Below, one piece after another: positions 1 through 32,901 of a stretch of DNA of 32,901 nucleotides. The translations under genes were made by a program, and so were the position numbers. Every line of letters begins with the position of its first letter. Position 1 is the stretch's first letter. Where the stretch lies: positions 1 through 32,901 of the forward strand of contig CAMHCD010000005.1 of assembly GCA_946183545.1 (NCBI GenBank). The letters are read 5' to 3'. The notes beneath the pieces were generated by a model that was not told where the DNA came from, searched no databases, and was given only the letters and a program-made list of their open reading frames with translations. This DNA is from an uncultured Clostridia bacterium. Lineage in GTDB: Bacteria > Bacillota > Clostridia > Oscillospirales > Acutalibacteraceae.

Positions 1-8
1 TTTTTTTG

Positions 9-48
9 CAAAAAAACTGGCCCAAAACTCTTTCAAGTTTTGAGCCAG
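9..48 (-). terminator. Rho-independent terminator downstream of the dockerin fragment
   Basis: Read on the minus strand, a 13-14 bp stem (arms at 35-48 and 17-30, tip GAAA) is followed directly by a run of T residues (positions 16 to 10). It lies about 75 bases past the stop codon of the dockerin fragment and in the right orientation to end its transcript. Confidence 0.8.
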
Positions 49-71
49 CCCCTTAGCTATGCGCATAGCCC

Positions 72-96
72 GTGGGAGACCGCAAGGGTCTCCCCT
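72..96. repeat. GC-rich hairpin resembling dispersed intergenic repeats
   Basis: An 8 bp perfect stem (GGGAGACC at 74-81 with GGTCTCCC at 87-94) closes a short GCAAG loop. It lies between the dockerin stop and the terminator. Hairpins of this kind, a GGGxGACC arm around GCAAG, are common as dispersed intergenic elements in Firmicute genomes. Only one copy was noticed in this window, so calling it a repeat is an inference. Confidence 0.4.
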
Positions 97-123
97 ACAC
101 GGATTGATTTTTATAGGTTTATC

Positions 124-333
124 TTAACTAAAAAACTTCGCGTACTGTGTCCAGCCGGAAACATGGCGGATTAAAATACCCGCATCCGCGCCGTTGACCG
201 TGCTGTCGCCGTTCACGTCGCCGACCTTGACCGCAGGAGCAGGGGCGGTAGTGGGTTCAGCGGTTGTAGATTTGGCGGTTTTGCACAATGAGCCACGTTG
301 GCGGCGAGAAACAAAACTATACTGCCCCACCAC
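124..333 (-). pseudogene. C-terminal half-dockerin fragment of a secreted or cellulosomal protein
   Basis: The last half of this 69-codon frame is a Pro/Thr/Ala linker (TTAEPTTAPAPAV) followed by one type-I dockerin repeat with the calcium loop DVNGDSTVNGAD and helix AGILIRHVSGW. Dockerins anchor extracellular enzymes to cohesins and normally carry two such repeats; only one is present. The 18 or so codons upstream of the linker do not look like a catalytic module, and no signal peptide or start with a ribosome-binding site is visible, so the gene is cut off on its 5' side. The phage cassette begins just beyond the break. I infer that this is the 3' remnant of a larger gene (see the metallophosphoesterase remnant at 11.16-11.64 kb). 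Confidence 0.65.
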
Positions 334-603
334 ATTTTGCCATAATAAAATCTTGCTGTCACATCATGCCCGATTGTCCAAAATAAAAATATTTTTCGAT
401 TTTCGGCGAAAAATTGCATATTCGTATGCAATTTTTTCCGTTTTTACCGGGTATAGTGAAAGGGTTTTTACGCACGCATTGAAAAAAGCGGAGCTAACGT
501 CAAAGGGAGGGCGGCGAAAAATATAAAGACGGTTGACGGTACAACCGTAGCAAGGCGCCTGAAACAGGAACCTTTCTTTGTGACGGTCACGCTGATTTGA
601 TCT
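334..603. other. Left flank of the phage cassette, no confident gene
   Basis: This stretch holds an AT-rich segment with a hairpin (409-437). It also holds a frame open on the plus strand from 460 to the TGA at 598-600 that has no ATG, GTG or TTG. The end of that frame reads TVDGTTVARRLKQEP and stops 3 bases before the terminase small-subunit GTG, which is the spacing expected of an upstream operon gene. AAAGGG and GGGAGG motifs lie within it. It could be a small phage gene with an unusual start, or a decayed remnant. No convincing promoter for the cassette was found here; a TATAGT at 452-457 lacks a matching -35 box. Confidence 0.3.
409..437. terminator. Bidirectional hairpin terminator with TTCG loop
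   Basis: A perfect 12 bp stem (409-420 with 425-436) closes a TTCG tetraloop, with A-rich and T-rich arms so that a U-tract is produced in either direction. It lies between the broken dockerin gene and the phage cassette and probably insulates one from the other. Confidence 0.6.
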
Positions 604-1119
604 GTGCAAAAACGCCTTTCAAAACAGGAGGTGGAATTCATCAAAAAAAGATTACAAAAAAAGCAGGCAGCGTTTTGCGGCTATCTGGTCAGTACGGGCG
701 ACCCCGTAACGGCGGCAAGACGCGCGGGGTTTGAAAAAAACCCGGAGCAGGCGGCGGAGGAGCTGCTGTGCTGCGCTACGGTACTTGAGGAGGTTCAGCG
801 GCTGACAGAGCAGCGCGAAAAAACGTTTGCAAAGCTTGCGTCCGCAGGTTACCGCCGGCTGGCGTTCGGCAGCATTGCGGACGCGGTGTCGCTGTTGTTT
901 ACGGAGCAGCCCACGCTCCGTCAGCTTCAGGAGATGGATTTGTTTTTGGTGTCCGAAATCAAAAAACCAAAGGACGGTATGCTCGAAATCAAGTTTTTTG
1001 ACCGCCTAAAGGCGCTTGAAAAGCTTGCGCAGGGCGACTGTGAACAGGGCGGAGTAGCGGACCTGTTCGACGCTATCGGACACAGCGCAAAGGCAGTGAG
1101 CGACGTTGAACACGATTAA
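604..1119 (+). CDS. Phage terminase small subunit
   Basis: A 171-residue protein of the size and layout of phage small terminases, which recognise DNA and recruit the large subunit for packaging. The N-terminal helix-turn-helix region contains the family-like pattern AAFCGYLVSTGDPVTAARRAGF (about residues 20-40), comparable to the 'F..yYL...n.t.AA..AGy' pattern of the family. Its identity is supported by the terminase large subunit that overlaps its 3' end by 14 bases. The GTG at 604 has no ribosome-binding site. A strong AGGAGG (626-631) sits 8 bases before an in-frame ATC at 640 and overlaps an in-frame GTG at 631, so the true start may lie inside the listed span. It is the first confident gene of the particle operon. 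Confidence 0.75.
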   Translation: MQKRLSKQEVEFIKKRLQKKQAAFCGYLVSTGDPVTAARRAGFEKNPEQAAEELLCCATVLEEVQRLTEQREKTFAKLASAGYRRLAFGSIADAVSLLFTEQPTLRQLQEMDLFLVSEIKKPKDGMLEIKFFDRLKALEKLAQGDCEQGGVADLFDAIGHSAKAVSDVEHD

Positions 1120-2356
1120 GTCTTTTTCTCCAAAGCAGATGGAGGTTTTAAGCTGGTGGCACCGCAACTCGCCCCATTACGGCAAGGACGCGCTGATTTG
1201 TGACGGCGCGGTGCGCAGCGGAAAAACCTTTTGCATGTCGCTCAGCTTCATTCTGTGGAGCTTCTACGCTTTTGACGGCGCGGACCTTGCGCTCTGCGGC
1301 AAGACCATCAATTCGCTGCGGCGCAATATGGTAACGCCCGTTATACCGCTGCTGCATTCGCTCGGCTTCAGCTGCCGGGAAAAGCTCAGCCGCAACATAT
1401 TGCTTGTGAGCTGCGGCGAGGTCACCAACCGATTTTACCTGTTCGGTGGCAAGGACGAAGGCTCCGCGTCGCTTATCCAAGGCATGACGCTTTCAGGCGT
1501 GCTGTTTGACGAGGTGGCGCTTATGCCGCGTTCCTTTGTGGAACAGGCAATGGCGCGCTGCTCGGTTCAGGGCTCGCGGTTTTGGTTCAACTGCAATCCC
1601 GAGCACCCCGAGCACTGGTTCTACAACGAGTGGATAAAGCAGGAGCGGCGCAAAAACGCCCTGCACCTCCACTTTATGATGGAGGACAACCCTTCGCTGA
1701 GCGACAAGGTCAGGCGCAGATACGAGCGGCTGTACAGCGGAGTGTTTTACGAGCGCTTTGTGTTGGGCAAGTGGGTAGCGGTTTACGGAGCGGTCTATCC
1801 GTTTATGGCTCAGGAGAGCATGTACTGCAAGCCGCCGCAGGACGGCTTTGACAGCTATGCTGTATCCTGCGACTACGGTACGGTCAATCCCACCTCGGCA
1901 GGGCTGTGGGGCAGGCGTCAGGGCGTGTGGTACCGCTTGGACGAGTATTATTTTGACTCTCGAAAGGAAGGTTATCAGCGTACCGACGAAGAGCATTATA
2001 AGGCTTTGTGCGAGCTTGTCGGCGACCGCCGCGTAAGCATTGTGACGGTAGATCCCTCGGCGGCAAGCTTTATCGAGGTAATACGCAGGCACAAGCGCTT
2101 TGCCGTGCGCCCTGCAAACAATCAGGTGGTCAACGGAATAAGAAGGGTGTCGCAGGCGTTAAAGGACGGAAGTATCAAGATCTGTTCCAACTGCAGCGCG
2201 GCACGGCGCGAATTTTCGCTTTACAAGTGGGACAGCGCACGCCGCGAGGACGTTCCCGTAAAGGAGAACGACCACGCAATGGATGACATCCGGTATTTTG
2301 TGACTACCATCATGGACGGCGGCAAAAGCACCTTTGCCGTAGCCGCCGGCAGATAG
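1106..2356 (+). CDS. terL: Phage terminase large subunit (packaging ATPase/nuclease)
   Basis: A 416-residue DNA-packaging motor. The Walker A motif GAVRSGKT is at residues 34-41 and the Walker B motif VLFDEV near 133-138. The C-terminal RNase H-like nuclease shows acidic residues in SCDYGTVNPTS, VTVDPSAAS and HAMDDIRY. Before Walker A, SPKQMEVLSWW is the usual adenine-binding segment of the family. Translation starts at TTG 1106 inside the small-subunit gene; an ATG at 1139 would delete the conserved SPKQ segment, so TTG is preferred. All motifs appear intact and no frameshift is seen, which argues that the packaging function is under selection. Confidence 0.93.
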   Translation: MNTIKSFSPKQMEVLSWWHRNSPHYGKDALICDGAVRSGKTFCMSLSFILWSFYAFDGADLALCGKTINSLRRNMVTPVIPLLHSLGFSCREKLSRNILLVSCGEVTNRFYLFGGKDEGSASLIQGMTLSGVLFDEVALMPRSFVEQAMARCSVQGSRFWFNCNPEHPEHWFYNEWIKQERRKNALHLHFMMEDNPSLSDKVRRRYERLYSGVFYERFVLGKWVAVYGAVYPFMAQESMYCKPPQDGFDSYAVSCDYGTVNPTSAGLWGRRQGVWYRLDEYYFDSRKEGYQRTDEEHYKALCELVGDRRVSIVTVDPSAASFIEVIRRHKRFAVRPANNQVVNGIRRVSQALKDGSIKICSNCSAARREFSLYKWDSARREDVPVKENDHAMDDIRYFVTTIMDGGKSTFAVAAGR

Positions 2357-2366
2357 GAGGTACCAT

Positions 2367-3515
2367 ATGTTTGGTAAACCAAGGCGCGGAAAAACAGCCA
2401 AGGGCTTTGTTCAGACCGTGCCGAAAACCAAGCAAAACGCCGCGGCGCTCAGCTTTTTGCGGGCGGAATACCAAAGCAGAGCGGAACGGGCGCTGTATGA
2501 CAGCATGCGCGCATCCGTTCCCATAATCGACGCGGCTATCGAAAAGATCATCAGGCTTATCGGAGGTTTTACCGTGAGGACAGGCAACCGCAGCAGCCAG
2601 GCGATCGCCGACATGTTCATCAAAAATGTGCAGTCAAACGGCACAGCGCTGGGCATGCCGCACTTTGTGTTCAGCTATCTGGACAGCCTGCTGAGCTACG
2701 GCGAGGCGGTCGGGGAGATGATCCCCGATTCACGGCACACCGGTATAACCGCGCTGTATAACGCGTCGCTTGACGATGTAGTTATCCGCGCCGGCAGTTC
2801 TCCGCTGGAGCCCGTGGTGTATTTAAACGACGCGGCGGGATTGAAGCCCGTAAAAAACCAAAAGCTGATCGTCGCCGCGTTGCTCAACCAGCAGCCCGGC
2901 ACAGTCAGGGGCAAATCCCTTATCAGCGGTCTGCCGTTTATGAGCGAGATCATGCTGCGCATTTTCAGCTCGGTAAAAACAAACTGGGAGCGAGTGGGCG
3001 ACGTGCGGTTTGCCGTTACCTACACGCCCGACGCAGGCGAGAGCTTCAGCGAGGAAAGCGCGCGTCAGATCGCCGACGAGTGGAGAAAGGCGATGCGCAG
3101 CGACAACGTATGCGATTTTGTGTCTGTGGGCAACGTCAGCATAAAGGCTATAGGAGCGGATATGGCTGTTCCGGACTGCGAGGTACCGCTTAGAGCGGTG
3201 TTGGAGCAGATCCTAAGCAAGCTCGGTATACCGCCGTTTTTGCTGGGCATTTCTTGGTCGAGCACCGAGCGAATGAGCGAGCAGCAGGCGGACATCCTTA
3301 CAAGCGAGCTGGAATACTACCGAGCCGCGGTGGAGCCGGCTATCCGCAGGATCGTCGAGACGCATCTGCGCCTTAACGGATACACCGACAACGTGCAGGT
3401 TTTGTGGGACGATATCAATTTACAGGATACCGTAGAGCTGTCGCAGGCAAGGCTCAACAACGCCCGCGCGATGCAAATCGAAAAAGAGATCGGTTGGGAG
3501 GAAGAAGATGTGTAA
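2367..3515 (+). CDS. Phage portal protein
   Basis: A 382-residue protein directly after the large terminase, with an AGGAGG ribosome-binding site 7 bases before the ATG. The sequence has the portal pattern: an N-terminal clip/wing region (ASVPIIDAAIEKIIRLIGGF), a stem segment (ILSKLGIPPFLLGISWSSTERMSEQQADI) and helical crown (YRAAVEPAIRRIVETHLRL). The portal dodecamer forms the capsid vertex through which the terminase pumps DNA and to which the neck attaches. It is somewhat shorter than typical SPP1/HK97 portals of 420-500 residues. Its end overlaps the protease gene by 8 bases, implying coupled translation. Confidence 0.88.
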   Translation: MFGKPRRGKTAKGFVQTVPKTKQNAAALSFLRAEYQSRAERALYDSMRASVPIIDAAIEKIIRLIGGFTVRTGNRSSQAIADMFIKNVQSNGTALGMPHFVFSYLDSLLSYGEAVGEMIPDSRHTGITALYNASLDDVVIRAGSSPLEPVVYLNDAAGLKPVKNQKLIVAALLNQQPGTVRGKSLISGLPFMSEIMLRIFSSVKTNWERVGDVRFAVTYTPDAGESFSEESARQIADEWRKAMRSDNVCDFVSVGNVSIKAIGADMAVPDCEVPLRAVLEQILSKLGIPPFLLGISWSSTERMSEQQADILTSELEYYRAAVEPAIRRIVETHLRLNGYTDNVQVLWDDINLQDTVELSQARLNNARAMQIEKEIGWEEEDV

Positions 3516-4488
3516 AAGAGGAGTAACAAAGGGCGCTTTTATTGCGTCCGAAGAAGCGCCGTGCGACACTGTCAGCGCGGAGGAGCTTGAGCTCATCAAC
3601 GCCTACACACGCAAGCCGCTCGGCGCAGAGGATGTGTATGTGTTTTCGGTCGTGTTGTGTGACAACGACGTTGACCGCGACGGCGAACGTTTTCCCGTTG
3701 AATCGCTGTTTGCGCTTGAGAAGCTCTTTGTAGGCAAAACGGGAATATTTGACCATGACCCTACTGCCAAAAACCAGACCGCGCGTATTTTTGCGTGCAA
3801 AACAGAGGCAGTAGAAGGCAAGACCACCGCCACGGGCGACGACTATTTCCGTCTTAAAGCACGCGCCTATATGCCGCGCTGCGCGGAAAACGAAAAGCTG
3901 ATTTTGGACATCGACAGCGGCATAGTGCGCGAGGTCAGCGTCGGCTGCGCGGTGGAGTCGGTCAAGTGCAGCGTCTGCGGCGAGGATATAGCCGTATGTC
4001 CCCACAAAAAGGGCGGGGAGTACGGCGGCAAGCTGTGCTGCGGCGAGCTGACCGCACCGTATGACGCGTACGAATTCAGCTTTGTGGCGGTTCCCGCCCA
4101 AAAGGACGCCGGCGTTATCAAGTCGGCATACGGAAAGGAAGTAAGTATGGAAAGGATCATGAAGCAGTTGGCGCAGCAAAAGAGCGTCAATCTGAGCGCG
4201 CAGGAGTGCAAAAAGCTGCTCGGCTACATTGAGGAGCTAAAGCAGAGCGCCAAGGACGGCGTGTATTACCGCGACAGCCTCCAAAGCGAGGTGCTCAGGC
4301 TTTCGGCGGCGCTGCAGCCCGATATCTCACGCGAGACAATGGAGGCTTTGACAAAAACCATGAGCGTGGCTCAGCTCAACGAGTTTAAGCGCGCCTACGA
4401 AAACAAGCTGGACGAGGCTTATGCTCCCGTTCCGCAGCTCTATCAAAAATCAGACAACACCGTTTTTAACGGTCAGTTTACCATTTAA
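3508..4488 (+). CDS. Prohead maturation protease with scaffold-like C-terminal region
   Basis: A 326-residue protein. Residues 1-205 resemble the HK97/U35-type prohead serine protease: DRDGERFPVESL, the candidate catalytic histidine in IFDHD, and the candidate catalytic serine in VREVSVGC. A cysteine-rich insert (CSVCGEDIAVCPH, then CCGEL) follows the serine and looks like a metal knuckle; such an insert is familiar in some Firmicute phage proteases. From residue 214 the sequence becomes Gln/Lys/Glu-rich and helical (AQQKSVNLSAQECKKLLGYI), as expected for a scaffold or delta domain. The position between portal and capsid genes fits. The ATG follows an AGGAAGAAG-like site within the portal gene's end. 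Confidence 0.83.
   Translation: MCKRGVTKGAFIASEEAPCDTVSAEELELINAYTRKPLGAEDVYVFSVVLCDNDVDRDGERFPVESLFALEKLFVGKTGIFDHDPTAKNQTARIFACKTEAVEGKTTATGDDYFRLKARAYMPRCAENEKLILDIDSGIVREVSVGCAVESVKCSVCGEDIAVCPHKKGGEYGGKLCCGELTAPYDAYEFSFVAVPAQKDAGVIKSAYGKEVSMERIMKQLAQQKSVNLSAQECKKLLGYIEELKQSAKDGVYYRDSLQSEVLRLSAALQPDISRETMEALTKTMSVAQLNEFKRAYENKLDEAYAPVPQLYQKSDNTVFNGQFTI
4147..4488 (+). CDS. Possible nested scaffolding protein, in-frame internal start in the protease gene
   Basis: An in-frame ATG at 4147 (Met 214 of the protease) is preceded by GGAAAGGAAG at an ideal distance. It begins exactly where the protease domain ends and the charged helical region starts. Internal initiation here would make a 113-residue scaffold. 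Lambda uses the same design, with Nu3 nested in gene C. The motif and spacing are seen directly; that it is used is inference. Confidence 0.4.
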   Translation: MERIMKQLAQQKSVNLSAQECKKLLGYIEELKQSAKDGVYYRDSLQSEVLRLSAALQPDISRETMEALTKTMSVAQLNEFKRAYENKLDEAYAPVPQLYQKSDNTVFNGQFTI

Positions 4489-4502
4489 CGGAGGTAGAAA
4501 AG

Positions 4503-4838
4503 ATGAATGTAAATTTTAACGGCGCAGGAGAAAATGTTTTGACCTTTATCGCGGCGGATTCTGTCACCGAGGCAGGTACGCTTGTAAAAGTAAGCGCAAA
4601 CGGAACCGTGGCAAAGTGCTCAGCGGGCGACGCGTTTTGCGGCGTTACCCTCGCGGTACGCAACGGCTACGCGGCTGTTCAGATGTCCGGCTATGCGGCG
4701 CTGCCCGCAGCGGAACAGATCACAGTCGGCTATCAAACGCTTGCTGCAAATGCGGCAGGCAAGGCAGCTGTCAGCGAAAACGGCAGAGAGCTGCTCGTGA
4801 TCGATTCCACCGCTACTCAGGTCGGCGTGATTCTTTAA
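4503..4838 (+). CDS. Capsid decoration protein (head stabiliser-like)
   Basis: A 111-residue, glycine/alanine/valine-rich beta protein with a strong ACGGAGG ribosome-binding site, between the protease/scaffold and the major capsid gene, where lambda gpD-like or DUF2190-like decoration proteins are usually encoded. Phrases such as EAGTLVKVSANGTVAKCSAGDAFCGVTL fit the DUF2190 pattern of alternating strands, in which 'g.vvkl..ngtv..a.agd...Gv' recurs. Such proteins trimerise on the capsid surface and stabilise packaged heads. Function is assigned from composition and position rather than from a diagnostic motif. Confidence 0.68.
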   Translation: MNVNFNGAGENVLTFIAADSVTEAGTLVKVSANGTVAKCSAGDAFCGVTLAVRNGYAAVQMSGYAALPAAEQITVGYQTLAANAAGKAAVSENGRELLVIDSTATQVGVIL

Positions 4839-4856
4839 TAAAACGGAGGTAATAAT

Positions 4857-5861
4857 ATGGCACATTTTGAGAATATTACTATTGAAAAGGGTATGTATCA
4901 GACAAAGGGCGGCTTGACTCAGGCGCTTGAACAGCTTGACCCGTCCGAAAACTACGTCGGTACCTCGCTTGAGGGCTTGGACGCTTTTTCACGTCAGCTA
5001 AAGCGTTTTGACATTCGTGTCAGCGGCAGCGGCAGCGACTGTGTGGAAAAGTTTTTCCAGACCTCCAACTCCGCCGCGCTCTTTCCCGAGTATATCGGCA
5101 GAGCCGTTCGTCAGGGTATGGAGCGCGCAAACATCCTGCCCGAGCTCGTAGCGACCGTTACCGACATCGAAGGCATGGATTACCGCAGCATCGCCTCGAC
5201 TCCGTCCGAGGACGACAGAGACCTTAAGGTGGTTGCGGAGGGCGCTGCTATTCCGCAGACTACCGTTTCTACCAAGGAGAATCTTGTAAAGCTCCACAAG
5301 CGCGGCAGAATGCTGGTGGCTTCCTACGAGGCGCTGCGATTCCAGAGGCTCGATTTGTTCACCGTTACCCTTAATCAGATCGGCGCGCACATTGCGCGCG
5401 CTCAGATCAGGGATGCGGTCGACGTGCTGCTCAACGGCGACGGCAACGGAAACGCTGCGGATAATGTTTCGGCAGCTACCTCGGGTACAGTCAGCTACGG
5501 CGATCTTGTCGCGCTGTGGGCGGCTATGTCACCATATGAGCTGAACACCATTCTGGCTCCTACCGGCGTTATGCAGCAGATCCTTTCACTGCAGCAGATG
5601 CAGGACGCTCAGGCAGGTCTGGAATTCCACGGCACCGGCAAGATGATCACACCCTTAGGCGCAACGCTGCTGCACGCTCCCGAGGTGACCGCAGGCACCG
5701 TCATCGGCTTAGACAAAAACTGCGCCCTTGAGATGGTACAGGCGGGCGGAGTAGTTACCGACTACGACAAGCTCATCGACCGTCAGCTTGAACGCGCGGC
5801 GATCACCTGTACTGCCGGCTTTGCAAAAATCTTTGACGAAGCGACAATGACCTTGTCCTGA
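4857..5861 (+). CDS. Phage major capsid protein (HK97 fold likely)
   Basis: A 334-residue protein with the strongest ribosome-binding site of the operon (ACGGAGG, 7-base spacing), as expected for the most abundant head protein. It follows the protease and decoration genes in standard head-module order. The N-terminal 60-70 residues are charged and could be the removable delta segment. The central part (AALFPEYIGRAVRQGMERANILPELVA, then a YRSIAS segment) and the C-terminal part (LGATLLHAPEVTAGTVIGLDKNCALEMVQAGGVVTDYDKLIDRQLE) read like the A- and P-domains of HK97-fold coats. No truncation is apparent. Confidence 0.85.
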   Translation: MAHFENITIEKGMYQTKGGLTQALEQLDPSENYVGTSLEGLDAFSRQLKRFDIRVSGSGSDCVEKFFQTSNSAALFPEYIGRAVRQGMERANILPELVATVTDIEGMDYRSIASTPSEDDRDLKVVAEGAAIPQTTVSTKENLVKLHKRGRMLVASYEALRFQRLDLFTVTLNQIGAHIARAQIRDAVDVLLNGDGNGNAADNVSAATSGTVSYGDLVALWAAMSPYELNTILAPTGVMQQILSLQQMQDAQAGLEFHGTGKMITPLGATLLHAPEVTAGTVIGLDKNCALEMVQAGGVVTDYDKLIDRQLERAAITCTAGFAKIFDEATMTLS

Positions 5862-5877
5862 TAACGGAGGCGGTCGC

Positions 5878-6237
5878 TTGAACATTGCAAATATTACACG
5901 GCGTTTTGCGCTGCTTTGCGGCATGGAGTTGAGCGAAGCGGCAAGGTGGCAGTCGATTATAAAGGACGCTATGGAGTACATACGCAGGCGTTTGATCAAA
6001 CAGCCCTCCGGCGACAGCGACACAGCACGGTTAGAAATGCTTTGCGCGGCATATGCTTATAAGACGTACTGCCTGTGCAATGACAACGGAGTTACCGCCT
6101 TTACCGCGGGCGAGGTACATATTGCCTCGCCCGTAAGGGACGGCAACAAGGCGGAGGAGTTGTGGCAAAAGCTTTTGAATGAATCGGCAGATTTGATATG
6201 TTCCGATCGTTATATCTTTGGCAGGGTGATAGAATGA
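5878..6237 (+). CDS. Head-tail connector / head completion protein
   Basis: A 119-residue, mainly helical protein immediately after the major capsid gene, the usual place for gp6/gp15-type adaptor proteins that dock on the portal. It starts at TTG 5878, 8 bases after ACGGAGG. Helices around residues 15-40 (LSEAARWQSIIKDAMEYIRRRL) and 50-70 (TARLEMLCAAYAYKTYCL) are consistent with that alpha-helical adaptor fold. Its stop codon overlaps the next start in an ATGA arrangement. The assignment is by position and secondary-structure character; no diagnostic motif is seen. Confidence 0.6.
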   Translation: MNIANITRRFALLCGMELSEAARWQSIIKDAMEYIRRRLIKQPSGDSDTARLEMLCAAYAYKTYCLCNDNGVTAFTAGEVHIASPVRDGNKAEELWQKLLNESADLICSDRYIFGRVIE

Positions 6238-6590
6238 GCATTTTTAATACGGTAGGCGAAACCATCAGGCGTTACGGATCTCAGGTCACTATAGTGCAGA
6301 ACGGCGACGAGATCCAAACCAGCGCGTTTGTGGAGCCGCTGCGCTACCGCAACCGAATTTACATCGGCGGTCAGTACCATATGCTGGGCATGAACCGCCG
6401 TCAAAAGTACCTGTATATCGGCAGCGCGTCACACCGCCTGACAGAGAACGCATCCGTTATAGAGTCGCATGGAAACAAATACATCGTCAAACGGTGCGAA
6501 ACCTACTTTATCAAGGATTATCCGCTGTATGAATGGGCGATCCTGCTGCCTTTGGGCGAAAGAACGGAGGATGAGTATGGATCGGATTAA
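6234..6590 (+). CDS. Putative head closure / neck protein
   Basis: A 118-residue protein. The start chosen is ATG 6234, which overlaps the preceding TGA and follows an AGGGTG site; a longer reading from 6198 would add 12 residues from inside the upstream gene. The sequence is beta-rich (SQVTIVQNGDEIQTSAFVEPLRYR), consistent with the stopper proteins that close the head after packaging, but identification is positional. The 3' end overlaps the next gene by 14 bases. Confidence 0.6.
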   Translation: MSIFNTVGETIRRYGSQVTIVQNGDEIQTSAFVEPLRYRNRIYIGGQYHMLGMNRRQKYLYIGSASHRLTENASVIESHGNKYIVKRCETYFIKDYPLYEWAILLPLGERTEDEYGSD

Positions 6591-7020
6591 AGAGATGACG
6601 GACGGCATCATCAGGAGGCTTAAGACCTGCCCCGGCTTGGAGGATGTTCGGTTCGTCAGGGAATACGGCGCTCACGACATGGAGGATCCCGTCACCGGCT
6701 GGATGGCCGCGGTAAGGATAACCGGAACAAAGCTCAGCCGTCAGTATTTGGGCGGCTATTTGACTGACGACGTGCGGGGCGACCGTTACCGCGCTACGGT
6801 GGAGCTATGCGTTTATGCTCCCGCTCGGGGGAGCGGAACGGGCCTGTCGGAAAAGGTCAGCGCAGTGCTCGCAGGATTAAAGGCGGCGGACTCCGACCGC
6901 TTGATCACGGATATCAGCGCGTCCGCTATCCGCTTTGATCAGGACTTGCAGGCGATTTACCGCACAGTGACGCTCGGTCTGGACTTTTGTTTGACAGAGG
7001 AGGGGCATCATGCTGTTTGA
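6577..7020 (+). CDS. Putative tail completion / neck protein
   Basis: A 147-residue protein starting at ATG 6577, 6 bases after ACGGAGG (6564-6570); the in-frame ATG at 6571 abuts the ribosome-binding site and is less likely. The mixed alpha/beta sequence with MTDGIIRRLKTCPGLEDVRFVREYG at the start and RATVELCVYAP in the middle resembles tail-terminator type proteins that follow head-closure genes in siphoviruses and myoviruses. It overlaps the next gene by 11 bases. No definitive motif is present. Confidence 0.55.
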   Translation: MDRIKEMTDGIIRRLKTCPGLEDVRFVREYGAHDMEDPVTGWMAAVRITGTKLSRQYLGGYLTDDVRGDRYRATVELCVYAPARGSGTGLSEKVSAVLAGLKAADSDRLITDISASAIRFDQDLQAIYRTVTLGLDFCLTEEGHHAV

Positions 7021-7375
7021 GTTGGCAAAGGGCGTTGACGCTGTGGTGACGCTGGACGGAACGGTACTCGGCGGCGTTTGCGGCGCGGTCGTAAACGAAA
7101 AGACCACGGTCGATAAAATCGAATGTTATCTTACCGATATCCCTGCGGCGCAGATCGTAAGCCGCTCATACGAAATAATCCTGACGCTTGAAACCGCGGA
7201 CTTTGCCGCTTTTGCCGACCGTAGTTTTAATGTGTTGTGCATCAGCTGCGGCGGCGTCACACAGCGGTTTGAAAACGGCGCGGTCAAAAGCGTCAAAACA
7301 GATATTCCTCCTGCCGGGGTCATCAGCCACAAGGTAACGCTTGAAGCGGCGCAAAGGAGTGTTGATCATGAATGA
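7010..7375 (+). CDS. Short beta-rich structural protein, possibly tail tube or tube initiator
   Basis: A 121-residue protein with a strong GAGGAGG ribosome-binding site. I do not recognise its family. It is almost entirely beta-strand in character (VDAVVTLDGTVLGGVCGAVV, then IECYLTDIP and YEIILTLETADF) and sits exactly where the sheath, tube, chaperone and tape-measure genes of a contractile phage would be. Tail tube and hub proteins share a compact beta-barrel of similar size, so a tube or tube-initiator role is plausible, but this is inference. Its stop overlaps the next small ORF. Confidence 0.55.
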   Translation: MLFELAKGVDAVVTLDGTVLGGVCGAVVNEKTTVDKIECYLTDIPAAQIVSRSYEIILTLETADFAAFADRSFNVLCISCGGVTQRFENGAVKSVKTDIPPAGVISHKVTLEAAQRSVDHE

Positions 7376-7484
7376 AGAAGAAACACGGTTCCCGTTTGCG
7401 GACTATGACGGTCTTAGCGAGGAACTTGAACTGGAAAGTATACGGTACAGCAGACGTTTGGATGAGGAAGAGGAGGCGGTGTAA
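7368..7484 (+). CDS. Very small acidic phage protein
   Basis: A 38-codon ORF that starts at ATG 7368, 8 bases after AAAGGAGT, overlaps the previous gene by 8 bases and ends directly before the next GTG start. Its Glu/Asp-rich sequence (MNEEETRFPFADYDG, ending RRLDEEEEAV) suggests a flexible acidic tail or adaptor. It occupies the slot of the tail assembly chaperone genes of ordinary tailed phages but is far shorter. The ribosome-binding site and tiling support its reality; its function is unknown. Confidence 0.6.
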   Translation: MNEEETRFPFADYDGLSEELELESIRYSRRLDEEEEAV

Positions 7485-8000
7485 GTGAACCTTAACGCAA
7501 TGAGATACAAGGGTGTGCAGTGGCGGCATAACCCTCGCGAAATAAGCTTTGCCTGTGATAAATACGTCACCGAAAACTCAACGGCGAACGGCAAAGCTGA
7601 GGTACAAAGCACGGGCAGAAGGAACCTGCGAATAACAGGCAAGGGTGAGCTTTACGGCGCGGACTGCATGGAACAGTTTGAACAGTTGTTTGCGCTGTTT
7701 CGCCGGGGAGGAAGCGGTATTTTGAGCATTGCAAAGCTCAGTCCAATATACGCGGTGTTTGAAAGCCTCAAGATCACCGGCAAGCCAAAGCCCGACGTGC
7801 TTACATATGAATTTGTCTTTCGCGAGATGATGGAGAAAAAACGCGCGGAAAAGCCCGTGTGCTGCTATCCCGAGGAAGGCGACCGCCTGTGGGATGTGAG
7901 CTATCGTTATGAAATCGCGGTGGAAACCCTGTTGGAGCTTAATCCCGAGATCAAGCGTCCCGACCTTCCGCTTAACGGAAAGGCGGTCGTGCTGTGCTGA
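7485..8000 (+). CDS. LysM-domain baseplate protein (XkdP/Mu gpN-like)
   Basis: A 171-residue protein starting at GTG 7485, 8 bases after AGGAGG. The N-terminal 110 residues resemble the beta-rich domain seen in phage baseplate proteins of the XkdP/DNA-circularisation type. The C-terminal 45 residues are a LysM motif (GDRLWDVSYRYEIAVETLL and LNPEIKRPDLPLNGKAVVL). In PBSX-like and R-type contractile tails such LysM proteins lie next to the hub gene and help assemble the tail tip. The same order is seen here, with the gpD-like hub starting 7 bases before this gene's end. Confidence 0.8.
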   Translation: MNLNAMRYKGVQWRHNPREISFACDKYVTENSTANGKAEVQSTGRRNLRITGKGELYGADCMEQFEQLFALFRRGGSGILSIAKLSPIYAVFESLKITGKPKPDVLTYEFVFREMMEKKRAEKPVCCYPEEGDRLWDVSYRYEIAVETLLELNPEIKRPDLPLNGKAVVLC

Positions 8001-8935
8001 GCTATTACGCGGTCATGCAGGACGGCAGCGAGGTTGAGCTGACGGCGGTGCGTTCCGCGGTCATCGACTGTGATGTTGATGTTCCTGCCGCAAGCGCAAG
8101 GCTGCTGTTATCATATGACGCGCGGCTGAGAAACAACGCGCGTGTGCTGACGGCAAAGGACGGTGCGGATACTGTGTTTTGCGGTGATATAGACAGCATT
8201 GTAAGCGAGGCGGACAGCGGTGGAGCGTCCATGAAGCTATCTGCTCGCAGCGCGGCGTCACGCCTGCTCGACAACGAGGCGGAGCCGCTCGATTACCGTG
8301 ACCCGTCCGCCGAGCTCATTTGCCGCCGCCACGCAAAGCCCTTTGGTTTGATCGTAGCGGACGGGGACAGATCGTACCTGCCTGAGCGTATGCGTATTCA
8401 AAAGGGAATGTCGCACTGGCAGGTTTTGGAGTGCTTTTGCCGCGCCAAGTACAACAGCACGCCGCACGTAAGCGCGGACGGCACGCTGTATCTAAAGGGA
8501 CTGCCGCCCGGCGACACGGCGGTGTTTGACAACAGCGGAGCAGGTATCCCTTACCACTCACTTAAAGAAAGCCGCAACCTTTACCGCCTGCTGTCCGATA
8601 TCCGCATTAAGACAAAGGCAACGGGCGGATACAGCTCGGTCTCGGTAAATCCGAACCCGGGCTGCGGCGGTATCGTAAGGCGCAGATATGTTGATGTGTC
8701 CGCCGATAACCGCTCTATGGATACGGTGCGTCAGATGCTTGACGCAAGCAACCGCAGGGGTTATTTGCTTAGTCTGTCCTGCGGCGGCTGTTGTACGCAT
8801 CTGGTCGGAAGCTCCGCCGAGGTGCGCGACACTGTGCTCGGTGTGATATCCGACTTGACCGTGTCGGGGGTCAGATACAAGGCGAACAGCGGCGGCGAAT
8901 TTTCGGAAATTACATTTAAAAAGGAGAAGTTTTGA
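7994..8935 (+). CDS. Baseplate hub protein, gpD / XkdQ-like
   Basis: A 313-residue protein that starts at GTG 7994 and overlaps the LysM gene by 7 bases. It has the layout of the late control gene D family (P2 gpD, T4 gp27, PBSX XkdQ): an N-terminal split-barrel region (AVIDCDVDVPAASARLLLSYD, CGDIDSIVSE), a middle LysM-like helical patch (IQKGMSHWQVLECFCRAKY), and a C-terminal beta region. Hub trimers cap the tail tube and bind the spike. Its neighbours, LysM before and spike after, match the baseplate module of contractile tails. Confidence 0.8.
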   Translation: MLSYYAVMQDGSEVELTAVRSAVIDCDVDVPAASARLLLSYDARLRNNARVLTAKDGADTVFCGDIDSIVSEADSGGASMKLSARSAASRLLDNEAEPLDYRDPSAELICRRHAKPFGLIVADGDRSYLPERMRIQKGMSHWQVLECFCRAKYNSTPHVSADGTLYLKGLPPGDTAVFDNSGAGIPYHSLKESRNLYRLLSDIRIKTKATGGYSSVSVNPNPGCGGIVRRRYVDVSADNRSMDTVRQMLDASNRRGYLLSLSCGGCCTHLVGSSAEVRDTVLGVISDLTVSGVRYKANSGGEFSEITFKKEKF

Positions 8936-9264
8936 TGTGGTTGATGAGTTACATGACAAAGAATTCCATCGAAAAGCCCTCTGCGGTCAAAGGCAGCGTC
9001 GGTCACGGCGCGGAGGGTACGACCGTGACCGCGTCGGGAGAGCATAAAAACCTGCCCTGCTGTTTTCCCTACGGTATTGTCAGCATACCGCCCGAGGGTC
9101 ACAGCGCTGTCGTGCTTCCGCTTGAGGACGGCGAGGTAGCGCTTGGGGTCACCGATAACTCCGCGGCGGTCGAGCCCGGAGAGGTGGCGCTGTTTTCCAA
9201 GGGAGGAGCGTCGCTTGTCCTGAAAAACAACGGCGACGTAGTAATAAACGGGCAGGTGTTTTGA
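8935..9264 (+). CDS. Baseplate spike / assembly protein, gpV-like
   Basis: A 109-residue protein starting at ATG 8935 after AAGGAGAAG, sharing one base with the stop of the hub gene. The middle reads PEGHSAVVLPLEDGEVALGV and the end SLVLKNNGDVVINGQVF, the OB-fold plus short beta-helix ending typical of gpV/gp45-type spikes in their minimal form. Spike proteins sit at the tip of contractile injection machines. This one is short compared with P2 gpV (about 210 residues) and lacks an obvious metal-binding HxH tip. Confidence 0.72.
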   Translation: MWLMSYMTKNSIEKPSAVKGSVGHGAEGTTVTASGEHKNLPCCFPYGIVSIPPEGHSAVVLPLEDGEVALGVTDNSAAVEPGEVALFSKGGASLVLKNNGDVVINGQVF

Positions 9265-9584
9265 TGCGCGACATAAAACTTGAAAACGGAGATGTGTTTG
9301 TTGACGTTACAGGCGGCTCCGTGCTGCTTAGCGAGGAGGAGTCCGCTGTTCAGCGCGCGCTGATACTTGCCGGAGCGCACAGGGGCAGTTTTGTTTATAA
9401 CCGCAGCCTCGGCTCGGACTACCGTCCGGAAATGGATGAAATGCAGGCGGAAGCGGTCATAAACGAGGCGTTTGCAGATGACGAAAATATGTATATCCGT
9501 GTGTCGGAAAGCGGTGAAGCTCTTATAGTCGATATCCCGACAAAAAACGGATCAGTGCAGCGGGAGGTGCATTTTTACGGATAG
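9264..9584 (+). CDS. Baseplate wedge protein, gp25 / gpW-like
   Basis: A 106-residue protein starting at ATG 9264, one base overlapping the spike stop. It has the signature of the gp25/gpW wedge family (DUF2634-like): GDVFVDVTGGSVLLSEEESAVQRALILAGAHRGSFVYNRSLGSDY, where the conserved 'G.f.yn...G.d' turn is clear. This subunit links hub and wedge and, in contractile tails, begins sheath assembly. Its 3' end overlaps the reading frame of gpJ. Confidence 0.78.
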   Translation: MRDIKLENGDVFVDVTGGSVLLSEEESAVQRALILAGAHRGSFVYNRSLGSDYRPEMDEMQAEAVINEAFADDENMYIRVSESGEALIVDIPTKNGSVQREVHFYG

Positions 9585-9606
9585 TTACGAAACAATATAC
9601 AACAGG

Positions 9607-10635
9607 ATGAAGGCGGACTACACCGAGCGCAGCGGAGTGGTGTTTGACGAGGCAAGCGATATAGCGATAAAGCTCAGGGTGCTGGCAGGAGAGATATTCA
9701 ACGCCTATTCACAAACCGAGTGGCTAAAGCGTCAGATGTTCGCCTCCACCGCTACGGGCGAGTTTTTGGATCATATCGCCGAGCAGCGCGGACTAACGCG
9801 CCGGGCCGCGACAAAGGCTCAGGGAACCCTGACCTTTTCCGTTAACGAAACAAAAAGCTACCCCGTAACGATCCCCTCGGGAACGGTAGTGGCAACGACA
9901 GGCGCACAGCCTGTTAGGGTATACACTACCGAGGATGCGGTGTTGCCGCTCGGTACACTGTCGGTGGACGTCAGAGCCGAGGCGGAGCTGGCGGGCTTCG
10001 GCGGCAATATTTTGATAGGCACCGCGACCGTACCGGTCAGCATGCCTGCCGAGCTTGACAGCGTCAGAAACCGGAGCGTATTTGAGGGCGGCGCCGACAC
10101 CGAGGCGGATAATTCGCTGCGTAAGCGGATCAAGGATACCTACTACTGTGTGCCTAACGGCATGAACAAGGCGTATTACATTCAGCTTGCGCAAAGCGTT
10201 GACGGTGTTGACAGAGCCGGAGTTGTTACCTATGCTCGCGGCGCCGGTACTATCAACGTGTATGTTAACAGCTACGACGGTACCATCGGTCAGGCGGTCA
10301 TTGACGAGGCAAGGGCGCTAATCCTGCGCAACCGCGAGATCAATGTAGATGTTGAGGTGCTGCCGGCGGTCGGCACAAGCTACGACATGGCTGTTACAGT
10401 TGAGGCTAAGGCAGGCTACACCGCTCAGGAGGTGCGCGAGCTTTGCACGAACGCTTTTGAGGAATATCTAAGCACCATTCCCTTGGGCGGCACGCTTTAT
10501 CTAAGCGCCCTCGGCAAATATCTGCTGGATACGGATTGCATTGAAAACTATGTGTTCGACATGTCGATGAGCAACATGACCGCCGCAGGCTCGCAGTTCT
10601 TTATAAGCGGCGACGTTGATATCGAGGTGACCTGA
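9607..10635 (+). CDS. Baseplate J family wedge protein
   Basis: A baseplate J/gp47-like protein of 342 residues from ATG 9607. Recognisable segments are the helical start with GEFLDHIAEQRGLTRRAATKAQG, the beta domain (YPVTIPSGTVVATTG), and the C-terminal part (RKRIKDTYYCVPNGMNKAYYIQLAQSVDGV). ATG 9607 has only a poor ribosome-binding site. The same frame stays open upstream as TDSYETIYNRM, which looks like a real gpJ N-terminus, and GGGAGG (9562-9567) precedes ATT 9571 and ACG 9577. Translation therefore probably starts at a rare codon inside the gp25 gene. J proteins form the wedge around the hub together with gpI, encoded next. Confidence 0.88.
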   Translation: MKADYTERSGVVFDEASDIAIKLRVLAGEIFNAYSQTEWLKRQMFASTATGEFLDHIAEQRGLTRRAATKAQGTLTFSVNETKSYPVTIPSGTVVATTGAQPVRVYTTEDAVLPLGTLSVDVRAEAELAGFGGNILIGTATVPVSMPAELDSVRNRSVFEGGADTEADNSLRKRIKDTYYCVPNGMNKAYYIQLAQSVDGVDRAGVVTYARGAGTINVYVNSYDGTIGQAVIDEARALILRNREINVDVEVLPAVGTSYDMAVTVEAKAGYTAQEVRELCTNAFEEYLSTIPLGGTLYLSALGKYLLDTDCIENYVFDMSMSNMTAAGSQFFISGDVDIEVT

Positions 10636-11117
10636 TGACAAGCTATGGATCTATGACGCAAAAGCTTGCGCCGCTCGGCATTTACGATTTGGAGGACGGA
10701 ACGCGCAACGCTCTGGAGCTTAGGGTGTTTGCCGACGAGCTCGACCGACTGTTTGACACACTGGATGAGATGGAGCGCGAATTCTTTATCGCCACGGCGC
10801 AAAGCTGGGGAATAGCCATGCGCGAGCGCTTTACGGGCAAAGAAAAAAGCAGCCTGCCTGTGGAAAAACGCAGAGAGCTGCTTACGATTGCGGAATATGT
10901 GACCGGAGTTGATCCTACGCCGCAGGGCTTTGAGGATTTTGTGCGCGTTTGCGGTATAGAGGATTTTACATATCAGGAGGTCGGCTCGCACGCCAAGCTT
11001 AACCTGACAATACGGGAAGACCTTGACAGCGGCGAAAAAAAGCTGCTGGAGGAACGCATAAACGCGTATATCCCGGCGCACTGCACGGTGAATATCCGCT
11101 ACACTCCGAATACTTGA
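10635..11117 (+). CDS. Tail protein I / YmfQ (DUF2313)-like baseplate protein
   Basis: A 160-residue protein whose ATG overlaps the gpJ stop (TGATG). It matches the YmfQ/DUF2313 style of gpI: an N-terminal helix with LAPLGIYDLEDGTRNALELRVFADELDRLFDTLDEMEREFF, a central AEYVTGVDPTPQGFEDFVRVCGI, and a beta-rich end with IPAHCTVNIRY. gpI completes the wedge with gpJ and usually carries the tail fibre. No fibre gene follows; the cassette ends here and a hairpin lies 7 bases downstream of the stop. Confidence 0.8.
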   Translation: MTSYGSMTQKLAPLGIYDLEDGTRNALELRVFADELDRLFDTLDEMEREFFIATAQSWGIAMRERFTGKEKSSLPVEKRRELLTIAEYVTGVDPTPQGFEDFVRVCGIEDFTYQEVGSHAKLNLTIREDLDSGEKKLLEERINAYIPAHCTVNIRYTPNT

Positions 11118-11123
11118 TAAGAA

Positions 11124-11147
11124 AGAGGCATGCCGACCGGCATGCCT
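11124..11147. terminator. Hairpin ending the phage cassette
   Basis: A perfect 10 bp inverted repeat (GAGGCATGCC and GGCATGCCTC) with a GACC loop stands between the gpI stop and the metallophosphoesterase remnant. There is no U-tract directly after it on the plus strand. On the minus strand the stem is followed by TTTCTT, so it terminates minus-strand transcription more convincingly. Confidence 0.5.
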
Positions 11148-11160
11148 CGTGCTGTATGTG

Positions 11161-11640
11161 CTATTTTCTTAGATTGTTTCGGTCGAGCATATATGCCTTG
11201 CAGTAGTGAGGATTGCTGTCGTCGCTGATGTAGTAGACGACATTGTCGTTTAGATATATCCTCAAATCTTGGGTCTGCTCACCGTTGCCGTCGCTGAAGA
11301 TGACGTTCTTGAAGTTGGGGTTGGTAACGGTAATGGAATATACTGCCCAACCGTAGGTCTTGTTGCCGGCGCCGACCTGTTCCACAGGCTTTTTGGCAAG
11401 GGTCGATGTGCCTGATATGTGTGTGACCTGTAATGAAGATCGCGTCCTTGTAGGTTTCCAAAATGGATTTCAGCTGATTGGTGGAATCGTATCCGTTGCT
11501 GAGCGGTATGTCGTAGTAGTTATTAACCGGGTTATCTCCGGCGCCGTAGTTTTGAAACAGCGCGTGCTCTATGATGTAGATATTATGACCGTCGCCGGAA
11601 TATCTGATTAGACGCCTTCGGATGACAAAAGTTGCGGTAT
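11161..11640 (-). pseudogene. Truncated, frameshifted metallophosphoesterase with carbohydrate-binding-like tail
   Basis: On the minus strand one frame encodes NNYYDIPLSNGYDSTNQLK and IFITGHTH, the C-terminal metal-binding GHTH motif of calcineurin-like phosphoesterases. The protein then continues in another frame (ISGTSTLAKKPVEQVGAGNK ...) to the stop at 11161-11163. The break lies at a (TG)4 run, 11418-11425; one more repeat unit would restore GHTHISGTS. The end contains FKNVIFSDGNGEQTQDL, similar to starch-binding modules of the CBM25/26 type. The N-terminal catalytic half is missing: the sequence decays beyond about 11640, where the promoter of the divergent vanZ-like gene begins. Order and orientation allow it to be the 5' part of the gene whose 3' end is the dockerin fragment at 124-333. 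Confidence 0.65.
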
Positions 11641-11645
11641 TATTC

Positions 11646-11674
11646 TTGACAAGCCGTGCGGATTCAAATACAAT
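11646..11674 (+). promoter_or_regulatory. Sigma-A promoter of the vanZ-like gene
   Basis: A perfect -35 TTGACA (11646-11651) is separated by 17 bases from -10 TACAAT (11669-11674). It predicts a transcript start near 11681 and a leader of about 70 bases before the TTG start at 11750. Confidence 0.75.
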
Positions 11675-11749
11675 AGAATACAACGCCGTACTGTGTTGAG
11701 TACGATCGTGCGGCGCACCCTTTGACACTGAAGGGAGAGTGAGTTAAGG

Positions 11750-12283
11750 TTGGATATCGTTCATTTTTTATATAATAAATCGAATATTTACTCCATTGCC
11801 GGAACTGTAATCACATACACCCTCTGGACGGTTGTCATGCTGCTGACTAAGGGCAGGACAAAAACGGTTATCACAAGGCTCGGAGTGGCGGCTTCGCTGG
11901 TGTTGATTTTTATGCTTACCATTTTCGGCAGGACAACCGATGTCGCCCACGACGTAAGTCTTGTTCCGTTTGCCTCGGTCGAGCCTATGATGACCCGCGT
12001 CGGGTATTATCGGACGGTTTATTTGAACATCATTCTGTTTATTCCGCTCGGACTCAGCCTGCCGTTTGCGCTGCCGGAAAAAATCAAGCGGCGCGTCTTG
12101 CTCACCGTCGCCGCGGGCTTTTTGCTCAGCGTTATTGTTGAAGCCACGCAGTTTGTTTTCCAAATCGGTAAATGCGAAACGGATGACGTCTTAATGAACA
12201 CCCTCGGAGTTTTTCTCGGTGCAACGTCATATTGGATATACCTGCTGATTTCAAAACGAATAAAAAAGAAAGAGAACTTATAA
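11750..12283 (+). CDS. VanZ-like membrane protein
   Basis: A 177-residue integral membrane protein with about five transmembrane helices. It carries the VanZ-family features VYLNIILFIPLGLSLPF, the EATQ motif after the fourth helix, and TDDVLMNTLGVFLGA. VanZ confers low-level teicoplanin resistance in enterococci by an unclear mechanism; most chromosomal homologues have no proven role. The start is TTG 11750, with AAGGGAG further upstream. It stands alone between its own consensus promoter and a bidirectional terminator. Confidence 0.85.
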   Translation: MDIVHFLYNKSNIYSIAGTVITYTLWTVVMLLTKGRTKTVITRLGVAASLVLIFMLTIFGRTTDVAHDVSLVPFASVEPMMTRVGYYRTVYLNIILFIPLGLSLPFALPEKIKRRVLLTVAAGFLLSVIVEATQFVFQIGKCETDDVLMNTLGVFLGATSYWIYLLISKRIKKKENL

Positions 12284-12291
12284 ATACAGCT

Positions 12292-12330
12292 AAAAACAGC
12301 GCCGCGATCACATGGTCGCGGCGCTGTTTT
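12292..12330. terminator. Bidirectional terminator between vanZ-like gene and nfo
   Basis: A long GC-rich stem (AACAGCGCCGCGA with TCGCGGCGCTGTT) is flanked by A-tracts and T-tracts. It provides U-runs for the plus-strand vanZ-like gene and for the convergent minus-strand endonuclease IV operon. Confidence 0.88.
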
Positions 12331-12333
12331 TTA

Positions 12334-13206
12334 TTATCGGAGCATCCATTCCCTCACGGTTTGGATCTCTTGCTTATAGCCTGCGTCGTCGTTGGGAGTT
12401 TCAAGAATGAACGGACGGTTTTGCAAAAGCGGATGCCGCACTACCGCACACAGCGCGTCTGCGCCTATCATTCCTTTGCCGAGCTGTTCGTGACGGTCCT
12501 TGCGTGAGCCGCAGGTGTTTTTGCTGTCGTTAAGATGAACGGCGCAGAGGTCATTCAGTCCGATCACATCGTCAAAATGCGCAAGCACTCCGTCAAGGTC
12601 GGTTTGTATGTCATATCCCGCGTCCCATATATGGCAGGTGTCAAAACATACGCCGAGCTTGCCGCGAAGCTCTTCGCCGCCGATAGATACGGCAAGGTCG
12701 ATTATCGCCTTAAGCTCCTCAAAGCAGCCGCCAATCTCGCTTCCTTTGCCTGCCATTGTTTCGAGCAGGACTTTATTTTGCAGTGGAATTTTGCTTGTTT
12801 GCTCCGTTTCACGGATAATGTCGGCAACGGCTTCGGCGATCTGCCGCACGCCTGTCTGATTGCCCTGTCCAACATGACAGCCGGGATGAAAGTTGTAAAA
12901 ATTCCCGGGCAGCGACTGCAAACGCAGCAGATCGTCGCGCATCATCTCACGCGAGTTGGCGCGGATCTCATCCTTGGCGGCGCAAACGTTCATGGTGTAC
13001 GCGCCGTGAACGACAAGCTTGCCGAATTGATTGTCGCTTATATACTGCCGCAGCGCTTCCATGTCCTCGGCTGAAACCTGCTTTGATTTTCCGCCGCGCG
13101 GATTGCGCGGAAAAAACGCGAAGGTGTTACCGCCGAGCTTATGCTCATGCCTGCCCATTGCAAGGTATCCCTTTGATACCGAAACGTGATTACCTATGTA
13201 TATCAT
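12334..13206 (-). CDS. nfo: Endonuclease IV (AP endonuclease)
   Basis: A 290-residue AP endonuclease that cleaves the backbone 5' to abasic sites in base-excision repair. All motifs of the trinuclear-zinc TIM barrel are visible in order: VVHGAY, FHPG, LLETMAGKG, CFDTCHIWDAGYD, AVHLNDSKN, RKDRHEQLGKG and FILETPND. The length is typical (280-300 residues). It begins 3 bases after the glycosyltransferase stop, so it is the third gene of the abrB-like operon and probably co-transcribed. The pairing with a glycosyltransferase looks accidental rather than functional. Confidence 0.95.
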   Translation of the reverse strand: MIYIGNHVSVSKGYLAMGRHEHKLGGNTFAFFPRNPRGGKSKQVSAEDMEALRQYISDNQFGKLVVHGAYTMNVCAAKDEIRANSREMMRDDLLRLQSLPGNFYNFHPGCHVGQGNQTGVRQIAEAVADIIRETEQTSKIPLQNKVLLETMAGKGSEIGGCFEELKAIIDLAVSIGGEELRGKLGVCFDTCHIWDAGYDIQTDLDGVLAHFDDVIGLNDLCAVHLNDSKNTCGSRKDRHEQLGKGMIGADALCAVVRHPLLQNRPFILETPNDDAGYKQEIQTVREWMLR

Positions 13207-13209
13207 CTT

Positions 13210-14610
13210 TCATACTCCGTTGACAGTGCGTTTTTTTGCCAGTTTGTCGTAGCGCATTTTGAAAAACACTCCGCTTATCGGATGTGACAGTACACCGGCG
13301 ACTATGCCGATGATCCATACGAACTGCCAACTTATAAAGAATCCCCACAGCGCCATAAGCGCACAGGCGATCAGCCAGTAGCACAGGTAAAACCACTTGT
13401 TGCCTTTGTTGACCTCTGCAAGCAAGTCCGTTCCGCCGGAAGTGTGAGGAGCGTTTTCGATGAAATCCGCGGCGCCCTTTACACCCGGGCATGAGCGAAA
13501 GTCATCGCAGCATGATTTTGCGGCAGCGGCATATTTACTGTCGTTCAAAACCTGCGTGACCGCCTGCTTGATGCCCTTGGCTGAATCGTCGTTAAGCATT
13601 ATGCCGGCTTCTTTTTCCGTGACTCGCCTTGCCACGGCGCGCTGCTCGCTTGTCTGCGGATACAGTATGAGCGGAGTCGCCATATACAGACTCTCGGAAA
13701 CGCTGTTCATGCCGCAGTGTGTGATGAACGCGTCCGCCTTTGACAGCACTTCAAGCTGGTTGACGTAAGGGTATGCCTGAACATTGCCGGGCAGCTTGCC
13801 GAGCAGCTTTTTGTCCATATGTTTTCCGTAGGATATCATAACGTCGATGTCCGTGTTTCCGAGCGCGTCCATACATTTATGATAAAAATCCGGTCTGTCA
13901 TTTATGACCGTTCCCAGTGCGATATAGACCAAAGGGCGGTCTTTGCTTTTGTCGGGACTCAGCGTTGAAAAAACAGAGGGACCGACAAAGGCGTAATGGT
14001 CGGAAAAGCTTTCCGCATAGGGCTGGAAGCTGCGTGAGGTATAGACTACGGTGTCGGTCTTGCTGTCGTTCTGTACCAGCGACAGCGCGCTTTTGACGTG
14101 ATAGCCGTAGGGCTCAAGTGTTTTGAGCTCCTTTGATATCTTGGGCAATCCGAAAATCATCCCGGACAGCTCGCGTGAACTCATCTTCATGTATTTTGAC
14201 GACATCTGATTAAAAGCAAATGTGCTTGTAGAGCATACTAAAGGCACCTTGTGCTTCCACGCGTTTAGCTTGCCCCAGAAGCAGACCGAGTCAGAATAAA
14301 CCGCGTCCGGCTTGAACTGAGCAAATTCCTTATCTAAAAAATCGTTCATTTTAAGCGTAGTGCGTATGTCCTGGATCGTCATTTCGGTGGTGTTGACGTT
14401 CATCAGGTTTTCCATTTCTTCGTCGGTGACCGGAGGAAGGTATTCGTCGCAGGATACAAATTCCGCTCCCGTTGATCTGATCTTCTCCTCAAATTCATCA
14501 AAGGAGTAAAATCGCACGGCGTCGCCTCTTTTTACCAGCTCAGCCGCCACCGGCAGCATAGGGTTGGTGTGTCCGTGAGCAGGAATACAGAAAAAAGCTA
14601 TTCTTTTCAT
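13210..14610 (-). CDS. MGT-family glycosyltransferase with C-terminal membrane anchor
   Basis: A 466-residue GT1-type (GT-B fold) glycosyltransferase of the macrolide/antibiotic (MGT, YjiC-like) group, expected to move a sugar from a nucleotide donor to a small hydrophobic acceptor. It begins with the PAHGHTNPMLPVAAEL acceptor-side motif. The nucleotide-sugar signature lies around residues 285-335 (YPYVNQLEVLSKADAFITHCGMNSVSESL, then PQTSEQ). After the normal end of the fold, residues about 405-450 form two hydrophobic helices (WFYLCYWLIACALMALWGFF and FVWIIGIVAGVL), an unusual membrane tail. Its ATG overlaps the stop of the AbrB-like gene, so the two are translationally coupled and controlled by the same operator. 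Confidence 0.88.
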   Translation of the reverse strand: MKRIAFFCIPAHGHTNPMLPVAAELVKRGDAVRFYSFDEFEEKIRSTGAEFVSCDEYLPPVTDEEMENLMNVNTTEMTIQDIRTTLKMNDFLDKEFAQFKPDAVYSDSVCFWGKLNAWKHKVPLVCSTSTFAFNQMSSKYMKMSSRELSGMIFGLPKISKELKTLEPYGYHVKSALSLVQNDSKTDTVVYTSRSFQPYAESFSDHYAFVGPSVFSTLSPDKSKDRPLVYIALGTVINDRPDFYHKCMDALGNTDIDVMISYGKHMDKKLLGKLPGNVQAYPYVNQLEVLSKADAFITHCGMNSVSESLYMATPLILYPQTSEQRAVARRVTEKEAGIMLNDDSAKGIKQAVTQVLNDSKYAAAAKSCCDDFRSCPGVKGAADFIENAPHTSGGTDLLAEVNKGNKWFYLCYWLIACALMALWGFFISWQFVWIIGIVAGVLSHPISGVFFKMRYDKLAKKRTVNGV

Positions 14611-14825
14611 TTTTCCTCACCGTCCGTTTCCTTAAACGCAGTGTTAAAAAGACTGTTAAATGATTTTTTCGGCGGAATGGCTATGCCGTGTTCTTCGTCG
14701 CCGAGCAGTATCAGCACATCTCCGGGTTTTATGTCAAAGACATCGCGCGCCTGTTTTGGAATAACGATCTGTCCCTTTTCGCCTACAGTAGCTGTCCAAG
14801 CGTATTTTCCCTTTGGAGTTTTCAT
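14607..14825 (-). CDS. AbrB/SpoVT-type DNA-binding regulator
   Basis: A 72-residue protein starting at ATG 14825 after GAGGTGAG. The sequence TATVGEKGQIVIPKQARDVFDIKPGDVLILLGDE is the swapped-hairpin AbrB (SpoVT/MazE) fold: 'v..kGqivIPk..R..l.i..Gd.l'. Such dimers bind AT-rich palindromic operators. The frame is open further upstream but without a plausible start, and the ribosome-binding site fixes this one. It heads an operon with the glycosyltransferase and nfo, and a perfect palindrome lies in its own promoter, implying autoregulation. Confidence 0.9.
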   Translation of the reverse strand: MKTPKGKYAWTATVGEKGQIVIPKQARDVFDIKPGDVLILLGDEEHGIAIPPKKSFNSLFNTAFKETDGEEK

Positions 14826-14840
14826 TGAACTCACCTCAAA

Positions 14841-14867
14841 AGTATGATTTGTTATACAAATCATACT
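14841..14867. promoter_or_regulatory. Perfect palindromic operator in the abrB-like promoter
   Basis: Two 11-base arms, AGTATGATTTG (14841-14851) and CAAATCATACT (14857-14867), flank a TTATA spacer with no mismatch. The site includes the -10 box of the minus-strand promoter, so a bound dimer would block RNA polymerase. The AbrB-like protein encoded next to it is the natural candidate ligand. Confidence 0.75.
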
Positions 14868-14888
14868 ACAATTAGCTTTGAATGTCAA
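14860..14888 (-). promoter_or_regulatory. Consensus sigma-A promoter of the abrB-like/glycosyltransferase/nfo operon
   Basis: On the minus strand TTGACA (14888-14883) and TATGAT (14865-14860) are 17 bases apart. The -10 lies within the palindrome. The leader to the ATG at 14825 is about 28 bases. Confidence 0.85.
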
Positions 14889-14948
14889 GACGAAAGAAGT
14901 ATTTTGATTCAAAGTTACCGTCAATATGGTAAAAATCAAAAAAATATA

Positions 14949-14977
14949 TAGACTTTTTGTGTGTTTTTTGTTATTAT
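14949..14977 (+). promoter_or_regulatory. Probable promoter of the EamA / S-component operon
   Basis: TAGACT (14949-14954) and TATTAT (14972-14977) are 17 bases apart in a very AT-rich stretch about 28 bases before the EamA ATG. The match to consensus is moderate, and an overlapping TATATT at 14977-14982 is an alternative -10. Confidence 0.45.
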
Positions 14978-15004
14978 ATATTGTGATTAATTGGAGATGT
15001 GATT

Positions 15005-15916
15005 ATGAATAAACTACAAGCGAATTTATGTCTTATATGTGTTACGCTGTGTTGGTCGACTGAGGTTATTATTTTTGCCTGCATCCCCGACACCGTTTTG
15101 TCGTTCGCAACGACCGCTATCACCAATGCTATCGCGTCCGTTATTCTTGCGGCGTGTTTTTTCAAAAGGATCAAAACCGAGCTAAGGCGCTCGTCAAAAA
15201 AGCTTGTCATGCGCTGCCTGCTGCTTGGCGTTCTTAACTGTTTATACAACGTTTTGTTTTTGCAGGGACTTAATTATCTCGACGTTTCCACAGGCGCTTT
15301 CACCTTTTCTATGACGATCGTGGTTTTGCCCGTCGTTCTGCTTACAATGAGGAAAAAAGTAAGCAAAAAAACGTGGGTATCGGTGGTGCTTGCTCTAAGC
15401 GGTATCATTATTGCCTTGGGCTCTAACTTTGTCAATACCCAGCTTCCCGGGCTTTTGATAATGCTTGCGGGCTGTGTCGTTCGCGCTATGTTTATCGTTA
15501 AGCTGAATGACTACGCAAAGGAGCACGATGCGGTCACGCTCTCGGTTTTCATCTCTGCCATCGTCACCGTAATAAGCTTTGTCATTTGGTTTATTCTCCA
15601 GCCCGAAACTTTCGGCGCTATCCCTTGGTCGGGCACCATCATAGCAAGCCTTTTTATCTACGCTTACTTCATAATCGCCTTTACTCAGACGCTGAATATC
15701 TTTGCGCAAAAGCGGGCAACTGCGGCAGGCGCAACTATAATCTATTCGCTCGAAATAGCGTTCTCGCTGATTTGGGGAGCAGTGTTGCCGGAAACGCTGG
15801 TAGAACGCGTAATACCGACTCCGTTTCAGATTTTCGGAGCGTTGCTGATCGTTGCCGGCAGCCTTATAGAAATATTAGATTTCGGCGGAAAGAAAAGGAG
15901 TGGATCGGATGCCTGA
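15005..15916 (+). CDS. EamA/DMT-family transporter
   Basis: A 303-residue inner-membrane protein with ten predicted hydrophobic helices in two repeats of five, the standard drug/metabolite transporter arrangement. Typical segments are LCWSTEVIIFACIP in helix 1, FLQGLNYLDVSTGAF at the end of the first repeat, and FAQKRATAAGATIIYSLEIAFSLIWGAVL in the second. Substrate cannot be told; relatives export amino acids, nucleotide sugars or metabolites. ATG 15005 is preferred to the GTG at 14999 because it stands 8 bases after GGAG. The 3' end overlaps the next gene by 8 bases. The operon is divergent from the abrB-like one. Confidence 0.88.
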   Translation: MNKLQANLCLICVTLCWSTEVIIFACIPDTVLSFATTAITNAIASVILAACFFKRIKTELRRSSKKLVMRCLLLGVLNCLYNVLFLQGLNYLDVSTGAFTFSMTIVVLPVVLLTMRKKVSKKTWVSVVLALSGIIIALGSNFVNTQLPGLLIMLAGCVVRAMFIVKLNDYAKEHDAVTLSVFISAIVTVISFVIWFILQPETFGAIPWSGTIIASLFIYAYFIIAFTQTLNIFAQKRATAAGATIIYSLEIAFSLIWGAVLPETLVERVIPTPFQIFGALLIVAGSLIEILDFGGKKRSGSDA

Positions 15917-16487
15917 CAAAAGTAAGCTTAACCCTAAGGTGAAAAACGCTTTGTTGATCATGGTTTTGCTCATAGTATTTCTGATCGTAGCAATTCCTTT
16001 TAAGGTCATGAGCGTAATACAGGGCTTTACCGATATAAGACCCGTTATGCTGCTGCAGCCCGTTTACGGAGTTTTCTTCGGCATTCCGGGATGTATAGCT
16101 TTTGCTATCGGCAATTTGATCGGAGATATCGTCAGCGACAGCCTCAGATGGTCGTCAATAGCGGGCTTTGCGGCGAATTTTCTCGGAACGTTTGTTTTTT
16201 ATTATTACTGGAGCAGATTATCAAAAACGCCGTTTTCACTGCGGACGGGCAGAAACCTGCTAAAGCAGATCGCGGTCGTATTTGTGTCCGCAATTATCCA
16301 GACGATCATTATAACCCCCGCCGTAGAGTTGGTATATCCAGAGGTGACAAGCAGTCTGTTTGCTGTCACCGTGCTGCTTAACAATTCGGCGTTCCCTATC
16401 ATGCTCGGAATCCCTCTGATGATCCTGATGCAGGAGGAGCTGGGCTTCAAACCAAAAGTCCGTTTGACAACAAAACAAAGGGTATAA
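15909..16487 (+). CDS. ECF transporter S-component-like membrane protein
   Basis: A 192-residue protein with about five or six transmembrane segments. The stretch FTDIRPVMLLQPVYGVFFGIPGCIAFAIGNLIGDIVSD has the pattern of energy-coupling-factor substrate-binding (S) proteins: a folded 'R.g..l..v.g.lfGp.ga..a.iGn.igD' segment. S-components capture vitamins or related molecules and share a general EcfA/EcfT motor encoded elsewhere. ATG 15909 lies 8 bases after AAAAGGAG. Substrate is not predictable. It is coupled to the EamA gene and followed by a strong terminator. Confidence 0.65.
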   Translation: MPDKSKLNPKVKNALLIMVLLIVFLIVAIPFKVMSVIQGFTDIRPVMLLQPVYGVFFGIPGCIAFAIGNLIGDIVSDSLRWSSIAGFAANFLGTFVFYYYWSRLSKTPFSLRTGRNLLKQIAVVFVSAIIQTIIITPAVELVYPEVTSSLFAVTVLLNNSAFPIMLGIPLMILMQEELGFKPKVRLTTKQRV

Positions 16488-16503
16488 CTAAGAGCATAAG
16501 TTA

Positions 16504-16535
16504 CGGAGTCTGAAATATTCAGGCTCCGGTTTTTT
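16504..16535 (+). terminator. Rho-independent terminator of the EamA/S-component operon
   Basis: An 11 bp stem (16504-16514 with 16518-16528, one G-T pair) with a three-base loop is followed by GTTTTTT. It lies 16 bases after the stop codon. Confidence 0.88.
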
Positions 16536-16559
16536 ATGGTTCTATGTTGTGAAAATAAC

Positions 16560-16593
16560 AACAGCTTCCGCAGCGGTATGCGGAAGCTGTTTT
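16560..16593. terminator. Terminator at the end of the NRPS/phosphorelay operon
   Basis: A perfect 13 bp stem (16560-16572 with 16579-16591) around a six-base loop lies just beyond the stop of the STAS gene. On the plus strand it is followed by TTTTG. On the minus strand the downstream tract (GTTATTTTC) is weaker but sufficient. Confidence 0.75.
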
Positions 16594-16596
16594 GTC

Positions 16597-16893
16597 TTAC
16601 TGAATGTCGAGATAATTTGAGAAGCCTGTGATCCTCAGGATCTCCATCACCTTTTTGTTGACGTTCCTGATCGTAAGCCCGTCCTTGTCGCTGAGCAGGT
16701 CGTTGGCGTTGAGGATAGCTCTCAGCGCGGCGGAGCTGACATACTCTACGCCTGCCATATCCAATATCAGGGTGTCGTTAGCGTCGCACAGCTCGGTGAT
16801 TTTTGTTTCAAATGCTTCGACAGTGACATGGTCGATCTTGCCCTCCGGCGCGATGACCTGCTTGCCGTTTTCTTCATAAACATTAATTGTCAT
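16597..16893 (-). CDS. STAS-domain anti-sigma factor antagonist-like protein
   Basis: A 98-residue single STAS domain of the SpoIIAA/RsbV kind. These small cytoplasmic proteins switch partners: unphosphorylated, they bind an RsbW-type kinase; phosphorylated on a Ser/Thr, they release it; a PP2C phosphatase resets them. The family pattern TLILDMAGVEYVSSAALRAIL is intact, with phosphorylatable serines (SSAAL) at the usual place. The ATG overlaps the end of the capA-like gene by 11 bases and follows AAGGAG. It is the last gene of an operon that also contains two HATPase kinase-like domains and a SpoIIE phosphatase, which are its obvious candidate partners. No sigma factor is nearby. Confidence 0.9.
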   Translation of the reverse strand: MTINVYEENGKQVIAPEGKIDHVTVEAFETKITELCDANDTLILDMAGVEYVSSAALRAILNANDLLSDKDGLTIRNVNKKVMEILRITGFSNYLDIQ

Positions 16894-18079
16894 TTGTTTT
16901 CTCCTTTGTATCTGATTCTCTCAGCAGATCGCTGAGGATTTGGTTACCGACTTCATTGAATTCCTCGTTGCGAAGGAACATCTGTATTCCGAGCAGATGA
17001 CTCCGCGAGTAGGAGGCTTTTAAATACTCCGCGAACTCCGAAGGGGAGAGGGACGCGCGTTTTTCATCGTCTGTGGGGTTCTTTCCGCGCAATGCCCAGA
17101 AGAAGGTGGTCATCCAGTTGGCGCAGTCCCTGCCGAAGCCTTCCTCAAATTCCTTTGCGGCGGCTTCGTCGCCTGCGATCAGCGCGTCGTGGGTCTTGCT
17201 GCGTGCGTAAAATGCTTCAAGCTCCTGCTTGTCGTCGTAGACGCAACCTTTTTCGGTGCGGAGGATGCGGTTAGGCTTTACGGTGAAGCCGTCGTCGCCG
17301 AAATCAAGCTCCAGCACCAAGCCTTCGGCAAGCAGCGGCGTGACCTGCGGACGGAAGTGAAAGCAGAAGTTGCCCTGACCGTAGAGGAAGTACGCGCCGT
17401 TGTAGCGCTCCTCCTCGCCGATTGCGTGGGTATGCTGTGATATGACTACGTCTGCGCCGTTATCCGCCATGCGACGGAAGCGCCGGCGCATGATATCGCT
17501 GTTATAGTGCGTCCCCTCAATACCGCCGTGATAGAACACGATAAGATAGTCGCAGGACTCTTTAAGGGCATTGATCTCGCCGAGGACGCGGTATTCGTCG
17601 TAGAGGTTCACGCCGGGACGATCCTTTTCGGGCGCGTTCTCAAACCGTTCGGTGGTGTTGTATAGGACTATCCTCCTGCCGCCGTGCTCGATGGTGACAT
17701 AGCTCTTGACCGAGCTTTCGTTATCGCCCCAGCCAAAGTATCCGATGCCGTTGTCGTTGAGCGTCTTGCAGGTGTCGCGGTAGCCCTGTACGCCGTAGTC
17801 CATCGAGTGGGTGTTGCCGAGGGTGGCGTAGTCGATGCCGAGCGCTTTGATCCCCTTGATCGTAGCGGTCGGCGCGTGGATAGCGGGTCCGATCTTCTCA
17901 ATCGGGGTGTCGCTGTCGGTAAAGCAACCCTCAAGGTTGCATACGCGATAGTCTGCGGACGCAAACAGCTCGCACAATCGGTCGCCGAACAGCGCTTTGG
18001 CGTCTCCCGCGCTGAACAGGTCATAGTTGCATAGCATCGGAAGCGTATCGCCTGCGATGATTATTTTCGTTTTTGCCAT
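16883..18079 (-). CDS. CapA-family (PGA_cap) metallophosphoesterase-like protein, cytoplasmic
   Basis: A 398-residue protein with the CapA fold. The motifs are IIIAGDTLPM at the start, CNLEG, LGNTHSMDYG, FYHGGIEGT and VISQHTHAIG, all of which supply metal ligands in the calcineurin-like superfamily. Classical CapA acts at the membrane in poly-gamma-glutamate capsule formation, but this one has no signal peptide or transmembrane helix and no capB/capC neighbours. The last 100 residues are helical and not part of the core. It starts 8 bases after the SpoIIE stop with an AGGAGG site. Co-transcription with an NRPS suggests a tailoring or regulatory role, which is inference. Confidence 0.82.
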   Translation of the reverse strand: MAKTKIIIAGDTLPMLCNYDLFSAGDAKALFGDRLCELFASADYRVCNLEGCFTDSDTPIEKIGPAIHAPTATIKGIKALGIDYATLGNTHSMDYGVQGYRDTCKTLNDNGIGYFGWGDNESSVKSYVTIEHGGRRIVLYNTTERFENAPEKDRPGVNLYDEYRVLGEINALKESCDYLIVFYHGGIEGTHYNSDIMRRRFRRMADNGADVVISQHTHAIGEEERYNGAYFLYGQGNFCFHFRPQVTPLLAEGLVLELDFGDDGFTVKPNRILRTEKGCVYDDKQELEAFYARSKTHDALIAGDEAAAKEFEEGFGRDCANWMTTFFWALRGKNPTDDEKRASLSPSEFAEYLKASYSRSHLLGIQMFLRNEEFNEVGNQILSDLLRESDTKEKTNDN

Positions 18080-18087
18080 ACTGCCTC

Positions 18088-19782
18088 CTAAAAATCCTTT
18101 GTGACCGTCAGAACATTCTGATGGTCGATGTATTCATAGCTGACGTCGCTCATCAGCTTTTTAACGATATATATACCGAGACCTCCTCGGCGGCGTTCGC
18201 TCAGCGGCAGGGTCACGTCGGGATCCTGCTTGCGGAGAGGATCAAACGGCTGACCGTTGTCCCTGAATATGAGCGTCATGCGGTTGTCGCGGCATTTTGA
18301 CTGTATTTCAACGTTGCCGCCGTTTTCGTAGGCGTATGAGTCGAGGTTGGAGAGGATCTCCGAGCAGGCGATGGTTATCTGACCGACTGTCTCCTCGTCG
18401 CAGCCCGATTCAAGGCAGCAGGCTTCGATATAACTCAACACGCTGTCGAAGGATTCTTTATTCAGGAAAAATGTTTTGCTCTTCATAGGTTCCACCTTGA
18501 GATATTCCTTAAAGAAGAGGGTCAGGATAGTGGCGTCGTCGTAGTGAGCTCCGCCGTCTTCAAAGTTATCGACGGCAGAGCGGATGGTGTGTACCAGCTC
18601 CGAGGGCTCCTGATCGCTCGCATAGCGGATAAGCGTCAGCAGTTGTTCGTCGCCGAAGAAATCCTCATCCGGAGACTGCGCCTCGGTAACGCCGTCGGTG
18701 TATAGGATCAGCTTATCTCCGGCGCTGAGCTTGATCTGCTCCTCGGTAAAACTCACCCTCCTGCGCCTGCCGAGCACAAAGTTCGGTACGCTTTGCAGAT
18801 AATCGGTCTCGCCGCCTGAATGTATCAGGATTGGCGGATTGTGACCAGCGTTGGTGTAGGAGAGTATGCCGTTTGTCAGATCGAGAATACCTATCCATCC
18901 GGTGACGAACAGCTTTTCGGGATTCGACTTTTGCAGATATCGGTTGACATTCGCCATGACCTTGTCGGAAGGATAGCCTGCCTGAGCGTAGACCTTCAAA
19001 AGTGTTTTTGTCAGCGTCATGAACAGCGCAGCCGCCATTCCGTGACCGGATACGTCGCCGATCACAACGGCAATGTGGGTATCGTCAACGGTGAAATAAT
19101 CATAAAAGTCACCGCCGACCTTCGCGGCGGGCGTCATATCGGCGCATACCGCGTAGGAGGAATGATCGGGAAAATCCGTAGACAGGAAGCCTTCCTGGAT
19201 ATTGCGGGCGGTTTCAAGCTCCGCTTGGTTAGTGATCGTCTCTGCAATCAGCTTGCCCTGCTTTATCGCGTGTCTTTGACCGCCGATCGAGAGATAGATC
19301 GACACTATCATCAGCGCGGCGCCTATGATCATAAGCAGCGAGTGGCTTCTGAGAATGAGAATAACATTCTCGTCGGAGAAATTAAAAGCAACAGGGATAA
19401 ATCTCAGAATATTGTTGTCGATCATGTTATCGGCGTTGTAGTATGATGTCGTAACACTTAAAATGATTACATACATCAGAAAGAAGCCTATGACCGACGA
19501 TATCACTGTCAGGTGAGGTCGGTAGTAGAAGCTGTTAAGCAGGGGGATCAGGATGAACAGCGCCGCGATAGTGTCCGTATAGCCGCATAGCATATAGGTC
19601 GAGTACAGTATCACTGCATTGTTCAGATACATGATCCAAGTATAACACTTTTTGCGGAAAATGATGTTTATCGCGATGCAGACCGTCATAGCGATAACGG
19701 GGGAAACTCCAAAGTAAAAGCGCGAATCATCCCAGTCGTTGAGCAGGATATAGAGCAGTACCGCTGCCGTGAATGAGATCAT
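18088..19782 (-). CDS. Membrane SpoIIE/PP2C phosphatase with C-terminal HATPase (RsbW-like) domain
   Basis: A protein of about 565 residues in three parts. Residues 1-175 form about six transmembrane helices. Residues 190-430 are the SpoIIE/RsbU PP2C phosphatase with metal-binding KVGGDFYDYF, GDVSGHGMAAAL, TNAGHNPP and LYTDGVTEA. Residues 440-564 are an anti-sigma-type HATPase with N-box ACSEILSNLDSYAY, DNGQPFDP and GGLGIYI. The likely role is to dephosphorylate the STAS protein encoded downstream and perhaps to rephosphorylate it. The first ATG (19782) lies inside a membrane helix and has no ribosome-binding site. The frame stays open to 19878, and a GGTGAG (19884-19879) stands 6 bases before ATC 19872, so true translation may begin there and add about 30 residues. 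Confidence 0.92.
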   Translation of the reverse strand: MISFTAAVLLYILLNDWDDSRFYFGVSPVIAMTVCIAINIIFRKKCYTWIMYLNNAVILYSTYMLCGYTDTIAALFILIPLLNSFYYRPHLTVISSVIGFFLMYVIILSVTTSYYNADNMIDNNILRFIPVAFNFSDENVILILRSHSLLMIIGAALMIVSIYLSIGGQRHAIKQGKLIAETITNQAELETARNIQEGFLSTDFPDHSSYAVCADMTPAAKVGGDFYDYFTVDDTHIAVVIGDVSGHGMAAALFMTLTKTLLKVYAQAGYPSDKVMANVNRYLQKSNPEKLFVTGWIGILDLTNGILSYTNAGHNPPILIHSGGETDYLQSVPNFVLGRRRRVSFTEEQIKLSAGDKLILYTDGVTEAQSPDEDFFGDEQLLTLIRYASDQEPSELVHTIRSAVDNFEDGGAHYDDATILTLFFKEYLKVEPMKSKTFFLNKESFDSVLSYIEACCLESGCDEETVGQITIACSEILSNLDSYAYENGGNVEIQSKCRDNRMTLIFRDNGQPFDPLRKQDPDVTLPLSERRRGGLGIYIVKKLMSDVSYEYIDHQNVLTVTKDF

Positions 19783-19886
19783 CAACAGGGTGTAGATAAA
19801 GTTGATCCTCTGTTCGGTCGTCTTTAGCTGTTTGGCTACGTAGTCATCAGTTTTTTTCGATTTTAAGCTGATAAGAACTCACCGCC

Positions 19887-21623
19887 TTATTCGTACGCTA
19901 TAGCAACGTTTGTAACGTTGAAGCCCAGTATGCGGTTATAGTTGATAGACGAGCTGAGCATACGTACAAGCTCCAGACCGGTTATATGCTTGCCGGAGTT
20001 GTCAATATAGTCGGTGGGATCAAATTCCGCGCCGTTGTCGCGCAGGCGGACGTTGACCTTGTCGGGCAAAACGCGGACGCATACGTCGACGGAGTTGTTA
20101 GAATCGGATCTTGCGTAGGTCGCGATATTGTGACAAAGCTCCTCGACCGTAACGCCGACCATGTTGACGGTGGCTTCGGGCACTTTGTTCTTTTCGCAGA
20201 ACGTCATGGCTTCCTCGGAGGCGAGTATAGCCTCGGGGATCTCGTTCTTTATGGAGAAGTCGTATACCACGCCTTCTTCCTCCTCAATACCGAGGATGTT
20301 CTTTTTGTGCTTTGCTTTTTTGCTGATGATCATTGCGATCAGGGTTATGATGACCGTGACCGCCTTGGATACCGGGAAGGATACCCACAGCCAGTAGATG
20401 TCATACTGCGCGAACCAGTACATCAGCGGAACGATGGTAAGCACGCCGTCGAGCATAACGAGAAGGTTCGCCAGCCCCCGTTGCTTGGTTGCCTGGAAAA
20501 ACGTTCGCATAACGTAAATGACCGCCAGTATCGGGATATTGATCGAGAATATTCGGAAGGTCACCGCGAATATATCGACGGTAGACGGGTCGGTAAGTCC
20601 GTATAGCGCGGCGAGCTGTACCGGTATCACCTCGGAGATTATCAGAACAAAGACCGACAGCATGACGGTGACGATCATGCCGTAGCGAAGCGTCAGGCGC
20701 TGACCGTTCGAGTCTTTTTCGCCGTATAGCGCGCCGAGTATCGGAAGCAGCGTCATGGACGCGCCTTCGACCAAGATAAACGCAAGGCTGTTGAGCGAAA
20801 AGGAGACAGAGGCGATCTGTCCGCCGATAACTCCTGTCGAAGAGAGGATGATAGCGTTGGTGAAAAACAGCCTGAGAAAGTTGCAGACATAGATCAGCGC
20901 GGAGGGGAGACCAACGTTGAAGATCTTGCCGAGCTGTTTTAGCTGACCCCATGCTGCCTTGGTGAAATGCACCGTGCGCTTAGGGGATCGGAAGTAGATT
21001 ATGGTTATGAGGATGCCGACGACATAGCCGGTCACAGTCGCCCAGCCTGCTCCCGCAATGCCCCATCCGAAGATAGCCATATAGATGTAGTCGCACAGCA
21101 GGTTGATCACATTTGCGACTATCGGCAGGAAAACAGCGAACTTTCGCAGTCCGTCGGTGCGCGCGTAGGCGGCGGTCTCGTTGACCGCGGCTACCATCGG
21201 GGTGAGCACCCACAGCGGCAGCAGATACTGAATTACGAGCTCAACGAGCTGTTCCTTGCCCTGAGCGAGCAGCCGGGCGGTCGGCGCCATCAGCATAATA
21301 CCGATCAAAGAGATTATGGCGGTCGATACTATGCCTGCCCAGAACGATAGCGTAAACACCGTGTCGGCGGACTTTTGGTCGCGCTTGCTCTTGTAGATGA
21401 CCGACAGCGTGTTGCCGCCGAAGGTGAACATAGCGATCGGGATACTGCGGAGAAATACGACTGATGTCGTCAGGTTGATCGCGTAGAGCTCTACGGTGCC
21501 GAGGATCTGACCGACCATGATCCCGTCGAGAATACTCGACAGATAGGTGGAGGCGGTCATCGCGAGCGTCGACACCAGCAGCGCCCGGTATTTTTGGTTT
21601 AATAAGATTCCGTTTCGTTTCAT
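19887..21623 (-). CDS. MATE efflux transporter fused to an RsbW-like HATPase domain
   Basis: A 578-residue protein. Residues 1-435 are a twelve-helix MATE antiporter; TASTYLSSILDGIMVGQILG opens the first bundle and the second bundle repeats the pattern near residue 240 (VGLPSALIYVCNFLR). After a charged linker, residues 460-578 are a GHKL/HATPase domain of the anti-sigma kinase type with N-box VTVEELCHNIATYA, G1 box RDNGAEFDP and a final GLELVRML segment. MATE proteins export drugs or metabolites with Na+ or H+; the fused domain suggests that export is tied to the Ser/Thr partner-switching system. It starts 14 bases after the NRPS stop, so it is the probable exporter of the NRPS product. Confidence 0.9.
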   Translation of the reverse strand: MKRNGILLNQKYRALLVSTLAMTASTYLSSILDGIMVGQILGTVELYAINLTTSVVFLRSIPIAMFTFGGNTLSVIYKSKRDQKSADTVFTLSFWAGIVSTAIISLIGIMLMAPTARLLAQGKEQLVELVIQYLLPLWVLTPMVAAVNETAAYARTDGLRKFAVFLPIVANVINLLCDYIYMAIFGWGIAGAGWATVTGYVVGILITIIYFRSPKRTVHFTKAAWGQLKQLGKIFNVGLPSALIYVCNFLRLFFTNAIILSSTGVIGGQIASVSFSLNSLAFILVEGASMTLLPILGALYGEKDSNGQRLTLRYGMIVTVMLSVFVLIISEVIPVQLAALYGLTDPSTVDIFAVTFRIFSINIPILAVIYVMRTFFQATKQRGLANLLVMLDGVLTIVPLMYWFAQYDIYWLWVSFPVSKAVTVIITLIAMIISKKAKHKKNILGIEEEEGVVYDFSIKNEIPEAILASEEAMTFCEKNKVPEATVNMVGVTVEELCHNIATYARSDSNNSVDVCVRVLPDKVNVRLRDNGAEFDPTDYIDNSGKHITGLELVRMLSSSINYNRILGFNVTNVAIAYE

Positions 21624-21637
21624 TTTAAGCCGGCTCC

Positions 21638-24600
21638 TTATCTGGTCAGGTTGTCCTGACGGAAGAACAGGAAGCCGCGCAGAACGTTGATAAAGTCGTT
21701 TACATACTTTTCGTTGCTGGCGTTCCAGAAGAATCCGAGACGGGCAAGGATCTGGGTGGTGTAGTGAGAGTTACAGTTGAGCGCGGTGATCTTCTTGCCG
21801 TGGGCGGTGTTCATGTAGGCGGTCATGCTCGAGAGGATGGCTGCCTTGTCGGGATCCTGCTGGGCTTCGTTCAGCGCGTCACGGAACACCTCGTATTCAA
21901 CAAATTCGATATTCGATCCGCTCTTGTTCATCTGACGGATGATATCTCCGAGCGGAAGGGTGTGGTTGTTTACGGCGTTGAATACGCAGCATTCCCTCGG
22001 GGTCTTGGCGAGCTTTAAGAAGGCTTCGCAGGAGCGGTCGATCGGACCCATGCAAACTTGGTTTTCGATCATCGCGTAGGGGAAGCAGCCAAGCAGACCG
22101 TAGGAACGCAGACGACCCATAAAGTTGTTTGTCAGGAAGTTGATCTGGAACTCGCCGTCGGACTCACGCGCGGCAAGGGTGCCTACGCGGATGACCTTGC
22201 CGTCAAGACCTTCGGTTACCGCTTCAAGGAGCTTTCGCTCACCCATAAGCTTTGAGGAAGTGTATTTATTATCGAGCGTCTGACCGTAGTAGAGCGACTG
22301 TTCGTCGAGCTCTCTGCGGCTGAGCTTGGTGACGTCGTCGGTAGTACCGGCAACGGAGATCGTGGAAAAGTGGATCAGGCGCGCATCGATCTTTTTGCAC
22401 AGCTTGATACAGTTGACGACACCGCCGACGTTGATGTCCTCGATGTCGGTTCCGTTGGAGAAGTGCTTGACGTTCGCGGCGCAGTTGAATACCGTGTCAA
22501 CGTCCATCTTCTCAAACGGTTCAAAGGAGGCGTAGTCTGTGACGTCGCCGTTGAACACCTCAACGCGTTCGCGAATAGCGTCGTCAAGGTCGCCGCCGAA
22601 GTAGTAGTACATTATGTTTTCAAGGCGTTCCTTGGCGGTGTCGAACTGACCGCGGCGGATCATGCAGTACGCCTTGCCGGTTTCGTTCTTTAAGAATTCC
22701 GCAAGCAGATGAGCGCCCATGTAGCCGATAGCGCCGGTGATCAGTACGTTTCCGAGCTCGCGCATTTCACCGGACTTAAAGGAGTCTACATTGTTCTTTG
22801 CAAGAACGTCGTTGATCGCGGTGTAGTCGTAGTCGTCAAAGTCAAACAGCTTGTTGGTGTCGTTGACCTCGCCGTCCTTAAAGAGCTCCGCAAGCGCGCG
22901 GGGCGTGGTGTATTTGAATACGTCGCCATAGGTTATCTCAAAGCCGTTTTCGGACGCGTCAAGTACCACAGAGGTTACGATAAGCGAGGTGCCGCCGATC
23001 TCAAAGAAGTCGTCGGTAGCGCCTACCTTGTCAAGCTTCAATACCTTCTTGAAGGATTCACAGAAGAATTCCTCGGTCTTGTTGGCGGGAGCTACATATT
23101 CGCCGAGGCTTACCGGTACCGGCTCGGGGAGCTTCTTGACGTCGGTCTTGCCGTTTGCGGTGATGGGCATATCGTTCATTTGCAGATACGCCGTCGGCAC
23201 CATATAGTGGGTCAGGTGCTTTTTCAACTCGTCGCGAAGTGAGTCGATGTCGATCTCCCTGTCGGCGGTGAAGTAAGCGCACAGATTGTCCTGACCGTTT
23301 AATTTGCGGATGATAACAGCTACTTTTTTGATGTGCGGCTGAGCGGCAATAAGACCTTCGATCTCGCCGAGCTCGATGCGCAGTCCTCTCAGCTTGACCT
23401 GGTTGTCCAGTCTGCCGAGGATATAGACGTTTCCGTCCTTGTCCCACTTGGCGTAGTCGCCCGAGCGGTACATGCGCTCACCGTTGTAGGTGACAAAGGC
23501 TTCGGCTGTCTTTTCGGGCAGATTGCGGTAGCCGCGGGCTACGCCCACGCCGCCGATATACAGCTCGCCGATAACTCCGTACGGAGCCGGATCGCCGAAC
23601 TTGTCAACGATGATCTCGTGGTAGTTGAGCAGCGGCCTGCCGACGGTGACATAGTCGGCGTTTGTCAAATCAGCCGCGTTACAGGACACGGTGATCTCGG
23701 TGGGACCGTAGGTGTTGACTATGCTGATAGTGTCGGAGCATTCCTTTATGCTGTCTCTCAGTGACATCGGATAGCCCTCGCCGCCGGACATAACGAGCTT
23801 GCATTTCGACAGCGCTTCCTTGAACGGAGCGTAGTCCATGTACTGCTGTAAACGCGAGGGTGTGGCGTTAATACAGTCAACGTCGTATTTCGCCATCAGC
23901 TCCGCGAGCGCACGGGGATCGTTCATCTCGTCCTCGCCGGCGAACACCAGCGTCTTGCCGTTGCAGAACGCGGCGGTGTGCTCCTTGAAGGACATATCAA
24001 AGGAGATGGTGGTGACGCTGAGATAGGTGGATACGTTGTGTTTTATATGATACATATGGATGTTTGCCGGGTGGGGCATAAGGTAGTTGCAAATACCCTT
24101 GTGGCGCAGCATAACGCCCTTGGGTTTTCCGGTCGAGCCGGAGGTATAGATCATGTAGCTGAGTTCATCATCACTCATCTCTACGTCGGGGTTAGAGGTG
24201 TTGTCGCCTATCAGTATATCGGCGACGTTGATAGCTTTTTCGGCAGGATAGTCCGCAAGCTTGTCCGCGGTGGTGATGATGAAGGAGGCTTCGGAATCGG
24301 TGATTATGTGGTTGATCCTGTCGGCAGGATATTGAGGATCGCAGGGGATGAACGCCGCGCCTGCCTTGTTGACGCCGAACATACAGCTAAAGAAGCAGCT
24401 CTCTCTGGGCAGCAGCAGGGCAACGCTGTCGCCGGTCTTGATGCCCTTGCCTATCAGGTTGTGGGCTACGATGTTTGCGCTTTCGTTGAGCTCGCGGAAG
24501 GTGAGTGTCTTGTCCTGAGCGATCAGTGCCGTTTTGTCCGCGTTTTCCGCGGCGGCTTTCTCAAACAGCTTGTGCAGCAGGGTTACGGTCGGTTCCTCGG

Positions 24601-27571
24601 TTGCCGCTGTTTTGAAGCTGTCGAGCTTCTCCTGCTGATCGGCAGGCAGCTCCAGCGCGTGGCGGACGGTCATGGCGTCGCCGGAGAGCAGCGAGATAGT
24701 GTGCCTGATCTGACCGATGAAGTTTTCGATAACAACGTCGTCGAACAGCTCGGAGGAATACTGTACCATAAAGTGCAGACCCTTTGCTCCCTTGCGGATA
24801 ACTATTCCGATGTCGCGGCTCATCTTCTGGAGCGGAGCGTATAGCTCAACGCTCAGACCGTTTTCTTCGTAAGCGGGCGGATTCCACATGAAGTTTACGC
24901 TTACGTCAAAGATCGGGTTGCGTGATTCGTCGCGCTGCTTTACAAATTCTGCAACGACCTCCTCAAACGGCAGTGAAGCGCCGTAGGTCGCGTTGCGGAC
25001 AGCCTCGCTTACGGAGACGAGATAATCGGAGATCGCGGCGGCTCTTGTGGGCTTTACACGCACGGGCGCGGTGTTGACGAACATACCGATCACATTGTCC
25101 GCGTCGTTCGGGCGCATATTGGTCGGGATGCCGAGGACAACGTCCTCGGAAGCGGTATATTTGCCCAAAACCATCGAAACGGCGGAGAATATCAGCTCGA
25201 ACTCGGTCACGCTGTAGCGGCGCGCTGTGTTGTCAATGGCTTTGAGTTCTTCGTTGTTGTAGTCAAAGGTGATCTCGCGGTCGGAAAGGGGATGGACCTT
25301 CGGACGCTTGCCCTTGACGGGCATTTCGTTGACGGGTACGCCGTCTTTGAACAGCTCCTTGTAGAATGCCATTCCGCTGTCGTGCTTGTCCTCGACGCTG
25401 TCGTCGTAGAGGTCGGAAAGGTCGATCTCGGATGCGGTGACCTCGTTGCCGTTCAGTCCCTCTATCAGTTCGCTGACAAAGGTCTTTGCGGAGCCGCCGT
25501 CAAAGGCGATGTGGTGGATAGCGAGGTGCAGGATAATACTGCCGTCCGATACGGTGTACAGCGTCGGGCGTACGGGGATGCCGGTGTTAAGGTTAAACGG
25601 CTCTGCGTAGCTGTCGATGATCGCAATGACCTCCTCACGGCTCTCGGCTGTCTTTTCGACGATCTCGGGGAGCTTGTCCGAAAGGATGCGGACGGGCAGT
25701 CCGTTTTCCTCTCCGTAGTAGGAGGTAAACGCCTCATGCGCCTTGAATACGGCGTTGAGCGAGGCTTTGACGGTCTCGATATCTGAGCCCTTGATGATGG
25801 CGGCGATGTTGAGATTATATACTGTGGAGTTCTCGTTGAGCTTTTGCTCAAGGTACATTCCGCGCTCGAAGGGAGTAAGCGGATAGACTCTGGATTTTTT
25901 GCTTTTCTTGACGCGGGCTTTCGCGCTTGCCTTCTTGATAAGCAGGCGTTCTATCATGCGCGGAGACTTGCCGGCAAATATATCGGCGGTAGAAATCTTG
26001 TATACGCCGCATTTTTCGGCGACCATAGCGCACTTGATCGAGTCGCCTCCGAGCGCAAAGAAGTCATCGTCCACGCCGACGTTCTCAACGCCGAGGACGG
26101 CTTCAAACGCGGAGCAGAGAACTTTCTGCATATCGGTTTCGGGAGCGATGTATTCGTTTTTGAAGCTGCCTGCTTCGGGAGCCTGCAAAGCGTTTCTGTC
26201 GAGCTTGCCGTTTGCGTTGACTGGCAGCTTGTCGAGCTTAACAAAGAACGCGGGGATCATATATGACGGGAGCTTTTCGCTGATTGCGGCTTTCAGATCC
26301 TCCGGGTCTACGGGAGAATCCTCCACATAGTAGGCTACCAAATAAACCTGATTGTACTGGTTTTTAAAGTCCTTTAACGCGGCGTCGCGGATGCCGTCGG
26401 TATTCTTGATGATGGCTTCGATCTCGCCGGGCTCTACGCGCTGACCGTTGATCTTGACCATCCAGTCCTTGCGGTTGAGGAAGAGGATGTTGCCGTCGTC
26501 AAGGCGTTTTACGATATCGCCGGTCTTGAGCATCGTGTCAAAGCCGTCGCGCTCCTTGAAGGGATTATCGACAAAGGTTTTTGCGGTCTGCTCCTCAAGG
26601 TGCAGATAGCCGTCGGAAAAGATACCTGAAAGGCAGAGCTCGCCTTCTTCGGCTTCTTTGCCGTTTTCGTCGAGGATATAAGCGTGCACGTCGCCGAAGG
26701 GCTTGCCGATCGGCGTGTTGTCAAGGGGCTTCTCTATCTTATACGCCAGTACCGCGCCTGCGGATTCGGTCTGACCGTACATGACGTAGATCTCGTATTC
26801 GTCGCTGTAGATGTTCGATACTCGTTCACTGCCGGTAAAGACATATTTCAGCGAATCGCCCTTTTGCTTGAAAACGCGCAGCATCTTTGGGCTGATGAAG
26901 GTACGGTTGATTTGATTATCGTATATATAGTCCGCCAGCAGCACAGGATCGCGCATTGCTTCAAACGGCATGAGGTATGCCGAGATAAGCGCGCACAGCG
27001 GCGCAAAAACGCCCTGTACCGACGCGACAAAGGTGAACGGCGCGCCGAGCGCGGCACGGCTGCCCTCGGGAACGTTATTATAGTTGATATAGCGCATGAC
27101 GGAGTCGCAGATGCCGGCGTGTGAATGCAGAACTCCCTTGGGTTTTCCGGTTGAGCCGGAGGTGTAGATCAAGAGCGAGGGGTCGGTAGGATCGGGGTAG
27201 ACTATCTCTTCGATCGGAGCTTCTTTATCGATCCCTCTCAGGAACTTTTCATTGATAGTTGCCTTTGCCTGACAGTTCTCACGAATATACGCAAGACGAT
27301 CCTCGGGGTAGGTAGGGGATAGGGGCGCAAAAGCCGCGCCGACCATCCATACGGCGTACATCGAAGCGATGTATTCCTTGTTGCGCGGCAGTTCAATAGT
27401 TACGAAATCACGTCGCGAAACCCCAAGCCGGCTGAGCTTTGAGGCTATCCTGCGAGCCGCAAGATCAAATTCTTTGAATGTGTAAGCGGTGTTTGAAACG
27501 CTGTCGTTGATAATAGGAAAGTCAGGGTGTTCTCTGACGTTCTGAACAATTCTTTTCATAATGCCATCCAT
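21638..27571 (-). CDS. Nonribosomal peptide synthetase, A-T-C-A-T-R
   Basis: A 1,977-residue synthetase. From ATG 27571 (8 bases after AAGGAG; GTG 27580 abuts that site), the order is: A1 (about 10-465; YTSGSTGKPKG near 136, YGQTES); carrier T1 with LGGDS, Ser 511; condensation domain (about 563-980) with the active HHIAFDG motif at 686-692; A2 (about 1000-1480; FDMS, YGPTE); T2 with IGGTS, Ser 1529; and a terminal thioester reductase with NAD(P)H motif TGAIGYMG at 1612-1619 and Thr 1737/Tyr 1770/Lys 1774. It should join two units and release an aldehyde or alcohol; if both are amino acids, the aldehyde can cyclise to a pyrazinone. A1 has Val where amino-acid-activating domains have Asp235. 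No PPTase gene is present. Confidence 0.95.
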   Translation of the reverse strand: MDGIMKRIVQNVREHPDFPIINDSVSNTAYTFKEFDLAARRIASKLSRLGVSRRDFVTIELPRNKEYIASMYAVWMVGAAFAPLSPTYPEDRLAYIRENCQAKATINEKFLRGIDKEAPIEEIVYPDPTDPSLLIYTSGSTGKPKGVLHSHAGICDSVMRYINYNNVPEGSRAALGAPFTFVASVQGVFAPLCALISAYLMPFEAMRDPVLLADYIYDNQINRTFISPKMLRVFKQKGDSLKYVFTGSERVSNIYSDEYEIYVMYGQTESAGAVLAYKIEKPLDNTPIGKPFGDVHAYILDENGKEAEEGELCLSGIFSDGYLHLEEQTAKTFVDNPFKERDGFDTMLKTGDIVKRLDDGNILFLNRKDWMVKINGQRVEPGEIEAIIKNTDGIRDAALKDFKNQYNQVYLVAYYVEDSPVDPEDLKAAISEKLPSYMIPAFFVKLDKLPVNANGKLDRNALQAPEAGSFKNEYIAPETDMQKVLCSAFEAVLGVENVGVDDDFFALGGDSIKCAMVAEKCGVYKISTADIFAGKSPRMIERLLIKKASAKARVKKSKKSRVYPLTPFERGMYLEQKLNENSTVYNLNIAAIIKGSDIETVKASLNAVFKAHEAFTSYYGEENGLPVRILSDKLPEIVEKTAESREEVIAIIDSYAEPFNLNTGIPVRPTLYTVSDGSIILHLAIHHIAFDGGSAKTFVSELIEGLNGNEVTASEIDLSDLYDDSVEDKHDSGMAFYKELFKDGVPVNEMPVKGKRPKVHPLSDREITFDYNNEELKAIDNTARRYSVTEFELIFSAVSMVLGKYTASEDVVLGIPTNMRPNDADNVIGMFVNTAPVRVKPTRAAAISDYLVSVSEAVRNATYGASLPFEEVVAEFVKQRDESRNPIFDVSVNFMWNPPAYEENGLSVELYAPLQKMSRDIGIVIRKGAKGLHFMVQYSSELFDDVVIENFIGQIRHTISLLSGDAMTVRHALELPADQQEKLDSFKTAATEEPTVTLLHKLFEKAAAENADKTALIAQDKTLTFRELNESANIVAHNLIGKGIKTGDSVALLLPRESCFFSCMFGVNKAGAAFIPCDPQYPADRINHIITDSEASFIITTADKLADYPAEKAINVADILIGDNTSNPDVEMSDDELSYMIYTSGSTGKPKGVMLRHKGICNYLMPHPANIHMYHIKHNVSTYLSVTTISFDMSFKEHTAAFCNGKTLVFAGEDEMNDPRALAELMAKYDVDCINATPSRLQQYMDYAPFKEALSKCKLVMSGGEGYPMSLRDSIKECSDTISIVNTYGPTEITVSCNAADLTNADYVTVGRPLLNYHEIIVDKFGDPAPYGVIGELYIGGVGVARGYRNLPEKTAEAFVTYNGERMYRSGDYAKWDKDGNVYILGRLDNQVKLRGLRIELGEIEGLIAAQPHIKKVAVIIRKLNGQDNLCAYFTADREIDIDSLRDELKKHLTHYMVPTAYLQMNDMPITANGKTDVKKLPEPVPVSLGEYVAPANKTEEFFCESFKKVLKLDKVGATDDFFEIGGTSLIVTSVVLDASENGFEITYGDVFKYTTPRALAELFKDGEVNDTNKLFDFDDYDYTAINDVLAKNNVDSFKSGEMRELGNVLITGAIGYMGAHLLAEFLKNETGKAYCMIRRGQFDTAKERLENIMYYYFGGDLDDAIRERVEVFNGDVTDYASFEPFEKMDVDTVFNCAANVKHFSNGTDIEDINVGGVVNCIKLCKKIDARLIHFSTISVAGTTDDVTKLSRRELDEQSLYYGQTLDNKYTSSKLMGERKLLEAVTEGLDGKVIRVGTLAARESDGEFQINFLTNNFMGRLRSYGLLGCFPYAMIENQVCMGPIDRSCEAFLKLAKTPRECCVFNAVNNHTLPLGDIIRQMNKSGSNIEFVEYEVFRDALNEAQQDPDKAAILSSMTAYMNTAHGKKITALNCNSHYTTQILARLGFFWNASNEKYVNDFINVLRGFLFFRQDNLTR

Positions 27572-27605
27572 GGGTATCACTCCTTATGTATAATTAATCA
27601 TTTAA

Positions 27606-27634
27606 ATTATAATATATTTCTTGGCAATTGTCAC
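27606..27634 (-). promoter_or_regulatory. Sigma-A promoter of the NRPS operon
   Basis: On the minus strand GTGACA (27634-27629) is 17 bases from a perfect TATAAT (27611-27606), followed by AT-rich sequence and a leader of about 28 bases. It is a housekeeping-type promoter, so the phosphorelay proteins of the operon are not obviously needed for its own transcription. Confidence 0.75.
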
Positions 27635-27740
27635 TAACTTTTCGGAATTTTAAAGCAATTTTTGAAAAATATCGTTAATCAAATCTAAAAGATCGTTTGC
27701 ATTTTATTAGGTATCGGTACAAAGTCTGTCCGGAAATAAT

Positions 27741-27785
27741 AAAAACAAAGACCTCGGTTAGCGAATCCGCTTTTCCGAGGCCTTT
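27741..27785 (-). terminator. Rho-independent terminator of the oxidoreductase gene
   Basis: On the minus strand an 11 bp stem with one mismatch (27785-27775 with 27757-27747), a 17-base loop and a following TTTTT tract lie directly after the oxidoreductase stop. The other side is also T-rich on the plus strand. Confidence 0.75.
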
Positions 27786-27788
27786 TTA

Positions 27789-28337
27789 TTATTTTAACTT
27801 GTTTATTTCGCGGGTCAGTATCTCCTCCGCGTCATTGCCGGCTATGTCGAGCATTTCTGCTTTTACCAAATGCGTTTTCGGGATCCCAAAGAAGTTTTTG
27901 GCAAGACTCTCGATATAGCAGTAGCTGTAGGTCGGGTCATAGGGACCGCCTGCGGTTGTGACGTAATAAAGTTCGTTTGCCCTGCATAAGCCGACGGGCA
28001 TCCCGTTTTCGTTATAAGCGGATACGATTCCCGTGACATAGATGTTTTCGATATAAGTTTTCAGCAGCGCGGGAAAGGATAGATCCCAATACGGCGCGGC
28101 TATTACGATAATGTCGGCAGAAGCAAATTGCTTGGCGCGGTCAAACATCCCGTCGCTGTAATTATTTTGCTCTATCATCTCGGTTCGTCTGTTAAGGTTT
28201 TCTAAGTCAAGCGGACGCAGGTTTTCCTTATAGAGCTCCAGCTCGGTATACTCTCCTCCGAGCTTTTGCAAAACGGCTTTTGCCAGTCTGTTTGTCCTCG
28301 ATACTTTTCTTATACAGGAGTTGATATAAAGAATCAT
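27789..28337 (-). CDS. Flavodoxin-fold NAD(P)H oxidoreductase (AzoR-like)
   Basis: A 182-residue protein of the flavodoxin_2/NADPH-quinone reductase family, which binds FMN and reduces quinones, azo dyes or similar acceptors. Visible features are the phosphate-binding start (YINSCIRKVSRTNRLAKAVL), the flavin-ring segment APYWDLSFPALLKTYIENI, and YVTTAGGPYDPTYSYCY near residue 130, comparable to the AzoR 'sRGG.Y' loop. The length is close to the family norm of 180-210. It is a single-gene unit with its own promoter and terminator. Confidence 0.85.
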   Translation of the reverse strand: MILYINSCIRKVSRTNRLAKAVLQKLGGEYTELELYKENLRPLDLENLNRRTEMIEQNNYSDGMFDRAKQFASADIIVIAAPYWDLSFPALLKTYIENIYVTGIVSAYNENGMPVGLCRANELYYVTTAGGPYDPTYSYCYIESLAKNFFGIPKTHLVKAEMLDIAGNDAEEILTREINKLK

Positions 28338-28380
28338 AACTGTATTTCTTACCCCTTTCTTAAACGGCGTGTCATTTTTT

Positions 28381-28408
28381 ATTGTACCCTCAGATGCTTG
28401 AAAGTCAA
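28381..28408 (-). promoter_or_regulatory. Promoter of the oxidoreductase gene
   Basis: On the minus strand TTGACT (28408-28403) is 16 bases from TACAAT (28386-28381). It lies about 45 bases before the ATG, with an AAAGGGG motif in between. Confidence 0.65.
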
Positions 28409-28438
28409 GGCTTTAATAAGTCAAAAACACCTGTTGTA

Positions 28439-29188
28439 TCAATTCATGTTATATTCTTCAAGCAAATTGTAAATGCCGTCCTCAGACAGCACACCGCGTT
28501 TCAGCTTTTCGGGGAGCAAGCCTGCACTGTCTACTTCAAAATCCTGCTTCCACTCATCACTTGCGTAATATGACTCCAACTCTTTTATCAGGCTTTGAAG
28601 GCGTTCGGGATCATTTCCGGCGCGCAGTAATTGCTCCGCTTTTTGCATAGCGATTTCGTAGTGAAGGATCCGCTGCAATCGGATAAACTGCGCCTTTACC
28701 TCCTGAGTGTCTTTGAATTCGCATAAACAAGCGCCTTGCAGCTTGCGGTAATCCTCGTTCAGGTCCTCGGGCATAAGCAGATGGAATTCCATCGAGAGTA
28801 TATGGTCGTCGATCTCAAAGATTTTCCGGCGCTCAGCATTGGTCAGCTCTCTGCCGATAAAGTGTTCCCATATAACGCCCTGCAATCTTTCCTCTGCCTG
28901 TAAGTATGCCGGAATATGCTTCTTTACAGGGCGCGTAACATCGCACAGATAAGCCTCGCTCGCGTCGTGCAGTAAACAGCCGAGGATGACTTCCAAAGAA
29001 TATCCGCGCTCGATAGCTTCCCCGGCACAAGCGATGCTGTGCTGCGCGACGGAATAAAAGTGCTTAAAATGTCCGTTAGCCCTGCAAATAAGCGACAGCG
29101 CGTGGGCGATGTCTTCTATATCGATATCCTGCTGATTGGGGTTCAAAGGATAAAAGTGTTTGCCTGTTACAGTGGTAATATAGCTCAT
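28439..29188 (-). CDS. HD-domain phosphohydrolase (YfbR-like)
   Basis: A 249-residue HD-superfamily metal phosphohydrolase. The metal-binding histidines and aspartates are in FYSVAQHSI, CLLHDASEAYLCDVTRPVK and the later IDDHILSMEF helix, the pattern of the YfbR/dNMP 5'-nucleotidase type. The start ATG 29188 follows AGGAGCGGAG; the frame is open for 100 codons upstream but that part has no coding character and contains the promoter. The last 60 residues (EWKQDFEVDSAGLLPEKLKRG) are an extension beyond the HD core. The substrate, perhaps a nucleotide, is inferred from family only. Confidence 0.82.
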   Translation of the reverse strand: MSYITTVTGKHFYPLNPNQQDIDIEDIAHALSLICRANGHFKHFYSVAQHSIACAGEAIERGYSLEVILGCLLHDASEAYLCDVTRPVKKHIPAYLQAEERLQGVIWEHFIGRELTNAERRKIFEIDDHILSMEFHLLMPEDLNEDYRKLQGACLCEFKDTQEVKAQFIRLQRILHYEIAMQKAEQLLRAGNDPERLQSLIKELESYYASDEWKQDFEVDSAGLLPEKLKRGVLSEDGIYNLLEEYNMN

Positions 29189-29216
29189 AAGCTCCGCTCC
29201 TGTTCGTTCTGATTCT

Positions 29217-29244
29217 ATTCTACAGCAAGCAGCCGGATTGTCAA
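29217..29244 (-). promoter_or_regulatory. Promoter of the HD phosphohydrolase gene
   Basis: On the minus strand a perfect TTGACA (29244-29239) is 16 bases from TAGAAT (29222-29217), 28 bases before the ATG at 29188. Confidence 0.75.
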
Positions 29245-29407
29245 GAAAGAAAATCAAAAATCCGTAATGGGTGCTGATCTGCGCATTGACTCCGACGTCC
29301 GATCGGCTTTTTGCGAGCAATGAGCTTGTGCTGTGTAACGAGCGCATCGGTACGCGGATTTTCTTTGCGATTATAGTTAAAATGCCTTTTTGCTTTGCCG
29401 TTAGGGA

Positions 29408-29436
29408 TAGACAAAAAGCCTTAAAAGTTGTATAAT
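29408..29436 (+). promoter_or_regulatory. Promoter of the galK-galT operon
   Basis: TAGACA (29408-29413) is 17 bases from a perfect TATAAT (29431-29436), with a leader of about 30 bases before galK. No clear operator palindrome or catabolite-repression site was seen around it. Confidence 0.8.
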
Positions 29437-29473
29437 CAATATATAAAATACTCATCGGTAGGATGGGATAAAC

Positions 29474-30748
29474 ATGAAGCTCAATCAAATAAAAAACAGC
29501 GATATATTTTCCCGAAAACTGACGCAGCTATACGGCTCTTGCGGTGACAGGCTTTCGCGTCAGACAGAGCGGTACCAAAATGCCTTAGATCGATTCTTTG
29601 AGATATTCAAGGGTGCAGACGAGGTCGATATTTTTTCCGCTCCCGGCAGGACGGAGATCGGCGGAAACCACACCGACCACCAGCGCGGCTGTGCGTTGGC
29701 GGCTGCTGTTGATCTTGATATCATAGCAGTAGTTTCTTTTAACGACGGCGGCGTGATCCGCGTGTACTCGGAGGGTTACGGCTTCAGCGAGGTCAAGCTT
29801 ACGGATCTGTCCGTACATGATGATGAAAAAGGCAGCTTTACCTCGCTTATACGCGGTGTAGCGTCAAGGTTTATTGATATGGGCGTACATATCGGCGGAA
29901 TCGATATGTACTGTGTATCCGATGTGCTTTCCGGCAGCGGATTGTCGTCCTCGGCGGCTTTTGAAACTCTGCTGTGCGCTGTTATCAATACAAAATATAA
30001 CGGCGGCATGGCTGACCCGATCGAAACGGCAAAGATCGGCAGGTACGCGGAAAACGTGTATTTCGGCAAAGGCAGCGGATTGCTGGATCAGCTTGCGTGC
30101 GCTGTGGGCGGGCTTGTGTTTATAGATTTCAAAGACGAGGAAACGCCGTATGTAAAAAAGATAGATTTTAACTTTGACAGCGCGGGATACGACCTGTGTA
30201 TAACGGATACGAAGGGCAGCCACGCCGGCCTTACTGACGACTATATCTCGGTGCCCGAAGAAATGAAACAGGTCGCCCGGTTTTTTAACAAAGAAGTTTT
30301 GAGAGAAGTTGACGAGGAGAGCTTTTATAACGCTATACCGAAGCTGTACGGCGTATGCTCAGACCGCGCGATACTGAGAGCCGCGCACTTTTTTAAAGAA
30401 AACGAACGCGCCTTTTTTGAGGCTAAGGCGCTTGAAGAAAATGATATCGAAAAGTTTTTATGCTTTTACAAACAGTCCGCCGGATCGTCGTCGGAGCTCC
30501 TGCAGAATTTATATTCCGCAAAATATCCGGAGAATCAAGGGATACCGCTCGCTATTATGATGAGCAGGCTCGTTTTGGGCGATGACGCCGCTGTCAGAGT
30601 CCACGGAGGCGGCTTTGCCGGTACGATACAGGCGTTTGTTCAAAAAGAAAAGACAGATGAATATATACAGAAGATGAACGCGCTGTTCGGCAAAGGAAGC
30701 TGCCGCGTGCTTTATATCCGTCCGACAGGACCGGCCAAGGTGATTTAG
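29474..30748 (+). CDS. galK: Galactokinase
   Basis: A 424-residue GHMP-family kinase that phosphorylates galactose at C1, the first step of the Leloir pathway. The galactokinase signature SAPGRTEIGGNHTDHQRG stands near residue 55, the ATP-binding loop VLSGSGLSSSAAFE near 155, and the third GHMP motif HGGGFAGTIQAF near 378. A leading stretch of about 50 residues precedes the signature, as is usual for the longer Firmicute forms. The ATG follows AGGATGGGAT. galT begins 10 bases after its stop; the two genes form one operon ended by a strong terminator. Confidence 0.95.
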   Translation: MKLNQIKNSDIFSRKLTQLYGSCGDRLSRQTERYQNALDRFFEIFKGADEVDIFSAPGRTEIGGNHTDHQRGCALAAAVDLDIIAVVSFNDGGVIRVYSEGYGFSEVKLTDLSVHDDEKGSFTSLIRGVASRFIDMGVHIGGIDMYCVSDVLSGSGLSSSAAFETLLCAVINTKYNGGMADPIETAKIGRYAENVYFGKGSGLLDQLACAVGGLVFIDFKDEETPYVKKIDFNFDSAGYDLCITDTKGSHAGLTDDYISVPEEMKQVARFFNKEVLREVDEESFYNAIPKLYGVCSDRAILRAAHFFKENERAFFEAKALEENDIEKFLCFYKQSAGSSSELLQNLYSAKYPENQGIPLAIMMSRLVLGDDAAVRVHGGGFAGTIQAFVQKEKTDEYIQKMNALFGKGSCRVLYIRPTGPAKVI

Positions 30749-30758
30749 GAGGTGCGCA

Positions 30759-32252
30759 ATGATTTGTGAGCACATACAAAGACTGATAACTTATTCAATC
30801 AAAAACGGATTGATAGACAAAGCGGACGAGATAGTTATCCGCAATATGCTTATGGACGCTCTGCGTGTATACGACTGGCAGGATGCGCCGGTAGGCAAAG
30901 CGGAGGAGTGCATCGACGACATATTAAAACCGCTTGTTGATTTTGCCTGCGATAATGGCGTTATAGAGGACACAGTCGCAAACAGAGATTTGTTTGACAC
31001 AAAGCTTATGGGCATAGTCACTCCTCTGCCGCGGGACATTATACGTGAATTTGAAAAGCGTTATTCAATCTCCCCGGCGAACGCCACGGACTGGTATTAT
31101 GATAACAGCAAAAAGCTCAACTACGTCCGCGCGGGCAGGATAGCAAAGGATCTTAAATGGACGTATGATTCGGACTTCGGCACCCTTGATATCACGATCA
31201 ACCGCTCAAAGCCCGAAAAGGATCCGCGCGATATCGAAAAGGCGCGGGCGACAGCCTCAACAGCATATCCAAAATGCCAGCTTTGCGCTGAAAACATGGG
31301 CTTTGCCGGAAACCAAAATCATCCCGCAAGGCAAAATCTTCGCCCGATCCCGGTAGAAATAGGGGGCGGCGAGTGGTATCTGCAATACTCGCCCTACGGT
31401 TATTATAACGAGCATTGTATCGTGTTCAACAGCAAGCATATCCCTATGGTGATCGACGCCGATGTGTTCAAAAAGCTATTTGATTTTACACATCGTTTTC
31501 CGCATTACTTTGTCGGCTCCAACGCCGATCTGCCGATAGTCGGCGGCTCTATCCTTTCGCATGAGCATTTTCAGGGCGGCCGCTACACCTTCGCTATGGC
31601 TAAGGCGGAGGAAGAGTATAAATTTACAATGCCTGAGTTTGCGGGTGTTGAAGCGGCGACGTTAAAGTGGCCGATGTCCGTCATCCGCCTGCGCTCAAAG
31701 GACAAAGAAGAGCTTTGCAAAGCCTGTGCGAGTATACTTGAAAAATGGCGTTTTTATACGGATGAAAACGCCGGGATATTCGCCTTTACCGACGGGATCC
31801 CTCACAACACGATAACCCCTATAGCCCGTATGAAGGATAACGAATTTGAGTGTGATCTTGTACTCAGGAATAATATCACGTCTGAGCAAAGACCGCTCGG
31901 AGTGTTTCACCCCCGTCCTTCGCTCCATCACATAAAGAAGGAGAACATAGGACTTATCGAGGTAATGGGGCTGGCGGTGCTTCCCGCAAGGCTTGCCACA
32001 GAGCTTGAAAAAGTTAAGACCGCTCTGTTGAATGATGTTGACTTGAGAGATGACCCAAGCACGCTGAGCCACGCCGGCTGGGCGGAAGAGATACTCAAAA
32101 ATCACCCCGAGTTTGATGAAGATAACGCTATGGATATCATCAAAGAAGAAGTCGGCAAGGTGTTTGAAGAGGTGCTTTGCGACGCCGGCGTGTTTAAGCG
32201 CGACCAAAAGGGTCAAGAGGCGTTCAAAGCCTTTATAGCTTCGTTAATATAA
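30759..32252 (+). CDS. galT: UDP-glucose--hexose-1-phosphate uridylyltransferase, class II
   Basis: A 497-residue GalT of the class II (Firmicutes) type, much longer than the E. coli enzyme and without its HPH active-site triad. It exchanges UMP between UDP-glucose and galactose-1-phosphate. Recognisable parts are the helical start (CEHIQRLITYSIKNGLI), PKCQLCAENMGFAGNQNHPARQN, YYNEHCIVFNSKHIPM, GGSILSHEHFQGGRY and FHPRPSLHHIKKENIGLIEVMG. The ribosome-binding site GGAGGTGC lies directly before the ATG. No galE is present in the window. Confidence 0.95.
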   Translation: MICEHIQRLITYSIKNGLIDKADEIVIRNMLMDALRVYDWQDAPVGKAEECIDDILKPLVDFACDNGVIEDTVANRDLFDTKLMGIVTPLPRDIIREFEKRYSISPANATDWYYDNSKKLNYVRAGRIAKDLKWTYDSDFGTLDITINRSKPEKDPRDIEKARATASTAYPKCQLCAENMGFAGNQNHPARQNLRPIPVEIGGGEWYLQYSPYGYYNEHCIVFNSKHIPMVIDADVFKKLFDFTHRFPHYFVGSNADLPIVGGSILSHEHFQGGRYTFAMAKAEEEYKFTMPEFAGVEAATLKWPMSVIRLRSKDKEELCKACASILEKWRFYTDENAGIFAFTDGIPHNTITPIARMKDNEFECDLVLRNNITSEQRPLGVFHPRPSLHHIKKENIGLIEVMGLAVLPARLATELEKVKTALLNDVDLRDDPSTLSHAGWAEEILKNHPEFDEDNAMDIIKEEVGKVFEEVLCDAGVFKRDQKGQEAFKAFIASLI

Positions 32253-32273
32253 TAAGTAATAATGTAAATAAAT

Positions 32274-32312
32274 GAGCATAGCTTTTCGTCATTGAAAGCT
32301 ATGCTCGTTTTT
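32274..32312. terminator. Terminator between galT and the convergent alpha-galactosidase fragment
   Basis: A perfect 12 bp stem (GAGCATAGCTTT at 32274-32285 with AAAGCTATGCTC at 32295-32306) is followed by GTTTTTATT on the plus strand. The other side (ATTTATTT when read on the minus strand) is also T-rich, so it may serve both genes. Confidence 0.88.
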
Positions 32313-32341
32313 ATTATTAATAGTCTTTTGCGCCGGGTATC

Positions 32342-32901
32342 TTAATCCTCCGCCACAAAGAAATACATCCTCGATGAAAAATCGGGGAACACCCGGACAT
32401 TTTCGTTAAAGCCCGTGCCGGAAAATTGTGGTTTTAAAGCTACGCCGCAGTTCATAAAAACACTTCCCTTTGCTATATGGCTCTCTGACTCTCCGCCCAT
32501 CTTGGCGAATTTTGCTATCAGGTTGTGCATTATGCCGTCCTGACGGATGTTGATAGGCGTGACAGTGTTGATAAGACTGCCGAACAGCTTTACGTTGACT
32601 CTGCCGGAGATATTGTGGAAGCGGTAGGTGCGGTCCGGATCCAAGCCTTTCGCAAAAAATCGAACGCTTTGGGTGTTAGGCTGTATCAGCTCCTGAAACA
32701 AAACTCCCACAGCCTGACTTTTGTCATCGGCAACGATCATCCACCGGTGGATGTTGCCCGTACTCACGCGATAGAACTGTCCGTATTGCAGCACCTCGCG
32801 CCATACTTTGTACAAGGTGATCTGCAGTCGGGTCTGCTCCTTTTCATAAGGTATTCAAAGGATATTTCCCTTTGCCGCCGCTTGCATTAAGCCGCCGCTA
32901 T
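32342..32901 (-). pseudogene. C-terminal part of a GH36-type alpha-galactosidase, interrupted by an in-frame stop
   Basis: From the TTG at 32815 to the stop at 32342 the minus strand encodes the last 157 residues of a GH36-like alpha-galactosidase: VLQYGQFYRVSTGN, then RWMIVADDKSQAVGVLFQ, the C-terminal beta-sandwich GLDPDRTYRF, and GTGFNENVRVFPDFSSRMYF. Upstream the same frame continues as IPYEKEQTRLQIT before a TGA at 32857-32855, and is open again above it (SGGLMQAAAKGNI) to the window edge. The enzyme would cleave alpha-galactosides such as raffinose and supply galactose to GalK-GalT. The stop, or a pair of nearby frameshifts, suggests a recent pseudogene or an assembly error; the catalytic domain is outside the window. 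Confidence 0.65.

Follow-up and report, generated by a model that had tools for sequence, protein, structure and literature searches.

We found that a compact cluster of phage morphogenesis genes at positions 604-11117 of a 32,901-nucleotide window (the whole stretch of DNA analyzed, from an uncultured Clostridia bacterium of the family Acutalibacteraceae) is single-copy, vertically inherited and fixed in its host. Its structural genes are intact and under purifying selection, and mobility genes of its own do not adjoin it. We consider it likely that this cluster belongs to a host-owned, domesticated, multi-locus particle system resembling the gene transfer agents (GTAs).

The cluster comprises 17 open genes on the plus strand, most of which abut or overlap their neighbors; a sequence-only reading had recognized this arrangement and counted sixteen. 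Profile matches bear out its description of a packaging and head module (TerS, TerL, portal, protease, decoration, capsid) that leads, past three neck genes, the tube and a 38-residue stub, straight into LysM, hub, spike, gp25, gpJ and gpI. The stretch from neck to baseplate contains neither a sheath nor a tape-measure gene, and next to the cluster there is no gene for an integrase, lysis, a repressor or replication, as that reading had noted. Its claim of host-like flanks holds on the right, where the sequence is that of the host (VanZ, endonuclease IV and a glycosyltransferase); on the left, the first base of the window is the contig end, so that this flank cannot be assigned to the host. 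The features are as follows:

604-1119, plus strand: TerS, small terminase with an N-terminal DNA-binding domain (PF03592; structures 2cmp and 4zc3)
1106-2356, plus strand: TerL, large terminase (profile matches)
2367-3515, plus strand: portal (phrog_30703, 4e-102; genus-wide)
3508-4488, plus strand: head protein, probably a protease/scaffold judging from its position and a weak protease match (phrog_16951)
4503-4838, plus strand: decoration/virion structural protein (phrog_4588)
4857-5861, plus strand: major capsid protein (phrog_3922, PF25209)
5878-6237, plus strand: neck gene 1, named by position and kept in 55/55 genus regions
6198-6590, plus strand: neck gene 2, named by position and kept in 55/55 genus regions; its real start may be slightly further downstream, by a few codons
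6571-7020, plus strand: neck gene 3, named by position, with its start set after relatives
7010-7375, plus strand: tail tube protein, 121 residues (hhalign 98.8%; phiCD508 tube, Z 11.6; position after the neck)
7368-7484, plus strand: conserved stub, 38 residues, MNEEETRFPFADYDGLSEELELESIRYSRRLDEEEEAV, in the frame conserved in relatives
7485-8000, plus strand: LysM tail protein (profile matches)
7994-8935, plus strand: baseplate hub (phrog_177)
8932-9264, plus strand: spike, Mu gp45-like (weak family matches)
9261-9584, plus strand: gp25-like sheath initiator/wedge (weak PF10934 match and position)
9607-10635, plus strand: baseplate wedge gpJ (PF04865, 6e-45)
10635-11117, plus strand: baseplate gpI/Mu gp48-like protein (profile matches)

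The 121-residue product combines both marks of a tail tube, namely the tube/Hcp fold and a position behind the neck, and its predicted fold also matches the RcGTA tube (6tba, Z 11.0); when the two tube profiles were searched by sequence against the PDB, no significant match emerged, whereas the fold comparison gave one. Because this gene is the tail tube, what the gap lacks comes down to the sheath, chaperone and tape measure, which upholds these absences from the earlier description of the neck-baseplate gap and corrects its account of the two small genes that lie there. The second of these, a 38-residue reading at 7372-7488, is out of frame and was rejected in favor of the conserved reading at 7368-7484, which a motif search finds at 35 loci and an HMM at 53 of 55 genus loci, in many cases as a partial match. 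This stub is probably a remnant of the tape measure.

Across the genus, the portal is present in 113 of 120 genomes and is single-copy in nearly all, and all genes uncut by contig ends are present in the 55 regions examined, where those recovered cover at least 80% of their models; the exceptions are the stub, which is very short, and a single tube (73%). Two cultured members, Ruminococcaceae bacterium P7 and Lachnoclostridium sp. MSJ-17, are among the carriers of the cluster. The spacing from capsid to LysM (2,646 ± 35 bp) and the length of the cluster (10.3-10.6 kb) are nearly constant in these regions, and the recurrence of identical genes, order and short gap in 55 genomes is beyond chance. 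Common host neighbors (e.g., spmA/spmB upstream and PPIase/Mfd downstream) are seen at 15-23 loci. In a set of 39 genomes, the tree of the element contains all 15 strongly supported rpoB splits without strong conflict, and its distances correlate with those of rpoB (Mantel r 0.80-0.82, a value reached in 0 of 999 permutations). Over all cluster genes, dN/dS in seven close pairs lies at 0.02-0.26. The conserved short gap that the sequence-only reading had set as a check was thus found in all 55 relatives, its proposal that undecayed structural genes reflect selection agrees with these ratios, and its suggestion of a domesticated element with a very short tail is supported by gap, descent and selection alike. 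Neither of the outcomes it had named as refuting was observed: silent decay is refuted by intact, vertically inherited genes under purifying selection, and a clean local deletion of the tail region is excluded by the gap shared throughout the genus. Of the 130 genus genomes searched, just four have a sheath domain at any position, the source genome not among them, which likewise excludes relocation of the sheath elsewhere. More broadly, a recent prophage remnant or local deletion would explain why no autonomous phage functions lie next to the cluster, but we regard it as barely credible given the same layout and intact genes in 55 genomes, the host-congruent tree and dN/dS ratios far below 1.

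Comparison across the family places the loss of tail parts in a longer history. Genera possess a sheath and tube, a tube only, neither, or no baseplate at all, with a tail state uniform within each genus and head genes retained as the tail shrinks. Sheathed versions occur within the family in a single genus, and also in related families (e.g., the sheathed, prophage-like relative L082, which has a tube as well as the beginning of a tape-measure-like frame), which places the loss of the sheath in the deeper past and not in a recent event at this locus. In genera without a baseplate, no Baseplate_J gene is found anywhere in 12 of 12 genomes (G285, an off-target entry, was left out), excluding relocation of the baseplate, and the terminase, portal and capsid remain under purifying selection. 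These observations, together with the FpGTA particles of Faecalibacterium, which have no visible tail (PMC12946183), would fit a DNA-filled capsid as the end product, such that selection acts on the packaging, storage or release of host DNA, the tail is shed as useless and recipients take up the DNA otherwise. We deem this unlikely in that the baseplate genes of the genus under study are all intact (dN/dS about 0.025-0.19), pointing to a short tail that still matters there. Alternatively, the heads could be completed with tails of resident or infecting phages, as in capsid-forming PICI satellites, the stub or neck serving only as a docking site. Neck genes do persist in genera that lost the entire baseplate, and tail parts were lost repeatedly across relatives; nevertheless, such borrowing appears quite improbable for a fixed, vertically inherited cluster that, unlike satellites, has no adjoining integrase or mobility genes, where the scarcity of sheath domains in the genus implies that contractile resident helpers are rare, and whose baseplate genes, where present, are under purifying selection. 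We also offer, as a possibility that falls short of an even chance, a family-wide host-owned phage regulon of separately placed modules under one control sequence; its injection machinery would have been dismantled stepwise (sheath, tube, baseplate) under continued purifying selection on packaging, so that the product would be a DNA-filled capsid freed by lysis, whose DNA might reach kin without a phage tail (e.g., by capsid opening and natural uptake).

Such a control sequence is suggested by a composite motif upstream of TerS:

414-431, plus strand: palindrome TTGCATA-N4-TATGCAA, a conserved candidate operator upstream of TerS
449-464, plus strand: conserved box GGGTATAGTGAAAGGG, which follows the palindrome downstream and is part of the composite motif

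In its loose form, the palindrome precedes TerS at 51 of 56 genus loci; in its exact form it occurs once in the entire source genome, with none expected in the window by shuffling. The composite pattern of palindrome and box has 36 matches in 23 of 120 genus genomes versus none in the reversed control. In relatives, copies of the motif precede lysis cassettes, fibers and replication-type genes: those behind the palindrome include XhlA-Holin_SPP1-GH25, XhlA-amidase, Phage_holin_4_1 and BppU_N fiber genes, and the replication-type genes are VapE/D5 and DUF6291. A genome that matches the contig of Lachnoclostridium sp. MSJ-17 has both a holin and a fiber gene behind the motif. As dispersed lysis, fiber and replication-type loci share the palindrome and box, the production of particles, their adsorption and lysis probably answer to a common switch, forming a regulon run by the host. 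The source genome (a MAG, 91.6% complete) has the exact site only at the cluster and none before lysis or fiber genes; given that the strict composite motif is found in just 23 of 120 genomes, its absence from any one genome means little. The motif also lies before gyrB in a few species and so may not be specific to the particle system. Separately, some strict-palindrome matches precede ordinary host genes, which we treated as chance or unrelated occurrences.

Returning to the favored GTA-like particle system, we posit that the cluster is a phage morphogenesis operon, domesticated and passed on vertically, that would build a DNA-packaging head with a stub tail, probably one or two tube rings on a contractile-type baseplate, which would be unable to contract because the sheath was lost. 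The terminase may fill the heads with host DNA, the shared motif would have the head, lysis and fiber loci co-expressed, and a subset of cells would lyse and free particles that could bring host DNA to kin. Counting against a GTA are the replication-type genes behind the motif, which are not usual for these agents. Few GTAs are known, and the present GTA-like system is fixed across a large gut/rumen genus and most of its family; exchange of genes by host-owned particles may accordingly be common in both. With sister genera holding every stage from sheathed to tailless, which parts a domesticated particle really needs becomes a testable question, and the shared control sequence offers a handle for finding all parts of the system in any genome and for seeking its switch.

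We term the system GTA-like rather than a GTA because its TerS, unlike those of known GTAs, keeps a recognizable DNA-binding domain, and because packaging and transfer are predicted functions. PF03592 aligns with this TerS from profile position 1, and its profile matches the DNA-binding-domain structures 2cmp and 4zc3, whereas in reviewed GTAs the small terminase has no detectable N-terminal DNA-binding domain (PMC11841831), the TerS of RcGTA included (PMC6854486). RcGTA and other alphaproteobacterial GTAs are, like the cluster, vertically inherited and intact, and are multi-locus, as the system proposed here would be, but the RcGTA tail is of another type, in contrast to the myovirus-type baseplate without a sheath seen here. 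Capsid-forming PICI satellites have their own heads and packaging and no tail of their own, recalling the genera without a baseplate; they are mobile and sporadic, whereas the cluster is fixed and adjoined by no integrase or replication genes. PBSX of Bacillus subtilis is chromosomally fixed, and its generally known gene order (portal-protease-capsid-neck-tube-LysM-hub-gp25-gpJ-gpI) is collinear with that of the cluster. PBSX differs in having a sheath as well as a long tape measure; the cluster has neither, and thus lacks what marks a contractile-tailed phage or prophage, its tail being a stub. PBSX packages 13.4 kb of chromosomal DNA and acts as a tailocin (PMC12946183). This role of a collinear element and the conserved myovirus-type baseplate could speak for a tailocin-like killing particle, a very improbable reading in that the missing sheath makes contraction impossible and that tailocins keep the tail and lose head and packaging functions, the reverse of a terminase and head kept while the tail is being lost.

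PBSX and FpGTA are the only named GTAs of Gram-positives (PMC12946183), and literature searches for the present element in Oscillospirales, Acutalibacteraceae and Ruminococcus bromii brought up the FpGTA paper as the sole relevant one. FpGTA of Faecalibacterium is the closest published case, compared here by its description (Borodovich et al., Nat Commun 2026, PMC12946183): its particles are reported to measure about 40 nm and to hold 8.4-8.9 kb of random host DNA. Both it and the cluster feature a head operon that is fixed in the host and comparable in length (10.5 kb in FpGTA), and each is near-ubiquitous in one genus of related Clostridia. A second locus of FpGTA contains additional structural genes along with those for lysis, whereas here more than two loci would be tied by a common control sequence; FpGTA I comprises ten ORFs, with the baseplate genes in a separate operon, while here the baseplate sits inside the head operon; and the FpGTA TerS is reported to be without an obvious DNA-binding domain, which the TerS of the cluster possesses.

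The window, which is the entire 32,901-base contig C5 of a 2.0-Mb MAG with base 1 at the contig end, carries 17 open genes, all on one strand, that make up the phage-like cluster; host sequence forms its right flank.

604-11117, one strand: TerS, TerL, portal, protease, decoration, capsid, three neck genes, tube, 38-aa stub, LysM, hub, spike, gp25-like, gpJ and gpI, in this order
11161-11728: what remains of a minus-strand gene, its reading frame broken, lying between the cluster and VanZ
16597-21623, minus strand: host genes in a block, encoding a STAS protein, a capsule-type phosphoesterase and two fusion proteins, one joining a SpoIIE phosphatase to an anti-sigma-type kinase domain, the other an odd partner-switching fusion of a MATE transporter and an anti-sigma-type (HATPase_c_2) domain
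21638-27580, minus strand: adjoining this block, an enzyme of nonribosomal-peptide-synthetase type (1,980 aa) that contains two AMP-binding stretches and a condensation domain and ends in a reductase domain

No integration, lysis or repression genes were found among the neighboring genes in the window, in agreement with the sequence-only reading. About half of the genus loci (L172-L191, L217-L231) keep an extra 153-aa fibre-like gene after gpI, which is absent from the window's own clade.

That reading had placed ORFs of 121 and 38 residues between neck and baseplate, of which the first stands and the second was called in the wrong frame. Judged by profile comparison and structure prediction, the 121-aa ORF encodes the tail tube: the profile of its family can be aligned over the full length (98.8%, E 5e-17) with the tube found in sheathed relatives, and an AlphaFold model of the protein (pLDDT 84.8) matches the fold of phage tail-tube and Hcp-type proteins (e.g., phiCD508 tube, Z 11.6; RcGTA tube, Z 11.0). 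The 38-residue ORF at 7372-7488 is out of frame with the conserved stub gene, which lies at 7368-7484 and displays a motif like ELExESxRYSRRLxEEEE. Because the stub resembles the C-terminal end of a ~194-aa protein at the tape-measure position of sheathed relatives, we infer that it is what is left of a tape measure. The sheathed Oscillospiraceae versions (L125-L171) likewise appear to be without a long tape measure, featuring only a ~194-aa protein instead in the loci read.

A local deletion of the tail region, one of the explanations first offered for the gap, is ruled out by the gene set and the spacing seen across the genus. A portal homolog is present in 113/120 genus genomes, one per genome save where it is fragmented, and most portal-negative genomes also lack TerL. 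The full gene set was recovered in 55 genus-genome regions wherever the contig is uncut, with at least 80% model coverage for all but one gene (a tube, 73%), setting aside the stub, which is too short to be judged by this threshold (found in 53, reaching 80% in 34). The capsid-to-LysM spacing is 2,538-2,704 bp (mean 2,646, s.d. 35), and TerS to gpI spans 10.3-10.6 kb. A sheath domain occurs anywhere in the genome in only 4/130 genus genomes, the window's not among them, using a model that detects the sheath of sheathed relatives.

Several lines of sequence evidence indicate that the cluster is owned by its host. Recurrent neighbors, which from reading their sequences we take to be spmA/spmB and dCMP deaminase upstream and PPIase and Mfd downstream, flank about 15-23 loci each, and other subclades have different host neighbors common within the subclade. 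A tree built from the concatenated element genes in 39 genomes holds all 15 rpoB splits with support of at least 0.95, with no strong conflict between the two, and element and rpoB distances correlate (r 0.80-0.82; 0/999 permutations as high). The selection suspected from the intact structural genes is borne out by dN/dS of 0.02-0.26 for all cluster genes, including the baseplate, in seven close pairs.

Of 395 genomes of the order that are 90% complete or more, 102 carry the capsid gene, with the same family contributing 51 of its about 60 genomes, from some 25 genera. Within the family the tail is being dismantled: operon maps show sheath, tube and baseplate in one genus, tube and baseplate in about a dozen (two on weak tube matches only), baseplate without tube in five, and no baseplate in four, where neck genes, or neck and a fibre-like gene, are directly followed by host genes. 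Baseplate_J genes are missing altogether from twelve no-baseplate genomes (98-99% complete). Tail state is constant inside each genus and parsimony roots it as sheathed. The remaining genes of tube-less and no-baseplate genera are still under selection, judging from pairwise dN/dS of 0.005-0.28 (where computable) and 0.03-0.45 (the high values from the more distant pair), respectively. Sheathed versions are kept in related families, and an Oscillibacter-type genus has its own version in 53/81 unfiltered genomes. A prophage-like contig (L082) carries sheath and tube genes together with the beginning of a tape-measure-like ORF, and the full tail is therefore probably ancestral. Loci of genus g65 of the family (L320, L341, L342) keep portal, capsid and baseplate, with neither TerS nor TerL in the upstream sequence that was fetched.

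Upstream of TerS lies the palindrome TTGCATA-N4-TATGCAA (414-431), followed by a T-run and the box GGGTATAGTGAAAGGG (449-464). A loose form of the palindrome precedes TerS in 51/56 genus loci, against a comparable palindrome in 58/2,240 random 410-bp windows; the exact palindrome occurs once each in three genomes (G000, G068, G117). The composite of palindrome and downstream box has 36 matches in 23/120 genus genomes and none in the backwards reading. Off the cluster, copies of the palindrome, some of which fit only its looser pattern, precede the following genes:

L428: XhlA-like, Holin_SPP1 (5e-27), GH25 endolysin (3e-26)
L427: XhlA-like, small protein, Amidase_3
L423: GH25
L385: Phage_holin_4_1 (6e-33)
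L383, L384, L386: BppU_N-type fibres
L391: GDSL-domain protein
several genomes: DUF6291 genes
L387, L390, L402, L403: VapE/D5 primases
also: DUF4417
L392/L393: tyrosine recombinase

Host genes surround most of these off-cluster genes and cassettes; the genome of the window itself showed no site other than the one at the cluster. Since they have this control sequence in common, the cluster and off-cluster loci are likely co-regulated. The gyrB gene of several species also has the palindrome and a similar box upstream (L364, L416, L418), which may hint at the signal read by the regulator.

We posit that, most likely, a host-run regulon produces heads with a non-contractile stub tail; these would be filled with DNA, presumably of the host, the regulon would lyse some cells, and the particles might deliver their DNA. 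The cluster thus described most likely acts like a GTA without being classed as one: we withhold the plain label because its TerS retains a DNA-binding domain, whereas TerS of the reviewed GTAs lacks it (PMC11841831). Among the named carriers are Ruminococcaceae bacterium P7, Lachnoclostridium sp. MSJ-17 and rumen 'Ruminococcus' MAGs; the family is probably Acutalibacteraceae in GTDB. GTA-like packaging has been reported in Oscillospiraceae, with the genes there not identified by the authors, as have packaged 4.6-kb host fragments in Ruminococcus callidus (PMC12946183). The nearest published case to the cluster is FpGTA, the gene transfer agent of Faecalibacterium (PMC12946183).
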